DNA from: Chloroflexota bacterium
Lineage (GTDB): Bacteria; Chloroflexota; Dehalococcoidia; Lucifugimonadales; Lucifugimonadaceae
Direction: 5' to 3'
Length of the DNA stretch: 64,000 bases
Assembly: GCA_013204545.1 (NCBI GenBank)
Contig: JABMNN010000028.1
Coordinates: 1-64,000, forward strand
Part shown: positions 1 to 64,000 of the stretch, piece after piece
How positions within the stretch are numbered: position 1 is the stretch's first letter
How the letters are laid out: each line of letters begins with the position of its first letter
The notes under the pieces: generated by a model
Seen by the model: only the letters and a program-made list of their open reading frames with translations
Databases searched by the model: none
Told to the model about the DNA's origin: nothing
Translations under genes and position numbers: made by a program

Positions 1-147
1 GAGCAGCTGCTCTACACCTCGACGCGATCGGAACGTGCTGGAAGCTTCACCAAAGAGTGAGGAACCGGAGCCGCGGGCCTGCAAGAGCAACACTGCAATC
101 AGCGTGATTGCAGTGACCATTAATATGAGGCTAAATACGGTTTCCAT
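1..147 (-). CDS. secG: Protein-export membrane protein SecG (N-terminal part, runs off the window)
   Basis: SecG is the small auxiliary subunit of the SecYEG translocon in the inner membrane. The 49 codons visible start at ATG 147 with an AGGA ribosome site 8 bases upstream. They encode a hydrophobic helix (about residues 5-23, ending LLLQ), then a Gly/Ser-rich stretch (RGSGSSLFGEA), then the family hallmark FRSRRGVEQLL, equivalent to the FGSRRGVEKxL motif of SecG. The second membrane helix lies beyond base 1. It shares orientation with gatB; 199 bases separate them and hold a repeat copy. I identified it from the motif order alone, but the match is characteristic. Confidence 0.88.
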   Translation of the reverse strand, partial: METVFSLILMVTAITLIAVLLLQARGSGSSLFGEASSTFRSRRGVEQLL

Positions 148-267
148 AAAAATTCCTGTGGCGCCGAAATGGGCGCGGTGATTCATCAGCTATCTATGTT
201 AGTGCCAGACTGGCAGTCTCGCCACATATTGCGAGGCGGGTTTGGGGCGTGATGCGTTAGGCTCCAT

Positions 268-336
268 CGTCGTCGAACGACTCAGTCACGCGTCGCAATT
301 TTCCTACCCTAGCCCTTCCATACGGAAGGGGGCGGA
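268..336. repeat. Dispersed intergenic repeat, copy A, with hairpin behind gatB
   Basis: This is the most diverged of three full copies found in the window (the others are at 53430-53504 and 59473-59564). It begins CGTCGTCGAACGACT, passes through a CGCAATTTT segment, and ends in a hairpin with stem CCCTTCC (313-319) and GGAAGGG (324-330), loop ATAC, followed by GGCGGA. It lies directly downstream of the gatB stop codon, so it may also act as a transcription terminator, although no T-run follows on the minus strand. The homology to copy C is roughly 75-80 percent by eye over the first 40 bases. Confidence 0.55.
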
Positions 337-346
337 ACAGACGTTG

Positions 347-1822
347 CTATCGGTCAGCTAGTTTTTCTTTGATTATTTCTGTCGTTTGTGCTGGGTCGGC
401 CTGGCCGCGTGTGGCTTTCATGACTTGACCCATTAGCGACTTCAGGGCGACTTCCTTGCCACCTAGGTAGTCGTTGACCGCTTTTTCATTGTTGGCGATT
501 ACTTCATCGACGATGGGACCAAGTGAGTCGGCACCCGACACTACGCTCAGTCCAAGATCTTCGATGATCTTCTCAGGGGCAGTGCCTTTTTTGTACATGA
601 TCTCGAAGACTTGCTTGGCGGAGTTGTTGTTCAGTTCGCGTTTGCGAAACTTCTCAACAAGAGTCGCAAGAGCTTCGGGTGACACCTTGGTATCAGCCAT
701 GTTCACGAGTTCATCTTCGTTCATCATTCGAGCCATCTCGCCGGTTAGCCAGTTCGATGCTGCTTTAGCGAACGCCCGCTTGGCGTCGGTGGAAAGTACT
801 TTGACGCCTTCGCAAACCGATTCGAAATAATCGGCGGTGGAACGAAGAGCGGTGAGAAGGTCTGCATCGTATTCGCTTAGACCCCATTCGCTGACGAAGC
901 GGGCTTTGCGCTGAATTGGGAGTTCGGGCATCGCTGCCTGAGTGCGTTCGATCCACTCTTCGCTGATGATTAGCGGTGGGATATCTGGCTCGGGGAAGTA
1001 GCGGTAGTCGTTTGCTTCTTCCTTGCTGCGCTGCGGAACGGTGATGCCTTTTCCATCGTCCCAGCCGCGAGTTTCCTGAACGATGCGCTCACCACTTTCG
1101 TTAGCCGCGATTTGCCGTTCGATTTCATATTCGACCGCCCTGACTACAGCCCTGATGCGGTTCATGTTTTTTACTTCAACCTTTGTCGTTAGCTCAGTTG
1201 CCCCTTTGGGGCGAACGCTCACATTTGCGTCGCAACGGAACGAGCCCTCTTCCATGTTCGCTGTACCGACTCCGAGGTAACGGATGATGTGCTGGAGGGT
1301 GTTGATGTATGCCTCGACCTGCTCGGACGTGTGCATGTCAGGTTCAGTCACAACTTCCATGAGGGGAGTGCCTGCTCGATTGACGTCGATGAGGGAGTGA
1401 ACAGTTCCCCCTTTTGGCCCCTCGACATGAATCAGCCGGGCGACATCTTCTTCCATGTGAACTCGGTTGATCCGGACACGAATTGAGTCTTCAATTGGTA
1501 GATCAATGTAGCCTTCGTAGCAAATTGGCTCATCCATCTGGGTGATCTGGTAGCCCTTCATGAGGTCGGGGTACGTGTAGTTCTTACGGTCGAATTTGGT
1601 GATTCTGGCGATATTGCAGTTGATCGCCATGCCGATCATCATGGCGTACTCGACAGCGGTTTCGTTAACAACTGGCAGCGTGCCGGGCAGCGCCATGCTC
1701 ACTTCATCGACGAGTGTGTTTGGCTCGGCAGTCTGGTATTCCGCGGATGATGTGCCGAACATTTTGCTGCGCGTTTTTAATTGAACGTGCGTTTCGAGAC
1801 CAATTACTGCTTCGTACTCCAC
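347..1822 (-). CDS. gatB: Aspartyl/glutamyl-tRNA amidotransferase subunit B
   Basis: GatB is the tRNA-binding kinase-like subunit of GatCAB, which converts Glu-tRNA(Gln) and Asp-tRNA(Asn) to Gln-tRNA and Asn-tRNA by activating the misacylated tRNA with ATP. The 491 residues are full length. The start reads EYEAVIGLETHVQL, the family signature. The metal and nucleotide region contains NMEEGSFRCDANVSVRP and later ETRGWDDGKG and DYRYFPEPDIPPL. The C-terminal GatB/YqeY helical domain (from about residue 340) ends in KATRGQADP. The start codon is GTG at 1822, with only a weak GAAAGG upstream. gatA and gatC are not in the window. Nothing looks truncated. Confidence 0.97.
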   Translation of the reverse strand: MEYEAVIGLETHVQLKTRSKMFGTSSAEYQTAEPNTLVDEVSMALPGTLPVVNETAVEYAMMIGMAINCNIARITKFDRKNYTYPDLMKGYQITQMDEPICYEGYIDLPIEDSIRVRINRVHMEEDVARLIHVEGPKGGTVHSLIDVNRAGTPLMEVVTEPDMHTSEQVEAYINTLQHIIRYLGVGTANMEEGSFRCDANVSVRPKGATELTTKVEVKNMNRIRAVVRAVEYEIERQIAANESGERIVQETRGWDDGKGITVPQRSKEEANDYRYFPEPDIPPLIISEEWIERTQAAMPELPIQRKARFVSEWGLSEYDADLLTALRSTADYFESVCEGVKVLSTDAKRAFAKAASNWLTGEMARMMNEDELVNMADTKVSPEALATLVEKFRKRELNNNSAKQVFEIMYKKGTAPEKIIEDLGLSVVSGADSLGPIVDEVIANNEKAVNDYLGGKEVALKSLMGQVMKATRGQADPAQTTEIIKEKLADR

Positions 1823-1998
1823 GAGGTGAGTCGCCTTTCGTTTTTGTATTGGTCCATGTACCTGACCGGACCACAGTGAATCTGTTCTACGTTTGACTGA
1901 ATCTAACGGGCGTCAACTGAACTTCGAATATAGCACCGACGTGTAATTGTCTCCTACTTTATGAGACCACGTGTGAGGCAAAACTAAAGGTCTTGATA

Positions 1999-2301
1999 AT
2001 GCCGTACAACGACCCTATTGAGAGTTCTCCGGAACACTACAAAGTTCTGCTCGAAAACTAGGATGTGCGCATGCTAGGAATGATTGTTCCGGTGGGCGAG
2101 ACCGACTTAAAACACTCGCACACAGATGAGACCGTTTATTTCATCACTGGAGGCAAGGCTCAGGTCACTCTGGGAAACGGTGATTAGGTAGAGCTAGAAC
2201 TCCCTGACCGAGCGACCATGTGGCATGAGGCTTGGACTCATCAGGTGACGAATATCGGTGATGCCGAGATTCGAGCGATTATTGGTGAGAGCAAAAAATA
2301 A
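1999..2301 (+). pseudogene. Cupin-fold protein gene broken by two in-frame TAG stops
   Basis: Reading from ATG 1999 to TAA 2301 gives a 100-codon frame that looks like a small single-domain cupin. The C-terminal half aligns with the generic pattern HSH..E..YFITGGKAQVTL, then VELELP, a WHEAWTHQVTNIGD metal motif, and an end in IRAIIGESKK. Two TAG codons interrupt it, at 2059-2061 and 2185-2187. Both fall where relatives usually carry an acidic residue, so single GAG-to-TAG changes would explain both. A rho-independent terminator follows at once, so the gene once had a complete transcription unit. The start region (MPYNDPIESSPEHYKVLLEN) also fits the family. Translation from an internal ATG is possible but would lose the N-terminal strands. 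Confidence 0.7.
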
Positions 2302-2312
2302 TGTTTTAGCTG

Positions 2313-2349
2313 CCCGTATTCGAAGCTCAGTTGAGTATGGGTTTTTTTT
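2313..2349 (+). terminator. Rho-independent terminator behind the cupin pseudogene
   Basis: The stem CCCGTATTC (2313-2321) pairs with GAGTATGGG (2333-2341), nine pairs including two G-T wobbles, and is followed directly by eight T residues (2342-2349). It is oriented with the plus-strand cupin remnant and separates it from the suf operon promoter. Confidence 0.8.
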
Positions 2350-2437
2350 GACACAGGGCGCTAAAACATGCTTTATCGCAGGTAAAAGCAAATTTGTTCA
2401 CACATACATCAACTTCGTTTTGTAGTTACGAAATTCG

Positions 2438-2466
2438 TTGACGCTGTTCATGGTTGGTTTTAAACT
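2438..2466 (+). promoter_or_regulatory. Candidate sigma-70 type promoter of the suf operon
   Basis: A -35 box TTGACG (2438-2443, 5 of 6 to consensus) is separated by 17 bases from a -10 box TAAACT (2461-2466, 4 of 6). This predicts a leader of about 110 bases before the sufB start. The rest of the 234 bases between the terminator and sufB shows no gene. I see no obvious IscR- or SufR-type palindrome that I could name. Confidence 0.4.
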
Positions 2467-2583
2467 AAATGCGTACCGAATAGGTCAGGAATAGAAAAAC
2501 CGATATTTGAGTTCAATTCCGGTGTTATTGCGTTCGGTAATTCGCAAATTCGGCCTGACAGATCACCTCTACGGAGTAACTTA

Positions 2584-4047
2584 TTGACGAACCAGAACAC
2601 GATATCGCGCGAATCCGACCTTTCAGGCGGCGAGTACAAATGGGGATTTGTTAGTGATATCGAGACTGACCTCGCCCCGAAAGGGCTGAGCGAAGATATC
2701 GTTCGCTTGATTTCTGCAAAAAAGGAAGAGCCGGATTGGCTGCTCCAGTGGCGTTTGAAGGCGTACTGGCACTGGGTTGATTTGTTTGAGAACGAAGCCG
2801 AGCCGACTTGGGCGAAGATCGATTATCCGAAGATCGACTATCAGGACATTTACTACTATGCCGCTCCAAAGGGAACGAACGAGGCTCCAAAAAGCCTCGA
2901 CGATGTAGATCCTGAGATGCTGGCGACTTTCGAGAAGTTAGGTATCCCGCTGCAGGAACGTGCCGTGCTTGCTGGTGTAGCCGTTGATGCCGTATTCGAT
3001 TCCGTCTCCGTTGCAACGACAATGGGAAAGCAACTCGGTGAACTTGGGATTATTTTCTGTTCTTTTAGTGAGGCAGTAAAGAATCACCCCGACCTGATCA
3101 AAAAATACCTTGGTTCGGTTGTCCCTTACACTGATAATTTCTTCGCGGCTTTGAATGCAGCGGTGTTCAGTGATGGATCGTTTGCTTATATTCCGCCTGG
3201 AGTTCGGTGTCCAATCGAACTTATGACCTACTTCCGGATCAACACCGAGGGTTCTGGGCAGTTCGAACGTACTCTGATCGTCGCCGATGAGGGTGCTTAC
3301 GTTTCGTACCTCGAAGGCTGTACTGCTCCTTTCCGAAAGACTAGCCAACTCCACGCTGCAACCGTTGAATTGGTCGCGCTGGACAACTCCGAGATCAAAT
3401 ACTCGACGATTCAGAACTGGTTCCCAGGAACTAAAGATGGCGAAGGCGGCGTTTACAACTTCGTCACCAAACGAGGTCGTGCCGATAAGAACGCCAAGAT
3501 TTCTTGGACTCAGGTTGAGACGGGATCGGCAATAACTTGGAAGTACCCAAGTGTGATTTTGAAAGGCGATAATTCGGTTGGCGAATTTTTCTCTGTAGCA
3601 CTCGTAAATAATCATCAGCAAGCCGATACCGGCACGAAGATGATTCATATCGGTAAGAACACCAAATCTACCATCGTGGCAAAGGGTATTTCTGCCGGTA
3701 AAGGTAGCAATACGTATCGTGGCCAAGTGCAGATCATGCCGGGCGCCGAGAATGCTGTGAACCATACCCAGTGCGACTCGCTGCTTGTCGGTGATGAGTG
3801 CAGCGCCCACACAGTGCCTTACATTGAGGTTCGAAACCCCACCGCTCGACTTGAGCACGAGGCTTCAACGTCGAAGGTGAGTGACGACCAACTGTTCTAT
3901 TTGATGGCTCGCGGTCTATCGGAAGAAGAAGCGCACCACATGATTATCACCGGCTGGAGCCGAGATGTGATCAAAGAATTGCCGTTTGAGTTCGCACTAG
4001 AGGCGGCTCAACTGCTTAAGGTGTCGCTAGAAGGCGCAGTTGGGTGA
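2584..4047 (+). CDS. sufB: Fe-S cluster assembly scaffold subunit SufB
   Basis: SufB forms the SufBC2D scaffold on which persulfide sulfur and iron are assembled into a cluster. The 487-residue protein is full length. It starts at TTG 2584, supported by GGAG at 2573-2576. It carries [16 protein letters not shown] and GxCTAPF in the beta-helix core, and a C-terminal block with [19 protein letters not shown] and [18 protein letters not shown]. The Cys and the Glu of HEAST correspond to positions needed for cluster assembly in Escherichia coli SufB. It is the first gene of a five-gene operon; sufC follows after 73 bases. Confidence 0.97.
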
Positions 4048-4120
4048 TCCGCCGTTTTTTGCACGTGTTCTTTATAACGACTAATACGAATTCCAATTCA
4101 GCACTGAGATAATTACAAAA

Positions 4121-4888
4121 ATGCTTGAGATCAACAACCTGCACGCGTCTGTCGTGGACATTGAAAATTCGGAGATTCTTAAAGGGATCAATCTGAAAGT
4201 GAACAAAGGCGAAGTACACGCCATTATGGGACCAAACGGTTCTGGTAAAAGCACTCTAGCCAACGTATTGATGGGGCGACCCGACTACGAAGTAACCGCT
4301 GGCAGTGTCGTCTTTTATGGCGAGTCTATTCTCGGACTTCGTGCTGAGGAACGAGCTCATCGAGGTATGTTTCTTGCGTTCCAGTACCCAGCAGAGATTC
4401 CCGGTGTTCGACCTTGGCAGTTCTTGAAGGCTGCACTCGACTCGAAGGCTGAATCTCGCGGTGAAGATAAAATGTCGGTTCGTGCCTTCTCCAAGCTGTT
4501 CGACGAAAAAGTTGAGGCTGTTGGAATCAACCCAACTTTGGTGAAACGATCACTTAACGAGGGTTTCTCGGGTGGAGAGAAGAAGCGCAACGAAATGCTT
4601 CAGCTTGAAGTACTTCAGCCTTCTCTTGCGATTCTTGATGAAACCGATTCTGGATTGGATGTCGACGCACTGCGAATTGTCGCTGAGGGCGTGAACTCGA
4701 TGCGGTCACCAGAACGATCATTCATCGTAGTTACGCACTACCAACGGCTGCTTAACTACATAACTCCCGACGTCGTTCACATTCTCGTCAAAGGCAAGAT
4801 TGTAAGAACCGGTGGACCAGATCTTGCGCTGGAGGTTGAGAAGGACGGGTACAAAGAGTACCTTGCCGCAGCCGGAGCAAACGCTTAG
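4121..4888 (+). CDS. sufC: Fe-S cluster assembly ATPase SufC
   Basis: SufC is the ABC-type ATPase of the SufBC2D complex; ATP binding opens the SufB-SufD interface for cluster formation. It is 255 residues long. Walker A is GPNGSGKS (37-44), the Q-loop is AFQYPAEIPG (86-95), the signature is FSGGEKKR (149-156), Walker B is LAILDETDSGLD (169-180) and the switch His is H206 in VVTHYQRLL. The FSGGEKKR signature, rather than LSGGQ, is typical of SufC. There are no membrane segments, so this is the soluble form. sufD starts two bases after its stop codon, indicating coupled translation. Confidence 0.97.
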   Translation: MLEINNLHASVVDIENSEILKGINLKVNKGEVHAIMGPNGSGKSTLANVLMGRPDYEVTAGSVVFYGESILGLRAEERAHRGMFLAFQYPAEIPGVRPWQFLKAALDSKAESRGEDKMSVRAFSKLFDEKVEAVGINPTLVKRSLNEGFSGGEKKRNEMLQLEVLQPSLAILDETDSGLDVDALRIVAEGVNSMRSPERSFIVVTHYQRLLNYITPDVVHILVKGKIVRTGGPDLALEVEKDGYKEYLAAAGANA

Positions 4889-4890
4889 AT

Positions 4891-6243
4891 ATGACGCTTG
4901 CAACACTACCAGCCGCTGTCGAGAAATTTTCGACTGCATATGAATCCTTACTCACCCGGAGTTCTAACACTACAGGATGGCTTAATGTTCTCCGTCAACA
5001 GGCATGGTCGACTTTTTCAGAACTTGGGATACCAACCAAGCGCCGTGGAAATGAGCTGTGGAAATACACTAACCTCCAACCTTTAGCTGCGGCCGACTTC
5101 GTTTACGGCGTATCTGGGTCAGTTACTCGCGATCAGATCAAGGTGGCAGGACCATGGGATGATGCATGGAACACTATTGTTGTTGTCGACGGGAAGTTTA
5201 ATGCAGAGCTTTCTAATCTGAACGGAACGGCTGGACTCAACGCTGGATCACTGGCTGAAGCTATTGCCGGTGGCACGGGTGATGTTGAATTGCAACTGGC
5301 GAGCTTGGCAGGTCGTGAAGAGTACGCATTTACCGCTTTGAATACGGCATTTATCGACGATGGTGCATATGTAGCGGTTATTGATGGTACGGAACTGAAA
5401 GAGCCAATACACGTCGTATTTGTAACCTCAAATGCGACCGAAAATCGAGCCAGCTATCCTCGACTGCTTGTCGATGCAGGAGCGGGTACTTCGCTTGTTC
5501 TTATCGAGACATATCTGAATCTCGCCGAGACGGCACAGTTCGTAGCTCCTGTGGTTGAAATGTTCGCTGGAGAACGTTCGACCATAAAGCACTATCGGGT
5601 GCAGATGGAGAACGAAAAATCATTCCATCTCGGAACGACTCGGATCAGTCAATTGGGAGACTCTGACTTCACTTCAACGAGCTTTGCTGTTGGGGCATCA
5701 ATAGCTCGAAATGACATTCACACACTGCTCAATGCTCCCGGTGCAAGTTGCACATTGCACGGTCTGTACATGACCAACGGAACGCAGCAACAAGATCAGG
5801 AAATCAGCACGACCCACGCCAAGCCGAACTGCTCTTCGAATCAATATTACAAGGGCATATTGTCGGGCAAGTCGCACGCTGTTTTTAGCGGTAAAGTCGT
5901 GGTCGAACGTAACGCTCAAAAATCTGATGCCACGCAGAAAGACCTCAACTTGATGCTTTCGCGGGGAGCCGAAATTGACGCCAAGCCTTCACTTGAGATC
6001 TATGCCGACGATGTGACCGCTTCGCACGGCGCAACGGCGGGTCATGTTGATCGAGATACGTTGTTCTACTTACAGTCTCGTGGGGTCAGCGAAGATGCTG
6101 CCAAGGCGATTTTGGTTCGTGGATTTGCAGAGGAAATGCTGAACGAATTCAAGCCTACTGCGCTGAATGAATTTGTTGAACGTATTACCGACGAACGTAT
6201 TCCGATTCTACTTGCAGAATCAGACACGATAGGAACGACATGA
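4891..6243 (+). CDS. sufD: Fe-S cluster assembly protein SufD
   Basis: SufD is the SufB paralogue that completes the SufBC2D scaffold and is linked to iron entry. The 450-residue protein has the family's divergent N-terminal helical part (residues 1-120, including TKRRGNELWKYTNL) and the beta-helix core. The C-terminal signature contains LEIYADDV, ASHGATAGHVDRDTLFYL and RGVSEDAAKAILVRGF; the His of SHGAT matches the essential His of Escherichia coli SufD. Its stop overlaps the sufS start as ATGA (6240-6243). Sequence identity to SufB in this operon is low, as is usual. Confidence 0.95.
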   Translation: MTLATLPAAVEKFSTAYESLLTRSSNTTGWLNVLRQQAWSTFSELGIPTKRRGNELWKYTNLQPLAAADFVYGVSGSVTRDQIKVAGPWDDAWNTIVVVDGKFNAELSNLNGTAGLNAGSLAEAIAGGTGDVELQLASLAGREEYAFTALNTAFIDDGAYVAVIDGTELKEPIHVVFVTSNATENRASYPRLLVDAGAGTSLVLIETYLNLAETAQFVAPVVEMFAGERSTIKHYRVQMENEKSFHLGTTRISQLGDSDFTSTSFAVGASIARNDIHTLLNAPGASCTLHGLYMTNGTQQQDQEISTTHAKPNCSSNQYYKGILSGKSHAVFSGKVVVERNAQKSDATQKDLNLMLSRGAEIDAKPSLEIYADDVTASHGATAGHVDRDTLFYLQSRGVSEDAAKAILVRGFAEEMLNEFKPTALNEFVERITDERIPILLAESDTIGTT

Positions 6244-7511
6244 GCGATTCCTCGCGTGGCTCTGAACCAGACTCTGGAACTCGTAAGTTCGACGTAGATG
6301 CGATTCGGGCAGATTTCCCGATACTCCAACGCAAGATAAACGGACAAGATCTGGTTTATCTCGATAATGCTGCCACTTCTCAAAAACCGGCTCAAGTTAT
6401 CAAGGCTCTGACCAACTACTACGAGCAAACGAACGCCAACGTTCATCGTGGTGTTCATACATTGTCGATCGAGGCGACCGACGGTTATGAGTTGGCTCGG
6501 ACAAAAGTGGCTAAGTTCATCAACGCTCGTCGTCCTGAGGAAGTTATTTGGACCCGAAACACGAGCGAATCGTTGAACTTGGTTGCTGCCACGTGGGCTG
6601 AGACGAACGTGGGTGATGGCGACAATATCGTAATTACCGCGATGGAACACCACTCGAACATCGTTCCGTGGCAGCAACTCGCTGCCAGGAAAGGTGCGGA
6701 GCTTAGATACCTTGCGGCTGGTGATGATGGGTCACTTGTTGTGTCGAATTTAAATTCGATTATTGACTCACGTACCAAGATCGTTGCTGCCACTCACATG
6801 TCGAACGTTCTCGGCACGATCAACCCTATAGCCTTGCTTGCCGACAGAGCCCACGAGGTAGGTGCGGTTTTACTTGTAGATGCTGCTCAGAGTGTTCCAC
6901 ACATGCAGGTTGATGTTCAGGCTCTGGATGCTGACTTCCTTTGCTTCTCGGCTCACAAAATGCTGGGGCCTACCGGTATTGGCGTGCTGTGGGGCAAGTA
7001 CGATCTACTCGAAGCGATGCCGCCATATATGTTTGGTGGCGACATGATTTTTGAAGTGACTTATGAGGATGCTAGTTGGAACGATCTGCCATACAAATTC
7101 GAGGCAGGAACTCCGAATATAGCCGACGCAATCGCAACTGGTGCCGCGGTCGATTATCTGACAGAACTGGGGATGGACAATGTTTGGCAGCATGAGCAGG
7201 AACTGACTGCGTATGCGATGGAGCAGGTTCTTTCCTTGGGTCACGTAAAAGTTCTTGGTCCACAGAATCCTGCGCTTCGTGGTGGCGTTATTTCGTTCAT
7301 TCATGACACTATTCACCCGCATGACCTTGGAACGGCATTGGATCAGCAAGGAATTGCTATTCGGACGGGGCACCACTGTGCAATGCCTCTGGTACGGAGT
7401 TTTGACGTAGTGGCGGCGGCACGAGCGAGTTTCTATATTTACAACACGAAGTCCGAAGTTGACGCACTTGTCAATGGGATTCGTGAAACTGAAGGGTACT
7501 TCAGCCGATGA
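6240..7511 (+). CDS. sufS: Cysteine desulfurase SufS (type II)
   Basis: This PLP enzyme takes sulfur from L-cysteine, leaving a persulfide on its active-site Cys for transfer to SufU. It has 423 residues. The PLP lysine is K240 in CFSAHKMLGP, D214 lies in LLVDAAQSVPH, and H138 lies in AMEHHSNIVPW. The catalytic C380 lies in RTGHHCAMPL, the short group II loop. The N-terminus is about 15 residues longer than the minimal family form, but ATG 6240 overlaps the sufD stop, which supports this start. It is followed by sufU with another ATGA overlap. Confidence 0.97.
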   Translation: MSDSSRGSEPDSGTRKFDVDAIRADFPILQRKINGQDLVYLDNAATSQKPAQVIKALTNYYEQTNANVHRGVHTLSIEATDGYELARTKVAKFINARRPEEVIWTRNTSESLNLVAATWAETNVGDGDNIVITAMEHHSNIVPWQQLAARKGAELRYLAAGDDGSLVVSNLNSIIDSRTKIVAATHMSNVLGTINPIALLADRAHEVGAVLLVDAAQSVPHMQVDVQALDADFLCFSAHKMLGPTGIGVLWGKYDLLEAMPPYMFGGDMIFEVTYEDASWNDLPYKFEAGTPNIADAIATGAAVDYLTELGMDNVWQHEQELTAYAMEQVLSLGHVKVLGPQNPALRGGVISFIHDTIHPHDLGTALDQQGIAIRTGHHCAMPLVRSFDVVAAARASFYIYNTKSEVDALVNGIRETEGYFSR

Positions 7512-7978
7512 CCTCCGGGAATTCAGGTGCTTCAAGCCTTGGCGATATGGACGAGCTTTACGAGGCGATCATTCTAGATCACTATCGCAGCCCTCGAAAT
7601 ACCGCGACGGTCGAAGATCCTGATATCGATCTCGAGGTGAACAATCCGTTCTGCGGCGATGAGTTTCACATCCAACTCAAAGTTGAGAATGATGCGGTAT
7701 CGCAGGTTGGTATTACGGGGCGTGGCTGTGCGATCAGTCAGGCTTCAGCATCATTGCTGGCTGAATTGGTCGAAGGCAAATCTGCCGCCGACGTACATGC
7801 CGCAGTTGCTGCCGTTCGACGTTTGCTTAAGGGCGAAGAGATCACTGATGAGGAGTCGGAGATACTCGGCGACCTCGAGGCTCTCGGCGGTGTGCGAAAG
7901 TTCCCGGTTAGAATCAAATGCGCTCTACTTAGCTGGATTGGCTTGGATGATGCCTTGAAGGATCATCTGAAGAAATAG
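7508..7978 (+). CDS. sufU: Sulfur-transfer/assembly protein SufU
   Basis: SufU is a Zn-binding, IscU-like protein that accepts persulfide sulfur from SufS in Gram-positive and Chloroflexota-type SUF systems, replacing SufE. The 156 residues contain the Zn/persulfide ligands C49 and D51 (NPFCGDEF), C74 (GRGCAISQAS) and C138 (IKCALLSW). The insert between the second and third Cys (LKGEE, residues 106-111, with a DEESEILGDL loop) is the feature that distinguishes SufU from IscU. It is the last gene of the suf operon and faces the oppositely directed solute-binding protein gene, 5 bases away. No SufT or SufR is seen. Confidence 0.95.
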   Translation: MTSGNSGASSLGDMDELYEAIILDHYRSPRNTATVEDPDIDLEVNNPFCGDEFHIQLKVENDAVSQVGITGRGCAISQASASLLAELVEGKSAADVHAAVAAVRRLLKGEEITDEESEILGDLEALGGVRKFPVRIKCALLSWIGLDDALKDHLKK

Positions 7979-7983
7979 TTCGC

Positions 7984-9801
7984 CTAATTAGCGCGGTCGG
8001 TTAGCCATACTTTGTTTAAGAAGTCGGTGTCGCCTCGCGGGGTGAACGGCTCGAAATCGTGTACGTAATCCCAGTACATCCAGTGCGTAGTTCTTGTGGT
8101 TGCAATGAACCGGTGTGAACCGGCAAGAATGAGTCGCTGGATTTCGAGCAGTAGGTCGCCACGTTTAATAGCGTCGTACTCTTTGGCTTGAGCCTCGATT
8201 AGGCGGTCGATTTCAGGGTTTGAATAGCCGGTGGTATTCCACGGTCCGTTAGTGTGATGGACAGCGAACAGGTAGGCTGTGGTACTCGATATAGGTGGCG
8301 GTGTGCCGACCGCGATGTCGTAGTCACCACCGATCCAGATTTCATCACCGAAGACTCTGGTTGAGATCCGTTCGATCTCGGAGCGAATCCCGACTGAAGC
8401 CAGTCCAAGCACTATGGCGTTTGCCTGATCGATGTACTGTTGACCGAATTCACCGACTTTGATGATTACATTGTCGATTGGTTTTAATTCTACTGAGGTT
8501 AGAAGTGCGTTCGCTTTGCTGAGGTCGTTGAAGCGGTTGTCGAAATTAATGAATTTTGAATATCTCAAGTCGCCGTTTAGCGATGGTAACCCAAGACTGC
8601 TTTTCGAATAGCGTCCGTGAAAACTGACCCCAATCGTGTCGCCACCGGGCATAGCCACATTGGATTCAGGGTTCCAAGTTAGCATCATTGCTTCTCGAAC
8701 GGCCAGCTTGTCCATCGGACTACGGTTCGTGTTCATCATGACCTCGACACCAGCAGCAGGATTCTCGACCCCTATCCAGTAGATCTGATCGAATCTATCA
8801 CGAGCATCAGCAACAGTGTCGAAGCTCGCCTGCGCCAGATCGATGACCTTCGCACGCATCCCAGCGGCCCTAGTCGATTCAGCAGGCATTACCTGAATAT
8901 CGAGCCCATCGAGGTACGGGAAATCGTCTTCGTAGTAGTCAGGGTTCACGATAAGTCGGATTACATCGGCCTGAACCTCATTGGCGATCCATGGCCCGGT
9001 TCCAATCGTTGGTCCGCGTCGAAGATCGCCATTGACCTCAACTGCTTCCCTCGCAACTATTCGAGAGTGAGCATCAGCGAGTTTTTCAAGTACTTCGGAA
9101 TCAGGTGAGTCTAGTCTAATGAGGATTTCAAAATCACCAACCGCTGTGAATTCCGTGATGTTTGAAAGGAGTGCTGAGTTGGGATAGCTTGAATTTGCCT
9201 GACGAGTGAGGCTATAGACGACGTCATGTGCTGTGAGCGCGCGACCGTTCAGCGGTGGGATGTTTTGCCACTTCACATCGTCCCGAAGTTTGACTTTGAA
9301 AGTTAGCGGGGCCGATTGTTCCCACGAAGTGCATAGATCACATATCACCGATGACTTGCCGTTGAGCGTGTCGAACTTGAATACACGAGAGTAAACCTGC
9401 CCTACACCCCAACTAACCAGTGCTGACGTCACGGTTAAGTGTGGATCACTATGTGGTGGTCCTTCCGGAATCGCGAATCTAAGAATTCCACCTCGTTTGA
9501 GATTGTCGGGAGGCGGGACAGTCGTGGCTGACGGAATCGACGTTGGAGTGGCGAATGGAGTGGCAGTTGGCCCGTATGTCGCTGTTGCAGGAGGCGCTGC
9601 AGTCGATGTTGGGAGAACGGGTGTTGCACCCGGTGACGTATCCCCACTGGAGCATTGCACCGATACCAGTGCAGCGAGGATGAGCAATCCCGTGGTCAGG
9701 TACGAGTTGACTCGCACTCTTGGCACAAACCTAGAGAAAGATCCGTATTTCGACGATACGCGCCGTATGTATTGCCTAGACGAGTGCATGTTGTTGATCA
9801 A
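7984..9801 (-). CDS. Family 5 solute-binding lipoprotein of a peptide-type ABC transporter
   Basis: This is a 605-residue extracytoplasmic binding protein of the SBP_bac_5 (DppA/OppA) type, which captures oligopeptides or other solutes. A basic N-terminus is followed by a hydrophobic stretch TTGLLILAALVSVQC that ends in a non-classical lipobox Cys at about residue 50. A Thr/Pro/Ala-rich tether follows (TATYGPTATP and so on), a style common in Chloroflexota exported proteins. The family core includes GGILRFAIPEGP, LTFKVKLRDDVKW and LTAHDVVYSLTR. The start is TTG 9801; ATG 9789 is an alternative. No permease or ATPase genes flank it, so the transporter partner is elsewhere or absent. Confidence 0.85.
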   Translation of the reverse strand: MINNMHSSRQYIRRVSSKYGSFSRFVPRVRVNSYLTTGLLILAALVSVQCSSGDTSPGATPVLPTSTAAPPATATYGPTATPFATPTSIPSATTVPPPDNLKRGGILRFAIPEGPPHSDPHLTVTSALVSWGVGQVYSRVFKFDTLNGKSSVICDLCTSWEQSAPLTFKVKLRDDVKWQNIPPLNGRALTAHDVVYSLTRQANSSYPNSALLSNITEFTAVGDFEILIRLDSPDSEVLEKLADAHSRIVAREAVEVNGDLRRGPTIGTGPWIANEVQADVIRLIVNPDYYEDDFPYLDGLDIQVMPAESTRAAGMRAKVIDLAQASFDTVADARDRFDQIYWIGVENPAAGVEVMMNTNRSPMDKLAVREAMMLTWNPESNVAMPGGDTIGVSFHGRYSKSSLGLPSLNGDLRYSKFINFDNRFNDLSKANALLTSVELKPIDNVIIKVGEFGQQYIDQANAIVLGLASVGIRSEIERISTRVFGDEIWIGGDYDIAVGTPPPISSTTAYLFAVHHTNGPWNTTGYSNPEIDRLIEAQAKEYDAIKRGDLLLEIQRLILAGSHRFIATTRTTHWMYWDYVHDFEPFTPRGDTDFLNKVWLTDRAN

Positions 9802-9996
9802 GGATAACTACTACCCACTGCAACTGAATGGACGACTTGATATAAATTAGCACCCCGTGTAAACCGCAATTGACCTAATCAATTCACTGATGGCATCGCC
9901 GCTATATAGAAATACCGTGATATGTAACAGCTTGATTCATGACCTCAGAAATCGAAGATGTCGATGATATGGGCAGTTTCTATTCGGTAGTACTTA

Positions 9997-11733
9997 ATGA
10001 TTCGCAATTTGAGTGAAGCGGAATTTCTACCCCGTCTTGGTTTGGCGGTTGGTATTTATATTCTGTGGGCAGCGTTCTTTTTGAGTCTGGCTGCATTCGA
10101 GAACGGTGGCGTGAAAGTTCTCGCGGCAATCCCTGTGCTGCTATCGGCGATACTGTTTGGAATGCGAGGAGCAGTTCTCGGAACAATGGTTGGCATTGTT
10201 GGACATTTTGGTTTGCACGCGATTGCCGGTACAGGCTCGTTTGGAGATTTCATTCAAGACGGCAATCTTATAAACGGCGCTGTATTGCTTTCAATCGCGT
10301 TGATGGTTGGATATTTTAATCGCTACAAAAGTGACGGTGCGTCTGAAGTTGTTCAGAAATCAGTAGACACCCTGCGCGGTCAAGAGCGAAATCTCCTCCG
10401 AGAGCAGTTGAACACCATCAGTATGGAGTTCAACGCCTCTGCTCATAGAAAACTTGTGATAACCGAAGTTACCCGATGCGCGGCGACTCACATCAGCCGT
10501 GCATTACGACCTGATTTCCTTGCTATAGCGGTTGCTGATCTTGAAAATCGCAAAATTACCGTAGAACAGGCAATCGGTGTTCGAATGCTGGGATTCACAT
10601 ATGGAGACGTGCGTTCAGTGTCAGAGGCACTGAACGACTCGCTGTCGGCGGGTGAATTGATAGCTGTGAATCATGAGGAGTTGGTGGAGCTTACGGGGAC
10701 TTCGCACGTGGCTGCTGCGACTTTGGAGGCGGGGCTTCGTAGCGCGCTGATCGCGAACTTCCGAAAAGACGATGGTGATCTGGTCGCACAGATTTGGATT
10801 GGCTCAGCGGGCCAGGCTCAGTACTCAGATCTTGAGGTTGGATTTATTGCGCAGATGGCGGGTCATTTCAAGTCTGCCGTTGAGAATGCCCGTAATTCAG
10901 AATCGTTGAAACAACTTCAACGGCACTTGGTTGCTCAGAACGAACTTCTTGCGCAGATGCAGGATGGAGTTGAGGGCGCTGAAGGCGAGCTACGACTTAG
11001 CAACAACCAACTTACTCATCTTAATGAATCAAAAACGCAGTTCATGTCGGAGGTTGCGCATGAGATAAAGTCGCCCCTTGCTGTGATGATCGGATACGCA
11101 GATATCCTGCGTTTTGACACCGAACATATGGGCTCTGACCAACGAAAATACGCGGCGTCCATCGAAGGATCAGCCCGCCAGCTTGAAGTGTTGATCGACG
11201 ATTTGAGCGATATCACGAACATGGAATCAGGCCATTTCAACACAGTAAAGAAACCGCATGATGTGATGAAGGTCGTCAAATCAGTAGTGGAAGGACTGAA
11301 GGTTTCGAATCCCAAATTCGAAATGAGAATTCAACTTTCCGACTTTATTACGGACTTCGAAGTAGATGGCGATCCAGCACGGCTTAGTCAGGTTTTCACA
11401 AACCTCATCAGCAACGCGTTAAAATATTCGTCCGAAGATCAATTTGTGGAGATTTCGGCAAGGAAAGCAGCTGGAAAACTGCGGATTGCAATTATCGACC
11501 GGGGACTTGGCATCTCGGATTCCGATTTAGAACAACTGTTTACTCCTTATTTCCGCTCGATGAATACTGAAGTTCGGCATCGCCCGGGCAGAGGTTTGGG
11601 ACTTTTTCTTTCGAAATCGTTAGTCGAAGAACATGGTGGCTCTCTGACGGTTTCGAGCAAAGTCGGAGTCGGTTCTACGTTTACGGTAGAGCTTTCTCCG
11701 TCTTCGAACAGCGCTATCGCCAGTGCTGCGTGA
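9997..11733 (+). CDS. Membrane sensor histidine kinase with GAF-like domain
   Basis: The 578-residue kinase has three or four N-terminal membrane helices (about residues 14-34, 40-56, 58-78 and 90-107). A short coil leads to a GAF-like sensory region (about 140-300), a coiled coil (300-345), and a HisKA/HATPase core. The H-box is SEVAHEIKSPL with the phospho-acceptor H355. The N-box is TNLISNALKYS (N469, N473), G1 is DRGLGIS (from D501) and G2 is GRGLGLFLSK (531-540). Its partner is the CheY-like regulator 38 bases downstream. The small periplasmic exposure suggests sensing in the membrane or cytoplasm; the signal is unknown. Confidence 0.9.
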   Translation: MIRNLSEAEFLPRLGLAVGIYILWAAFFLSLAAFENGGVKVLAAIPVLLSAILFGMRGAVLGTMVGIVGHFGLHAIAGTGSFGDFIQDGNLINGAVLLSIALMVGYFNRYKSDGASEVVQKSVDTLRGQERNLLREQLNTISMEFNASAHRKLVITEVTRCAATHISRALRPDFLAIAVADLENRKITVEQAIGVRMLGFTYGDVRSVSEALNDSLSAGELIAVNHEELVELTGTSHVAAATLEAGLRSALIANFRKDDGDLVAQIWIGSAGQAQYSDLEVGFIAQMAGHFKSAVENARNSESLKQLQRHLVAQNELLAQMQDGVEGAEGELRLSNNQLTHLNESKTQFMSEVAHEIKSPLAVMIGYADILRFDTEHMGSDQRKYAASIEGSARQLEVLIDDLSDITNMESGHFNTVKKPHDVMKVVKSVVEGLKVSNPKFEMRIQLSDFITDFEVDGDPARLSQVFTNLISNALKYSSEDQFVEISARKAAGKLRIAIIDRGLGISDSDLEQLFTPYFRSMNTEVRHRPGRGLGLFLSKSLVEEHGGSLTVSSKVGVGSTFTVELSPSSNSAIASAA

Positions 11734-11771
11734 GCAAATTTGGCATGTGAGAGAACTTCGGGGAGGTTGTA

Positions 11772-12158
11772 ATGCGAATTCTTGTTATGGATGACAATTC
11801 TGACATCAGAGTGCTTCTAGTTTCGGTTCTCCAGCGCGCTGAATTTGAAGTGATAGAAGCTGCTGATGGAACGACAGTTGCAGCGTGGGTTGAGGACGCA
11901 ACTCCCGATGTAATTATTCTCGACCTGATGATGCCTGGAATGGACGGGTGGGAAACGCTCGAACAGCTAAAATCAAACACCGCATCTAAACACATCCCAG
12001 TGATCATTTCTTCAGCACTACGCGACGAGGAAGACTTTGAGAAAGCACGGCGAATGGGAGCAGTTGACTATATGCCTAAGCCATGGTCTGCAGACGATTT
12101 GGTTGCTCGAATTCGTAAGGCTGTGACTGTTGGCAAAAGCAAGCGCGAAGCTGCTTGA
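11772..12158 (+). CDS. Single-domain CheY-like response regulator
   Basis: This 128-residue receiver has no output domain. The acidic pair is D7/D8 (LVMDDNS), the phospho-acceptor is D51 (VIILDLMMPGMDG), the switch Ser is S80 or S81 (VIISSAL), and the lysine is K103 in MPKPW. The ATG at 11772 has a strong GGGGAGG ribosome site. It lies 38 bases behind the histidine kinase gene, so the two almost certainly form a pair. With no DNA-binding domain, it must act through protein contact or phosphorelay. A weak hairpin follows at 12284-12309. Confidence 0.93.
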   Translation: MRILVMDDNSDIRVLLVSVLQRAEFEVIEAADGTTVAAWVEDATPDVIILDLMMPGMDGWETLEQLKSNTASKHIPVIISSALRDEEDFEKARRMGAVDYMPKPWSADDLVARIRKAVTVGKSKREAA

Positions 12159-12283
12159 CCTGATTGACAGCAACGTCGATCTCAACTAGCAAATTTCCAT
12201 GTCGATGAATAAACCTGTGGCAGCCCCGGCGATTGTTCAGGTCACATCGGTTAATCTATCTGGGCGATAATAGTCTAGGAATG

Positions 12284-12309
12284 AGGAGCGCGCTTCACGC
12301 TGCTCCTTT
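12284..12309 (+). terminator. Weak hairpin terminator candidate behind the kinase/regulator pair
   Basis: AGGAGCGCG (12284-12292) pairs with CGC and GCTCCT (12298-12307) around one bulged T, and a short TTG follows. The T-tract is poor, so it could equally be a leader structure of the downstream lipoprotein gene. The remaining bases of 12159-12358 show nothing recognisable apart from a GATAAT box near 12265. Confidence 0.3.
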
Positions 12310-12358
12310 GCCGGAATATCACGGTCTGAAGCAACAGCTAGCACGACTGTAATGTGAC

Positions 12359-13594
12359 TTGTTGATAAAAGTTTTACTGGCGATTGCGGTAATGTCGGTC
12401 GCTGCAGGGTGTACTAGCGGTTCCGAGACAGCCGTTCCCCTGTCGGAATCACCCTACGGAAGCATGTTTTCAGATCAAAACATATACGTAATCCATGCAG
12501 CGAATCGGTATTTTTTAGGAACCGGGATAATGCCATCTGAGCCGTTGCAGATTGAGTTTTCGACTGCTGAACGCCGACCAAAGTGGGTTGTTGCCAAGTC
12601 TGGAGCATCGGACAGCACAGATTTGGGGGTAGTTCACACTGACAGCAGATGGTCAACATTTAGCGTGGTAAATAGCGAGTTAAAGCAACTCAAGATTGCA
12701 TCGCCTTTGGATGATAATTTGCTGCTGCCCATGTTGATTGAGAACGAGCCTGGTGAGTTAAGCCTTGCTGTGAACGCCGTTGCTGATCCGCTCGATGTTG
12801 TATTGGCTACAGCGCTTTCTAAGTTCGAAAACGTTCCGGACGGCTCGACGGTGCGGAAGGGTGATTCTCTGTTGTATTCATACTCTGGTCCAACTAATCG
12901 TTATCCACACAGAGCTTTAGGAGACAACATTGAATGGAGTGAATTGGTGGTAGCGTCGACTGATCCCGCAACCGCAGATGTACGTTTCACCCTGTCGTCA
13001 AACGAAGTGTTCGAAGGTCTCTACCCGTTAGTTGCCGATTTGAATGGCGACGGTATAGACGAGATCGTGACTACGGTAAGTAACCCCGATGCTGGCGCTC
13101 GTTTGATTGCTTTCGGATACCACGACCAACGCCGGTTGCAGATAGTCGCTGAGTCGGATTCGATCGGAGCCCGATTTAGGTGGATGCATCAAATTGCCGT
13201 GGCACCATTTGGGCCGAATGGGGAGACAGAGATCGCAGCGGTTCGTACACCGCACATCGGAGGTATTGCACAGTTTTTTCGACTCAACGGCGAAAGGCTC
13301 GAACTAGTTGCTTCAAAAGCTGGCGGCTATATGTCGCACGTCAACGGATCGCTGAACTTGGATCAGGCGATGGCCGGCGATTTCGATGGTGATGGAGCGG
13401 TGGAACTACTGGTTCCGTCAGCGGATCAAACGGCTTTGATAGCGCTGAGACGAATGGGAGATTCGGTCGAGGAAGTCTGGAAACTTGATCTCGGCTCGCG
13501 ACTTGCCACGAATCTGGCGGTGGTGGAATTGGAAAATGGCCGACTTGTACTAGGTGCTGCAACCGAAGATGGCCTATTGCACATTTGGAAATAG
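12359..13594 (+). CDS. FG-GAP/VCBS-type repeat lipoprotein of unknown function
   Basis: The 411-residue exported protein begins with a short signal peptide ending in the lipobox VAAGC (Cys at residue 18), so it is probably a lipid-anchored surface protein. Two calcium-binding type motifs are visible, LVADLNGDGIDEIVTT (about 223-238) and AGDFDGDGAVELLVPS (about 336-351), as in FG-GAP beta-propeller blades. Similar but weaker strands lie between. The start is TTG 12359 (or the adjacent TTG 12362), because the next ATG would remove the signal peptide. It may bind polysaccharide or act in adhesion; the sequence does not decide. It is preceded by the kinase/regulator pair. Confidence 0.75.
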   Translation: MLIKVLLAIAVMSVAAGCTSGSETAVPLSESPYGSMFSDQNIYVIHAANRYFLGTGIMPSEPLQIEFSTAERRPKWVVAKSGASDSTDLGVVHTDSRWSTFSVVNSELKQLKIASPLDDNLLLPMLIENEPGELSLAVNAVADPLDVVLATALSKFENVPDGSTVRKGDSLLYSYSGPTNRYPHRALGDNIEWSELVVASTDPATADVRFTLSSNEVFEGLYPLVADLNGDGIDEIVTTVSNPDAGARLIAFGYHDQRRLQIVAESDSIGARFRWMHQIAVAPFGPNGETEIAAVRTPHIGGIAQFFRLNGERLELVASKAGGYMSHVNGSLNLDQAMAGDFDGDGAVELLVPSADQTALIALRRMGDSVEEVWKLDLGSRLATNLAVVELENGRLVLGAATEDGLLHIWK

Positions 13595-13673
13595 TTCATT
13601 CGGTGGCTTGAAGCGTTAGAATCTGGCTCTCTCGTAAACTTGCCGTGGAATACCACATGCATAGGAAATAAGA

Positions 13674-14561
13674 ATGACCAAACTCAACATCATGGCCTCC
13701 CGCCACTCGGCTTTCTACAGCCCGATGATTTGTACTATCGCAGGCGGATTTCTCGAAAATGAAGGACTATCCGGCGAATACTTTGTGGTAGAGCCAGGCA
13801 GCAGCAGTGGTGGAGCGGTAGCTGAGGGTCGGATGGATGTAGCTCAAGCGGCCGTATCTGCGAGCTGGGCACCACTGGACAAGGGATCGAAGGCACCATT
13901 CGCACACTTCGCTCAGATCAATCGTTACGATGGATTTTTCATCGCTGGACGGGAAGCCGATTCGGATTTTTCATGGAATAAGTTACTAAGCGGCAAATTC
14001 TTACACGTTCACGGCGGACAACCCGAAGCGATGCTGCGGTACGGAGCTCACAAGATGGGTATTGATCTTGCTGATGTGGACGATATTGCGTCATCGGGTG
14101 GCGGTGCGATGGTGACGCAGTGGCGAAGTGGTGAAGGCGACTACTTCCACGAGCAGGGTGCATTCCCGCAGCAGCTTGAGCATGATGGGCAAGGTCACAT
14201 CGTTGCGTCTGTCGGTGAAGCCGTTGGCCCGGTAGCCTTCTCAAGTCTCGTTGGTCGATGGGACTGGCTTGAGAGCGACGATGCAAAGCGATTTGCTGCC
14301 GCATTCAAATCTTCCCGGGAATGGGTAAATACCGCTGATCCTGTCGAGGTTGCAAAGGCTGAAGCAAGCTTCTTTCCTGATATGGCAGAAACGGCGATCA
14401 CTTCAGCGGTTGCTGCATACCAGAAGTTAGGGACATGGTCTGGCGGTATTGCAATCGAGAAGGAACTGTATGAGGCGGCGCTGGATGTTTTCGAGCATTC
14501 GAATATGGTCGGGTCTCGACATTCGTACGATGACGTAGTGGTCGCACCTCCGGGAATGTAA
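13674..14561 (+). CDS. NMT1/THI5-like solute-binding-type protein without signal peptide
   Basis: The 295-residue protein resembles periplasmic binding proteins of the NMT1/ThiY/SsuA fold. An N-terminal strand LNIMASRHSAFYSPMICTIAGGFLENEGL is typical of a mature binding protein, and GSSSGGAVAEGRMDVAQAA resembles the GGS...L..G..DI family pattern; both are followed by the second lobe (AVGPVAFSSLVGRWDWLESD). The start ATG 13674 has AGGAAA upstream, and no signal peptide or lipobox precedes the domain, so the protein looks cytoplasmic. No transporter genes adjoin. It may be a soluble sensor or enzyme that reuses this fold, as THI5 does in fungi. This is inference. Confidence 0.7.
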   Translation: MTKLNIMASRHSAFYSPMICTIAGGFLENEGLSGEYFVVEPGSSSGGAVAEGRMDVAQAAVSASWAPLDKGSKAPFAHFAQINRYDGFFIAGREADSDFSWNKLLSGKFLHVHGGQPEAMLRYGAHKMGIDLADVDDIASSGGGAMVTQWRSGEGDYFHEQGAFPQQLEHDGQGHIVASVGEAVGPVAFSSLVGRWDWLESDDAKRFAAAFKSSREWVNTADPVEVAKAEASFFPDMAETAITSAVAAYQKLGTWSGGIAIEKELYEAALDVFEHSNMVGSRHSYDDVVVAPPGM

Positions 14562-14574
14562 AGAATGGGTATGG

Positions 14575-15345
14575 CTAGCTGCGTGTGGCGACGATGAACA
14601 TTCGTTTGAACGGGAAAATCGTTGTGCCGTCGGATTGCTTCGGGTAAGCCTTCGCCACGATTTCGGCATAGGAATTTTCGAACTCGGTGCGTTCTGGTTC
14701 TTCCAACGCATCGAGCAATGGCCGGAGCCATGTGCCTTTGGTCCACTCTTTGATCGGGTTATCGCCGGAGAGTACTTGCATGTACTCCGTCTCCCAGACA
14801 TCTAGGGAACTTGTAAGGGGAGACAGGACGTCGATGTAGAACGGGGCTGGCTCGACAGGAGCGGGTCGCAAGAGTGGTTCGAGCTTGCTGCGCCAGAGAC
14901 CGCTTTGTGCAGCTTCCACTATAGATGTATGCGAAAGAGCTCCAAAATTTCGAGGCATCTGGACGGCAAGAATACCACTGGCGGGTGCGATCGCAGTCAT
15001 GAGGCGTGTGAACAGATTGGTGTGCCCTGTGACCCAGTGCAGAGCAGCATTGGTGAAGATGAGTTCTGCTGGGTGTTTCGGCTGCCACGATCCAATATCT
15101 CCGACTTCCCATTCGATGTTCGACGCGCGTTCTGCCGCTTTTCGGAGCATCTCTTCTGAATCGTCTATGCCGATGATTCGAGCGTTGGGCCAACGATTTG
15201 CAAGCAACTCTGTCACGTTTCCGGCTCCGGCACCCAGATCGTAGACGACAGAAGGTGAATCGAGATTTACTCGGTTAAGAAGGTCAACCGCGGGTCGTAG
15301 TCGATGATCGGCAAATTTTAGGTATTGGGAGGGATCCCACGGCAT
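14575..15345 (-). CDS. tam: Trans-aconitate 2-methyltransferase-like SAM enzyme
   Basis: The 256-residue class I methyltransferase matches Tam, which methylates trans-aconitate formed spontaneously from cis-aconitate and so relieves aconitase inhibition. The N-terminus MPWDPSQYLKFADHRLRP is the Tam hallmark (W-D..YL.F...R..P..DLL). The SAM site is VYDLGAGAGNVTELL (about 33-47), followed by IGIDDSEEML and ANALHWV-like NAALHWV at about 99. Length equals the family norm. It starts 36 bases behind the stop of a GNAT gene in the same direction and ends 13 bases from the convergent binding-protein gene. Related methyltransferases on other small acids are possible. Confidence 0.8.
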   Translation of the reverse strand: MPWDPSQYLKFADHRLRPAVDLLNRVNLDSPSVVYDLGAGAGNVTELLANRWPNARIIGIDDSEEMLRKAAERASNIEWEVGDIGSWQPKHPAELIFTNAALHWVTGHTNLFTRLMTAIAPASGILAVQMPRNFGALSHTSIVEAAQSGLWRSKLEPLLRPAPVEPAPFYIDVLSPLTSSLDVWETEYMQVLSGDNPIKEWTKGTWLRPLLDALEEPERTEFENSYAEIVAKAYPKQSDGTTIFPFKRMFIVATRS

Positions 15346-15381
15346 ATCGAGAGCCTTTCAGTGAGATAGGGGCATCAATTA

Positions 15382-15960
15382 TCAAGTTGTAGTTGGCCAG
15401 TTATTTTCATTGAACGGTTTTTCTAAGATGCCAAATATTCTTGCCCATCGGCTAATCTGGTCGTCCCGATACAGTAGCGGCTTCCATCCGAGTTTTAGAT
15501 AGATGTTGATAGCTGGAATCCGAAAATCATCGGTCGAGAGATACGAGTAGTTTGGTGAGTGATCGGCAAGAATCTGGGTGGCGGCCGCAACCGTTGCCTG
15601 TCCAGCCCCTGTTCCTCGATGGTCTGAGTGTGCGACAACCCACTGAAGACTATGTCCGTCGGGGTGCTGTGATTTCTCGTAGATAGCAGCTGTTGAGGCT
15701 GCGACTACTGTGCTGGTTGGCATGTGTTCGACAACGAAGAAGCCGTCGGGCAACATGTGTTTCATTAGGTCGCCAAACGGCGACGGATCGTCGAATGCCG
15801 TCGCGAAGGTTTGCTCGTACGAGTGACGATCTTCAAGAGTTATCTGTCGGAGCATATATCCCAGAACAGGTTTCCGAACCGATGGGACTATTTCGCTGCC
15901 TCGGATCATTTCTAGCTGGGGCTTGATCGATCCGCCATCCGGTGCGCGCAGATCGCTCAA
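15382..15960 (-). CDS. GNAT-family N-acetyltransferase
   Basis: This 192-residue protein belongs to the Gcn5-related acetyltransferases, which move an acetyl group from acetyl-CoA to an amine. The acetyl-CoA loop is visible as VVAHSDHRGTGAGQATVAAA (about residues 108-127), with the Q/RxxGxG/A pattern in HRGTGAGQA, preceded by strand SLQWVV. The C-terminal part INIYLKLGWKPLLYRDD is the usual end of the fold (N.A...Y.K.GF). Its ATG overlaps the stop of the DHDPS-like gene as ATGA (15957-15960), so the two are translationally coupled. Substrate unknown. Confidence 0.8.
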   Translation of the reverse strand: MSDLRAPDGGSIKPQLEMIRGSEIVPSVRKPVLGYMLRQITLEDRHSYEQTFATAFDDPSPFGDLMKHMLPDGFFVVEHMPTSTVVAASTAAIYEKSQHPDGHSLQWVVAHSDHRGTGAGQATVAAATQILADHSPNYSYLSTDDFRIPAINIYLKLGWKPLLYRDDQISRWARIFGILEKPFNENNWPTTT

Positions 15961-16850
15961 ATCGGTGCTACTCCGAGTCGTTCAATCAGCGAATCGAGTT
16001 CACTGAAAATTCCGACGTCGGGTTTGACTGCTGGTAAGCGCGGATATGCCTCACTGAAAATTCCGCGACGCTTTAGTATCTCTTTCGCTATCCAATACAG
16101 CTGACCTTCTCCCAGAGTGTAGAGCTTGACGAGCGGCTGGTAATGATTCCACAGCGACTCAGCGGCAATCTCTTCACCTGCCTGAAAATGATCCCAAGTT
16201 TTGCGGACGATGTCACAAAGGGCGATGCCTTGCATGGTTCCGCTGGCACCACGGCGCATCTCTTCGATAAAGAAAACTCCGTTGGCTCCCCCGAACATCG
16301 AAAGCTTGTTGCCGGCCAGTTGGCCTGTTTCGGTGAACCGATTAGGGGTTGGAAGTGTTTCGATTTTTGCGTAGCAGAGGTTTTCGTTGGCCCGTGCTAG
16401 ATCGGCGAGCAGCGTTGGTGACATTACTGCCCCTGTCATATCTTGCATATAAATAGGCAGGTCTGAACTTTCGGCAACGTCGATAAAGTGCTGTCGAACG
16501 AGCGGGGTTGGAATACCGATGATTGCCGGTGGAGCGATCATTACGGCATCGGCTCCAAGAACTTTGGCGACTCTGGTGTAGTGGATGGTCTGAACTGTTG
16601 AGGGGGCTCCGGTGTTCATCACCACTTTGATCCGACCATTAACTTGATCGACAACCGCACTAAGGACTTCATCGCGCTCATGATCGTCGAGCTTGTTGAC
16701 TTCGGATCCATAGGCAATGCCGACACCATGAACACCGCCTCGGATCGCATATTCGGCCTCGGCCCGCAAGTCTTCGAAAATTATCTGCCCTGCCTTGTTG
16801 AAAGGCATCTGCAGAATAGGAAAGACTCCGCTGAAGTGGTGGTCTGCCAT
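15957..16850 (-). CDS. DHDPS/NAL-superfamily aldolase or dehydratase
   Basis: This is a 297-residue (beta/alpha)8 class I lyase of the dihydrodipicolinate synthase superfamily. The Schiff-base lysine is K162 in CYAKIE, the catalytic-type Tyr is Y134 in PIYMQD, and the carboxylate-binding loop is IAYGSEVNKL near residue 45 in place of the usual GTTGE. The divergent loop argues against true DapA and for a 2-keto-3-deoxy sugar acid lyase or dehydratase. An aldehyde dehydrogenase gene lies just upstream, which fits a route from a keto-deoxy acid via a semialdehyde to 2-oxoglutarate. The substrate is inferred, not shown. Confidence 0.82.
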   Translation of the reverse strand: MADHHFSGVFPILQMPFNKAGQIIFEDLRAEAEYAIRGGVHGVGIAYGSEVNKLDDHERDEVLSAVVDQVNGRIKVVMNTGAPSTVQTIHYTRVAKVLGADAVMIAPPAIIGIPTPLVRQHFIDVAESSDLPIYMQDMTGAVMSPTLLADLARANENLCYAKIETLPTPNRFTETGQLAGNKLSMFGGANGVFFIEEMRRGASGTMQGIALCDIVRKTWDHFQAGEEIAAESLWNHYQPLVKLYTLGEGQLYWIAKEILKRRGIFSEAYPRLPAVKPDVGIFSELDSLIERLGVAPI

Positions 16851-16973
16851 AGGTTCACCCCCGGATAGTCACACATGCCGTCGTGTTGTGGTCAATGAAG
16901 GGCCGAATAGCTGCGCCCGGTAATCGACATGATAATAGCGATCACCAGCCCCATAAACTATCAGGGAAATTAG

Positions 16974-18437
16974 CTAGTTTGCACTGCGGTCGACATAGAT
17001 CGTCTTTGTTTGTGTGAAGAACTCGATCGCAGCTTTACCTTGTTCACGATCTCCAGATGAACTTGCTTTCATTCCACCGAACGGCACCTGTGGTTCGAGT
17101 CCAGCTGTCTCTCCGTTAATTTTCACCACACCCGCTTCGATTCGGTCGGCGAAATCTAGAACGGAGTTGAGGTCTTTTGTGAATATACCCGCGCTCAGGC
17201 CGTACTCGACTGAGTTGGCGATGTTGAGGGCGTCTTCTGCGTTTGCAGCCGGAATAATCGAAAGCACAGGGCCGAAAATTTCTTCGCACGCAACGTAAGC
17301 ATTGGCTGCAACGTTGTTAATGACGGTCGGCTCGACGAACGTTCCATTGTTGAATACACCACCGGTCGGAATTCCTCCACCAGCGAGGATTCTCCCACCA
17401 TCTGCAACACCGCGGGCAATCATCGAAGCAATGTTGTCTTTAGACGCTTGGTCGATAACCGGAACAATAATCGATGACGGATCTGAGCCTGGACCAATCT
17501 TGAGAGCGTTGGTCTTTTCAACAACTAGGTTGGTGAACTCTTCCATGATGTTCCCAACGACGATGGCTCGGGATGTTGCCGTGCACTTTTGACCGGAATA
17601 CTTCATGGCTCCTGAAACGGTTATGGTTGCCGCCTGCTCGAGGTCGGCATCAGGAAGCACTATGACAGGATTCTTTCCACCCATTTCAAGCTGGTAGCGC
17701 TTGCCGCGCTTAGCGGATTCTGCTGCGATGTTCATCCCGATTCGAGTTGAACCAGTAAACGATATTGCTGCCACTTTTGAGTTGGTGACGAGCTCATTTC
17801 CGATTGCTCCACCAGAGCCCGTGACGAGGTTGAACACGCCAGCAGGTAGATCGACGGCTTCCCACATTCGAGCGATAAGTGTTCCTACGTGTGGAGTGGC
17901 CGATGCTGGTTTGAGCACGATGGTGTTGCCGTATACGAGTGCGGGAGCCATTTTCCATATCGGAATGGCGAATGGGAAATTCCATGGTGTGATTAGGCTC
18001 ACCACTCCAAGCGGCATTCGGTTGGTGTACAGCAGAATGTTCGGATTAACAGAGGGGACCACTGAGCCGACTGGGTTTGCACCTTCGACTCCGAAGTACT
18101 GGAGCAGGGCAACGGCTCGACCGATTTCACCCCGTGATTCGAGGATAGCTTTGCCTGATTCTCGGGTGACAGCCTGTGCGTATTCTTCTAGGTTCGCTTG
18201 AAGATAAGATGCTGCATTGAGCAGGTAGTTGCCACGGGCGAGGGAAGAAGTTCGACGCCAGCTTTCTTTGACATCGTGAGCAGCGTTGATGGCTGCTGCG
18301 GCATCGATTGAACTTGATGCCTGAAATTCGCCGACAACGTCCGAAAGATCAGCCGGATTGGTGCTTGTGGAAACCGCTCCGGACGTAGCGTCCGTCCAAA
18401 TCCCGTTTACGTAGTTTTGATACTGTTCAACCATCAC
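16974..18437 (-). CDS. NAD(P)-dependent aldehyde dehydrogenase (semialdehyde type)
   Basis: The 487-residue ALDH-superfamily enzyme oxidises an aldehyde to an acid. The start YQNYVNGIWTDATSG and the phrase TNPADLSDVVGEF are typical of the 2-oxoglutarate-semialdehyde dehydrogenase-like group. It has NFPFAIPIWKMAPAL, the cofactor motif FTGSTRIGMNIA, the general base in QLEMGGKNPVIVLPDADL, the catalytic Cys in GQKCTATSRAIV, and CEEIFGPVLSI near the end. It is followed after 123 bases by the DHDPS-like lyase gene in the same direction. The pair suggests degradation of a pentose- or hexose-derived acid. Confidence 0.88.
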   Translation of the reverse strand: MMVEQYQNYVNGIWTDATSGAVSTSTNPADLSDVVGEFQASSSIDAAAAINAAHDVKESWRRTSSLARGNYLLNAASYLQANLEEYAQAVTRESGKAILESRGEIGRAVALLQYFGVEGANPVGSVVPSVNPNILLYTNRMPLGVVSLITPWNFPFAIPIWKMAPALVYGNTIVLKPASATPHVGTLIARMWEAVDLPAGVFNLVTGSGGAIGNELVTNSKVAAISFTGSTRIGMNIAAESAKRGKRYQLEMGGKNPVIVLPDADLEQAATITVSGAMKYSGQKCTATSRAIVVGNIMEEFTNLVVEKTNALKIGPGSDPSSIIVPVIDQASKDNIASMIARGVADGGRILAGGGIPTGGVFNNGTFVEPTVINNVAANAYVACEEIFGPVLSIIPAANAEDALNIANSVEYGLSAGIFTKDLNSVLDFADRIEAGVVKINGETAGLEPQVPFGGMKASSSGDREQGKAAIEFFTQTKTIYVDRSAN

Positions 18438-18569
18438 AATTCCTTCCGTTTTACAAACAATCGGATTCTATGGGACATAGATTACGCTATGACAGCATCC
18501 GTTTCGTAGTGAACATGTGAGAAATAGCGGATAAGCACAAAACAGATTGATGCATTTGTGCGGAACGCG

Positions 18570-18659
18570 CAAAGTGGTCTTCGATGGAAGACCACTTTGA
18601 AATTCAAAGAGCGAGAGAGGCTTTGAATTATGTTGGAGTGATTGTTGTGTTCACTCCGA
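18570..18659. other. Three consecutive hairpins between aldehyde dehydrogenase and response regulator genes
   Basis: Three stem-loops follow each other within 90 bases. CAAAGTGGTCTTC (18570-18582) pairs perfectly with GAAGACCACTTTG (18587-18599) around GATG. AATTCAAAG (18601-18609) pairs with CTTTGAATT (18621-18629). GGAGTGA (18635-18641) pairs with TCACTCC (18651-18657). The block lies directly behind the minus-strand kinase/regulator operon, but no T-run follows any stem in that direction. It may be a 3' UTR element, a small RNA or a processed decay barrier. The neighbouring 18438-18569 holds no gene. Confidence 0.6.
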
Positions 18660-18670
18660 TACGCGTTTTA

Positions 18671-19090
18671 TTAGCTGGCGAGTCGATCGAGTTTTTTCTG
18701 GGATTCCAGTTCTCGTTTTCGTTGAACAGAAGTGATCGCCCATTGAACTCGTAGTTCAACTTCGCCATGCGCCCATGGCTTGTTGATGTAGTCGAGTGCG
18801 CCTAGCGATCGAGCGGTTTCGAGGTCACTCGGGTGACCTTTTGCAGTAACCATTATCACCGGGATTTTTTTTGTTCGTGGATCTCGCTTCAATAGAGCAA
18901 GTGCCTTGAATCCGTCGACGCGTGGCATGGCAACATCAAGGAGAATCATGTCCGGCTCATAGGAGAGAGTCGCGGCGAGTACTTCATCACCGTCTGTCGC
19001 TTCCGACACGGTATACCCGCCTGCCTTGAGTGTTCGACTCAGGAGCAGTCGGATATCCGAACTGTCATCCACTACTAGTATTTTGTTCAT
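18671..19090 (-). CDS. Single-domain CheY-like response regulator
   Basis: This 139-residue receiver domain has no output domain. D8/D9 (LVVDDSS), phospho-acceptor D52 (MILLDVAMPRVDG), T82 (VIMVTAKG) and K104 (INKPW) are all present. I start it at ATG 19090, because AGAGGA lies seven bases upstream; a start at 19108 would place that ribosome site inside the gene. The C-terminus adds a charged helix (QRKRELESQKKLDRL). It is the cognate partner of the triple-GAF kinase immediately upstream (67 bases). It resembles the other regulator at 11772, including the KPW signature. Confidence 0.92.
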   Translation of the reverse strand: MNKILVVDDSSDIRLLLSRTLKAGGYTVSEATDGDEVLAATLSYEPDMILLDVAMPRVDGFKALALLKRDPRTKKIPVIMVTAKGHPSDLETARSLGALDYINKPWAHGEVELRVQWAITSVQRKRELESQKKLDRLAS

Positions 19091-19157
19091 TCTGAGTTCC
19101 TCTCGCATTTTGCGTATTCAATTCCGATCCGGATTGGATACGCACGTTCACATATGT

Positions 19158-21761
19158 TTACGCAGACTCGCCTATTTCTTCCCAAGGCGTATCTGGGTAG
19201 AGTCTTGACCGTTGGGAAAGCATGGATATTCGAGCATCCTCATCAGCGTCTACGACTGGTTTTGAGGAGATACCTGGGATTTTGAAGGCTACTGTCGTTC
19301 CTTGATTTTCAATACTGTTCAACCACAGATCACCACCGTGCAGTTCGGCGATGGAACGAGCGATGACCAAGCCGAGACCTGTACCACCGGCTTCTCGGGC
19401 CTTACGATTCTCCGCTCGGAAGAATGCGGTAAATAGTTGCTTTTGATCCTCTGAAGAAATACCTATACCATCGTCTTCAACGACAACACTTAGATTGTTA
19501 TTCTCAACAGCAACGCTTAGTCGAATCTGACAATTTTCGCCGGAATACTTGTGGGCGTTACTGATGAGATTTGTGATGAGCTGAGCAATTCTGTTGCGAT
19601 CGGCTTCGATCCAGATTTCCTCTTTAGACGTTGCGAGTAGTAGGTTTTGGGATTTGGGTTCCAGAATCGGCTCGAAGCTTTTTTCTAGCTCGCTGATTAG
19701 CTCGTTGACGAGGAAGGTTGTTGGTTCGATCCGAAGCTTTCCAGCATCCATTCGAGAGATGTCCAGAACATCGTTGATTAGTAGTCCGAGCCTCGTCGAG
19801 TTTTTACGCATGATGTTCAATGATTCGGCTTGTTCTTTAGTGAACTGTTCTGCATCGGCAGCTAGTAGGTCGATGAATCCTGAAACGATGGTCAACGGTG
19901 TCTTCAACTCATGAGAAACGGTTGATAAGAACCGAGATTTAGCGGCGTTGGCTTCTTGAAGTTCCTTGTTCTGAGCGTCGAGCTGTTCACGTAATGCCCG
20001 TTCCATTTCAAACATTTGAGCGTTTTTAAGAGCAGGCGCAATTTGTACGGCTATACCTTCGAGGAGATCAACATGAATTTGCGAATAGGCAGTAGGTTGT
20101 TTACTCCGGAAGCTGAGATATCCAATTGGATCAGTAATGTCTCCAAGTGCAATTTGGATCCATGATTTCAACCGAACGTCAGCAAGTGGTGAGTCACTCG
20201 TATCGTCAGGCGATTCGAGATTTCGGACGATGGCACGTCGGGCGCGCAGTTCACGGAATTCATCCTCGTTAAGTTTGAGGATTCTGGAACCTTCTCCTCT
20301 GTCCTCGTAAGCAATTCCTTGCACGTACACCACATCGAGATAATCTGTTTCAGGAGCTACAACTGTGGCAACAAATCGATCAAACGGAACAATAGATTCG
20401 AGCTCTTTCGCTACCACGGAGAAAATGCTTCGTGTTTGGGTCTCACTGCTGGCGGCGCGGCTGATAACTGCGATTACGCGTCGCTCTTCGAGGGTGCGAG
20501 TAAGATCGGCGGTAAGGCGGGCATTTTGAATTGCCGGCGCGATCTGGTTCGCTACTCGCTGTAATAGATCAGCTTCATCGTCGCTAAATACTGCATCCAC
20601 TGGTGCGCTAACAACCAGTATTCCCAGTAGTTTTACTTGTTCACCTAGCGGAACTTGCATCCAAAGACGATCTTCAGTTCCTTGTGGTGTGCCGACGGCG
20701 CCTAGACCGAGTGGGTCACGACCTCGTCCGGTTAACACGCCTGATCCGATCTGCGCACCTTGAAGCTTTATATCGTCGCCTACGTTGATACCGAGCAGTC
20801 CTGGAGTGGACCAACACACCACTTTCGCATTTCCGTTTTCCGACTCAGTGAGTATCGTCCCCAGATGATCGAACTTCATCAGATTGGACAACGCCCCGCT
20901 TACTACCAGCAAGATTGAGTCGAGGTCAGTTTCATGCGTTGCTGCACGTCCGATCTCGGCTAAAGCAGTTCGCTCCATAACCCGGTGCTGAGATTCCTGA
21001 TAGTGAATTGCATTGCTGATTCCAGGGGATATTTGAGCCACGACCTGTCGCATAATATCGACCTGACGAGGGCTGTACGCATCTCGGTCTCTGCTTCGAA
21101 TTGTGATTGTGCCATCAATCACGGAGATCGGAACCGTCAATTGTGAATGAAGACCGTAATCTCGCGGATTTACAAGCCCATCTGGGCTCCCGATAACTGA
21201 GATAACTACTCCACCGATTTCGTCTTCTGGAGCGCTTAACCCAGCGACGAATTCAAGTTGCATCCGGCCATCTCGACGGGCTGTGGTTATCGTGAGGCGG
21301 TCGTAGTCGATGAGAGTTGTTAGATCGTTGCTGAATCGGGCAAAAATACGATTGAGATCAAGATCCCAGTTTGCGCCGACTCCAATTGCAGAGATTGTGC
21401 GACGTTCGTCTTCTGCCATATTGAGGACGCTGATTGCTTTGGTGGCAACACGGGATTGCCCCCAACCAAACCAGAGTGTTCCTGCAAGTACGCTCGCCAT
21501 TACCGCGAAGACCTCAACAAGAGGCAGCCAAGTTCCAGCTGTCGAGCGGAATCCACCGAAACCAAGTTCGATTGCCAATACCGAGACGATAATCACCATC
21601 GCAGGTGCGTATGTGATCATCCGAAGACGATCGGCACCATCGGTATTCATGATCGAACGCATCGAGCCAGTCAGCCCAATGTGTTCATCGTTCACATGTG
21701 TAGAACTTCGTAAGTAATTCGCCACTTGATTCGTTATGACGGAACACGATGAATTAACCAC
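19158..21761 (-). CDS. Sensor histidine kinase with three GAF domains
   Basis: The 867-residue kinase has two membrane helices (about 50-69 and 77-99) with a short loop. Three consecutive GAF-type domains follow (about 120-260, 268-420 and 430-585), linked by repeats of the phrase VANQIAPAIQNA/VAQISPGISNA. A coiled linker leads to a HisKA/HATPase core. The H-box is STVSHELKTPLTI (H617), the N-box is TNLISNAHKYS (N735), G1 is EDDGIGIS (D764) and G2 is GGTGLGLVIA. The GTG start at 21761 has a distant GGAG; a later start before the first helix cannot be excluded. It forms a pair with the CheY-like gene downstream. Confidence 0.9.
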   Translation of the reverse strand: MVNSSCSVITNQVANYLRSSTHVNDEHIGLTGSMRSIMNTDGADRLRMITYAPAMVIIVSVLAIELGFGGFRSTAGTWLPLVEVFAVMASVLAGTLWFGWGQSRVATKAISVLNMAEDERRTISAIGVGANWDLDLNRIFARFSNDLTTLIDYDRLTITTARRDGRMQLEFVAGLSAPEDEIGGVVISVIGSPDGLVNPRDYGLHSQLTVPISVIDGTITIRSRDRDAYSPRQVDIMRQVVAQISPGISNAIHYQESQHRVMERTALAEIGRAATHETDLDSILLVVSGALSNLMKFDHLGTILTESENGNAKVVCWSTPGLLGINVGDDIKLQGAQIGSGVLTGRGRDPLGLGAVGTPQGTEDRLWMQVPLGEQVKLLGILVVSAPVDAVFSDDEADLLQRVANQIAPAIQNARLTADLTRTLEERRVIAVISRAASSETQTRSIFSVVAKELESIVPFDRFVATVVAPETDYLDVVYVQGIAYEDRGEGSRILKLNEDEFRELRARRAIVRNLESPDDTSDSPLADVRLKSWIQIALGDITDPIGYLSFRSKQPTAYSQIHVDLLEGIAVQIAPALKNAQMFEMERALREQLDAQNKELQEANAAKSRFLSTVSHELKTPLTIVSGFIDLLAADAEQFTKEQAESLNIMRKNSTRLGLLINDVLDISRMDAGKLRIEPTTFLVNELISELEKSFEPILEPKSQNLLLATSKEEIWIEADRNRIAQLITNLISNAHKYSGENCQIRLSVAVENNNLSVVVEDDGIGISSEDQKQLFTAFFRAENRKAREAGGTGLGLVIARSIAELHGGDLWLNSIENQGTTVAFKIPGISSKPVVDADEDARISMLSQRSRLYPDTPWEEIGESA

Positions 21762-21915
21762 GATGCAAAGTTGCTCCGTGTGTGGTTCATCTGCGCCACA
21801 TATCGAGTATCGCTTACGTTTCAGCCGTTCTCGTCCGCACTCCCGCGTAACTCCGTAGGTGCAATCCCCAATACGTCAGTGCGTCTGAACGGACATGGCT
21901 CACTGGATACTAGGC

Positions 21916-22680
21916 TCAGTTGGTCGTTCGAGTGCGATTGATGAATGCCTCGGCCGACTGCTTCAACCAGAGCTGCCATGGCACACCGACACACTTGACA
22001 CCCATCGCAAGGAATCTGTCTATATTAGTGTCATTTGCGAGGGTTCCAGCTATTCTGCCACCGTCGATAACGAGTTTAATGGCGCGTTCGAGTGCAGCTT
22101 GCACATCAGGGTGCCCTGTGTTGCCGGTGTAACCCATCGAAGCTGCCATGTCGGATGGCGCTACGTAGAAGATGTCGATGCCCTCTACTTTAGTCAGCTC
22201 AGGAAGATTGTTGATCGCTTCGAAGTCTTCGATAAGGGCTATACATTGGACTTCCTCATCGGACTTGTGAAAGTAGTCATCGACCCCGTAAGCACGTCGG
22301 CCTCCAGCCACACCGCGGATACCGTTTGGCGGGTATTTACAGGCGTTCGCTGCAAGTTCGGCATCGGCAACTGTGATCACATGGGGGATCATTACTGCGC
22401 TTGCGCCCTGATCGAGAGTTCGCAATATCTGAGCTTCATCAAGTTTGTTTACTCGTACGACACTAGCCATGCCCCACAACTCACACGCTCGGGTGATGTC
22501 AGCCAGTTCCGACCATGAAACACCACCGTGTTCGAAATCAACAAATGCTGCGTCGAAACCGACGTGGCCGAGAAAATCGCACATCTCGGAGTTATTAGGA
22601 CCATTGGCAATAACACCTACACCGCCTTCAGCGATGGTTTTCTTTAGTTGGTTGGTGCTGTATTCACGTTGTCGTGCCAA
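21916..22680 (-). CDS. HpcH/HpaI-family class II aldolase
   Basis: This 254-residue protein is a metal-dependent pyruvate aldolase of the HpcH/HpaI family, which cleaves 4-hydroxy-2-oxo acids to pyruvate and an aldehyde. Visible motifs are FDAAFVDFEHGGVSW (general base and phosphate loop region), VVRVNKLDEAQILRTLDQGASAVMIPHV with the substrate Arg, GVAGGRRA, IALIEDFEAINNLPEL (metal Glu) and GIDIFYVAPSDMAASMG (metal Asp). It is one of two such genes in the window (the other at 46928). It is divergent from rlmB, 157 bases away, and has no clear operon partner. Confidence 0.85.
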   Translation of the reverse strand: MARQREYSTNQLKKTIAEGGVGVIANGPNNSEMCDFLGHVGFDAAFVDFEHGGVSWSELADITRACELWGMASVVRVNKLDEAQILRTLDQGASAVMIPHVITVADAELAANACKYPPNGIRGVAGGRRAYGVDDYFHKSDEEVQCIALIEDFEAINNLPELTKVEGIDIFYVAPSDMAASMGYTGNTGHPDVQAALERAIKLVIDGGRIAGTLANDTNIDRFLAMGVKCVGVPWQLWLKQSAEAFINRTRTTN

Positions 22681-22837
22681 TTGTTTGCTCCTAGTTGGGT
22701 AGACTTCGATCTGAGTTTCTGTTGAACGAGTGTGAGTGTTGATGGCGTGGAGTGCGGATGAAACTTACACTTCTTTTAGTGTTTTTTGTGCGATGCCAAC
22801 AGGCATCGTTGTCGTTACCAACATATTCAGGTCAACA

Positions 22838-23605
22838 ATGTCACGATTTTCTCGAGCTAAGAACGTTCACGGTCATACAGTTGAAGGTCGGCGTGCTGTG
22901 ATGGAATCACTCCGCGCTGGTCGTGATATTGAACGGTTGGTGATGGTCGATGATGCTGAAATGGGTCCGCAGCTTCAGGAGATTGTGATGCTGGCCGCTG
23001 AAGCGGGTATTGAAATTCAGGCGGTTTCACGCAAAGAGCTCGATGCGCAGTCGCAGACGAAGAAAAATCAGGGCGTAATAGCGATTGTTCCCGATCCTCG
23101 TTATCACGAGCCGGAAGACCTGATGATGTTGGCCGACTCAGATGGCAAACCCGCGCTATTTGTGATGCTGGATGGGATTCAAGACCCTCACAATCTTGGT
23201 GCGATAGCGAGGACCGCCGATGCAGCGGGGGCGCACGGATTAATCATCCCTGAACGTAGGGCGGTTGGAATTACTGCCGGTGCGGTTCGGGCATCGGCTG
23301 GTGCTCTTGAGCATGTTAAGGTTTCTCGAGTGGGTAACCTGAACAGGACCATCGAGAGATTAAAAGAGATTGGAACGATGGTGATCGGATTGGACGCTGA
23401 GGGTGATGTGGAGTACACCGAGGCAGATTACACCGGCCCAACGGTGATCGTGATCGGATCTGAGGGGAAAGGGATTTCGAGGCTCGTACGTGAGAACTGC
23501 GACCAAATTGTGTCGATTCCAATGGCTGGCAAGCTATCGTCTCTGAACGCTTCCGTGAGTGCGGGTCTTGTGTTGTACGAGGCGTACAGGCAGCGACGAG
23601 CCTAG
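22838..23605 (+). CDS. rlmB: 23S rRNA 2'-O-methyltransferase RlmB (SpoU/TrmH family)
   Basis: RlmB methylates the 2'-OH of G2251 in the 23S rRNA P-loop. I start at ATG 22838, giving MSRFSRAKNVHGHTVEGRRAV, which matches the family N-terminus; an upstream extension to 22736 reads as non-homologous. The 256-residue product has the substrate-binding domain at 8-85 and then the SPOUT knot: LDGIQDPHNLGAIARTADAAG (motif 1), VIVIGSEGKGISRLV (motif 2) and SIPMAGKLSSLNASVSAGLVLYEA (motif 3). Its stop overlaps the convergent dehydrogenase gene by four bases. A TrmH-like tRNA specificity is less likely given the N-terminal domain. Confidence 0.92.
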   Translation: MSRFSRAKNVHGHTVEGRRAVMESLRAGRDIERLVMVDDAEMGPQLQEIVMLAAEAGIEIQAVSRKELDAQSQTKKNQGVIAIVPDPRYHEPEDLMMLADSDGKPALFVMLDGIQDPHNLGAIARTADAAGAHGLIIPERRAVGITAGAVRASAGALEHVKVSRVGNLNRTIERLKEIGTMVIGLDAEGDVEYTEADYTGPTVIVIGSEGKGISRLVRENCDQIVSIPMAGKLSSLNASVSAGLVLYEAYRQRRA

Positions 23606-24615
23606 ATCGTCGAAATGTCGGTCAGGACGTTTTCTAGCGGTTGACCTTTAGAAAGGCGATCTATGTTCGCTGCAACGGTTTTCGCGCGCCGATCTCTCGT
23701 CCCAAACGTAGCACCTGAGTGGTGTGGCGTCATGATGATGTTGTCGAGTTCCCAGAACGGATATTTTGACGGGCGTGGGGTATCTGTGTCGCTAGTCGGA
23801 TACTCATACCATGTGTCGATAGCCGCACCAGCGATCGAATTGGATTTCAGAGCGTCGTAAAGAGCCTTTTCGTTGACGATGTGGCCACGGGCGGGATTGA
23901 TAAGGTATGCGTCTTTTCGCATCAGGCCAATTGCACGTTCGTCGATAAGATCTCGGGTCGCGTCGATCAACGGCGTTGATACCAGTACAAAATCGGCTTC
24001 TTTCAACACTCTTTCCATCGCTTGCTGACCTGATCCGTATTCGACACGATTAACCTTTGCTTCGTCACCGGCTTCTGGACGTCGCCCCGCGGCTACGACT
24101 TTCATGTCGTAGGCGTTTGCCAGCCGAGCGACTCGTTTCCCGATTGCTCCATAGCCGATGATTCCGAATGTTCGTCCATAGAGTTCCCTGTATGAACCAT
24201 ATCGAGAAGGCCAATCCGACCAGTCTCCACCACGAAACCGTCTATCGCTAGCAATCAAGTGGTGGTCGAGTGCAACTGCTACAGCCATGACCCATTCCGC
24301 TATGGGTGCTTCGTGGTGGTAAGCATTAGCAACGACGACTCCCTGCGGAACGGCCGCAGGTTCGATTCGGTCGTATCCGGCCGCCGCGATGAGGATTGCT
24401 TTTAGTGATTTCGCTGCTTTACCCATTTCAGCGTTGAAGTCGGTGCCGATGTAGACATCGGCGTGGGCGAGAACTGATGGGTCGGGCTTATTGTCGTGGA
24501 AGGGAGTTTCTATCCATTCGACATCCACGGTCACCGGCCACCATTCTCCGACGGGTGTGCCTTCCGGTGCCGGAGGGATAACTACGCGCAGTGGACCCGA
24601 TGAATCGCTGAACAA
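23602..24615 (-). CDS. D-isomer-specific 2-hydroxyacid dehydrogenase
   Basis: This 337-residue NAD(P)-dependent oxidoreductase interconverts 2-hydroxy and 2-oxo acids. The Rossmann motif is GIIGYGAIGKRVA (GYGAIG at 154-159), with an AGRRPE turn suggesting NADPH acceptance. The catalytic Arg is R243 in NPARGHIV and the His is H298/H299 in MTPHHSGATFGTRDR. The TTG start at 24615 has GGAGTG six bases upstream. Candidate substrates are glyoxylate, hydroxypyruvate or phosphoglycerate analogues, which cannot be resolved here. It is divergent from the MFS gene and convergent with rlmB. Confidence 0.88.
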   Translation of the reverse strand: MFSDSSGPLRVVIPPAPEGTPVGEWWPVTVDVEWIETPFHDNKPDPSVLAHADVYIGTDFNAEMGKAAKSLKAILIAAAGYDRIEPAAVPQGVVVANAYHHEAPIAEWVMAVAVALDHHLIASDRRFRGGDWSDWPSRYGSYRELYGRTFGIIGYGAIGKRVARLANAYDMKVVAAGRRPEAGDEAKVNRVEYGSGQQAMERVLKEADFVLVSTPLIDATRDLIDERAIGLMRKDAYLINPARGHIVNEKALYDALKSNSIAGAAIDTWYEYPTSDTDTPRPSKYPFWELDNIIMTPHHSGATFGTRDRRAKTVAANIDRLSKGQPLENVLTDISTI

Positions 24616-24784
24616 AATTCACTCCGATGATCATTGATTGAGCTTGGCTCTCACGTCGTCCGTAGCACAAGGCGACGAGAGATTATCATGGTTGGGCAGC
24701 CCACTTCGCCGATATACGAGCAGCGGGTCTATAATTTGCGCTGCTCAGACCTTCCCGCCACTACAACGAGATCGATTAGCCTAC

Positions 24785-26257
24785 TTGACAACCGAATCCA
24801 GTACTCCTCCCGAGAATGTGTCTGACAACTACCACTGGAAGGTTTTCTGGACAGTCGCCATTGCGCTATTTGCAATGGTTCTCGATTTTTCGATCGTGTT
24901 TCTCGCTCTTTCGTCGATTGCCGATGAATTCGCAGTAACTCTCAGGGCAGTCACATGGGTCGTAATTTCCACGTCACTGGTCACCAGCGCAACAATGTTG
25001 CCACTGGGGCGAGTATCCGATATCACTGGCCGTAAGAAATTTCATATCGCTGGAATGGGATTTTTTGTTGTTGGGGCGATTATGGCGTTCTTGGCGCAGA
25101 GTCTTGAAATGCTGATTGGCGCTCGAGTCGTGATGGCGATTGGTGCTGCGATGGGGCAGGCAGTTGTGTTTGCGATTATCGTCGGCGTATTCCCTGACAA
25201 AGAGCGTGGCAAAGCTTTGGGAATGATCACAACCGCGGTCGCTATCGGAGCTGCTTCTGGTCCGATAATAGCGGGGCCGATCATTCAGGCATTTGAATGG
25301 CGTGCTGTGTTTCTGGTAACTCTAATTCCAACATCGCTCGGAATCGTCGCTGCCGCTTTCATTCTTGATGACGTTCGCATTGGTTCGGTGGTCGGGCAGA
25401 TCCGGGCCAAGTACGACTGGTTGGGAGCAATTTTCTCGGCTGCAGCCCTGACATTGATTATTCTGACGATATCCAACCCGTTCGCTTTTGACTGGATTTC
25501 CGTTCCGATCATCGGCGGATTCGTCCTAAGCACCTCGCTATTCGTAGCGCTGATCTGGTGGGAACTGCGTGTCGAGTCTCCGATGCTCAATTTGCGGTTC
25601 TTCAAGAATTCGACATTTGCGTGGTCTACATCGACCCGGTTTTTGGCATTTCTGGGTGGGTCGGCGATGTTCTTTTTGATGCCGATATTCGTCCAGAGCT
25701 TCATGGGCTACGACCAACGCTCTGCCGGGATGATCATGTTTGTGGGCGCATTGGGTATGGGGTTGTCGTCGCAGTTGTCAGGAAGATTTTCTGACAACCA
25801 CGGGTTCCGTATATTCACAATTGTTGGTATTGGAATCAATTTGGCGATGAATCTGGTGATAGCGTTATTTGTTAGTGATACGCCATTGTGGATTGTGATG
25901 CCGGTGCTGTTCGTGAACGGTGCTGCGACCGGGATGTGGATGGCTCCGAACATGAGTGCCACGTTATCGACGGTCGGTCGAGGCGACTATGGATCGATGA
26001 GTGCATTCCTGAATCTGGTTCGAAATGTAGGAAGCGTCATCGGTCAGGCATTGGCTACAGCGATTATCGCTGGCATCATGCTCAGCCGCGGGGCTGAAGT
26101 TCAGTTGAACGAGTTGGCAAACACGACCGATCCGGTGATCACAAATGCGTTCTTGTCTGGGTGGCGACTAACGTTCTGGGTCCTTACCGGATTTACCGGA
26201 CTGGCTCTGTTTGCGGCAACGAGAACCAGAGTGTACAAAACTGAAAGCCAGTCTTGA
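24785..26257 (+). CDS. MFS drug/solute exporter, DHA2 (14-helix) type
   Basis: This is a proton-driven efflux protein of the major facilitator superfamily. The hydrophobicity pattern supports about 14 helices. Motif A is LGRVSDITGRKKFHIAG in the loop between helices 2 and 3, and motif C-like text GAASGPIIAGPIIQAFEWRAVF is typical of DHA2 antiporters. I begin at TTG 24785 (LTTESSTPPENVSDNYHWKVFW), about 490 residues; the frame is open upstream to a TTG at 24638, but that extension is hydrophilic and unlike the family. No clear ribosome site is seen for either. The exported compound is unknown. An SDR gene follows 81 bases later. Confidence 0.85.
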   Translation: MTTESSTPPENVSDNYHWKVFWTVAIALFAMVLDFSIVFLALSSIADEFAVTLRAVTWVVISTSLVTSATMLPLGRVSDITGRKKFHIAGMGFFVVGAIMAFLAQSLEMLIGARVVMAIGAAMGQAVVFAIIVGVFPDKERGKALGMITTAVAIGAASGPIIAGPIIQAFEWRAVFLVTLIPTSLGIVAAAFILDDVRIGSVVGQIRAKYDWLGAIFSAAALTLIILTISNPFAFDWISVPIIGGFVLSTSLFVALIWWELRVESPMLNLRFFKNSTFAWSTSTRFLAFLGGSAMFFLMPIFVQSFMGYDQRSAGMIMFVGALGMGLSSQLSGRFSDNHGFRIFTIVGIGINLAMNLVIALFVSDTPLWIVMPVLFVNGAATGMWMAPNMSATLSTVGRGDYGSMSAFLNLVRNVGSVIGQALATAIIAGIMLSRGAEVQLNELANTTDPVITNAFLSGWRLTFWVLTGFTGLALFAATRTRVYKTESQS

Positions 26258-26338
26258 ACGTAGTTGAAATATCTGTTTCAGTTGGTAAACCTGACTAGCA
26301 TGCAAAGTCCATTAGTTGGACGAATAGGAGATAGCAAA

Positions 26339-27082
26339 ATGGGGCAGCTCGATGGAAAAGTCGCAATCGTTACTGGTGGTGGTTCGGGAATCGGCAAGGG
26401 GATTGCCAAAGCCTTTGCAGACGAGGGCTGTTCAGTTGTTATCGCAGCACGAAATGCAGAACGTCTCAACACAGCAGCGGCCGAGCTTTCGAGCGAGGGG
26501 GCAACGGTAGTCGCTATCCCGACTGATGTCACGAATGAAGAACAGATGATCAGTTTGTTTGCCAAAACGATGGCACAGTTTGGAAAGCTTGACGTGCTGG
26601 TAAACAACTCCGGCGCATTCGACGGTGGCCCCGTGGAAGATCTGACTATGGAACAGTGGCAGCGAGTCCTTCAAGTGAACGTCACTGGTCCGTTCCTAGG
26701 TTCACGCGAGGCGTTCAAGATCATGAAAAAACAGGGTGGTGGTCGAATTATCAACATCGGAAGTATCGCTGCTCAGAAGCCTCGGCACAGTTCTTCCCCC
26801 TACACAACGAGCAAACATGCTGTTTGGGGGCTGACTCAGTCGCTTGCACTCGAAGGACGCGATCATGGAATCGCTGTAAGTGCGCTGCACCCTGGAAACG
26901 TTATGGTTGAGCGACGTGGCGATGGAAAATCGGCAACCGGGCGTGATGAAGGACCCGAGCCATTGATTTCGACAGCAGATATGGGTCGAACGGCGTTGTT
27001 GATGGCGACTCTTCCACCGGAAACAAACATGCTCGAAGCTATCGTTCTGCCGCTTGGTCAGGCGTATCTCGGCAGAGGTTGA
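26339..27082 (+). CDS. Short-chain dehydrogenase/reductase
   Basis: This 247-residue SDR-family NAD(P)-dependent oxidoreductase starts at ATG 26339, backed by AGGAG (26326-26330); the open frame extends upstream but lacks family similarity. The cofactor motif is VTGGGSGIGKGIAKAF (residues 11-26), with AARNAERL after beta-2, which favours NADP. NNSGAFDGG replaces the common NNAG, the catalytic Ser is in INIGSIAAQ, and the YxxxK pair is in SPYTTSKHAVWG. LHPGNVMVE follows as expected. The substrate is not evident. Confidence 0.9.
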   Translation: MGQLDGKVAIVTGGGSGIGKGIAKAFADEGCSVVIAARNAERLNTAAAELSSEGATVVAIPTDVTNEEQMISLFAKTMAQFGKLDVLVNNSGAFDGGPVEDLTMEQWQRVLQVNVTGPFLGSREAFKIMKKQGGGRIINIGSIAAQKPRHSSSPYTTSKHAVWGLTQSLALEGRDHGIAVSALHPGNVMVERRGDGKSATGRDEGPEPLISTADMGRTALLMATLPPETNMLEAIVLPLGQAYLGRG

Positions 27083-27206
27083 TTCCGTCTGATTGCTGGC
27101 GAACCCGTTCCTAACTCACACCTTCAGTAATGAAATCGTAGTGTGGGGGTTGTTAGACTCGCCTGAGATTTGCAGATTACTTTAGATATCTGCTCGGAGA
27201 ATTTTG

Positions 27207-29285
27207 ATGCGAAAACTACTCGCTATCCTACTCGCAGGCTTATTTCTAGTTCTGTTTTTTGTTGCCACAACGGTGAATCAGGTTGTAGATACCGCTTCGG
27301 ATCCTGATGTGATTACAGGGATGTTGGACGACGCAGATGCGTACGACTACGTCTACGACAACATTGTCGGGAATTTAGTTCACGATATGGTTGGCAGGGG
27401 AATTGACGTTAACTCCGGGCTCACCGATTCAGCGGGACTAACGATTCTTACGTTCGATGATCCAGATAAAGCAGCGCTTGCGATCACCGATTTGATCGAA
27501 ACACTTATACCCAGAGAGTATGTGAAAGAAAAGCTTGAAGCGAGTTTGAACGGAGTAGTCCCGTACGCAAGAGGTGAGACTGACGAGTTTACCATCGACC
27601 TTGAAGTTCAAGAGCGTGTGAGGTCAGTACCCACTGCGGTTCGACAGGTGGTTTCGGATCTCAACCTGACTGAGAGAGTCATTGATGATCTGTTAGTTCC
27701 ACAGCTTGATCAGTTCACCGAACAAATTTCTGAACAAGCACTTGGGATTGTATTTACGTCCGCCGAGCTAGAGGCAGATGCCCGCTTGATCTTTGCCCCC
27801 GAGTGGCTCGAAGAGCAATTATTCGGTGCAATCGACGAAATCACTCCGTATTTCGCTGGCGATACGGATTCGTTCAATGTTGTGGTTCGATTCGGTGATC
27901 GGATAGTTATCGTCGGTGAACTACTTAAGGACAAATTAGGTAGCGACGACACGCTGTACAACCTAGTGTTCAATCAGGTTGTCGATCCGTTGATTCAGCA
28001 GGCCGTTGGGCAGACTGCCTCGGTTGGATTCGGTGTTTCGTTGACCGAAGATGAGATAGTCGAAGCATTTGAGGTCATCGCGCCACGGGCGTGGGTTCAG
28101 GAGCAGGGACTCGGTGTTATAGACACTTTGATCGATTACCTGAGCGGGAAGACCGACTCGTTGAATTTCGAGGTTGATCTTTCAGAACGTAAGGTTGCTG
28201 CCGCTCAGGAATTACAGGTACTCGCCAGAAACAAACTTAGGTCAATAGCTGCAACGATACCCAACTGCAACTCTCCAGCCGATGCGCTCGGTGCAGCACA
28301 GGATTTAGCGTCGCAGCAAATCCCTCGATGTATTACTGGAGCGCAATTTACTGTCGAAATAGTGCTGAATTCATTTGGTGGCCTACTTGACGCCCAAGTT
28401 GCGTCGTTTGTTGATTCAAATATCCCAAATCAAGTGTCGTACACCCAGGCTCAGCTTGTGGCGCAGGTCGGAGGCGGACTCGACACGATCGATGATGTTC
28501 GAGCACGAATCATCGAAGGTGTGAGTTTCTCGGAACAGGACCTAGTCTCCAGCTTGGCTGGGGATAGCAGTGCACAGGCACGGGCTGACGCCGAGGAGAC
28601 TCTGAGAATTATTGCCGACGGGATCGTGATAACCGAGAAGAACATAACCGACAACCTCGATCCCAATCTACTTCAGCAGTTCAACGATATGCGTGGCTAC
28701 GCGGGTACTGCTCTTAGCCTGCGCTGGATTCTGTGGGTTTTGGTACTGATCCCACTTCTAGTGATAGCGCTGATCGGTGGACGCGGCTGGGCTGGTCGAC
28801 TCAAGTGGGCTGGTGGTGTTGCGGTGGTATCTGCGTTGATCGTATATGGCGGAATCGCCGCAGCGTGGTCAGTCAACGATATGGCGAAGGACTATATCCC
28901 AGACTATGGTGCCGATGTTAGTGCCGAATTCAGGGCGGATTATCCAAGACTGAGTGCTGAGCTTGAGAGCACCGAGTTGACTACGCGTTTCGAGAAGGCA
29001 TTGGACTCATGGCAGCAGGGATGGCGCAACCAAACCATGCCTTGGATTCTTGGTGGATTGATCGTCTTTTTAGCTGGAACCGTACTTGGGATGACTGGCT
29101 CGAAGAAAGGCACTCCGATGGGGAATGCTACGGCGTACAAGGGTTCAAGTCCATCCGTATCTTCATCTGAAGCATTCTCCATTCCAAAAGACTGGGGTGA
29201 TGACAAGGCAGAGGATCTGCAGGATTCAAACAACGATGATGAAGATGATCCTGAGGTGAAACCGAGCGGAAACACTACTGCTTAA
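27207..29285 (+). CDS. Large membrane-anchored protein with internal repeats, function unknown
   Basis: I do not recognise a named family for this 692-residue protein. An N-terminal membrane helix (about 3-22) is followed by a long extracytoplasmic region. That region contains at least three related segments of about 50 residues (numbered from the preceding TTG): 86-140, 186-234 and 281-330. Each has an acidic start, an I/L-x-P-R/E-x-Y/W-V/L motif, an EQ/EK helix, then Y-x-x-G-x-TDSF/L and an alternating hydrophobic strand. Further on come two or three membrane helices (about 510-530, 535-555 and 612-632) and a hydrophilic acidic tail (DDEDDPEVKPSG). ATG 27207 is preferred over TTG 27204 because GGAGA lies seven bases away. 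It may sense or scaffold at the envelope; this is speculation. Confidence 0.8.
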   Translation: MRKLLAILLAGLFLVLFFVATTVNQVVDTASDPDVITGMLDDADAYDYVYDNIVGNLVHDMVGRGIDVNSGLTDSAGLTILTFDDPDKAALAITDLIETLIPREYVKEKLEASLNGVVPYARGETDEFTIDLEVQERVRSVPTAVRQVVSDLNLTERVIDDLLVPQLDQFTEQISEQALGIVFTSAELEADARLIFAPEWLEEQLFGAIDEITPYFAGDTDSFNVVVRFGDRIVIVGELLKDKLGSDDTLYNLVFNQVVDPLIQQAVGQTASVGFGVSLTEDEIVEAFEVIAPRAWVQEQGLGVIDTLIDYLSGKTDSLNFEVDLSERKVAAAQELQVLARNKLRSIAATIPNCNSPADALGAAQDLASQQIPRCITGAQFTVEIVLNSFGGLLDAQVASFVDSNIPNQVSYTQAQLVAQVGGGLDTIDDVRARIIEGVSFSEQDLVSSLAGDSSAQARADAEETLRIIADGIVITEKNITDNLDPNLLQQFNDMRGYAGTALSLRWILWVLVLIPLLVIALIGGRGWAGRLKWAGGVAVVSALIVYGGIAAAWSVNDMAKDYIPDYGADVSAEFRADYPRLSAELESTELTTRFEKALDSWQQGWRNQTMPWILGGLIVFLAGTVLGMTGSKKGTPMGNATAYKGSSPSVSSSEAFSIPKDWGDDKAEDLQDSNNDDEDDPEVKPSGNTTA

Positions 29286-29312
29286 ATATCACGGCAGTAT
29301 CTAATCGAGGGC

Positions 29313-30215
29313 TTAGATTGCACCACGGGCAATTGCGTCGAGAATCGTGGCGACAGCTTTGGCAAGCATAGACGCATCGACGGTGTCTGCTGTATCGGTA
29401 GGTCGGTGATAGTTCGGGTTTCTGAAATTCGCTGTATCACTGATCATCACCGCCGGAATGCCCGCTTTCCAAAACGGTGCGTGATCGCTGCGTCGTAGAT
29501 TTCTAACGATAGGCATCCACCAGGGAATTTCGAGTGGCAGGATGGGCAGACCAATGTTCGAATTGTCGGCGCTGGTCTCAAGATGCCTTGAGATGTTGCG
29601 TCCCTGGCTCTTCGACAATATCAATAGTGATTTTGCTTCGAACCGTTGCTTCACAAGTGCTTTATACGCCCGTGGAAATAGTAGCCGAAATGACACCGGC
29701 AGCCGTTGTTTTAGCGTCGATGAACTGAACCCGATAGTTTCCAGAATTATGGCAGCAGAAGGTCGGTTATCTGACGTAATATTTGCGACGTAGGCTGACG
29801 ATCCGTGGAGACCTTCTGCCGGTGGTTGCATTTCTTCAGCATCGAAAACGGCAAACGTGATCTTGCGTAGGCTGCCTGATTTCGCAAGCACACGTCCGCA
29901 TTCGAGCATCGCAGCAACACCACTGGCGTTGTCATCGGCTCCTGGCGAGCCTAGAACGGTGTCATAGTGGGCACCAATTAAAATCGATGGTTCGATGGAA
30001 CTTTCATTCAGAGTGCCGTTGATATTTACGCCAGTTCGTTCCGGCGACTGTTTTGGTATTTCGAATTGTTGTCGGCGTACAACAAGCCCGATACTTGCGA
30101 ACTGAGTCGCTATCCATTCCGCCGCGTTGGCATGCTGGCCGGGATTACTATTTGAGTTGCGCGGGGAGGCGCTCAACGTTTCAATATCGCTCTGTATTCG
30201 TGATTCTGAGAGCAT
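29313..30215 (-). CDS. M28-family zinc aminopeptidase-like protein
   Basis: This 300-residue metallopeptidase belongs to family M28 (aminopeptidase Y/S or glutaminyl-cyclase-like fold). Zinc ligands can be followed in order: His in IGAHYDTVLGSPGADDNASG, the bridging Asp in ADDNASG, Glu in FDAEE, and a final His in NPNYHRPTDTADT. There is no signal peptide or lipobox, so it is probably cytoplasmic, whereas many relatives are secreted. It runs divergent to the tandem ABM gene, whose promoter lies in the shared 145-base gap. Peptide substrate unknown. Confidence 0.85.
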   Translation of the reverse strand: MLSESRIQSDIETLSASPRNSNSNPGQHANAAEWIATQFASIGLVVRRQQFEIPKQSPERTGVNINGTLNESSIEPSILIGAHYDTVLGSPGADDNASGVAAMLECGRVLAKSGSLRKITFAVFDAEEMQPPAEGLHGSSAYVANITSDNRPSAAIILETIGFSSSTLKQRLPVSFRLLFPRAYKALVKQRFEAKSLLILSKSQGRNISRHLETSADNSNIGLPILPLEIPWWMPIVRNLRRSDHAPFWKAGIPAVMISDTANFRNPNYHRPTDTADTVDASMLAKAVATILDAIARGAI

Positions 30216-30256
30216 CGAAACTGTTGTTGCCTTAGGTTGTTCGAGGGGAGAAACTG

Positions 30257-30285
30257 TTCACGATTGAGTCCTCCAAGCGTATACT
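30257..30285 (+). promoter_or_regulatory. Candidate sigma-70 type promoter of the ABM gene
   Basis: TTCACG (30257-30262) and TATACT (30280-30285) are spaced by exactly 17 bases, giving a leader of about 70 bases before ATG 30361. The fit is 4 of 6 and 5 of 6 to consensus. It lies in the divergent gap between the peptidase and ABM genes. Confidence 0.45.
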
Positions 30286-30360
30286 CCGCCAGCCAGTATA
30301 TGAAGTAGGTCGTGTAATAGAGGAAGCGAATCCTCGCCCGACCGTAAATTTGGAGTTGTG

Positions 30361-31056
30361 ATGTACATCCTGATGGTGCGACTGAAGGTCAAAGAAGACC
30401 GTATCGAAGATTTCATTGCTGCATCGATTGGTGATGCAAAGGGTTCGGTAATGAACGAGCCAGGGTGTCGGCGATTCGACATCGTTCAGGCCGCTAATGA
30501 CCCAACGTCGTTTGCGTTCTGTGAGGTTTACAACGATGAAGCCGCCTTTAAGGCTCACGGAGAAATGCCTCACTTCAAAGTATGGCAAGCAGCTGTTGGT
30601 GACATGTTCGACGGTGAAGTTGGAGTGTCATTCTGTAAGCCCGTATTCCCACGTGGTGATGCCAAGTGGGATTCGTACCGGTCTCACATCGTTGATGACG
30701 AATATTTCGCGTCGAGCTTGCATGTGATCCACGCTCCGAAGTTCGTGAAAGAAGAGCATGTGGATGCTTTCATCGAGTCGGTTTCGAAGGATGGTGTAGG
30801 TTCGACCCATGAAGAACAGGGCTGCTTACGGTTCGATGTTTACCAGAATGTGAACGACCCGACCGAGCTCTATTTGTATGAGGTCTACGTTAACCCTGAT
30901 GCGTTCGAGTACCACAAGAACACTCCTCACATTAAACAGTGGGTTGCAGATGTGAAGGACATGTACGACACCAGCAGAGACGGTGGAGCTAGAGTCGGTC
31001 GAAACGTGTGGCCGCCCGACAATTGGGCATGGAGCTCTGGCAAGCCGACCTGGTAG
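30361..31056 (+). CDS. Tandem antibiotic biosynthesis monooxygenase (ABM) domain protein
   Basis: The 231-residue protein carries two ABM (dimeric ferredoxin-like) domains. Domain one (residues 1-88) begins YILMVRLKVKEDRIEDF and contains EPGCRRFDIVQ, FAFCEVYNDEAAFKAH and PHFKVWQ. Domain two (about 118-205) mirrors it: HVIHAPKFVKEEHVDAF, EQGCLRFDVYQ, YLYEVYVNPDAFEYH and PHIKQWV. The fusion makes an intramolecular version of the usual homodimer. Family members are cofactor-free oxygenases or LsrG-type isomerases of small aromatic or sugar-derived molecules; the true substrate is unknown. ATG 30361 is favoured by GGAG five bases upstream; a GTG at 30358 would be too close. A strong terminator follows. 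Confidence 0.88.
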   Translation: MYILMVRLKVKEDRIEDFIAASIGDAKGSVMNEPGCRRFDIVQAANDPTSFAFCEVYNDEAAFKAHGEMPHFKVWQAAVGDMFDGEVGVSFCKPVFPRGDAKWDSYRSHIVDDEYFASSLHVIHAPKFVKEEHVDAFIESVSKDGVGSTHEEQGCLRFDVYQNVNDPTELYLYEVYVNPDAFEYHKNTPHIKQWVADVKDMYDTSRDGGARVGRNVWPPDNWAWSSGKPTW

Positions 31057-31090
31057 GTCTTCGCTGCCTGTGCTGAAGTAGCGTTAACTA

Positions 31091-31133
31091 AGAAGCGCCG
31101 GGTCGTTAGACCCGGCGCTTCTCTTTATTTCTT
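31091..31133 (+). terminator. Strong, possibly bidirectional terminator
   Basis: AGAAGCGCCGGGTC (31091-31104) pairs perfectly with GACCCGGCGCTTCT (31109-31122) around GTTA, and a T-rich CTTTATTTC tail follows. It ends the ABM gene and may also stop transcripts of the convergent chemoreceptor gene. Confidence 0.85.
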
Positions 31134-31148
31134 CAGAAGGCGCTGTTA

Positions 31149-33947
31149 TTACGCAGCGATTTCGTTTTGAGGTTCGTTCTCATCTTCTACGTCAGAATCC
31201 TGAACTTTCTCAGTTCGGATACTGGAAGTCATGAAGACTGACACTGAGTCCTTCAGTGCGCTTGCAAGGTCTTTAAGAGTTGATGATGATGCAACAACTT
31301 CTTCAACCTGCGCACTAAGTTCTTCCGTGCTAGCCGATGCCTCTTCAGCCGATGCCGAACTTTCTTCGGTTGTAGCAGCCACGCTGTCCATCGCTGCTCG
31401 AACTTTGTTTGCGTTCTCACCCATTTCGGCTGCACTGGTGGCGTTACGGTTAGCAACGGATTCAACCGACTCGACGTTCGAGACCATCTGGTCGCTCAAA
31501 CTTTTTACGTCCTGCGCCGATTTTGCCATCGCATCGATCTGGTCTGAAACAGCCGCAACCGAGTCGATGATGGTTTCGAGAGCTTCCCCTGCCTGTTTGG
31601 CAAGATCAGATCCCTGTTCAACTTCTTGTGAACCAGCTTCGGTAGCCTTGATCGACTGTTGAACGCCCTTCTGGACGCCTTCGATTAGACCTGCGATTTC
31701 TGAGGTTGCACCTGTAACCCGTTCAGCGAGCTGTCTAACTTCGTCGGCAACAACTGCAAACCCACGTCCCTGTTCACCCGCTCGTGCCGCCTCTATGGCG
31801 GCGTTTAGCGCTAACAGGTTCGTCTGTGCGGCGATGTCGTCGATCACGGCAACAATCTTACCGATTTCAGCGGACTGTTCACCAAGACCGGTGACCTGTT
31901 CGCTGACCGAATTGACTGCGCCGGAGATTCGCTCCATGCCTTCAACAGTTTGCTTCACGATCGCTAGACCGTTGTCTGCAGCTTCATTTGCTGCCTTTGA
32001 ACCAGCCGTGGCTTCGGCTGCATTACTGGCTACAGTGTCGGTAGCCGAAGCTACATCGCCAACAATGATTTTTGCCTTTTCAACGGACTCTGTCTGCTCA
32101 ACCGAACCAGCATTGATCTTGTCGAGACCAGCGGTGAGATCGTTTATGAGTTCGACTGAGGATTGAATACCTGCCGCCTGTTCCTGAGCACCGCTTGCAA
32201 CCTGCTGTGAAGTAGATGCAATACCCTGAGTGGCTTCACCAGCTTGTTCAGCTGCTTCTGCCATTTCGGTTGCGGCTTCATTTACGGAGTCGGCGGTTTC
32301 TCTTACACCATCGATGAGTACGGACATGTTCTCGACCATCGAGTTGTAGGAATCAGCTGATTCGTTTAGTCGACTGATAATGTCGTTAAACGCTGCTCCG
32401 ATTTGACCAACTTCGTCGGAACTCGAAACAGTTACCGGTTCTATCGAGACGGTGTATTGGTTCGTGAGGTCACCTGCGGCAACCGACTTGAGTCGGTCGG
32501 TCATTGTCGGCAACGCTTCAGTGCTGACGATGTTGGCGATAGCGGTTACTTCCCGCAACTTGGCGACAATTGTCTTTCGAATGAAAACAACGATTAGACC
32601 AAGAACGAGTGCGCCAACGGCAAGAAGGATTAGTTCAAGAGTTTTTAGCGATCCGACAACTGCCTGTGATTCATCTGCGACGAGTCCCGTGGTGACGTTG
32701 GTTGCGTCAAACAGCGGACCCACGTTTACGCCGATATCGACAATAGCGTCTTTTGCACCAGTGTCGAACGTGCTGACCAGGTTTACCTGTGATCGATATT
32801 CATCCCATGCGGCGTCGGTTGCATCGAGCGCAGCCAAAACTGCAGGGCTAGTAGTTCCCTTTAAGTCAAGAACTGAGTCACCAGCGTGAAGGCCAGCCTG
32901 AATGGCTTCAAACGAATCTGCCTGAGTTTCAATTTCAGCCCAGATCGCCTTGCGTTCCGCTTCGGTCGTGGCAGCTAGATAATTGTTGGCGAGGTACGCG
33001 GTTCGGTAGGCACGCATACGCTGTCCACCAGCTGCATCCATGTCGGTTACCGATACTTGGTTTGTGTTCAGGGAATTAACAACTGCTGCTGATGCACTGA
33101 ATACACTTGGTGTAAGACGGTCGACATTTTTCAGTGAAGACCCTTCTACGTCAAGCCCGTTGACGATGTGAGTAATATTTCCGGCTAGATCAGCGAATGC
33201 TGAATCAACCGACGTAAGAAGATCAAGAACCTCAGCGCTAGTCGTTCCTGAAAGATTTCGGTCGGCATCGCCACCGCGTAATCCGGCTTGAACAGCTGAG
33301 AAGTCGCTTAGTGTGTTTTCAATGTCTAAGGCAAGGTGTTCTCGTTCGCTAACCTCGGTGACCCACGCGTTAGCGAGGAAACCGAGTTTAAAAACTCGCA
33401 TACGCTGCGCGCCAGCTTGATCTAGATTGGTCACACTGATCTGAGATGTACTCATCAAGCCGACGACATCAGCCGCCTTTGAGAAGAGCGCAGGTACTGT
33501 GGAGTTGATATTCCCGATTGCTGTGACGGCAACGGTGTCAGAGTCGAGGATGGTCTGTAGTTCTGACTTGTAGATATCCCACTCAGCGTCAACTACCTCG
33601 AGCTGTGCCAGCACGTCAGCACTGTTTGTGCCGTTAAGATCGTATTTCGCATCGCCCGAAGCAAGACCTATCTGAACTTCTTCAAACTGGGTGATTACGC
33701 CGGTTAACGCTGGACCGATTTCTTTTCGGCCTTCGGCATCAGCCTGAAAATACTCGTTCGCGAGTGTCGCGGCTTTATAAGCCCGCATGCGTTGCGCGCC
33801 CGCTTGGTTGACCATCGGCGTGCTGCCATCCAGCGATCCGAAGGTTTGAAAGTTTAGCCCGATTGTTGCGGCGAGAATGCCGAACATAATGAGTAAAACC
33901 GCAATTAGTTTTGCTTGTATCGAGCCAGTAATAAATCGCAAGTTCAT
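31149..33947 (-). CDS. Methyl-accepting chemotaxis protein with three PilJ-type sensor repeats
   Basis: This is a 932-residue transmembrane chemoreceptor. Helix one is at residues 12-32 and helix two at 436-456. Between them, three tandem PilJ-type modules begin with AGAQRMRAY (49-57), AGAQRMRVF (178-186) and AGGQRMRAY (306-314), each followed about 50 residues later by an L-x-GTTS-x-x-VL motif. A HAMP-like linker (457-530) leads to the coiled-coil signalling domain, whose tip contains [20 protein letters not shown] and [18 protein letters not shown]. The C-terminus ([18 protein letters not shown]) lacks a CheR-tether pentapeptide. GGGGGG precedes the ATG. cheW is the next gene upstream in the same direction. 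Confidence 0.93.
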
Positions 33948-34266
33948 GGATACCCCCCAAGTGCGATGATGTGTCGTACTTCTGGATTTCAGCTCGCAGC
34001 AATTTCTGCGGCTGACATTCAGAAAGCCCTGTTGTTAATGTGAGGTGCGTATTGCCTTCTGGCATACGGAATTAACGAGGTAGTGTTCCTGTTAATTTGT
34101 TCTATGGCGTTGGGGAACCGCCGTAGGTACAGTCGCCTAGTTTCGATATATCTACATAAAAACGTATAAAAGATAAAAATGTACTATAAGCCACATGTGA
34201 TAAACGAAATTCGTAGCTATTCGGAGATGCCTTTAGAAATGCTTGGACTCGGGTAGGAGATAAAAC
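33948..34266. other. Intergenic leader region of the chemoreceptor gene
   Basis: No gene is seen. It contains a bulged hairpin CGTAT-T-GCC (34048-34056) with GGCATACG (34061-34068), flanked by TTAAT and ATTAA, and an AT-rich stretch at about 34143-34200 that probably holds the promoter. I see no sigma-28 type motif. Confidence 0.4.
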
Positions 34267-34300
34267 AAAAAACGCCGGATCGTTCGATCCGACGTTTTTT
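34267..34300 (-). terminator. Terminator behind cheW
   Basis: The stem AAAAAACG-C-CGGATCG (34267-34282) pairs with CGATCCG-A-CGTTTTTT (34285-34300), with one internal mismatch. Read on the minus strand it ends in a T-run just after cheW. The symmetric A/T ends mean it could work in both directions, insulating cheW from the chemoreceptor gene. Confidence 0.8.
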
Positions 34301-34323
34301 ATAATTCGCAGTTACCCAGTGAA

Positions 34324-34821
34324 CTAGGCGGCTAATGAATCAGACGATTGTTGGACTTCTTCCAACTGTGTTTGTTCCCCGTCGCTAATGACCTTTGCTA
34401 TGTCTAGCAGGATGATCAGCTTCTTATCACTCTTGACGATACCTGTGAGGTACTCAGAGTCGTTTGTTGTGATCACAGTTGAAGGTGGCTCTATCGAACT
34501 AGATGCGACGCGGCTGACTTCAGTCACCGCATCCACAACCATTCCGATGTCTTGTCCCCCAACATCAACGACGACGATTCTGTGTTCGTCAGTTCGTTCT
34601 GAACTTGGCATTGAGAACCTGGTTCGAAGATCGACCACAGGAATTACTTTGCCACGTAGGTTAATCACACCCTCGATAAATTCAGGGGCTCTTGGCACGC
34701 GGGTTATTTCCTGCATGCGTATGATTTCTCGGACAGCGCTGATATCTACGCCGTATGCCTCTTCGTTGAGGTCGAATACGACGAGCTGGCGCTCTCCTGA
34801 CATTCCAGTATTTTCAGACAT
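34324..34821 (-). CDS. cheW: Chemotaxis coupling protein CheW
   Basis: CheW links chemoreceptors to the kinase CheA in the signalling array. The 165-residue protein spans the SH3-like double beta-barrel: RQLVVFDLNEEAYGVDISAVREII (12-35), the conserved RVPRAPEFIEGVINLRGKVIPVVDLRTRF (41-69) including NLRGKxxPVxDLR, then IVVVDVGGQDIGMVVDAVTEV. A short acidic tail follows. The ribosome site AAGGAG lies upstream of ATG 34821. No cheA, cheR, cheB or cheY cluster is in view, so the partner kinase must be encoded elsewhere. Confidence 0.94.
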   Translation of the reverse strand: MSENTGMSGERQLVVFDLNEEAYGVDISAVREIIRMQEITRVPRAPEFIEGVINLRGKVIPVVDLRTRFSMPSSERTDEHRIVVVDVGGQDIGMVVDAVTEVSRVASSSIEPPSTVITTNDSEYLTGIVKSDKKLIILLDIAKVISDGEQTQLEEVQQSSDSLAA

Positions 34822-35028
34822 GATTTCAAGTACTCCTTGTCTTCATATCCAGTAGTAAAAGCGACCGCACTTGCGACCGCTCGATTCTGTTAATCCTTTC
34901 TATAATCGTGTATCTGGGAAGATCGAACATCGGAGGAATGGACAATGGTGCTGCGGGAACTACCTATTGGTTGTCGGTGAAGGTTGGGTTGTAATCAATA
35001 TTTTGCTGGATTAAACGATACGAGCGTA

Positions 35029-35346
35029 CTAGGCGGCTAGTTGTTGTTCGCCGGTACTCGTTTTCGAGACGACTTTAGAATTTGTACTAGAATCGTCGAC
35101 CTAGAACACACTAGCTGAAGTCTTCAGAGCATTGGCAAGATCAGAAAGTGTCGATGCGGATGCGACTACTTCTTCAACTTGGGCACTGAGTTCTTCAGTG
35201 CTTGCCGAAGCCTCTTCCGCAGCGACCGAGCTTTCTTCAGTCAAACCAGCGATCCCATCCATGGGTTCACACAGCTGTTCACCGGATCGGCCTGCCTCGA
35301 TTGCTGCGTTAAGCGCCATCAAGATTAGGCTGGGTGAAATCCGCAA
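35029..35346 (-). pseudogene. Decayed chemoreceptor remnant
   Basis: Only pieces of a methyl-accepting chemotaxis protein remain. The tip fragment [18 protein letters not shown] is joined directly to the C-terminal helix ([18 protein letters not shown]...SDLANALKTSASVF), so about 150 residues of the signalling hairpin are deleted. Everything upstream (sensor, membrane helices, HAMP) is missing. An in-frame TAG at 35101-35103 follows SVF, and the frame continues to TAG 35029 with a tail (STGEQQLAA) like that of the intact receptor at 31149. It probably derives from a paralogous receptor once co-located with cheW. Confidence 0.8.
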
Positions 35347-35431
35347 TTTAATAGAATGTTGTTCTCTAAACGGAGAATCTTGAGTCTACAAACGGTGACA
35401 GTACCACCGAATGCCCGGCGGACATTTTTAT

Positions 35432-36187
35432 CTAGGTCGCTGGTATCCCATTAGTAGAATTTTTCCGCGCAACGAATGCCAGTGCTGCCGTAACTCTCGA
35501 GTTAACCGTGGAATTTCCACTGAGGCCGAGCTTTGTAAAAGTGGTCCCGATGAAATTGTTCACGGTCCTTATTTTTATGCCTAGCGTGCTAGAAATATGC
35601 TCGCTGGATAAACCGTCTGAAATAAGTTCAAGGATTTGAATTTCTCGAAGAGTGAGCGTGTCGATTCGAAATATGGCAGTCCGAATTTCCAATGCAGGCG
35701 AGTTGGCGTTATCCCAGCTATTCGGATCATATTCACCCATTAGTACTCGTTTGGTTGTTCGTACTAGCACCTCGGTAACCAAACGACCATCACGTGAGAC
35801 CACCACGCTCATGACTGGTATTTGGTCAAGGAGTGATTTGAAAAATGGCACAACTAACCGCGGGGTAATAGCGATGATTTTGGCTTTTGTCGCCGTTTCT
35901 ACAGCGGTACTGAGCCACGTTGGATTAATCGGAATGGTTGTGGATGGACACGACAATATTATGATGTCGGCTTCGGAATGAAATCGCTTAGGAGGTTGTG
36001 AACAGGTGGCTAGCTCAGATCCGACGATGATGGCTCCACGAGCGGACAAGGCTGCACATGCTCCTGTAAATTCGATTTCATCGGGCGAAACCACCTGGAT
36101 TTGTGGTGCGTTGCCTCCTACAAGTAGGAAATCTTTCGAATTTTCGATGGCTGTTAATTGATTACCTGAAATGAATAAATCATGCAT
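35432..36187 (-). CDS. LuxR-type regulator with degenerate receiver-like N-terminus
   Basis: The 251-residue protein has a C-terminal LuxR/GerE helix-turn-helix (about 180-245): TLTLREIQILELISDGLSS, then EHISSTLGIKIRTVNNFIGTTFTKLGLSG. The N-terminal 150 residues show alternating strands and helices like a receiver domain (IIVGSEL, IIILSCPST, KIIAITPR) but without the acidic pocket or phospho-Asp, so control by phosphorylation is unlikely. TVNNFIGTTFTKL departs from the usual TVKNHLSNIYRKL, yet keeps the helix. It shares orientation with the chemosensory genes; its target is unknown. Confidence 0.82.
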   Translation of the reverse strand: MHDLFISGNQLTAIENSKDFLLVGGNAPQIQVVSPDEIEFTGACAALSARGAIIVGSELATCSQPPKRFHSEADIIILSCPSTTIPINPTWLSTAVETATKAKIIAITPRLVVPFFKSLLDQIPVMSVVVSRDGRLVTEVLVRTTKRVLMGEYDPNSWDNANSPALEIRTAIFRIDTLTLREIQILELISDGLSSEHISSTLGIKIRTVNNFIGTTFTKLGLSGNSTVNSRVTAALAFVARKNSTNGIPAT

Positions 36188-36308
36188 TGGGAATGATCAC
36201 CTGTTGCAGAAACGGAATAGTAAACGTCATCGCAGGAACTAAGTGTTTACGCCACATGTCATACTTCACCACAGCCCCTCTTCCATACCCTCAGGACATA
36301 AGAATTAG

Positions 36309-37154
36309 TCAGAGTACAGATAGCCCGTAAAATTTGGTAGCTGTTTTACCAAATACACTGGCTTTAGCCGTAGCTGAAAGTGAATTGAGGATATTTCGCG
36401 CTGAATCGGCGACGGTTTGGTAGTCACCTGCAAGAGTGCAAACGGGCCAGTCACTACCAAACATAAGCCTGTCAGTGCCATACATTCCCAATATATGGTG
36501 CACATATGGACGAAGGTCATCGGTCGTCCAGTTTTGGTGGTCTGCTTCCGTGATCATTCCAGAGATTTTGCAGTGGATTCCGTTGATGCTCGCAACCTTT
36601 CGCATGTCAGTGAGCCACGGCTCGACTAGATGTTCGGCTATTCGCGGCTTCGCTATGTGATCGACTACTGCACGGAGATCGGGGACTTGATCCATAACCT
36701 GCGGAATGAACGGTAAGTTAGCCGGTTTTGCCAGAAAATCGAATGTGAGTTTGCGCCGAACAAGTTCCTTCAGTCCGTTTATTGCTGCGGAATTTACTAA
36801 CCACCCGGGATCGTCTTCGCCCTCCCATATGTGGCGCACCCCTTTGAAGTATTTACTGCGCTGAAGCTCGTCGAGGGTATACCCGACTTACGGATCAGTT
36901 AGGTCGACCCACCCGACAACCCCGGCGATGAAGTCGTACTGATCGGCGAGTTCAAGCAGCCATCGCGCTTCGTCGGGAGACGAGACCGCTTGGACTACAA
37001 CGGTGTAGTCGACTCCAGCGGCTTTTATGAGCGGTGAAAGATCGGTGGGGCCGTAGTCGGTGGCTAGCGGGCTACCATCGGGCATCCACGAGTAGTCGAA
37101 TCGATCGATCTCCCAGAAATGCTGATGGCTGTCTACAATGGGAACTTTGATCAA
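36309..37154 (-). pseudogene. Amidohydrolase-2 family lactonase-like gene interrupted by one TAA
   Basis: The frame from ATG 37154 (IKVPIVDSHQHFWEIDRFDYSW) to 36309 would encode a 280-residue TIM-barrel lactonase/metal hydrolase of the amidohydrolase 2 family (fuconolactonase-like). The N-terminal HxH is DSHQHFW, then KGVRHIWEGEDDPGWL, DHIAKP with its His, and the final Asp in MFGSDWPVCTL. A single in-frame TAA at 36888-36890 follows VGWVDLTDP; the reading frame continues without a shift as VGYTLDELQRSKYF. It may be a recent nonsense mutation or a base-calling error. A beta-propeller (gluconolactonase-like) gene sits just upstream, consistent with a sugar-lactone role. Confidence 0.8.
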
Positions 37155-37233
37155 CCTGAGTACCCTTTCGGGATTCGTTAACTGTCGTTAGTCACGTAAG
37201 CACTAAAAAAAAGAGTGCTGTTACGAACGTTAT

Positions 37234-37926
37234 TTAGGCTACGATTTTACCGATTTCAGGCTTCCCGACGGTTGCTGTGTTGTGTACACCTGCGAAGTTC
37301 GCATCGCCGTACCAAAGTTCACCATCTTTTATCGACATCCCATGCACGTACGCATCGCCGGGGTCGAGAGTGATTCGATCCAATTCGGCACCCGTGTCGA
37401 CATCGTATTTCACAATGACATTATCTGTGGTGTGGGCACACCACAGACCATCGCTCACGCGCGCCAAACCGTGAAGTCGAGGTATATCCACCTCGAAGCT
37501 GTGTACATTTTTGTAGCCGTCGGAAGGATCCACCAAATAGATCGCTGTTGGCTGGAATGCTGTCACCCAAATTTTGCCGTCATCCCATTCGATCCCATGA
37601 ATTCCCCCACCATCTGGGGTACGAAATCGGTCAACAGGTTGACCAGTTTTCAAGTCGAGTTTGTAGATGTATCCGAGACCAGTGTCGGTGGATCTGGCAG
37701 GGCGCGAAACAGAATTTCCATTTGAGGCTGTCCAGATAAAACCACCACCAACCGTGATGCCTGACCCGTTGGCCGTGGGAGTGGAAATTGTTCGTAGTAG
37801 CTTGCCAGTTTCGTCCACTACATAGACGTTGTCTGTCTTTTGATCCATAACGAATAAGCCCTCATCAGTCCACTGAAGACCGTTCGGCATCTCGCAAGGC
37901 GTATCTATTTGTTTAACAGTTTTCAT
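37234..37926 (-). CDS. Beta-propeller (SMP-30/NHL-like) protein
   Basis: The 230-residue product is a short beta-propeller with repeated blades of the type W-x-D-x-G-L-x-V-x-D/I-W. Examples are GLQWTDEGLFVMDQKTD (18-34), GFIWTASNGN, HGIEWDDGKIWVTAFQP, LARVSDGLWCAHTTDN and MSIKDGELWYGDANFAG. It has no signal peptide. SMP-30/gluconolactonase relatives bind a divalent metal and open lactones, but the diagnostic ligand set is not fully visible, so enzymatic activity is unproven. It is transcribed with the interrupted amidohydrolase gene (79-base gap). Confidence 0.75.
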   Translation of the reverse strand: MKTVKQIDTPCEMPNGLQWTDEGLFVMDQKTDNVYVVDETGKLLRTISTPTANGSGITVGGGFIWTASNGNSVSRPARSTDTGLGYIYKLDLKTGQPVDRFRTPDGGGIHGIEWDDGKIWVTAFQPTAIYLVDPSDGYKNVHSFEVDIPRLHGLARVSDGLWCAHTTDNVIVKYDVDTGAELDRITLDPGDAYVHGMSIKDGELWYGDANFAGVHNTATVGKPEIGKIVA

Positions 37927-38286
37927 GGTGGTTCGTCGGGATCCTTCAGCAGTTAACGGGGGCGTGTATCGGACAATTTCCTAAAGGTTTTTGTACTGCA
38001 CCGCAATAATGTTTCCGAACTGGTCAAGAGTCAAGTGAGATATTCAAGACAATGCACCGAACCAATGCTGGCGTTTCAACCACTAGTAATTGGATGAATT
38101 ACACGTGAGATAGTCCCGATTATTAGATGTAGAATAGAAGTGTGATGTCGTGCCGGACGTACGCACCTATTTGATTTGTAGAAATTCTCCCGCCTCCGTC
38201 CACTGCGACTCACCTGTGAAAATAGCCGCTAAAGGCGCTGGCTTGAGTGCCGCGATTTGGCGTTGACTTATTAGGTGGTGGCAGAG
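37927..38286. other. Intergenic region, possible trace of a VOC-fold gene
   Basis: No complete gene is seen. On the minus strand, 37981-38040 reads SHLTLDQFGNIIAVQYKNL and a TAG; DQFGNIIAVQY resembles the last strand of glyoxalase/VOC proteins. Upstream the frame breaks at once, so at most it is a worn remnant. An AGGTGG ribosome site for the NYN gene lies at 38273-38278. Confidence 0.3.
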
Positions 38287-39366
38287 ATGCCCTCAAAGTC
38301 TTCTAGAACGTCGGATGTACGCGACAACGATCGCGTTATGGTTTTTATCGACGGAAGCAACCTGTATCACGTTCTCTCACAGAGCTGTGGCAGGCATGAT
38401 TTGCAGTTCGACAAGTTCGCTCTGAAGCTTGCTGATGGGCGCAAGCTTCAACGCATTTACTACTACAACATTCGTCAAGAATCTGACTCGAACCCAAGTG
38501 TTGGTGCTGAACAGGCGAAGTTCCTTGAATCGCTATATGACACCCCGTACGTGGAAGTTCGCCTGGGGATCTGGAAACAACGTGGCGACATTATGGTAGA
38601 GAAGGGTGTCGACGTAATGTTGGCAACCGACCTCGTAACGAACGCGTACAACGATCACTATGACACGGCTATCGTTGTTAGCGGAGACGCTGATTTCTAT
38701 CCTGCTCTTCAAGCGGTGAAGGATGTTGGCAAGCACATAGAGGTAGCTGCGTTTGACATGAACCTATCGTCGGAATCTGCGCGTGTTGCCGACTTGGTGT
38801 GCAAATTCAATAAAACCTACTTCACCGGATTGTGGGTGACCAGAGCACAGGCTCAATCGCGCCCGAGTTCACGAGCCGAAGTTTCAGATGAAGCTGCTTC
38901 ACCTAACGGTGAGGATAAAGCTGCCACTAAAGCAGCAACAGCTCGGCGTTCAAGTGTGCGAAAACCGCTCTCGGCTTCTCGGTCAAGCTCGTCCGATACC
39001 AGCACGCGAACTCGACGTCCTGCGGCGTCACGTACACGCAAATCCGACACCCCTGAGCCATCGGCATCAGATAACCGCGAGTCTACGGCTACACCGACCA
39101 CAACTGACTCAAGTATGCGTCGAACTCCGACTCGTCGCCGTGTGGGCGGTACGAACGGATCATCTTCAAATGACAGTAGCAGCGTTTCTCGCTCGGCTCC
39201 CAGGCCTCCAGTATTGAGAACATCTGTTGAATCGACTCCGATCCCAACTCCAACTCCGGCTCCGGTTGCGAGTAAGATCTCGAGTGATGCTGATCCAGTT
39301 GGAAGCCCGACTCGACGTAGGAATTGGCGTGGACGTCTAGGCCTTAACAACACCGACGACGAGTAA
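38287..39366 (+). CDS. NYN-domain (LabA/DUF88-like) nuclease with disordered basic tail
   Basis: The first 180 residues form an NYN domain, a PIN-like fold seen in RNA-processing or RNA-degrading proteins. Acidic active-site positions are visible in VMVFIDGSNLYHV, KGVDVMLATDLV and AIVVSGDADFYPALQ. From about residue 185 to the end (359 total) the sequence is Ser/Thr/Pro/Arg-rich, with repeated RR/TR elements (STRTRRPAASRTRK, RRTPTRRRVGG) and a closing RRRNWRGRLG, typical of a disordered nucleic-acid-binding tail. ATG 38287 has AGGTGG eight bases upstream; GTG starts at 38275/38278 fall in that site. A terminator follows. The RNA substrate is unknown. Confidence 0.88.
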   Translation: MPSKSSRTSDVRDNDRVMVFIDGSNLYHVLSQSCGRHDLQFDKFALKLADGRKLQRIYYYNIRQESDSNPSVGAEQAKFLESLYDTPYVEVRLGIWKQRGDIMVEKGVDVMLATDLVTNAYNDHYDTAIVVSGDADFYPALQAVKDVGKHIEVAAFDMNLSSESARVADLVCKFNKTYFTGLWVTRAQAQSRPSSRAEVSDEAASPNGEDKAATKAATARRSSVRKPLSASRSSSSDTSTRTRRPAASRTRKSDTPEPSASDNRESTATPTTTDSSMRRTPTRRRVGGTNGSSSNDSSSVSRSAPRPPVLRTSVESTPIPTPTPAPVASKISSDADPVGSPTRRRNWRGRLGLNNTDDE

Positions 39367-39398
39367 GCCTCCCGTACGGTAGGTAGATAGTGATCGCA

Positions 39399-39440
39399 AA
39401 AAAGGATGGCATCGGAAATCGATGCCATCCTTTTTATTTT
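39399..39440 (+). terminator. Terminator behind the NYN gene
   Basis: AAAAAGGATGGCATCG (39399-39414) pairs perfectly with CGATGCCATCCTTTTT (39420-39435) around GAAAT, and ATTTTG follows. Because the A/T ends are symmetrical it could also function on the other strand. Confidence 0.88.
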
Positions 39441-39541
39441 GTACTGATTCTCGAATCCCAACGCGTTGACCGCTGATAGTCAGAATGCTAGTTTCCGCTG
39501 TGAAACGTATTAATGAATGCGCCATTTACAAGGATTATTGA

Positions 39542-40900
39542 ATGCCATCACTCCAGAGCTTGTTGGATCAGGTTGAATCGGCAACGAACGAGATTGTCGA
39601 ACTCGAACAATCTTTAGTCCGTATCCCGTCAGTAAACACCGGTTTCATGCCGACTGGAGGAGAGACGGCGGTCGCAGAATTCATCAGAGATTGGCTGGCA
39701 CAGGACGGTCTGTCATCAGAGATCCTTGCTCGTGATGCTGATCGAGGAAACATCATCTCTGTGTACCCAGGTGATGACAATGACACCCGACTGATGTTGA
39801 TGTCACACACAGATGTAGTTCCAGTCGAAAATGAAACCAAGTGGAATTGGGATCCGTTCGCAGCCGAGATTTCCGAAGGACGTGTTTACGGACGGGGCGC
39901 GTCGGACTGTAAAGCATTATTAACGTCTCAGTTGATGGCAATGGCGATCATGAAGCGATCGGGGGTGCGGCTCGATCATGGCCTTCGACTCGTAAGCGGC
40001 GCAGATGAAGAGCATGGCGGACGGTGGGGATTCGGTTGGCTTGCAGATAACCATCCTGAGTCGTTGAAGTCGCAGTTCGCTGTGAACGAGGGTGGTGGTA
40101 CGCCTGTGGAGATCGGGAACTCTCTGACTTACCTACTAGGCACAGGCGAAAAGGGGCGAATGGAACTTCACATCACGCTTCGTGGTGAAAGTGCGCACGC
40201 TTCAGTTCCGTGGACAGGTGTCAATGCCACCTACAAACTTTCTCGGGCTCTCGGGGCTATTGAGGGTTATCGGCCTGAACTCGACACATCTCTTGAGATT
40301 TTCGAGCACGTAGGTGCCTTTGGTATCGAAGAGAAGCCCTCACCGATGAATATAGACCGAATTGTGGCGGAGCTTAACGTGACTTCTCCTCGATTGGGAT
40401 CATTGCTGAAAGCGCTATCTCGTATGGTGCTGACACCGACCATGGTGTCAGGCGGGATCAAGTCGAACAGTGTGCCGGAAGAAATCAAACTCACATGCGA
40501 TATTCGAACCCTGCCGTTTCAGGATGAGGCATATGTCCGTCGGCAGCTTGATCAGGCGTTTGAAGGGATCGATGGCCTCGAGTACGAAATCGACTACATG
40601 TCGGTACCGAACTCATCTGAATTTGAAACGGAATTGACTGCTTCCATTCGTAAAGCTCAGGCGGTAGCTGTTGGCAGGGACGATATCCAATGGATTCCGG
40701 CTATCAGTAATGGGTTTACCGATTCCCGGTTCACTCGAAATCTTGGAATCATCACTTACGGTTTTGCTGGAGCTCACCCCGACGATGATCCAATGCTTTC
40801 TCGTGCTCACGGGACAGATGAATCGGTCGGTATAGCTTCGTTAATCAGTGGTACGAGAAGCATGTTGGCGATTGCCTACGATTTGTGTGGTGGCAGATGA
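39542..40900 (+). CDS. M20-family metallopeptidase/deacylase
   Basis: This 452-residue zinc hydrolase belongs to peptidase family M20 (ArgE/DapE/CPG2-like). The first metal ligand is in MLMSHTDVVPVE, the bridging Asp in YGRGASDCKALL, the catalytic Glu pair in SGADEEHGGRWG, and a final His in LSRAHGTDESVG. The dimerisation lid is at about 190-310 (ELHITLRGESAHASVPW). It acts in the cytoplasm (no signal peptide) on an amide or peptide bond; the exact substrate is not evident. The stop overlaps the start of the following gene as ATGA (40897-40900), so they are co-translated. Confidence 0.9.
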   Translation: MPSLQSLLDQVESATNEIVELEQSLVRIPSVNTGFMPTGGETAVAEFIRDWLAQDGLSSEILARDADRGNIISVYPGDDNDTRLMLMSHTDVVPVENETKWNWDPFAAEISEGRVYGRGASDCKALLTSQLMAMAIMKRSGVRLDHGLRLVSGADEEHGGRWGFGWLADNHPESLKSQFAVNEGGGTPVEIGNSLTYLLGTGEKGRMELHITLRGESAHASVPWTGVNATYKLSRALGAIEGYRPELDTSLEIFEHVGAFGIEEKPSPMNIDRIVAELNVTSPRLGSLLKALSRMVLTPTMVSGGIKSNSVPEEIKLTCDIRTLPFQDEAYVRRQLDQAFEGIDGLEYEIDYMSVPNSSEFETELTASIRKAQAVAVGRDDIQWIPAISNGFTDSRFTRNLGIITYGFAGAHPDDDPMLSRAHGTDESVGIASLISGTRSMLAIAYDLCGGR

Positions 40901-41537
40901 ATAATCGACAGCCAGTAACCAGTGACGATCTGAGAACGGCGGCAGCGCTGTGTACTAGTTCGGTGTTGGAGTTGGACCTGATCTTTGGAGCGGGCTTGCG
41001 TATGGGCTTGAGTGGACACGTTCACAGACGATGGCTCATATCAGTAATGCGTTGGTGCACTATTCCAACAATCTCGGCACAAGGGCGCAGGATAATCCAG
41101 GTACACGAGGTCTTTTATTCGGTGAAGGAAGTATCGATGCCGCCACGTGGCAGGTTGAGAACGGCGCCGGTGTATTGGCCCTTATCGCTGAATCTATTCC
41201 TGCTGAGACGCGAGCTTTCCATCGAACTGGCATACCAGACGTCGAAGGCTTTCTGGCGATGGGATGTGTCGAGATTCTTCTGCATGGCTACGATTTAGTG
41301 GTTGGAACTGATGCCGAGTTCGAACCCGATTCCGATCTTTGTAAGCGCGTGTTGGGTCGCTTGTTCCCGTGGGCTCCGCTCGATCGACCGGGCTGGACAA
41401 CGTTGCTATGGGCCACCGGTCGCGGCGATATTGATGGTTACACGAGCCTGGGTGAAACTTGGATGTGGCACAACGATCTGCTGAGTGAACGGGGTGGAAA
41501 TATTCCGGATTCACGTCACTGGATCACCCGAAACTAG
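40897..41537 (+). pseudogene. Mycothiol-dependent maleylpyruvate isomerase-type gene with a frameshift
   Basis: The protein would be a DinB-fold enzyme of the maleylpyruvate isomerase family (mycothiol-dependent-like). The N-terminus from ATG 40897 reads VTSDDLRTAAALCTSSVLELDL. After about base 40980 the homologous continuation (LWSGLAYGLEWTRSQTMAHISNALVHY) lies in a different frame, as expected from loss of one base. The rest, in one frame to 41537, contains RAFHRTGIPDVEGFLAMGCVEILLHGYD and RLFPWAPLDRPGWTTLLWATGR, both characteristic. The upstream M20 gene overlaps its start. Either a recent frameshift or a sequencing error; a short internal start at ATG 41031 would omit the first helix and is unlikely to give a working enzyme. 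Confidence 0.78.
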
Positions 41538-41605
41538 CACCTACTTATTACCGGTTTGGAGCCTCCTTGTTTCTCACCGCTGCCAAGGTCTAATCTAGAA
41601 ATCGA

Positions 41606-43282
41606 ATGACAAATAATTCAACTCCGAACGTTTTGTTCATTATGGCCGACCAAATGAAGGCCTCAATTCTTCAGTTGTACTCGTCGGAGATTGGAATCGA
41701 AACTCCGTCATTGGAGCGATTAGCTGGCGAAGGCGTTCGATTTGAACATGCGATAACCCCGCACCCTTTGTGCGTTCCAGCTCGCACTTCGGTCATGACG
41801 GGGCGATACCCGCATTCAACCGGCTGTCGGCGAAACGAAACGCTGATGCCTGAGAACGAGCAGCATGCATTTAGGATCTGGAAGGAAAATGGTTTTACAA
41901 CTGGTTTGATCGGAAAGAATCACTGTTTTATCGAGTCCAGCGATTTGAAATTGTTCGACGTACGTTGTGAGATTTCTCATACTGGATTGCCACTCTCAGG
42001 AGTCTACAAAGGCGAAAATGCCGGTAACACGGGCATGGAATGGATTGTTCCCGAGAGGGCTATTTATGCAGCTCACCAAGCTCGGGTAAATCTTTGTGAC
42101 AATGCACAAAGTCCGAGAATTGCCTACAAAGTTTCGGATACACCTGAAGAATATTTCGGGACTGCTGTGATCGCCTCTCAAACAGAAGCGTTTCTAGAGA
42201 AGTATGTTTCAGGTGAATTTTCCTCAGATTCGACAAAAGGACCTGATCCTTTCGCCCTGTGGGTTTCATTCCTTGATCCTCATGAGCCTTTTGAGGCTCC
42301 ACGGCGGTACGCCGATATGTTCCCTCCTGATGAGGTTGTTATGCCTCCCCAAAGGACGAACGAGTACACCGATGGGACATCGCCAGAACGGAACAGAGTG
42401 CTCGCGAGGATGATGCGGCAGGCTGATGATGCAGAGGAGCATCGGCGCGGAGTAGTCAGTGTCTATCAGGCGATGACTAGATTCGTTGACGATGGGATAG
42501 GTAGGATTCTCGACAAACTGGACGAGCTTGATCTTCGCGAAAACACGATTGTTGTATTCACAGCCGATCATGGTGATTTCATTGGTGAGCATGGAATGGC
42601 TGTGAATGGTGGTGTTTTCTACGATGCACTTGTGCGCGTGCCAATGATTGTTTCTTGGCCGAGTGGTGGCGTTCCTCAAGGTGTCAGTGACGATTCAATG
42701 ACAAGTACGTTGGACATCGTTCCAACCCTGCTTGAATTGCAGGGTTTGGCATCGTTTGACGATATTGGCGCTGGATGGGTACGTGACGGCATTCGGGAAT
42801 CTTCAGTGCTGGATGAAACTCAGACGCGTAGGATGCAGGGGCGACCTCTGCCGACCGTCACTGCCGCCGTTCCACGCGTTGCATCGTTCTCAGAATATGG
42901 AGCGGGAGGCCCGCCAGTAACAATGGAGTTGCTCGATGGGCTAGACAAGCCATTCGGCTATCACACCGTTATCGAAACACTATGGGCTCGGGAGACGGAA
43001 GGCCGACGAAAGATGGTTCGTACCAAGCACTGGAAGTACATCACCGATCCGATTGCGCGGGGAGCAACGTTGACTTCTGGGTCGGACGGCGGACCGGGAG
43101 ACGTAGACGAACTCTACGATTTAACCCAAGATCCTTGGGAACTCCAGAATGTCGCCCATTTGCCTGCAAGCGCTGAAGTCATTTCAGAAATGCGATCGTT
43201 GTTAGCCGGTTGGATGATCGATACCGATGATCCCATTCCTGTCGAAATTCCTGAAACGGTTGGGAGGACTGCTCCTCGATAG
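41606..43282 (+). CDS. Type I sulfatase (formylglycine-dependent)
   Basis: The 558-residue enzyme hydrolyses sulfate esters, releasing sulfate. The N-terminal alkaline-phosphatase-like fold starts NVLFIMADQM with the metal Asp D15. The modification site is C56-V-P-A-R60 (HPLCVPARTSVMTGRYPH), the CxPxR signature whose Cys is oxidised to formylglycine. Further metal ligands lie in FTADHGDFIGEHG. The C-terminal subdomain ends DELYDLTQDPWELQNVAHLP. No signal peptide is seen, so it may act in the cytoplasm, which is usual for some sulfatases that take up their substrates. A maturase (FGE or anSME) is not in the window. Whether the substrate is a sulfated sugar or choline sulfate is unknown. Confidence 0.92.
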   Translation: MTNNSTPNVLFIMADQMKASILQLYSSEIGIETPSLERLAGEGVRFEHAITPHPLCVPARTSVMTGRYPHSTGCRRNETLMPENEQHAFRIWKENGFTTGLIGKNHCFIESSDLKLFDVRCEISHTGLPLSGVYKGENAGNTGMEWIVPERAIYAAHQARVNLCDNAQSPRIAYKVSDTPEEYFGTAVIASQTEAFLEKYVSGEFSSDSTKGPDPFALWVSFLDPHEPFEAPRRYADMFPPDEVVMPPQRTNEYTDGTSPERNRVLARMMRQADDAEEHRRGVVSVYQAMTRFVDDGIGRILDKLDELDLRENTIVVFTADHGDFIGEHGMAVNGGVFYDALVRVPMIVSWPSGGVPQGVSDDSMTSTLDIVPTLLELQGLASFDDIGAGWVRDGIRESSVLDETQTRRMQGRPLPTVTAAVPRVASFSEYGAGGPPVTMELLDGLDKPFGYHTVIETLWARETEGRRKMVRTKHWKYITDPIARGATLTSGSDGGPGDVDELYDLTQDPWELQNVAHLPASAEVISEMRSLLAGWMIDTDDPIPVEIPETVGRTAPR

Positions 43283-43382
43283 CGACACCCCAAAGCAGGT
43301 TGAAATACGATAATCTTTCGGCGTCCAATTCACGCTATTTTTGATAGGCACTCGCCACTGGCGAGCCTAGAGGTCTCATTTA

Positions 43383-44051
43383 ATGAATCGATTCTTGAAA
43401 TTGCCCAAGATTCAGCTGTTGCTAGTATCGGCCTTCTTGCTTGCCGCTGTGGCTGTCGCCTGTGGATCTGACGGTGGTGGTGACGGCGTCGCTATTGGCG
43501 GCTCTGAAGAGTTCCCGAAGAGGATTCGCGTGGTCGAGTCAACTGTGATATTTAGTGAGGCAGACGTGAAAGCAATCGGGTTTAAAGGTCAACGAGATTT
43601 CATTATCGAGTACCCGGGAACCTCGGTCGCAAAGTGGGGCTTCATGAATCAGAAAGAGATTGGTCTTTTGATTTACGCGAGTGCGGAAGATGCTAAAACT
43701 CTCGGGGTCACAGCAGCAGAAGCTCAGACGTTCAGACGAGAGGGTGACGGTCAGGCACCTGACGGGAACCTTATCGACCGGATATCGTGCCGTGACAAGG
43801 CTGGGGCATCAGCTGTGAAGGCCGAAACGGACAATGGCTCTAAGGCATTCTCATCTTCGTATCTCGACCCTGAAATTGGCGAGTCCGAAAGCATTCTGCC
43901 GGTTGGCGGAGCGTGCTCGAACCGATTCCCGACATATAACGATTACACAGTGATAGGAAACATCGTGGTCATGTGCGAAGGCGACGGCCGCAATCTGACT
44001 GAACCTTCAACCAACTGCGAAAAAATCGAAGAATGGTTGACGGCATCCTAG
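43383..44051 (+). CDS. Small lipoprotein of unknown function
   Basis: The 222-residue protein has a signal peptide (residues 5-24) ending in the lipobox AVAC (Cys about residue 27), then a Gly/Asp-rich linker (GSDGGGDG). The mature part has four Cys (including ISCRDK, GACSNRF, VMCEGDG and TNCEK) that could form two disulfides, which supports export. I recognise no domain. A small hairpin (CTCGCC/GGCGAG, 43351-43365) sits in its leader. It ends 39 bases from the convergent acyltransferase gene. Confidence 0.75.
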   Translation: MNRFLKLPKIQLLLVSAFLLAAVAVACGSDGGGDGVAIGGSEEFPKRIRVVESTVIFSEADVKAIGFKGQRDFIIEYPGTSVAKWGFMNQKEIGLLIYASAEDAKTLGVTAAEAQTFRREGDGQAPDGNLIDRISCRDKAGASAVKAETDNGSKAFSSSYLDPEIGESESILPVGGACSNRFPTYNDYTVIGNIVVMCEGDGRNLTEPSTNCEKIEEWLTAS

Positions 44052-44090
44052 ACTTCCGAGCCGGATAACGGTTGATTTACGATAATTCGA

Positions 44091-45470
44091 CTAAAAACGG
44101 AAGTAAATAAATTCCGCCGAAGTATTGGCTCGAAGTAACAAGATAGCAATAAACGACGTGAGTGTGAGGACGGTCAATGCGACTGTTCTGCTCACGTCGT
44201 TTCGCGTCCAGATGTCAGCGATCTTCGGACGATCGAATACGGCGTGCAGCCACAGCGGGAGTGAGTACAGCGAGACGGTAACTCCGAGTGCAATCGCAAG
44301 TTTTGTTTCGCGGCTTGAGCTGAATACGTTTTCGCTGATGTAGGAAAAATCACCTTCGCGGAAGAGTAACCAGCTGGCGCTGATGACCACGAACGAAATG
44401 ATGGTCGTAACAAGTTTCGGCAAGTTGAAATTTAGTTTGTTGAAGGCACGCCACATGAGAATTAGGCAAGCGTGCAGCAGTCCCCAAAGTGCAAAATTCC
44501 ATGCTGCGCCGTGCCAAAGTCCGCCCAGTACGAACGTAATTGTGATGTTGAAAACGGTGCCGTAACGACCCTTCCGATTTCCTCCTAACGGGATGTAGAC
44601 ATAGTCACGAAGCCACGTTGAAAGAGTGATGTGCCAGCGTCGCCAGAAATCCGCCGGAGAGTAAGCTAGCCACGGATGTTTGAAATTGAGAGATAGCTCG
44701 ATACCGAGGAGTCGTGCCGATCCGCGTGCGATATCGGTGTATCCAGAAAAGTCGGCGAGGATCTGGATGCCGAACGCCATTACTCCGACCCAGAGCATCG
44801 CTGCGCCGGGCTGGGCGGTTGAAAATATGTTATCGACGATCTTTCCGACGTTGTCGGCGATAACCAACTTTTTAAATAGCCCCCACGTAAGTAACGAAAT
44901 TCCGCTGACAGTCCGATTGGCGTCGAAATTCCGACGTCGTTCAAATTGAGGAAAAAGAGTAACGGCGCGCTCTATCGGCCCGGCGATTAGCTGAGGGAAA
45001 AAACTTATAAACAGGGCGGTGTCGACGAAACTTTGCCTGGCGTGAGTTCGCTTCATATAAACGTCAATTACGTACCCAAGAGATTGGAACGTGTAGAACG
45101 AAATACCGACCGGCAAGATGATCTTCAATGTCGTGTCGAACTCGGCGAGTCCCACGGCGCTCAAGGCGTCAGTGGCGCTATCGACGAAGAAACCGGCGTA
45201 CTTGAAAAATGCCAACGTACCAAACAAACCCGCTATGGCGAGAACCAGATACCGTCGGGCGTTCGGTGTGTTCTCTTCAATACCCCTCGCTGCTAAATAA
45301 CTCACTGCCGTGTAGCCGCCCAGGAGAAGCGCCATTCGAGGGTCGATATATGAGTAAAAGATGTAACTGGCGGCGAGCAACAGTAGATTTTGAAACCGGG
45401 ACGCCATGAACCAATAGGCGGCGAAGACCAGTAACAGTAGGATTGCGTATTCCAGTGATTGAATGCTCAC
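44091..45470 (-). CDS. MBOAT-family membrane O-acyltransferase (AlgI-like)
   Basis: This polytopic enzyme (459 residues, about ten helices) moves an acyl group, usually acetyl, across the membrane to a polysaccharide carrier. Family motifs are PVGISFYTFQSLGYVIDVYM, PQLIAGPIERA, FWRRWHITLSTWLRDYVYIPLGGNRKG and LGGLWHGAAWNFALWG, which holds the active-site His. I start at GTG 45470, because the upstream gene's TGA overlaps it as GTGA (45467-45470); an extension to 45509 lies inside that gene. The pair resembles AlgI with its AlgJ/X partner for exopolysaccharide O-acetylation. Confidence 0.92.
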   Translation of the reverse strand: MSIQSLEYAILLLLVFAAYWFMASRFQNLLLLAASYIFYSYIDPRMALLLGGYTAVSYLAARGIEENTPNARRYLVLAIAGLFGTLAFFKYAGFFVDSATDALSAVGLAEFDTTLKIILPVGISFYTFQSLGYVIDVYMKRTHARQSFVDTALFISFFPQLIAGPIERAVTLFPQFERRRNFDANRTVSGISLLTWGLFKKLVIADNVGKIVDNIFSTAQPGAAMLWVGVMAFGIQILADFSGYTDIARGSARLLGIELSLNFKHPWLAYSPADFWRRWHITLSTWLRDYVYIPLGGNRKGRYGTVFNITITFVLGGLWHGAAWNFALWGLLHACLILMWRAFNKLNFNLPKLVTTIISFVVISASWLLFREGDFSYISENVFSSSRETKLAIALGVTVSLYSLPLWLHAVFDRPKIADIWTRNDVSRTVALTVLTLTSFIAILLLRANTSAEFIYFRF

Positions 45471-46507
45471 TGAGTTGTGCCTTTGCCGTCTTGGGCAGTA
45501 AGCATCCACTCTGCGAAGAACTCCGTGTAGGTAGCGAGAAAACGATGTTTCAGGTGATACCCGTCGTAGTACATTGCCGCATCGAGTGTTCCATTCTCAA
45601 TATGTCCGGACATATCGATGTAATTAACATTGTTCGTCGTCAGATATGACGCGAGATCGACGGTGTAGTTATCCAGCGATTCTGGATCGCTCGAACTGCC
45701 GTCGGGGTTGGGTTTCGCTGCTACTCGGACAACGGTTAAATCGACATCGATGGCTTTGGTTAATTCGATTATTTGTGGCAGGAACGATTTGCCGATTGCC
45801 GAGTTGAAGTTGCCATGGAACTTTGGACCCTGGATTACAGCATCCTGCTCACGTTTGTTGGCGAACGAGAAGAACTGATCAGAGGAGTCGTTCAGTTCTT
45901 GCTTTTCGATGCCGGCAATTTCGGCACCTATCGAACTGACCGAATTCGATGCAGCATACGAACTCGATCTGGCGATCGGATAGATGGATACAAATGCATT
46001 GAGGATTCGGTCACGTATTGATTGAGGCGTGCTTGGAAGTGCTCCGTAGCCGCTAATACTGGATTGAGATAAGCGTTCGATTAATCCCAAGTCTTCTGGG
46101 CCTGTGAAGTAGATCGGGCGGGTGATTAGATCGTCATGGAAGAAGATAAAGACCCGGCTTGGCGGGTTTTCCGAAACAGCAACGATGTTTTTCATCTGGA
46201 CGTACCAGATTCCGGGAGCTGTTCCGTCGATTGCAAGGGACACCGCAGAGTCACCGGTCAGTTCGCTGAGGTAATCAGCATCTATTCGGGTGTCCAATAG
46301 AGAGTTGCCGAGGAAGACGGTTGACGCTTTCGTTAGGTCGAATTGATCGACTACGGATTGATCAAACTGTTCAGGTATGCGGACGCGTCCGAAGACCGCA
46401 GGGACAATCAATACGACCATAAGCATGGCAACCAGCGCCCATACAGATAAGTGCCCAGTCGATGACTGATCGGGGTATGTTGACGCTGCGTTGTCTGAGT
46501 GCTGCAT
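45467..46507 (-). CDS. SGNH-hydrolase-like membrane protein (AlgJ/AlgX-type partner)
   Basis: The 346-residue protein has one N-terminal membrane anchor (about 22-40, WALVAMLMVVLIVPAVF) and an exported SGNH-like domain. The nucleophile block is TVFLGNSLLDTRI (Ser within GNS), the oxyanion Gly may lie in DGTAPGIW, and the C-terminal catalytic Asp-His pair is in YYDGYHLK. Such proteins hold or transfer the acetyl group delivered by the MBOAT partner. The gene is co-translated with the acyltransferase through a GTGA overlap. The polymer that is modified is not encoded nearby. Confidence 0.82.
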   Translation of the reverse strand: MQHSDNAASTYPDQSSTGHLSVWALVAMLMVVLIVPAVFGRVRIPEQFDQSVVDQFDLTKASTVFLGNSLLDTRIDADYLSELTGDSAVSLAIDGTAPGIWYVQMKNIVAVSENPPSRVFIFFHDDLITRPIYFTGPEDLGLIERLSQSSISGYGALPSTPQSIRDRILNAFVSIYPIARSSSYAASNSVSSIGAEIAGIEKQELNDSSDQFFSFANKREQDAVIQGPKFHGNFNSAIGKSFLPQIIELTKAIDVDLTVVRVAAKPNPDGSSSDPESLDNYTVDLASYLTTNNVNYIDMSGHIENGTLDAAMYYDGYHLKHRFLATYTEFFAEWMLTAQDGKGTTQ

Positions 46508-46927
46508 AGATCGAAAGTTTATTACGTCGCCGAAGCCATTCGCATGTCAAACGGGTAAGCCCAAATCATATTCATCTATCTGACTCAGTTTGGTTGATCT
46601 TGTGAAATAACTCACTGTGATAGTAATCGACTATGAATCAGTGTCGCTTGGATGGGCGGGTCGAATCGCTAGGTCGTTCGAATCCGAGAGGCGATCTTCT
46701 ATGATTATCGACGACCGAGACCATGAAGATGACGCTGTTGACTCAAAGTGACCCCGACGCCGTAGCGGTGTTTGACGATATCGGAGTCTCCCAATTGTAG
46801 GGATACTGTTTTTTCGACGACTTAGTTCACTTATTTGAAGGTCCAATTCAGGAGCGTCAAGTATTTGAAGGTGCACTATGAACTACACTCGCGGCTGAAC
46901 GAACTCCACTATGTTCATGAAAGGTCT
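46508..46927. other. Intergenic region without a convincing gene
   Basis: The divergent gap between the SGNH-type gene and the second aldolase shows only a 25-codon frame (46723-46800, MKMTLLTQSDPDAVAV) with no ribosome site, and an AT-containing leader before the aldolase. GTTCGAATCC (46676-46685) mimics a tRNA T-arm, but its flanks do not pair. Confidence 0.4.
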
Positions 46928-47710
46928 TTGAACTTGAAAGCTAATGCATTGAAGGTGGGTGTTGAACGGGGCGAATTGCAAATTGGCACATGGGTGAACA
47001 TGCTTCGCAATCCTGCGGCGCTGACGTTGTTCAAACAGGCAGGGTTGGATTTCGTTAGGCTCGATATGGAGCACTCTTCCCCGTCAATCGAAACTGTCGC
47101 AGACTTCGCTGTGATGGGGCGGGCGTTGGATTTGCCAGTGATGGTTCGGCCACCTGTGGCGAATCGCGAGTGGATAACTCGACTATTGGATATTGGAATT
47201 TACAATATTCATTGTCCACAGGTCGATACACCTGAACATGCCGCCGAAATTGTTGCTGCTTCTCGCTACACACCACGTGGTTCACGCGGAATGGGCAGTG
47301 CCACACCGGGTAATGACTTCGATATTTCCATGCCCGTCATGGATCGCCTTAAGTTTACGAACGATCAAGTGTTTATCACTGTGATGTTCGAGTCGGCACA
47401 AGCTTTCGAACATCTTGATGAGATTGCCTCGATGGACGGTATCGATGCATTGACCCTGGGTCCCCAAGATCTTGCACAGGATTTAGGTGTGTTTGGTACA
47501 CCCGATCAGGATCGAGTGCTCGATGAGAAACGAACTCAGATCGTCGAAGCGGCAAATAAGTATGGTAAGACGTGCGCTATGTTGGTCGGCTCGGCGGAAC
47601 AAGCTCGAAAGTGGCGTGATGCTGGGGTGTTGTTGGTGAACTATTCGACTGAGGTCAATGTACTGTTGGACGGCTATCGCTCGGCTCTAGGTGAGATACG
47701 TGGCTCATAG
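46928..47710 (+). CDS. HpcH/HpaI-family aldolase (second copy)
   Basis: This is a class II pyruvate aldolase of about 260 residues. I start at TTG 46928 (NLKANALKVGVERGELQIGTWVNM) because GAAAGG lies four bases upstream; the frame is open back to 46835 but the extra residues are not family-like. Motifs: FVRLDMEHSSPSIET, VMVRPP with its substrate Arg, IYNIHCPQVDTPEHA, GSRGMGSATPGNDF (an expanded RG loop), VMFESAQAFEHLDEIASM with the metal Glu, and IDALTLGPQDLAQDLG with the metal Asp. It differs clearly from the copy at 21916, so the two probably have different substrates. Confidence 0.85.
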   Translation: MNLKANALKVGVERGELQIGTWVNMLRNPAALTLFKQAGLDFVRLDMEHSSPSIETVADFAVMGRALDLPVMVRPPVANREWITRLLDIGIYNIHCPQVDTPEHAAEIVAASRYTPRGSRGMGSATPGNDFDISMPVMDRLKFTNDQVFITVMFESAQAFEHLDEIASMDGIDALTLGPQDLAQDLGVFGTPDQDRVLDEKRTQIVEAANKYGKTCAMLVGSAEQARKWRDAGVLLVNYSTEVNVLLDGYRSALGEIRGS

Positions 47711-47756
47711 CCCGTTCTTGAACACCATAGCGGGTGATCCATAAGGAGATCGCTAA

Positions 47757-47943
47757 GTGTTCTATTACGCAATCGATGTCATCCGCATGAGCTTCACGTC
47801 TAGCGTCCTATATATTCGCGATGCTCCGCAGTTCATTAACTTGAAGGTGAACTGTGAACTTCTGATGGTATTTTGAAGACCCAGATGGAAATCAACTGGC
47901 GATAATGAGCGAGCAGGGATATCTACAGAATCGTTCAATGTGA
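47757..47943 (+). pseudogene. Remnant of a VOC/glyoxalase-fold gene
   Basis: A strong AAGGAGAT ribosome site (from 47742) precedes GTG 47757, which opens VFYYAIDVIRMSF, the usual first strand of a VOC protein. After about 50 bases the homology is lost. From 47866 another frame reads WYFEDPDGNQLAIMSEQGYLQ to TGA 47943, the typical final strand (W.F.DPDGN...). Roughly 80 central codons are missing, so the gene is dead. It probably once followed the aldolase gene. Confidence 0.65.
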
Positions 47944-47983
47944 GATTACTCAGGCAGGCGAGACGATCAAATATTGGCGACCG

Positions 47984-48142
47984 CTAAAAAATGAAATTCA
48001 GCCGGATAGTAATCTCGTTCGTTTCTAGGCTGATGTCTTCGATTACTCCTGTTGCGATCGTGCTTCCACCAAATTCGACCTCAGCTACGTTGAACATGGC
48101 AAGGTTTACTGTGACTATTTGGCTTAGTTGCAAATCGGGCAC
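47984..48142 (-). CDS. Possible 52-residue small protein, unknown
   Basis: From GTG 48142 (or TTG 48154) a frame runs to TAG 47984. It encodes PDLQLSQIVTVNLAMFNV, then EVEFGGSTIATGVIEDISLE and a strand-like end ITIRLNFIF. The alternation of hydrophobic and polar residues suggests beta-structure, and the sequence looks more protein-like than the opposite strand. The ribosome site is weak (GGAAAG at an unusual distance). No family recognised. Confidence 0.3.
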   Translation of the reverse strand: MPDLQLSQIVTVNLAMFNVAEVEFGGSTIATGVIEDISLETNEITIRLNFIF

Positions 48143-48236
48143 CGTATCACCCAACTTTCCGCGCTTTACTTATGTGGCAACAGCATAGCGTACTCATCCA
48201 GTCCTGATCTGTTTTTCGCATACATGTGATAGAAGA

Positions 48237-48289
48237 GTGCGGTTGATACCGCACCCAACTACACTGTCATTGTTGGGGCGTGACCCCAA
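48237..48289 (+). promoter_or_regulatory. Two hairpins in the leader of the enolase-superfamily gene
   Basis: GTGCGGT (48237-48243) pairs with ACCGCAC (48248-48254) around TGAT. TTGGGG (48273-48278) pairs with CCCCAA (48284-48289) around CGTGA. Both stems are perfect and lie 41-94 bases before the start at 48331. They may control transcript stability or attenuation; no known riboswitch is recognised and no T-run follows either. Confidence 0.4.
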
Positions 48290-48330
48290 TACATGTTGAA
48301 TGCTGCAGAAGTACGCCGGAGGGTCTCATC

Positions 48331-49494
48331 TTGAAAGTTACCGCGATAGAAACCTTTGCAGTCGAAGGACTGAACTCACCTTTGCTGTTTTGCGCGATCA
48401 GAACTGATGAAGGTATTACGGGATATTCAGAATTCGGCGAGGGGCGGCTCGCTCATGGTATGCGAGGTCTTGTCGAGGATCTTTCGATCTATGTGATCGG
48501 AAAAGATCCGCGAGCAGTTGAAGCTCACTATATCCAGATGATTCGGGCGAGCCGAATGGCATACGGTGGAGCTACATGGCAGGCTATCGCCGGCATCGAA
48601 CTTGCTTTGTGGGACATCAAGGGCAAAGCACTAGGAGTCCCTGTTTATGAGCTCGTGGGCGGTGCCACGAGAACACATCAGAAAGTCTATTGGTCGCACA
48701 TGCTGAGTTATCAGGTGGGGGCATACGGGCGTCTAGGCACCGATCCAGTTCGCTCATACGACGATGTTCGAAAGGTTGTTGCTCAGGCTGACGAGTGGGG
48801 GTACGACACGTTCAAGACAAATATCCAGCTACCCGGTGATCCGTTCGTGGGACTTCAGCAGGGGAGATCAGGCCCACACGACCAGACTCTAACTAAAGAA
48901 ATTCTCGGTGCTGCGGTGAAGCAATTCGAGGTAATTCGTGACGAAGTAGGCCCTGACATGGGGCTTTGTCTCGATGTTAACGAGCACTTTAAGGCGGATG
49001 GTCATATTCGGCTTGCTCAGGCGTTAGAGCAGTTCAATCTGACATGGATGGAGTTGGATAATCTGGATGCCGTCAGTGTCCGAATGGTGAAAGATTCGAC
49101 TACTACGCCGATTTGTACAGGTGAACAGAGGCTGGGGCCGACGAATTATCGTGACCTGTTTGAGGCACGTGCAATGGATGTTTGCAAGGTCGACGTTCAA
49201 TGGCAGGGATTTATACCGTCACGCAGGGTTGCGAACATGGCCGAGGTGTACGACATAAACATCGCTCCACACAATTTTAACGGACATCTCTCAACGTTCC
49301 AGACGATGAATCTTTGTGCATCGGTTACAAATGTGAAGATCAGTGAGAGCGATCCGGTTCAGGTTCCGTGGCGTGATGAACTAGTCACCGATCTGCCGGA
49401 TATCAACCATGGTGTGATCACAATCCCAACCAAGCCGGGGTGGGGGACTAACCTCGATGAAGCTGCTTTGAAGAAGTACGCAGTAAAAAACTGA
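48331..49494 (+). CDS. Enolase-superfamily acid-sugar dehydratase (mandelate racemase-like)
   Basis: The start is TTG 48331, supported by GGAGGG (48318-48323) seven bases upstream; this gives 387 residues beginning LKVTAIETFAVEG. Enolase-superfamily motifs: the capping domain with GGATWQAIAGIELALWDIKGKALGVPVYELVGG, a Lys in the YDTFKTN strand, metal ligands in LCLDVNEHF (Asp), WMELDN (Glu) and CTGEQ (Glu), and a base-type His in APHNFNGHLST. The NEHF and APHN motifs resemble sugar-acid dehydratases such as those for galactonate or related acids. This fits the other sugar-acid enzymes in the window, but the exact substrate is not resolved. Confidence 0.88.
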   Translation: MKVTAIETFAVEGLNSPLLFCAIRTDEGITGYSEFGEGRLAHGMRGLVEDLSIYVIGKDPRAVEAHYIQMIRASRMAYGGATWQAIAGIELALWDIKGKALGVPVYELVGGATRTHQKVYWSHMLSYQVGAYGRLGTDPVRSYDDVRKVVAQADEWGYDTFKTNIQLPGDPFVGLQQGRSGPHDQTLTKEILGAAVKQFEVIRDEVGPDMGLCLDVNEHFKADGHIRLAQALEQFNLTWMELDNLDAVSVRMVKDSTTTPICTGEQRLGPTNYRDLFEARAMDVCKVDVQWQGFIPSRRVANMAEVYDINIAPHNFNGHLSTFQTMNLCASVTNVKISESDPVQVPWRDELVTDLPDINHGVITIPTKPGWGTNLDEAALKKYAVKN

Positions 49495-49717
49495 AACCGA
49501 ACTGAACCGTATATCTCGCTAGAAAAACACAGTGATATTGATGTGACGACTAGTTGGCATTTTCAGGCATGTCGTAAATTGCTGTCTTGAGCGTCTGAAA
49601 GATTGTATTTTGAATGAAATGTTCGCTGAGTTAGCACGTGCAGTGTCTCGAAAAATTGAGCGAACAGGTTATGACTCTATCGTCGAGGAAATTTCGTTCT
49701 TGCTGCGAATGTTGTTG
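49495..49717. other. Intergenic gap with a doubtful small frame
   Basis: A 44-codon plus-strand frame (49619-49753) reads FAELARAVSRKIERTGYDSI and ends at TAG 49753, overlapping the 3' end of the next, opposite gene by 36 bases. Its helix-like sequence is plausible, but there is no ribosome site, so I do not call it a gene. Confidence 0.25.
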
Positions 49718-49942
49718 TCAGATAACGGGGAGTGCATCGAAAAGCGTGTTTAGTACGTAGTTGATGCCGTACATAAAACCTGACGCGAAGATGAGCGCCA
49801 TGATGATCAGTATGATCGTACGCTTTCTGACGAAAGTTTTCGGCTTGTCATCAATGCCGAGGGCTTTTTCGATTTTGCCGAGCCGCCCTTCGATAGCTTG
49901 TAGCTGAAGGACGATCGGGTGTGGCTGTTCTACGCTGCTCAT
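49718..49942 (-). CDS. Small membrane protein with coiled-coil N-terminus
   Basis: A 74-residue protein: residues 9-30 (IVLQLQAIEGRLGKIEKAL) form an amphipathic helix, followed by a basic RKR and one membrane helix (about 43-62, TIILIIMALIFASGFMYG). No function can be assigned; such proteins occur as membrane tethers. It is transcribed away from the alpha/beta hydrolase gene. The reading frame is intact and bounded by a stop at 49718. Confidence 0.6.
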   Translation of the reverse strand: MSSVEQPHPIVLQLQAIEGRLGKIEKALGIDDKPKTFVRKRTIILIIMALIFASGFMYGINYVLNTLFDALPVI

Positions 49943-50079
49943 TACCTTCTAATTGTTAGTCGCTTGCCTGTTCAAAATCATGTGTGAGAACTACGCGTAT
50001 TGAGTGACCGAGCAAGATTCGGTCAACGTTCGCACACAGACCTATTTGCCATATGAAACACCATGAGAGTATCGAGTGA

Positions 50080-50895
50080 ATGGACATTTCAAAATCTACC
50101 GATTCATTTGACGGTGTTCGAATTACTTATGACGCTCAGCCATTGAGGTCGAGACAGATTTCTCCCGCAGGGGACTTCGCACTTGTATTCGTCCACGGTT
50201 GGTCGTGTAATAGAAGTCATTGGCTCGAGCAGGTGGCTGCATTTTCTGATCGCTATCGAGTGATCGCTATCGATCTGGCAGGCCATGGTGATTCTGGACT
50301 GGGGCGGACCGAGTATTCGATGGAGTCGTTTGCCCTAGATGTTAAAGCTGTACTTGATATCGAACAGATAAGACGTGCCGTTCTGGTCGGTCATTCGATG
50401 GGCGGAATGGTTATTCTCCATGCAGCGCGGATGTTGGGTGAACGGGTGGTTGGGCTGGTGGGTGCTGACACGTTCAAGTACCTGCGGGAGGATCCTAGAG
50501 TCGGTAAACAAGCGGCACAGTGGCAGGAATTGGTTGATGACTACGAGTCAGCTATCGCTTCGACAGTTTCGAATATGTTTACCGATAGCAGCCCTGATGT
50601 GCTGAGACGAAGCATTACCGATGGCATGGTCTCCATACCGCGTGAGGTTGCAATCGGTGCGATGAAGGGGATGGCTGACGATGCCCCGTTGTTCGATGTG
50701 GCGGTGAGTTTGAACATTCCAAAACTTACGATCAATGCGACTGGTCGGCAGATGGACGAATCGGCGGCTAGCGACGCGGGTATCAAGATTCGTCACATGC
50801 CATCCACCGGACATTTCGTCATGAATGAAGATCCGGTCGAATTTAATCGATTGCTGGACGAGGCACTTGAACGAATACCCACCGGACAGGCATAG
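50080..50895 (+). CDS. Alpha/beta-fold hydrolase
   Basis: This 271-residue esterase/hydrolase has the oxyanion strand ALVFVHGWSCNRSHW, the nucleophile elbow VGHSMGGM with Ser106, a strand VIAIDLAGHGDSG, and His245 in STGHFVMNEDP at the C-terminus. The acid is probably Asp130 in VGADTFKY or a later residue. There is no signal peptide. It lies 41 bases before an aldo/keto reductase gene in the same direction, which suggests joint use on a small ester or lactone. Substrate unknown. Confidence 0.88.
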   Translation: MDISKSTDSFDGVRITYDAQPLRSRQISPAGDFALVFVHGWSCNRSHWLEQVAAFSDRYRVIAIDLAGHGDSGLGRTEYSMESFALDVKAVLDIEQIRRAVLVGHSMGGMVILHAARMLGERVVGLVGADTFKYLREDPRVGKQAAQWQELVDDYESAIASTVSNMFTDSSPDVLRRSITDGMVSIPREVAIGAMKGMADDAPLFDVAVSLNIPKLTINATGRQMDESAASDAGIKIRHMPSTGHFVMNEDPVEFNRLLDEALERIPTGQA

Positions 50896-50936
50896 ACTGC
50901 ACGATTCCTATTTTTGGGTGAAGGTGAAGGACAAAC

Positions 50937-51845
50937 ATGCAAACGCGACGACTTGGAAAAGATGGACCTGATGTATCTGTGATTTGCCTTGGTGCCTGGC
51001 CTCTCGGTGGTGGTATGGGGGTAATACCAGACGATCAGGCAATTGCCACGATCCACGCTTCGATCGATGCTGGCGCGAATTTCATCGACACTGCCGAGGG
51101 GTATCGGACAAGTGAGGGAGTGCTGGGAAAGGCACTTCGAGGTCGACGTGATGATGTGATTTTGGCGACAAAGCTGTCAGGTGATCATTCATTGGAGCAC
51201 ATGACGTTGGCTGTTGAGATCAGCCTGAGTTCATTGGGTACCGACTACATCGATCTGTATCAATTGCACAGTCCTAGACCTTCCACGCCGATCGAAGCAA
51301 CGATGGCGAACCTAGAGAAGCTTCGTGATGCCGGTAAGATTCGTTATATAGGTGTGTCGAACTTCTCTGGCGAACAACATCGTGAAGCGGCTCAATACGG
51401 TGTCATCAATAGCTCGCAACCTCGGTACAACATGCTGTACAGGCAGCCGGAAGAAGAAATCCTTCCAGCTTGTTTGGAAATAGGAATCGGAGTTATACCT
51501 CACTCACCTCTCGCAAAGGCGATGCTCACCGGCAAGTATCGTCCGGGTCATGTATTCCCAAACGATGACGAACGAGTAAACAAACCCGAGTTCGAGGACG
51601 ATGTGTTCATCCCCGCGATGATGGTCGTAGAGAAGTTGCTCGAATGGGCTGGTGATCACGGACACGAAGGGGCTCAACTCGCGATAGCGTGGACTCTCGC
51701 TCATCCTGCGGTTACAAGCTGTATCGTCGGAGCTAAGACACCTGAACAGGCGGTATACAACGCTGCTGCCGGAGAGTGGTCGCTTGCCGAGAACGATATG
51801 TCGGAGATAGCAGAAATTCTTGGAGATTTTCAACTAACGGTTTAG
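50937..51845 (+). CDS. Aldo/keto reductase
   Basis: This 302-residue NADPH-dependent carbonyl reductase has a (beta/alpha)8 barrel. The catalytic tetrad is visible: D51 and Y56 in FIDTAEGYRTSEG, K79 in LATKLSG and H111 in YQLHSPRP. The cofactor-binding region near the end includes VTSCIVGAKTPEQ. The start MQTRRLGKDGPDVSVICLG follows the family's RLG..G..VS..GLG pattern, with AAGG upstream. Probably co-transcribed with the hydrolase upstream. The substrate is not resolvable. Confidence 0.9.
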   Translation: MQTRRLGKDGPDVSVICLGAWPLGGGMGVIPDDQAIATIHASIDAGANFIDTAEGYRTSEGVLGKALRGRRDDVILATKLSGDHSLEHMTLAVEISLSSLGTDYIDLYQLHSPRPSTPIEATMANLEKLRDAGKIRYIGVSNFSGEQHREAAQYGVINSSQPRYNMLYRQPEEEILPACLEIGIGVIPHSPLAKAMLTGKYRPGHVFPNDDERVNKPEFEDDVFIPAMMVVEKLLEWAGDHGHEGAQLAIAWTLAHPAVTSCIVGAKTPEQAVYNAAAGEWSLAENDMSEIAEILGDFQLTV

Positions 51846-51933
51846 GCGTGCCTCGGTAAAAGAAACACGGCTTTCGCTATGCCCACTGATTTCTCCCCTG
51901 GACACAGCCCGGCTCGTACATTGTGCCAACTCG

Positions 51934-52836
51934 TTAGCGGAATGCCAGTGTTACGAAGATTCCTGCAACACTGAGCGCTGCACCACCGAGCGCAAATCGG
52001 TTGAGACGCTCGCGAAGTAGTACCGTGGCAAAAACGACCGCCCACATCGGCGATGTGTTAATGAGCACAACAACGACACCAGGTGGGGCATTGTCGAGCG
52101 CCACCACAAACGAGAGCGCACTCACAGCGAACAAAATACCTCCGAGGGTCAAACGAGTTCCGTTTCCCTTGAATACTCGTGTGATTCTGGCGGATGGGAA
52201 CGCAATATTAATTCCTATAAACAGAATTGCCGGAACGAGGTTTCGGATGGTAGCGGCTGCAACAGGGGGAGTTTCTTCGAGTCCGATTACGGTGGATAGG
52301 AAACCACCCGCCCAGAGGAATGAAGTAGTGATCCCAAGACCGATACCGATGTAATCGCCGCGAGGTTTACGTTTTCGTTTGGCGCCGATGTCGGTCGTCG
52401 TGATGGATTTATCGGCAGGTTGCCAGTTGAGAAGGATCACTCCGCCGATGATTAGAACCGCTCCGCCGATCACTCCCGCCTGTGGTGTGTCGCCAAGAAA
52501 TAGCCAACCGGCAAGAACCGAGATGCTGATGAAGATACTTTGGGTGGTTGGGTAGACTTTGCTGACGGTGCTACGAGAGAGGGCCAGCCAGAACACGAGT
52601 GCCCCGGATGTGTTCATAAGCGAACCGCCTACCAAATAGAGGGCAGATCGGAGTTGGATGTGAACGAGTTCGCCTAACTGTCCGATGACGAGTCCGACTG
52701 TCAGCAGAAATAACAGCCCGATCCATACTTGGACAGTGACGATGTGTGTCGGCTTGACGTTTTTGCCTACGCCTTTGGTGATAACCCCTGTGAGGGCCCA
52801 GACGACGGCATTTGCGAGGGCTGCTAACTCGCCCAT
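51934..52836 (-). CDS. EamA-family (DMT) transporter
   Basis: A 300-residue integral membrane protein with about ten helices arranged as two EamA repeats (about 1-140 and 155-300). The first repeat includes LANAVVWALTGVITKGVG and GGSLMNTSGALVFWLALSRSTV; the second includes GLGITTSFLWAGGFLSTV and ALDNAPPGVVVVLINTSPMWAV. A cytoplasmic linker with KRKRKPRGD joins them. Such proteins export metabolites or amino acids; the direction and substrate are not known. Convergent with the aldo/keto reductase gene. Confidence 0.87.
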   Translation of the reverse strand: MGELAALANAVVWALTGVITKGVGKNVKPTHIVTVQVWIGLLFLLTVGLVIGQLGELVHIQLRSALYLVGGSLMNTSGALVFWLALSRSTVSKVYPTTQSIFISISVLAGWLFLGDTPQAGVIGGAVLIIGGVILLNWQPADKSITTTDIGAKRKRKPRGDYIGIGLGITTSFLWAGGFLSTVIGLEETPPVAAATIRNLVPAILFIGINIAFPSARITRVFKGNGTRLTLGGILFAVSALSFVVALDNAPPGVVVVLINTSPMWAVVFATVLLRERLNRFALGGAALSVAGIFVTLAFR

Positions 52837-52937
52837 TTGGTTTTTCGCGAGATCAAATTTTTAGGAAAGTGCGTGATTAACGCCAAAGTGTCGGCGCAGA
52901 ATCATTCTGCACCGGCATTGTGTAGCTTCGATAGCCC

Positions 52938-53408
52938 TTAATTCGCAGATTGTTTGGCGAGGAATTCTACGAAACTATCGAGCGTCATGGTCCAACCCAT
53001 AAGCATTCCACCCTGTTCATTCATGTTCATTTGCTCAGTTGAGTCATGGACGATCAACATCGTGAGCTTTGTCTCGTCGCCTTGATCTTCAAACAAAAGC
53101 GTTACAGTGACTTGATTGCTCGTATCGCCACCGGCGAATTCAGTCCAGGCAATCTTTTCACCGGGGACGATTTCGGTGTACTTGTTTTCGACCGAATGTT
53201 CGCTGACGCTACCTGGCATTTCCATGACGTATTTCCACGAACCACCGACCGAAAAGTCGCGCTCAATAGTTCTGGTCGTGACCATGGTCGGTCCCCACCA
53301 TTTGTCGATGTGCTCAGAGTCGGTCCACGCGTCGTAAACGAGCGTGCGTGGAGCATCGAATACTCGTTCGATAACGAGTGTACGTTCTGGATGTTCGATG
53401 GTTGCCAT
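52938..53408 (-). CDS. SRPBCC/AHSA1-family protein
   Basis: The 156-residue protein has the SRPBCC helix-grip fold of the Aha1-C-terminal/CalC group: LVIERVFDAPRTLVYDAWTD, HIDKWWGP, FSVGGSWKYVMEMP and the ending GGMLMGWTMTLDSFVEFL. These proteins bind hydrophobic ligands in a cavity. The gene lies directly downstream of an ArsR-type regulator, a pairing that is widespread and suggests that the regulator controls it, although the role remains unknown in most bacteria. A repeat-derived hairpin separates the two. Confidence 0.9.
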   Translation of the reverse strand: MATIEHPERTLVIERVFDAPRTLVYDAWTDSEHIDKWWGPTMVTTRTIERDFSVGGSWKYVMEMPGSVSEHSVENKYTEIVPGEKIAWTEFAGGDTSNQVTVTLLFEDQGDETKLTMLIVHDSTEQMNMNEQGGMLMGWTMTLDSFVEFLAKQSAN

Positions 53409-53429
53409 GGTGGTATTTCTCAGGGCACT

Positions 53430-53504
53430 TTCGGATGACTTGGTAGCGAAGGCAATCTAGCCCCTCTTATCCCTCCAGCCAGAAGGCGGAATAAGAGGGG
53501 CTAG
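53430..53504. repeat. Dispersed intergenic repeat, copy B, with long inverted repeat
   Basis: The left part TCGGATGACTTGGTAGCG and GGCAATCTA matches copies A and C. A 14-base perfect inverted repeat CTAGCCCCTCTTAT (53457-53470) and ATAAGAGGGGCTAG (53491-53504) surrounds the inner GAAGGCGGA core. The right arm contains the arsR stop codon (53501-53503), so the hairpin forms at the very end of that transcript and separates arsR from the SRPBCC gene. Confidence 0.65.
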
Positions 53505-53842
53505 TCGTTTTGTTGAAGTTTAGCTAGATACAGGTCGAGACGATCGAGTCGTTCTTCCCAGTGTTGGCGATACTGGTCCAGCCACTCAGAAATTTCTTTC
53601 ATTGGTGCTGCATTGAGTTTACGGGGTCGCCATTGGGCCGACTTACTGCGTGCCACCAGTCCTGCGCTTTCGAGGACTTTCAGATGTTTTGAGATCGCTG
53701 GCATCGTCATACTGAACGGTTTCGCGATTTCAGACACTGAAGCTTCACCGGACGTTAGGCGAGATAATATCGCCCGACGTGTCGGATCGGCTAAAGCAGC
53801 AAAGGTTTTCGAAAGCACGTCGGCTGACATGTACTTAACCAT
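53501..53842 (-). CDS. ArsR-family transcriptional regulator
   Basis: A 113-residue winged helix-turn-helix protein. The core is FAALADPTRRAILSRLTSG (10-28), then EASVSEIAKPFSMTMPAISKHLKVLESAGLVARSKSA, whose recognition helix MTMPAISKHLKVL is typical of the ArsR/SdpR type. The C-terminal part (LDQYRQHWEERLDRLDLYL) is a dimerisation helix as in regulators paired with SRPBCC proteins. No cysteine metal site is present, so it probably senses something other than a metal. It starts upstream of the SRPBCC gene and shares its direction. Confidence 0.92.
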   Translation of the reverse strand: MVKYMSADVLSKTFAALADPTRRAILSRLTSGEASVSEIAKPFSMTMPAISKHLKVLESAGLVARSKSAQWRPRKLNAAPMKEISEWLDQYRQHWEERLDRLDLYLAKLQQND

Positions 53843-53967
53843 ATAGTTATATAACCGATTGGTAAAGTGTCTATGGGTTAAATTTCTTGAATGTTATTGC
53901 GTGATTGTATTGACGTGCTAGGCTGTCGGTCGCTTTGATTATGAGATCGACTAGGAGCTACCGCGGT

Positions 53968-54918
53968 ATGAGCCAGACCCACGAAATCGTTGCTTCGACC
54001 TATCACCACACGTTTGCCAAGTTTCATCCGATTTTGGCGACCATTCAGCCGGGCGATACCGTGGTTACGAAAACATTGGATTCGGGTGGTCAAGATTTTC
54101 ATGGTGCCCAGCTTGCCACGCGTGGGAATCCTTTGACGGGTCCTTTCTTTATCGAAGGTGCGGAGCCGGGTGACTCGATTTCGGTTCACCTGTCTAAACT
54201 CACGCTCAATCGTGACTGGGGCTACACGTCTATTCGTCTGGGGTTGGTGGCGCTTAATCCCGACCATGTGGAGAACGTATTTTCCAGCGCCTATAAGATG
54301 GATCTGGTACGTAAGGATCGTTCCGACTTGCTGCCGTGGGACATCGATCTCGACCGCAACGTTGTGAGTCCGCGCTACCCCGAAAGTCCGTCGCAGGTTT
54401 TGGAATTCGCAGCACAACCGATGCTTGGTTGTATTGGGGTTGTACCTGAAGGCGACTTCACTCCCACATCGGGTCCGTCGGGATCGTGGGGAGGCAACAT
54501 CGACTACAACATGATTCGCGAAGGATCGACTGTGCATTTGCCCGTGTCGCAGGCCGGCGCGTTTTTGTATGTCGGCGACGGACATGCATTGCAGGGCGAT
54601 GGCGAACCATTGGGTAACGGGATTGAGACCTCGATGGACGTCGAGTTTTCGGTTACGTTGCATAAGGGGCGGGAGTTGACGGGGCCTCGGGTTGAGACTG
54701 ACGACTACATTATTAGCGTTGGCAGTCAGCCAGAGTTTTCTAGCTCACTGAATCGTGGACTTCAGATGGCGACCAGCGATATGGTCACATGGCTCGCTGC
54801 CGATTATGGAATGGAAGACTGGGCAGCGCACACGTTGGTCGGCATGGTCGGCCAGTACGACGTAGTCACGGTCGCTGGCAGCATGGCACTGAGAGTGCCG
54901 CGGGAGTATTTGGGTTAG
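53968..54918 (+). CDS. Acetamidase/formamidase family protein
   Basis: The 316-residue hydrolase of the FmdA/AmdA family releases ammonia from formamide or acetamide-like substrates. I start at ATG 53968 (SQTHEIVASTYHHTF) because AGGAG lies ten bases upstream. Motifs: TIQPGDTVVTKTLDSGGQD (27-45), NPLTGPFFIEGAEPGDSI, MLGCIGVVPEG, PSGSWGGNIDYNMI and GAFLYVGDGHALQGDGE with its metal-ligand style Asp/His. The length is typical of the family. It is convergent with the Mo-oxidoreductase gene 18 bases away. Actual substrate unknown. Confidence 0.9.
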   Translation: MSQTHEIVASTYHHTFAKFHPILATIQPGDTVVTKTLDSGGQDFHGAQLATRGNPLTGPFFIEGAEPGDSISVHLSKLTLNRDWGYTSIRLGLVALNPDHVENVFSSAYKMDLVRKDRSDLLPWDIDLDRNVVSPRYPESPSQVLEFAAQPMLGCIGVVPEGDFTPTSGPSGSWGGNIDYNMIREGSTVHLPVSQAGAFLYVGDGHALQGDGEPLGNGIETSMDVEFSVTLHKGRELTGPRVETDDYIISVGSQPEFSSSLNRGLQMATSDMVTWLAADYGMEDWAAHTLVGMVGQYDVVTVAGSMALRVPREYLG

Positions 54919-54936
54919 AGGCCCTGGACGTTAGAC

Positions 54937-56646
54937 CTAGGCTCGCTTTGAGTGGAGGCCGCGGGCGCCGGATGGGCGGTTGCCTCGCTCTTCTTCGATC
55001 TGGGGTGTTCCATCACCTTCAGCACAGCGAACCTCGAAGAAATGGCCGCCCGATGAGAATGGCCAGTCGTATCGCCAAACAACCCATGTTGTCCCAGACA
55101 ATGGACTCCTCAACGAAGCTTCTTCCCACGGGCCGTTGTCGACGCGAATTTCGACTTTGGATATTCCACGGGCACCAGCGAAGGCTATACCGCCAACTGG
55201 CACGAGTGTTTGACCGTCTTTCTCGTACATCGATTTAGCTGCGACAGTGTCGATCACAGATGTTGCTTGGACCTGCGCTACCGCATCCCATCCTCTTTGG
55301 ACCCAATAGCCCTCACGGGGTTCGTCGGTGACTTTGATCGAGGTAATCCATCGAGGCTGTTTCATGCCGTACCGGTCGGGACGCCAAATACGTAGCGGGA
55401 AGCCATGGTCTAGCGGAAGCGGTTTACCGTCCCAGGCGTAGCACAGCATCATTCGTTCGTCGGATTGAACCTCGTTGAGGTCTACCAATTCATGAAAACC
55501 GTCGGCGCTGGAGATATCGAGATACCGTGCCTCAGCGTTTGGCTGAACTTGAGCGAGAACATCTCGGATGCTCACTCCTGTCCATTCGGTGGTGCCGATC
55601 AGAGAAGAGCCGACTCGCCCAGATATGCACGACAACGTGACGAAATGGCTCATAGGCTCGAAATTGTCACGTAAGTCACTAAGCGTTAGTGACGCGGGAT
55701 TTGCGATGAGTCCAGAGATGGGCAACGTCCAAGTCGAACCGTCGATCTCGATGTGGCGAGTGCCGATCGAAACGCTGTAATGATCTTCAAGAGGGGTGTA
55801 CTCGGGGCGGGTGCCAATGGCTGCTCGCACAGGATCATTATCGTTCGGCAATATTATTCGATTGGGGTCTAGCGATTGATCCGTGTCAGATATTGAAAGT
55901 GCGGCATCGAGTTCGCGGCGTGCAGCCCCCGATAGCAGAGAGCCGAGGCCAGTGCTGGCGACGGTGATTACTGCCGCAGCTGAACCTACAGTAATGACGA
56001 ACTGGCGTCGTGACATTGTTGAACCCGAAGGAGGGTCAATCTGCGATATCACCGGTTCGCTCGTGCTGGAACTCAGGCGGGCATACAGTTCACTGAGAGC
56101 CCATCCCCACACAACGAACGCTCCGAGCAACCAAATGAAAACAACCGCTGAAGGTACCGAAGAACCACCGATTCCGACGCTCACGGTTGCTGTGATTACT
56201 CCAAATAAAGCACCAATGCCCGTGCCTATTAAGCGAGCTTGTTGGCGATCCATGTTTCTGGCCACACGGAAGTAGATTGCAGCTACTGCGATGCCGGCAA
56301 ACAAGAACTGGAGGACAGCTATGGCTCGTTCGGCTGTCTTGGCTGAATCCGCTACTCCCATACCAAAGAACCGTAACGTGTCGATCATCACGTCGATCCC
56401 ATAGGTAACGAGATACCCTGGCAGTTCGCGAGTCAACCGATCAAATACGTCGTAGGGGGCGAATGGTAATTCTGCCAGTTCAGACGCGAGGTACAGCACG
56501 CCAAGCAGTGGCGCAGTGAGCAGCGCTCCAACGACTAAACCCATACGAATTCCGTGGATCTTCATATCGTGCCTCTCGAACACATTGCTCGACGAATCGG
56601 CGGCTGAAGTAAGTTCATGACCGCTCAGTGATCCATTAGGGGTCAC
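54937..56646 (-). CDS. Polytopic membrane molybdopterin oxidoreductase (sulfite-oxidase fold) with internal twin-arginine motif
   Basis: The 569-residue protein fuses a membrane domain of about four helices (33-55, 106-126, 139-160, 164-187) to a sulfite-oxidase-type Mo-cofactor domain. Between them lies MSRRQFVITVGSAAAVITVA (211-230), a twin-arginine (SRRxF) motif leading to a further hydrophobic segment. The likely Mo ligand is C340 in HFVTLSCISGRVG. GTTEWTGVSIRDVL, LPLDHGFPLRIWRPDRYG and WRYDWPFSSGG follow as in YedY/sulfite oxidase relatives. The layout suggests Sec insertion of the first helices and Tat export of the folded cofactor domain. Electron partner unknown. Confidence 0.87.
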   Translation of the reverse strand: MTPNGSLSGHELTSAADSSSNVFERHDMKIHGIRMGLVVGALLTAPLLGVLYLASELAELPFAPYDVFDRLTRELPGYLVTYGIDVMIDTLRFFGMGVADSAKTAERAIAVLQFLFAGIAVAAIYFRVARNMDRQQARLIGTGIGALFGVITATVSVGIGGSSVPSAVVFIWLLGAFVVWGWALSELYARLSSSTSEPVISQIDPPSGSTMSRRQFVITVGSAAAVITVASTGLGSLLSGAARRELDAALSISDTDQSLDPNRIILPNDNDPVRAAIGTRPEYTPLEDHYSVSIGTRHIEIDGSTWTLPISGLIANPASLTLSDLRDNFEPMSHFVTLSCISGRVGSSLIGTTEWTGVSIRDVLAQVQPNAEARYLDISSADGFHELVDLNEVQSDERMMLCYAWDGKPLPLDHGFPLRIWRPDRYGMKQPRWITSIKVTDEPREGYWVQRGWDAVAQVQATSVIDTVAAKSMYEKDGQTLVPVGGIAFAGARGISKVEIRVDNGPWEEASLRSPLSGTTWVVWRYDWPFSSGGHFFEVRCAEGDGTPQIEEERGNRPSGARGLHSKRA

Positions 56647-56759
56647 TCACTTAACGTACACCGCTAACCCGTCGACAGTTTTGAGTTGAGGCTCTGGAAT
56701 TCGAAATCGTAAGACTCTTGTAAGGATTAGAGGGGGATTTGAGGCGTGGGTGTGTGGGA

Positions 56760-57389
56760 TTAGGTGTTGGCGTTGACCCAGCTTTGGGCGGCTTGGAGCA
56801 TGAAAAGGACTGCGGTGGCGCCGGGATCTTGAACACCGATGGAGCGTTCGCCGAGCCAACCTGCGCGGGAAACTCTTGATTGCATTTCGATAGTTGCGGT
56901 GGTTCCTGCTTGGCACGCGTCTACTGCGGCATCAGTCGCTTCTTTCAGTGACTTTCCTGAGGTGTGCGCCTCGTCGAAGGCTTCTATTGCAGGGGAGAGC
57001 GCGTCGAGCAAGGTCTTGTCACCGATCTTCGCCTTGCCGCGATCCATGAGACCTTGAAGGGCGGCGCGTCCGATAGCTGCGATGTCTGCTGCACCGACAT
57101 CTTCTCTATCCTTGACCACAGCACCGCCGCGCATCATCGCCGTCGCAAACAAGACGCCGAACGTCGAAGCTGCTGCACGGTTGAACGCCATCCCGGATCG
57201 TGCAAGTTGATTACTAGCTGGCGTTCCTTGGAGATCGCGCGAAACGGACATCACCGCTTCCATACCGCGGGTTATCGTGATGCCGAGATCCCCATCACCG
57301 ATCTTAGCGTCTAGATCTCGCAATATTTCGGCTTGCGGAACGACTTCGTCTGAGATCGCTTTGAATATGCCGAGGACTTCGTCTGTCAT
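56760..57389 (-). CDS. dhaL: Dihydroxyacetone kinase subunit L
   Basis: DhaL binds ADP/ATP and phosphorylates dihydroxyacetone held by DhaK. The 209-residue protein has the Mg-nucleotide Asp cluster DAKIGDGDLGITITRG (D27, D32 and D34 region), then the phosphate-binding GMAFNRAAASTFGVLFATAMMRGG, and the end WLGERSIGVQDPGATAVLFML, all typical. The dhaK gene lies 256 bases upstream in the same direction. No DhaM phosphotransferase subunit is found in the window, so the phosphoryl donor may be ATP or a protein encoded elsewhere. Confidence 0.94.
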   Translation of the reverse strand: MTDEVLGIFKAISDEVVPQAEILRDLDAKIGDGDLGITITRGMEAVMSVSRDLQGTPASNQLARSGMAFNRAAASTFGVLFATAMMRGGAVVKDREDVGAADIAAIGRAALQGLMDRGKAKIGDKTLLDALSPAIEAFDEAHTSGKSLKEATDAAVDACQAGTTATIEMQSRVSRAGWLGERSIGVQDPGATAVLFMLQAAQSWVNANT

Positions 57390-57645
57390 GAATTTCTTTC
57401 TGAGTTTTCTGGGCTTTCTTAGACCGACCGGAACTGCGTTCGTAGCGCATAACGTATCTCCTGCCCATTATTCCCGTCCGGTCACGGAAGGAGGATGATC
57501 GTGACGATTCACTCGTCCGGGGGAGAGACGCATTACGGCGTGATTGAGACGTAAATACCGCCGAGCCGAGCCGTGTGCCACGGTGTGCTTTGATGGGTTG
57601 TTTGATCCAGCACGATTCGACTCGACGATACGAAATCAGATCTGG

Positions 57646-58665
57646 TTAACGCCCGAAATGCTGCGTCAGGAGCGGAGAGTATGCAGGAGCATCGAGTAGC
57701 TTCACCATGTCATCGTCGACGAGCTTGCAAATGCTGATCGACGCCCCGGCCATTTCCATCGACGTTGCATATTCGCCCACTAGTGTGCGGTGAATTTTTA
57801 TACCTCTGTCCCTCAGGATCTCTTCAGCCTTGTTGAAGAGAATGTAGAGCTCTTCGGGCGCTGTTGCACCCAGACTGTTTACCAGAACGGCTGCGGTGTC
57901 GCCTGACGAGAATGGAAGATCCGGCAGGATACGATCGAGCATCTTGCCAGCGATCTCATCGGCGGTAAGCAACGGACTTACCTCTACACCGGGTTCACCG
58001 TGGATACCCATTCCGAGTTCCATCTGTCCCTCAGCCACCGAGAAACCAGGGATGCCGGCTGCGGGGATGGTCGTGCCGGAAAGAGCGACACCCATGCTGC
58101 GGGTGTTGAATATGGCTTTCTCAGCGACGGAGTGGACAGCGTCTAGATCACGTCCCTCTTCGGCTGCCGCCCCGGCAATCTTGAATCCGAAAACGATACC
58201 TGCCACACCACGACGTCGATTAATTTCGGCGATAGGAGCCGAGGTCACATCGTCACGTCCGAGGGTGGTCTTCACGGTGATGCCTTCAACCTCTGCCATC
58301 TCGGAAGCCATATCGAAGTTCATCGTGTCGCCAGAGTAGTTTCCGTAGAGATACAGAACACCAGCACCGCCATCGATGGCCTTGGTGACATCGAGCATGT
58401 CATCGGAAGATGGCGATGAGAAAACGTTGCCGACGCAGGCACCGGTGGCGAGTCCTTTTCCTACGTAGCCGAGGAAAAGAGGGAGGTGTCCAGAGCCACC
58501 GCCTGTTGCGATGCCGACTTTGCCAGCGACAGGTGCATCGGCTCTGATTAGCGCTCGAGTGCTGCCATCGATGCGTTTCAGATAGTCGGGGAAGGCTTTG
58601 AGTATTCCGGCAATCGTCTGGTCCTCGACGAGTTCCGGGTCGTTGATGATCTTGCGCATTGCCAT
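57646..58665 (-). CDS. dhaK: Dihydroxyacetone kinase subunit K
   Basis: DhaK covalently binds dihydroxyacetone through a hemiaminal on a His. The 339-residue protein has VGIATGGGSGHLPLFLGYVGKGL (50-72), GNVFSSPSSDDML, YLYGNYSGDTMNF and the active-site His H222 in GMGIHGEPGVEV. The length is full. The substrate might be dihydroxyacetone or, as in related kinases of the same family, a similar ketose such as a tetrulose. It pairs with dhaL; the 256-base gap between them has no gene. A DHDPS-like lyase lies on the same strand further upstream. Confidence 0.94.
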   Translation of the reverse strand: MAMRKIINDPELVEDQTIAGILKAFPDYLKRIDGSTRALIRADAPVAGKVGIATGGGSGHLPLFLGYVGKGLATGACVGNVFSSPSSDDMLDVTKAIDGGAGVLYLYGNYSGDTMNFDMASEMAEVEGITVKTTLGRDDVTSAPIAEINRRRGVAGIVFGFKIAGAAAEEGRDLDAVHSVAEKAIFNTRSMGVALSGTTIPAAGIPGFSVAEGQMELGMGIHGEPGVEVSPLLTADEIAGKMLDRILPDLPFSSGDTAAVLVNSLGATAPEELYILFNKAEEILRDRGIKIHRTLVGEYATSMEMAGASISICKLVDDDMVKLLDAPAYSPLLTQHFGR

Positions 58666-58781
58666 CGTATATCTACCTCTGAGTTGCTAGGAGTGAATCA
58701 TGCGGAACTCTATTTCGGGTCGGACGTGGTGTCAATTTGTACGACTGATTGAATGTGTGAGGATACGAGGAATGTTGGGTA

Positions 58782-59351
58782 TTAAATCAGGCCATCGACG
58801 ATGAGCCAGATTCCGAATATGAGGAATATCGTTGCTGAAATTAGTTTGATGGGTCGTTCGGGGAGATGGCGTCCTATGACAAGACCGAGGACGATGGCGA
58901 GAGCATCGGACACGACCATTCCGGCGGTCGATCCGAGCCATGTGCCTAAGAAACCGGTGTACTGAGTTGCCACGGTTATTGTTGCGAACATCGTTTTGTC
59001 GCCTAGTTCAGCGAGGAAGAACGCAACTGACACGATAAGAAACGGTCCGAAAAATCCACGTTTATTAGATTCGTTTTCGTCATCGTCAAGTGAATCACCT
59101 CGAAGTGTCCACAGTCCGAAGATGATGAACGCGATACCCGCTGCTAGAGCGATTGTGGTCTCGGAAAGGCTGTCACCAGCTAGTCGTCCAACGCCAACTG
59201 ATCCAGCGTGGATTACGAGGGTTGCCGTAGTGATACCTGCGAGCACTTGCCAGACTTTGTATTTGGTGGCGAAGGCTAGTGCTACGAGTTGAGATTTATC
59301 GCCCATTTCCGCTATTGCGATGATGGCGAATGATGCGAAGAAGGCTTCCAT
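58782..59351 (-). CDS. GDT1/UPF0016-family cation transporter
   Basis: The 189-residue membrane protein has about six helices in two repeats, each bearing the family signature ExGDK(S/T): AEMGDKSQLVALAFATKY near residue 15 and AELGDKTMFATITVATQY near residue 115. These proteins (yeast Gdt1, bacterial MneA/Mnx) export Mn(2+) or Ca(2+). An acidic linker DSLDDDENES divides the repeats. I looked for a yybP-ykoY Mn riboswitch in the leader and did not recognise one. Transcribed on the minus strand behind repeat copy C. Confidence 0.9.
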   Translation of the reverse strand: MEAFFASFAIIAIAEMGDKSQLVALAFATKYKVWQVLAGITTATLVIHAGSVGVGRLAGDSLSETTIALAAGIAFIIFGLWTLRGDSLDDDENESNKRGFFGPFLIVSVAFFLAELGDKTMFATITVATQYTGFLGTWLGSTAGMVVSDALAIVLGLVIGRHLPERPIKLISATIFLIFGIWLIVDGLI

Positions 59352-59472
59352 CGGGTTCCTTTAGGATATTTTCGACCGAAGAATATTGCGCCTTTTGCGC
59401 GGGCGGGCATATGGGGTTGAGGCGCTGAGACGGGTGTTTTGTGTGAGGGTGTTGGGCGTGATTTGCTCCGGG

Positions 59473-59564
59473 CGTCGTCGGACGACTTGGTCGCAGCGGC
59501 AATCTACCTATCCTCTAACCCCTTCCTGAAGGAAGGCGGACTGGTAGTAGCAGTGGGTTAGAGG
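59473..59564. repeat. Dispersed intergenic repeat, copy C, with inverted repeat
   Basis: It begins CGTCGTCGGACGACTTGG and continues with a GCGGCAATCTACC segment shared with copies A and B. The hairpin core CCTTCC-TGAA-GGAAGG is followed by CGGACTGG. Outer arms CCTCTAACCC (59512-59521) and GGGTTAGAGG (59555-59564) are inverted repeats; the right arm contains the stop codon of the DHDPS-like gene (59558-59560). As in copy B, it lies between two minus-strand genes. Confidence 0.65.
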
Positions 59565-60457
59565 GATGCTTGTTGGATTAGTCGGTCGATTTCTTGGCGG
59601 GTTTCTTCGTCTAGTTCGAACATGTACGGCTTGCGACGATGATCGGTTGTGAAGAGTCCTCGTTTTTTGAGTATGTATTTTTCGACGGCAAGGAAGCCGT
59701 CTAACCCTGCCTGGAGTTGCAGCGACACAAGGGCGCAAAGTGGAAAATACGCGTTGTAGGCTCGGTCGTCATCACCAGCTTCAAGGGCAGACCAGACGGC
59801 GATTACGGTATCGAGAAACTCCATGCCGGGCATCGTTCCCTTGATACCACGTCGGAAACTATCGATTATAGATATCCCGCCTGAGCCCTCGAAAATCCTT
59901 GCCTTACCGCCTGTCGCATCTCGAAGCTGACTGAGCTTCGGGCCGAGTGGAGCAGCTTCCGGCTTGAACATGATTTTCTGATCGCCGAACGTATCGAGAA
60001 GCTCGACATTCAGCTGCATCGGAATTTCCTGACCGACGTATGACGACGCATCTTGGATGATTACCGGAACATCAACACACCGGACGATGCTTGAGAAATA
60101 GTCTCTGAGATTCGCCAAAGAAGTTTTAGTTGTAACCGGCGGGATCACCATCAAAGCGTCACAGCCGTACGACGTAGCCTTTTCAGCGTACGAGCAAGCC
60201 TGACTTGTTGACTCTGCCCCGACACCAGCCACAAATACACGGTTGCCGCGATCAACCGATCCGATCTCACGGTGTAGTTGATTTCGTTCATCCTCGGAAA
60301 GCCTGAGAAGCTCCGAAACCATGCCGGTGCAATAGCCGTTGATATCACGCTGTGATGCCCACTCAAGCTCACGGTGGAGACTTGTCACGTCGAGCTTGTC
60401 ATCGTCCGTGAACGGGGTGTGAACGATCGGAAGGACGCCCTGAATACTTGTTGGCAT
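59558..60457 (-). CDS. DHDPS/NAL-superfamily lyase (second copy)
   Basis: A 299-residue (beta/alpha)8 class I aldolase-type protein. The Schiff-base lysine is K165 in IMFKPEAAP. The loop at 41-48 (GYCTGMVSEL) replaces the GTTGE carboxylate loop of DapA, and the usual Tyr strand reads VIIQDASSYVG, so the conserved tyrosine position is changed or shifted to Y140. This argues against lysine biosynthesis and for another 2-oxo acid substrate. It is quite different from the copy at 15957. The terminal stop lies inside the inverted repeat of repeat copy C. Confidence 0.82.
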   Translation of the reverse strand: MPTSIQGVLPIVHTPFTDDDKLDVTSLHRELEWASQRDINGYCTGMVSELLRLSEDERNQLHREIGSVDRGNRVFVAGVGAESTSQACSYAEKATSYGCDALMVIPPVTTKTSLANLRDYFSSIVRCVDVPVIIQDASSYVGQEIPMQLNVELLDTFGDQKIMFKPEAAPLGPKLSQLRDATGGKARIFEGSGGISIIDSFRRGIKGTMPGMEFLDTVIAVWSALEAGDDDRAYNAYFPLCALVSLQLQAGLDGFLAVEKYILKKRGLFTTDHRRKPYMFELDEETRQEIDRLIQQASL

Positions 60458-60791
60458 ATGTTGTGAGATCGACGGTTGTCGTGGTTTTTGGTTGGGTTGA
60501 GAAGGGTGGTGCTTAACTAGGCACGAATTAACGGCTCGATGATATCAAGCGAGAGCATGGCTGAGGTTGAATGTGGACGCGTTGAATAGGAAACGCGGGG
60601 CTGCATGAGCTGGCGCAGGGTCAGACGGATTGGAAGTGCGTTTGTGAATCGCACATCTACGGGCGAGCGGTCGCTGATTCGGCTTATGTTTTAGTGGGTC
60701 CGAATAGTTCTGGGTGTCCTCGAAAGTCGCGGTCACACGTCGCCATCGCGTAATGTGCCGGGCATATAAGGCACACATGCATTTGACTCAG
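60458..60791. other. Gene-poor stretch upstream of the DHDPS-like gene
   Basis: No supportable gene. It contains short stems, for example CGCGTT (about 60578) with AACGCG and TGCG with CGCA (about 60637-60654). A 77-codon minus-strand frame at 60545-60778 is rich in Arg, Pro and His, has no ribosome site, and resembles non-coding translation. Confidence 0.4.
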
Positions 60792-60830
60792 CCTCTAGCG
60801 CCTTTCCAACGAGGAAAGGGAGGACTGTGA
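60792..60830. repeat. Partial copy D of the dispersed repeat
   Basis: CCTCTAGCG followed by the stem CCTTTCC (60801-60807) and GGAAAGG (60813-60819), then GAGGACTG, matches the core of copy C (CCTCTA, CCTTCC/GGAAGG, GGACTG). The left conserved part seen in copies A-C is absent. Confidence 0.5.
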
Positions 60831-61486
60831 TAACGCTGACTCGACCTCGTCATCTTGAACATCATGCTTCGACTAGCTCGGCAACATGTTCAAGCCTTAT
60901 CGAAGGCTTCAGAAACTAACGAACCTGGTAAACGCGTGGGCTGCTATTCCACCCGTCATTTATTGGGATAACGAAGCTGTTAACATCGCCAACCTGATAA
61001 TGCACCTGTCGGAATCAGTGCGTGATTCGGTGAATGAGATTCCTGCTTTCGACCGACTTTCGATCTGGAATTCAACACCTGGGAGCCCCGATTAGCTCGG
61101 GGTAATTTTGGGCCGGGAGATTAGTCTCAGCCTGAGAGGTTTTGTTTGGATGTGCGACTAAAGCTTTATTGAACCGGTCGTCATTAGATGACTTAGGAAT
61201 TCGCTCTAATCTGCCTTTACTCCGGTCGTGCCTACGCACTTGGGAGATAGAGGACAACACACCTGAGATGTAAGCCGAAACTGAGCATTGGAAGCTCAGC
61301 CTTGATTCAGCGATCGCTCGCTATGCCGTCTGACCCTGCGCGAGGTCATGGAGCTTTCGCGGGCTAGTGACGCATTGGTCACTAAAGGTCAGTGTCGTCT
61401 GAAAAGGCGAATTTGGTCAAGCGCGGATGTCACTTAATTGTTTAACGGCGAAATCGGGAGTGAAGTGATCGTGATGGGGTTCTGTT
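60831..61486. other. Hairpin-rich intergenic region, possible structured RNA
   Basis: No gene can be supported; a 69-codon frame at 60886-61095 lacks a ribosome site. Stems: CTTGAACAT/ATGTTCAAG (60854-60862, 60886-60894) overlaps AAGCCTT/AAGGCTT (60892-60898, 60903-60909), so they cannot coexist. Others are CCCCGA/TCGGGG (61086-61102, then TAATTTT), TCTCA/TGAGA (61125-61137), CTGAGC/GCTCAG (61281-61299) and TAGTGAC/GTCACTA (61365-61384). No known RNA family is recognised. Confidence 0.4.
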
Positions 61487-61537
61487 AGAAACAGAGAGGG
61501 CCGGACGCCTGTGATAGCGTCCGGCCCTCTGGTTTCT
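61487..61537 (-). terminator. Strong terminator behind the betaine-uptake operon
   Basis: The perfect 14-base stem AGAGGGCCGGACGC (61495-61508) with GCGTCCGGCCCTCT (61517-61530) is extended by AGAAAC/GTTTCT (61487-61492, 61532-61537). It lies just beyond the proX stop codon on the minus strand. Confidence 0.85.
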
Positions 61538-61555
61538 CAAGGTCAGTGCTGGTGC

Positions 61556-62599
61556 TTAACCGGCATCCTTAGCGGCTGTGATCCAGCCGTCCCAAGTTAC
61601 CTGGTTGGCTGCAATCCACTGATCGACGTGACTCTGGATGTCGGCATCGGAGTCTTCGCCCTCGTTCATCTTGTTGTTCTGGTTTGCGACGGCTCCGAGC
61701 GTGAGCTGCATCTCTGAGAACAACTTCTTCGCTGCCGGGTTGTCATCAATGAACTCATTGTTTGCAACGACCTGGATGTCACTGGCAGCAAATCCCATCA
61801 GGATGGGGTCTGTTACAGCGCCCAAGATGCCGGAGTGCGTCAGTTCAGCTTCAGTGAGGCCCTCAGGGTGGACCGCACCAGGAATGTTGATCCAGACGAC
61901 GTCTTCGCCCGGTACTAGCTGGCTAACGGTCCAGTTTGGCGTCCACGTGTAAAAGAGGATGTGCTCGCCATTGGCGTAGCGCGCCAGCGTGTCGGCCATC
62001 GCCGGTGAGTAACCCGCCGTACCTTCATTGATGAAGTCACGGAGATTAAGCTCGTCTAGATGATAGCTAATGATCGTGTTGCAGCCCCAGCCTGGAGGGC
62101 AGGCGGTCAGGTTGGCTTTTCCGTCGCCATCCGTGTCATAAGCAGCGGCCACTTCAGGTCGCTCAAAGTCTGCAAGCGAAGTGATGCCGAACTCATCAGC
62201 ACCGGCCTTGTCGATAAGGTAACCCTGGAGTGCTCCACCTTTGACAACAGTGCCGTAGATGTCAGCACCGGGGCGGAATTGCTCTGCGTACTGGTTGTGA
62301 GCAGGGAACCATCCGTTAGCCCAGAAGTCGACCTCACCGAGTCCGACTGACTGGTAAAAGAGTGGGTTGTCGAGTTCAAGGTATTCTTTGACGGTGTAAC
62401 CGAGTTCTTCAAGACCACGCGAGTAAATTGCTTCGTTGAAGTAACCGGTATTCCAAGTTGCTCTTGCTGACTGAACAGTCACGCCGTCTCCGGGCAAGTC
62501 TGATCCGCTGTCGTCGCTTGAACATGCAGCTATGGCGAACAGAGCGATGCTCAGTACGCCGATTAGGCTAAGTAGTTTTCTGTATCCTCGAATATTCAT
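61556..62599 (-). CDS. proX: Glycine betaine/proline-betaine ABC transporter substrate-binding lipoprotein
   Basis: This is the binding protein of the betaine importer, 347 residues. A signal peptide ends in the lipobox IAAC (Cys about residue 26), followed by SSDDSGSDLPGDG. Aromatic residues that can build a cation-pi cage are clustered in ARATWNTGYFNEAIY, GEVDFWANGWFPAHNQY and FYTWTPNWTVSQL. DPILMGFAASDIQVVANNEFIDDNPAAK is typical of the OpuAC family. It is the last gene of a proV-proW-proX operon and is followed by a strong terminator. Trimethylated or related osmolytes are the likely ligands. Confidence 0.92.
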   Translation of the reverse strand: MNIRGYRKLLSLIGVLSIALFAIAACSSDDSGSDLPGDGVTVQSARATWNTGYFNEAIYSRGLEELGYTVKEYLELDNPLFYQSVGLGEVDFWANGWFPAHNQYAEQFRPGADIYGTVVKGGALQGYLIDKAGADEFGITSLADFERPEVAAAYDTDGDGKANLTACPPGWGCNTIISYHLDELNLRDFINEGTAGYSPAMADTLARYANGEHILFYTWTPNWTVSQLVPGEDVVWINIPGAVHPEGLTEAELTHSGILGAVTDPILMGFAASDIQVVANNEFIDDNPAAKKLFSEMQLTLGAVANQNNKMNEGEDSDADIQSHVDQWIAANQVTWDGWITAAKDAG

Positions 62600-62622
62600 A
62601 AATCCTCCTACAAGGGTTGTCT

Positions 62623-63576
62623 CTACACAGGGCTTCCTGTGTTGTTTCTGCCACTCATCATCCGGTTCCAGACTCGCCCAAAGACGGCTTTCATGGAGAT
62701 GGTTGGTGATGCGTTTTCATTTGGTTTGCCTAGTGACTGAGTCATTCGGTCCAGCACAATTGCAAGCAGGACAATGCCCGTGCCTCCAACTGCTCCTGCT
62801 CCGAAGTTGAGCTGGTTGATTCCCTGCCTGACTAGTAAACCAAGTCCTGGTGCTCCGATGATGGATGCGATAACTACCATCGAAAGCGACAACATAAGCG
62901 TCTGGTTAACGCCTGCCATGATCGTTCGCAAGGCAAGCGGCAACTGGATATCAAACATAACCTGCCTGCCAGTGGCTCCGAATGACTGGGCAGCTTCAAC
63001 GACCTCTCGATCCACTTCACGTATGCCCAGGTTGGTGAGCCTGATCATCGGTGGGACAGCGAAAACGAAAGTGGCGAACACCCCAGCTACAGCCCCAAGG
63101 CCGATGAGCATTACGATAGGGATGAGGTATACGAAACTCGGTGTCGTCTGCATCGCATCGAGCGCGGGGCGCAACAGCGATTCGAACCTGTCGCTCTTTG
63201 ACGCGACTATTCCAACAGGGACACCGATCAACACGCTGATAATTACGGCGATCACAACTAATGCCAGCGTGGTCATCGTCTGATCCCACACATCTATGTG
63301 CGGAAGGATTGGGTTCCAACCTCCCAGCAGCCCCATCGCAACTGCGGTGAACAGTGCTATCCGCCAGCCGGCTAGCTTCCAAGCGATCAGCACGAGTGCG
63401 ATCCAGCCAATCATGTCGGGAAGACCAACAAGCGCATCGTTCAATGTGTCGAAAGCCCAGTCTACGGGCGACTGAATGGTCTGAAAGAACTCGCGGGTCT
63501 GCGCGGTGAGCCATGGAACAAACTCATTAGCCCATTTATCTATAGGGATTACGGTCTTCGTAAAAAAGTGATTCAT
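62623..63576 (-). CDS. proW: Glycine betaine ABC transporter permease
   Basis: This 317-residue permease starts at ATG 63576 (NHFFTKTVIPIDKWANEFVPW); the frame extends upstream to 63657, but that part overlaps proV and is not family-like. The protein has the amphipathic N-terminal region of ProW/OpuAB (residues 1-45) and about six helices. The EAA-type loop is EAAQSFGATGRQVMFDIQLPLALRTIMAGVNQTLML. LALVVIAVIISVLIGVPVGI and QTTPSFVYLIPIVMLIG are characteristic. It forms the membrane pore with ProV and ProX. Confidence 0.92.
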   Translation of the reverse strand: MNHFFTKTVIPIDKWANEFVPWLTAQTREFFQTIQSPVDWAFDTLNDALVGLPDMIGWIALVLIAWKLAGWRIALFTAVAMGLLGGWNPILPHIDVWDQTMTTLALVVIAVIISVLIGVPVGIVASKSDRFESLLRPALDAMQTTPSFVYLIPIVMLIGLGAVAGVFATFVFAVPPMIRLTNLGIREVDREVVEAAQSFGATGRQVMFDIQLPLALRTIMAGVNQTLMLSLSMVVIASIIGAPGLGLLVRQGINQLNFGAGAVGGTGIVLLAIVLDRMTQSLGKPNENASPTISMKAVFGRVWNRMMSGRNNTGSPV

Positions 63577-63622
63577 TGGATTGCCAATGGGCGAAACGGA
63601 TAGCCCGAGACGCTCAGATAGT

Positions 63623-64000
63623 TCAGTTCGCTGCCCCAACCGGTTGGTAGTCATCAACGGTTAGTGCACCGATGATGTCTGATGGATCTGCGTGACCAAC
63701 GTATTCACCACGTCGGTTCATGGCAGTGAGGCAACGGCCTTCAGCGGCAGCATTGAATGCTTGCATTAGCACGGTGCTGGCTGGAGCTACCTCTACCGGG
63801 AGACCAACTTCCATACAGTCAGTCACTCCGGAGTCAGCGGCCATCTGCAGCGATTCCATACTTACGCAACGTTCTGGTTCGCCGTCCTTCATCACGATGC
63901 AGCATTCCGATTCAGGAGTATCGGAAAGTTTGTTCATTGCTGAGTCCACCGTGTAGCCTGAATGGTTCAGCGTGACGATTGGTTTCATGACCGATCGGAG
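63623..64000 (-). CDS. proV: Glycine betaine ABC transporter ATPase, C-terminal part with CBS domains (runs off the window)
   Basis: The 125 visible codons read RSVMKPIVTLNHSGYTVDSAMNKL and later RCLTAMNRRGEYVGHADPSDIIGALTV. This is the tandem CBS module found at the end of ProV/OpuAA, which senses ionic strength or cyclic di-AMP. The ATPase core lies beyond base 64000. The frame is open to the window edge without a start. The stop codon (63623) lies 46 bases before the proW start, so the genes form one operon. Confidence 0.85.
   Translation of the reverse strand, partial: LRSVMKPIVTLNHSGYTVDSAMNKLSDTPESECCIVMKDGEPERCVSMESLQMAADSGVTDCMEVGLPVEVAPASTVLMQAFNAAAEGRCLTAMNRRGEYVGHADPSDIIGALTVDDYQPVGAAN

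Follow-up and report, generated by a model that had tools for sequence, protein, structure and literature searches.

The window, the whole stretch of 64,000 nucleotides analysed here from contig JABMNN010000028.1 of a Chloroflexota bacterium, contains on its reverse strand a reading frame that is open over exactly the bounds given in Table 1. Within its 569 residues, the motif MSRRQFV occupies residues 211-217. Four hydropathy peaks (residues 35-53, 108-126, 139-157 and 166-184) lie ahead of the twin arginine, a fifth (216-234) follows it immediately, and a molybdenum-cofactor (Mo) domain follows in turn. The original prediction, that the motif comes after a polytopic part of the protein and not at its N-terminus, is thus borne out, and the arrangement of four helices, a twin arginine, a fifth helix and a Mo domain of the sulfite oxidase fold is real. 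An AlphaFold2 model built on a 52-row alignment (mean pLDDT 90.2, pTM 0.84) contains five long helices (Table 1), two short helices between helices 1 and 2 (residues 63-74 and 77-93), and a loop of 20 residues between helices 4 and 5.

The ATG at 56565 is probably the true start, because the sequence GAGAGG at 56572-56577 lies six bases 5' of it and the ORFs of the closest relatives, L003 (61% identity) and L004 (56%), start near this point. The twin arginine would then be residues 186-187 of the shorter protein; the longer numbering is kept throughout. Translation might also begin at the ATG of Met211, which stands two residues ahead of the twin arginine, and would in that case yield a Tat substrate of its own, either soluble or held by a single anchor. 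We regard such an internal start as extremely improbable, since no Shine-Dalgarno-like sequence was seen by eye before this ATG and methionine occupies the column in only 6 of 90 homologues.

Table 1 Features of the gene on the window (residue numbers refer to the 569-residue frame)
Feature	Position in window	Strand	Remarks
Whole ORF as listed	54937..56646	-	569 aa, GTG start
Gene from the likelier ATG, residue 28	54937..56565	-	542 aa; GAGAGG and starts of relatives' ORFs
Helix 1, residues 26-58	56473..56571	-	AlphaFold2 and hydropathy peak 35-53
Helix 2, residues 98-131	56254..56355	-	AlphaFold2; Lys103 near helix start, nearly invariant
Helix 3, residues 134-159	56170..56247	-	AlphaFold2 and hydropathy
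Helix 4, residues 166-192	56071..56151	-	AlphaFold2 and hydropathy
Twin arginine R213-R214	56005..56010	-	Aligned in 90/90 homologues
Helix 5, residues 213-252, proposed Tat-dependent anchor	55891..56010	-	Arg-Arg 243-244 after hydrophobic core
Mo-cofactor domain PF00174, residues 300-448	55303..55749	-	Pfam E 1.1e-35
Cys340, proposed Mo ligand	55627..55629	-	Aligned in 90/90
Trp453, at the place of SorA Tyr236	55288..55290	-	90/90, spacing from residue 448 kept
C-terminal Mo-co dimerisation-like domain, residues 456-569	54940..55281	-	PF03404 below threshold; fold match to the end of the model

Relatives of the window protein are common. At E ≤ 1e-30, a match was present in 208 of the 400 genomes surveyed from the phylum; within the class, 46 of 245 genomes had a match at E ≤ 1e-20, and among the six genomes listed from the same genus or family none did at this cut-off. 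Five named contigs with relatives are Chloroflexi, Dehalococcoidia or Anaerolineae metagenome-assembled genomes, whose best segments share 46-61% identity with the window protein. For comparison of individual positions, 121 ORFs found at E ≤ 1e-5 were reduced to 108 by deduplication and to 90, the window protein included, by a cut at ≥100 bits. The lowest homologue kept scored 126.2 bits, and the 18 ORFs dropped, mostly brought in as other Mo-domain proteins, scored at most 73.1 bits. Eleven of the 90 came from a plasmid collection and belong to Streptomyces, Arthrobacter, Rhodococcus, Nonomuraea, Thermus and haloarchaea. A Pfam scan of 78 members found PF00174 in all of them, Mo-co_dimer in 65 and Big_7 in 35, with eight further families in one member each.

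We observed that both arginines of the motif are aligned in every one of the 90 homologues, as is Cys340, in a set whose members were chosen by similarity to the window protein, are mutually related and represent part of the genome-survey matches, so that members lacking the twin arginine are possibly under-sampled. As a background, the residue of the window protein occurs at a mean frequency of 18% over positions 35-200. A separate alignment of 78 sequences likewise had both arginines invariant, and in one of 52 sequences R214 was invariant and R213 nearly so. A hydrophobic stretch follows the pair in 89 of the 90. Two members are doubtful Tat sites: the Thermus homologue (L061), in which the arginines are aligned and helix 5 is broken or incomplete, and the Streptomyces mirabilis homologue (L064, within the 89), in which the aligned pair lacks a Tat-like context. 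Loss of the motif from orthologues, which would have spoken against a Tat signal, was therefore not what the alignment revealed. A twin arginine turned up in 36% of shuffled 32-residue loops; a single occurrence is thus unremarkable by chance, whereas its conservation is not.

A profile of the membrane region searched against the sequences of solved structures gave 21 matches at E ≤ 1, all of them weak (from E 0.0038 upwards), of which 14 fell on the stretch of the twin arginine and helix 5. These included SCO3963, several Rieske subunits and ethylbenzene dehydrogenase, among others. Most of the 14 are presumably Tat substrates, and one, an ECA chain-length protein, presumably is not.

A dual Sec/Tat protein would be expected to have an even number of helices ahead of the twin arginine with its N-terminus inside, a conserved twin arginine right before the last helix, positive charges after that helix and a C-terminal cofactor-binding domain. 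Besides the motif described above, the window protein has four hydropathy peaks and a model of pLDDT about 90, and the charge bias of the family points in the same direction. Over the 90 homologues, the mean number of lysines plus arginines was 3.2 in the N-terminus (19 residues), 2.9 in the loop between helices 1 and 2 (44 residues), 2.4 between helices 2 and 3 (12 residues), 0.2 between helices 3 and 4 (11 residues) and 4.6 in the loop between helices 4 and 5 that holds the twin arginine (28 residues). As read from sequence, this pattern fits an N-in orientation with four helices ahead of the motif. A lysine or arginine lies within 25 residues after helix 5 in 87 of the 90, and the cofactor-binding domain is predicted by PF00174 in each of the members scanned.

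The helix count and the hydrophobicity of the last helix, which should be low in such proteins, are less uniform. At a threshold of 1.3, five hydropathy peaks precede the twin arginine in 46 of the 90 sequences, four in 39 and other numbers in five. The extra peak probably corresponds to the stretch that forms the two short helices of the model; if this stretch spanned the membrane, the orientation would be altered. The mean hydropathy of helix 5 is the lowest of the five (1.79 vs 1.88-2.27), yet only 35 of 85 sequences have it as their least hydrophobic helix.

The twin arginine might instead be a topogenic positive patch only, with all five helices inserted by Sec or with the Mo domain left in the cytoplasm. 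The positive-inside rule does predict positive charges before a helix, and the shuffled loops make the pair itself likely by chance in such a loop. However, lysine would be tolerated in a mere patch, whereas both arginines are aligned in all 90 homologues, and a Mo-cofactor domain is expected to fold ahead of its export. Fusions of the Streptomyces protein Sco3746, moreover, lost export upon RR-to-KK substitution (PMC5449189). We give this explanation little probability.

The precedent for the layout was found by Tooke et al. in 2017, who searched for proteins with an even number of helices before a twin arginine and one after it and arrived at Sco3746. Sco3746 is described there (PMC5449189) as having five helices, a twin arginine ahead of the fifth and a Moco domain, with homologues in actinobacteria, firmicutes, chloroflexi and euryarchaeota, and cysteine labelling supported the five helices. 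When its membrane region was fused to MBP or AmiA, export took place only with an intact twin arginine and was abolished by the exchange to two lysines; the AmiA fusion was exported only in a tat+ strain, and the fusions remained inserted in the membrane when Tat was missing. The minimum length reported there for the loop before the last helix is 8 residues, compared with 20 in our model. The principle is repeated in two later reviews (PMC9360617, and PMC7317946 for Rieske proteins).

In the light of this work, the original proposal that Sec inserts the helices and Tat exports the Mo domain can be partly upheld by our analysis. The layout, the conservation of the twin arginine and the Sco3746 precedent argue for it, but the helix count is ambiguous in about half of the relatives and the last helix is often not the least hydrophobic. 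The Sec/Tat interpretation is probably right but not new. That the architecture would be a novelty, as the original prediction implied, does not stand, since the 2017 work described and tested it for a Mo domain, beyond the Rieske proteins, and named Chloroflexi homologues (PMC5449189), and since matches are common in the phylum. The targeting mechanism itself adds nothing new, as it is published for the same kind of cofactor.

One feature that sets the window family apart is its membrane bundle. The window protein has no histidine in residues 32-288. No histidine occurs in the best helix windows of 80 of the 90 relatives either, and in the other 10 relatives histidines are spread over helices 2-5. 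The conserved histidines in helices 2, 3 and 4 that mark the Sco3746 heme-Moco subfamily were not found in the window family. At E ≤ 0.01, Pfam recognised in the window protein only the Mo and dimerisation parts and assigned the four-helix bundle to no family. The membrane domain alone (residues 24-255, pLDDT 89.6) gave no Foldseek match at E ≤ 0.001, and its best VIA Z of 6.0 is below chance level for helical bundles; this lack of fold matches does not show a new fold. Our literature search, which covered titles and the beginnings of abstracts, found no family of such a layout without heme ligands. It is conceivable, if unlikely, that the bundle is an unrecognised heme-less electron-transfer or quinone-docking module through which a large branch of the sulfite oxidase fold, one not acting on sulfite, is connected to the respiratory chain.

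The protein could also be read as a fused MsrPQ, in which a membrane heme protein is joined to a methionine sulfoxide reductase, in line with the comparison of Sco3746 with MsrP/MsrQ in PMC5449189. The order of the parts is the same as in Sco3746, as described there, and a weak MsrP match (47.1 bits) was obtained. This score is far from the MsrP cut-off of 207 bits, the membrane histidine is absent from the 80 relatives mentioned above, and the alignments with the MsrP-like structures 1xdq and 1xdy stay within residues 266-493 of the model, although the protein runs to residue 569. A fusion of this kind is very improbable.

Six genomes of the phylum were searched for PF00174 and gave 29 loci; none of the 10 inspected is a fusion that has both membrane histidines and a twin arginine before the last helix. 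Another type of fused Mo protein was seen in three loci (L090-L092), with membrane histidines and with no twin arginine plus hydrophobic stretch ahead of the Mo domain. It represents a different family, matched by 656 plasmid records, 143 of which cover 80% or more of its length.

The part after helix 5 adopts a sulfite oxidase fold in the predicted model. Its Foldseek match to SorA (2blf) had E 7.4e-23, and VIA aligned the two over 303 residues with Z 29.5, an rmsd of 2.7 and 24% identity. Behind PF00174, PF03404 (Mo-co_dimer) reached 16.7 bits against a cut-off of 22.7. Cys340 is a residue that we take to be the Mo ligand, as in the sulfite oxidase family; the fold in the model and this cysteine place the domain in that family by prediction.

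The active site differs from that of sulfite oxidases. We take the roles of SorA Arg55, His57 and Tyr236 in the active site from general background and from the titles of PDB entries, which name R55M and Y236F (2ca3, 2c9x) as well as R138Q and Tyr322Phe of the chicken enzyme; 2ca4 is titled only 'mutant', and its chain has alanine at 57. The column of Arg55 (chicken Arg138), column 292, holds valine in 71, isoleucine in 17, methionine in one and threonine in one of the 90 homologues, and is uncertain by one place since the chicken sequence aligned with a gap beside Arg138. Of the neighbouring columns, 293 has no arginine and 291 has one in 21 of the 90. The column of Tyr236 (chicken Tyr322) is Trp453 and its counterparts without exception, and that of His57 has isoleucine in the window protein and lysine in 50 of the 90. 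Neither the active-site arginine nor the tyrosine of sulfite oxidases is kept in the window family. Because Arg55 is replaced by valine or isoleucine (88 of 90) and Tyr236 by tryptophan (90 of 90), ordinary sulfite oxidation by the window protein appears unlikely from its sequence. The label 'sulfite-oxidase-like' in the original prediction thus holds for the fold and not for the key active-site residues: the protein has the sulfite oxidase fold, and the enzyme itself is probably not a sulfite oxidase.

A true sulfite dehydrogenase, with the membrane bundle in place of the soluble cytochrome partner, would agree with the best fold and sequence matches, which are to sulfite dehydrogenases, and with SorA as the top NCBIfam score. 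The 88.8 bits for SorA fall well below the cut-off of 600, however, and the scores for SoxC (76.9 of 420), SorT (56.7 of 570) and MsrP also miss their cut-offs. With the two substitutions above and a bundle that has no conserved heme ligand, we consider a sulfite dehydrogenase quite improbable.

Taken together, we propose with good confidence that the gene encodes an integral membrane oxidoreductase whose Mo domain lies outside the cytoplasm and whose assembly takes two translocases. The Sec machinery would insert helices 1-4 with the N-terminus inside and would release helix 5, a segment of no more than moderate hydrophobicity with positive charges after it. The Mo domain would fold and take up its cofactor in the cytoplasm; Tat would then recognise R213-R214 and move the folded domain out, with helix 5 staying behind as an anchor. 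Less surely, electrons may be exchanged with a separate protein partner or a quinone, because no heme ligand is conserved in the membrane bundle, and sulfite, by the usual mechanism, would not be the substrate. In the host genome, genes for TatC and TatA adjoin on one contig (C74) and a gene for MoeA lies on another (C35). A second PF00174 protein of the host has 200 residues and no hydrophobic peaks.

The neighbours of the gene in the window are formamidase-like and DhaL/DhaK-like (named by eye). No conserved neighbourhood was seen, as the window and three relatives (L003, L004 and L007) have no common neighbour by eye. Comparison with a genome of the same genus (G541) showed collinearity on the left, over window positions 44091-53868, and a weak right anchor at 60574-60688 (104 bases, 72%, E 1.3e-6); in G541 the right anchor lies six bases further on, and the two abut within about 10 bases. 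Because nothing in G541 is collinear with the 6.7-kb block between them (53868-60574), in which the gene lies with its neighbours, the gene seems to sit in an accessory block that would have been gained here or lost in G541. In a search run without a positive control, six genomes from the genus and family contained nothing that matched the DhaK-like neighbour at E ≤ 1e-20. The GC content is 0.53-0.54 across 52-64 kb vs 0.49-0.52 before it. No tRNA was found at 52-64 kb, and no Rfam match in 44-64 kb.

Several short sequences in this region also occur in G541. One at 59462-59543 accounts for 24 of 41 G541 matches with 75-100% identity and looks like a dispersed repeat, and another at 48576-48699 accounts for 7 of the 41 and is a second possible dispersed repeat. 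At 61316-61357, 42 bases are 98% identical to G541, with few other matches around them. The homologue of Natronorubrum bangense (L124, 1353-2858), by comparison, lies amid the cytochrome c biogenesis genes CcdA, CcmE, CcsA and CcmD, a context that hints at a c-type cytochrome partner.

The architecture is real, conserved and common, and its mechanism is already explained by a close architectural counterpart in the literature. Judged from sequence, the window protein is a variant whose active site is altered and whose membrane part lacks the heme ligands. As a prediction, it carries the published handover from Sec to Tat over to a large family that has no heme ligands, occurs frequently in the phylum and is also present in actinobacterial and haloarchaeal records. 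Proteins of the window family that are annotated as sulfite oxidase or 'molybdopterin-dependent oxidoreductase' lack the catalytic tyrosine and arginine, and their annotation and substrate need testing.

Compared with known systems, the window protein resembles SorA (2blf) in the fold of its Mo and dimerisation-like domains, but SorA, a chain of 373 residues, has no counterpart of the membrane bundle, and its Arg55, His57 and Tyr236 are not kept. With MsrP (1xdq, 1xdy) it shares the core of the Mo domain, over 180-182 aligned residues; the membrane and Mo parts of MsrP/MsrQ are separate subunits (PMC5449189), and the window protein scores far under the MsrP cut-off. Actinobacterial Rieske proteins (Sco2149; Keller 2012 and Tooke 2017, as cited in PMC7317946) share with it a polytopic membrane part whose last helix follows a twin arginine and is integrated by Tat once Sec has inserted the others; they differ from the window protein in carrying an iron-sulfur domain and in having three helices, or occasionally five (PMC7317946). 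The likeness is closest in layout to the Sco3746 type as described, with four helices, a twin arginine, a fifth helix and a C-terminal Moco domain, a conserved twin arginine and positive charges after helix 5. By that published description, the homologues of Sco3746 differ in their conserved histidines in helices 2, 3 and 4, proposed to serve two hemes b (PMC5449189), where the window protein has none.
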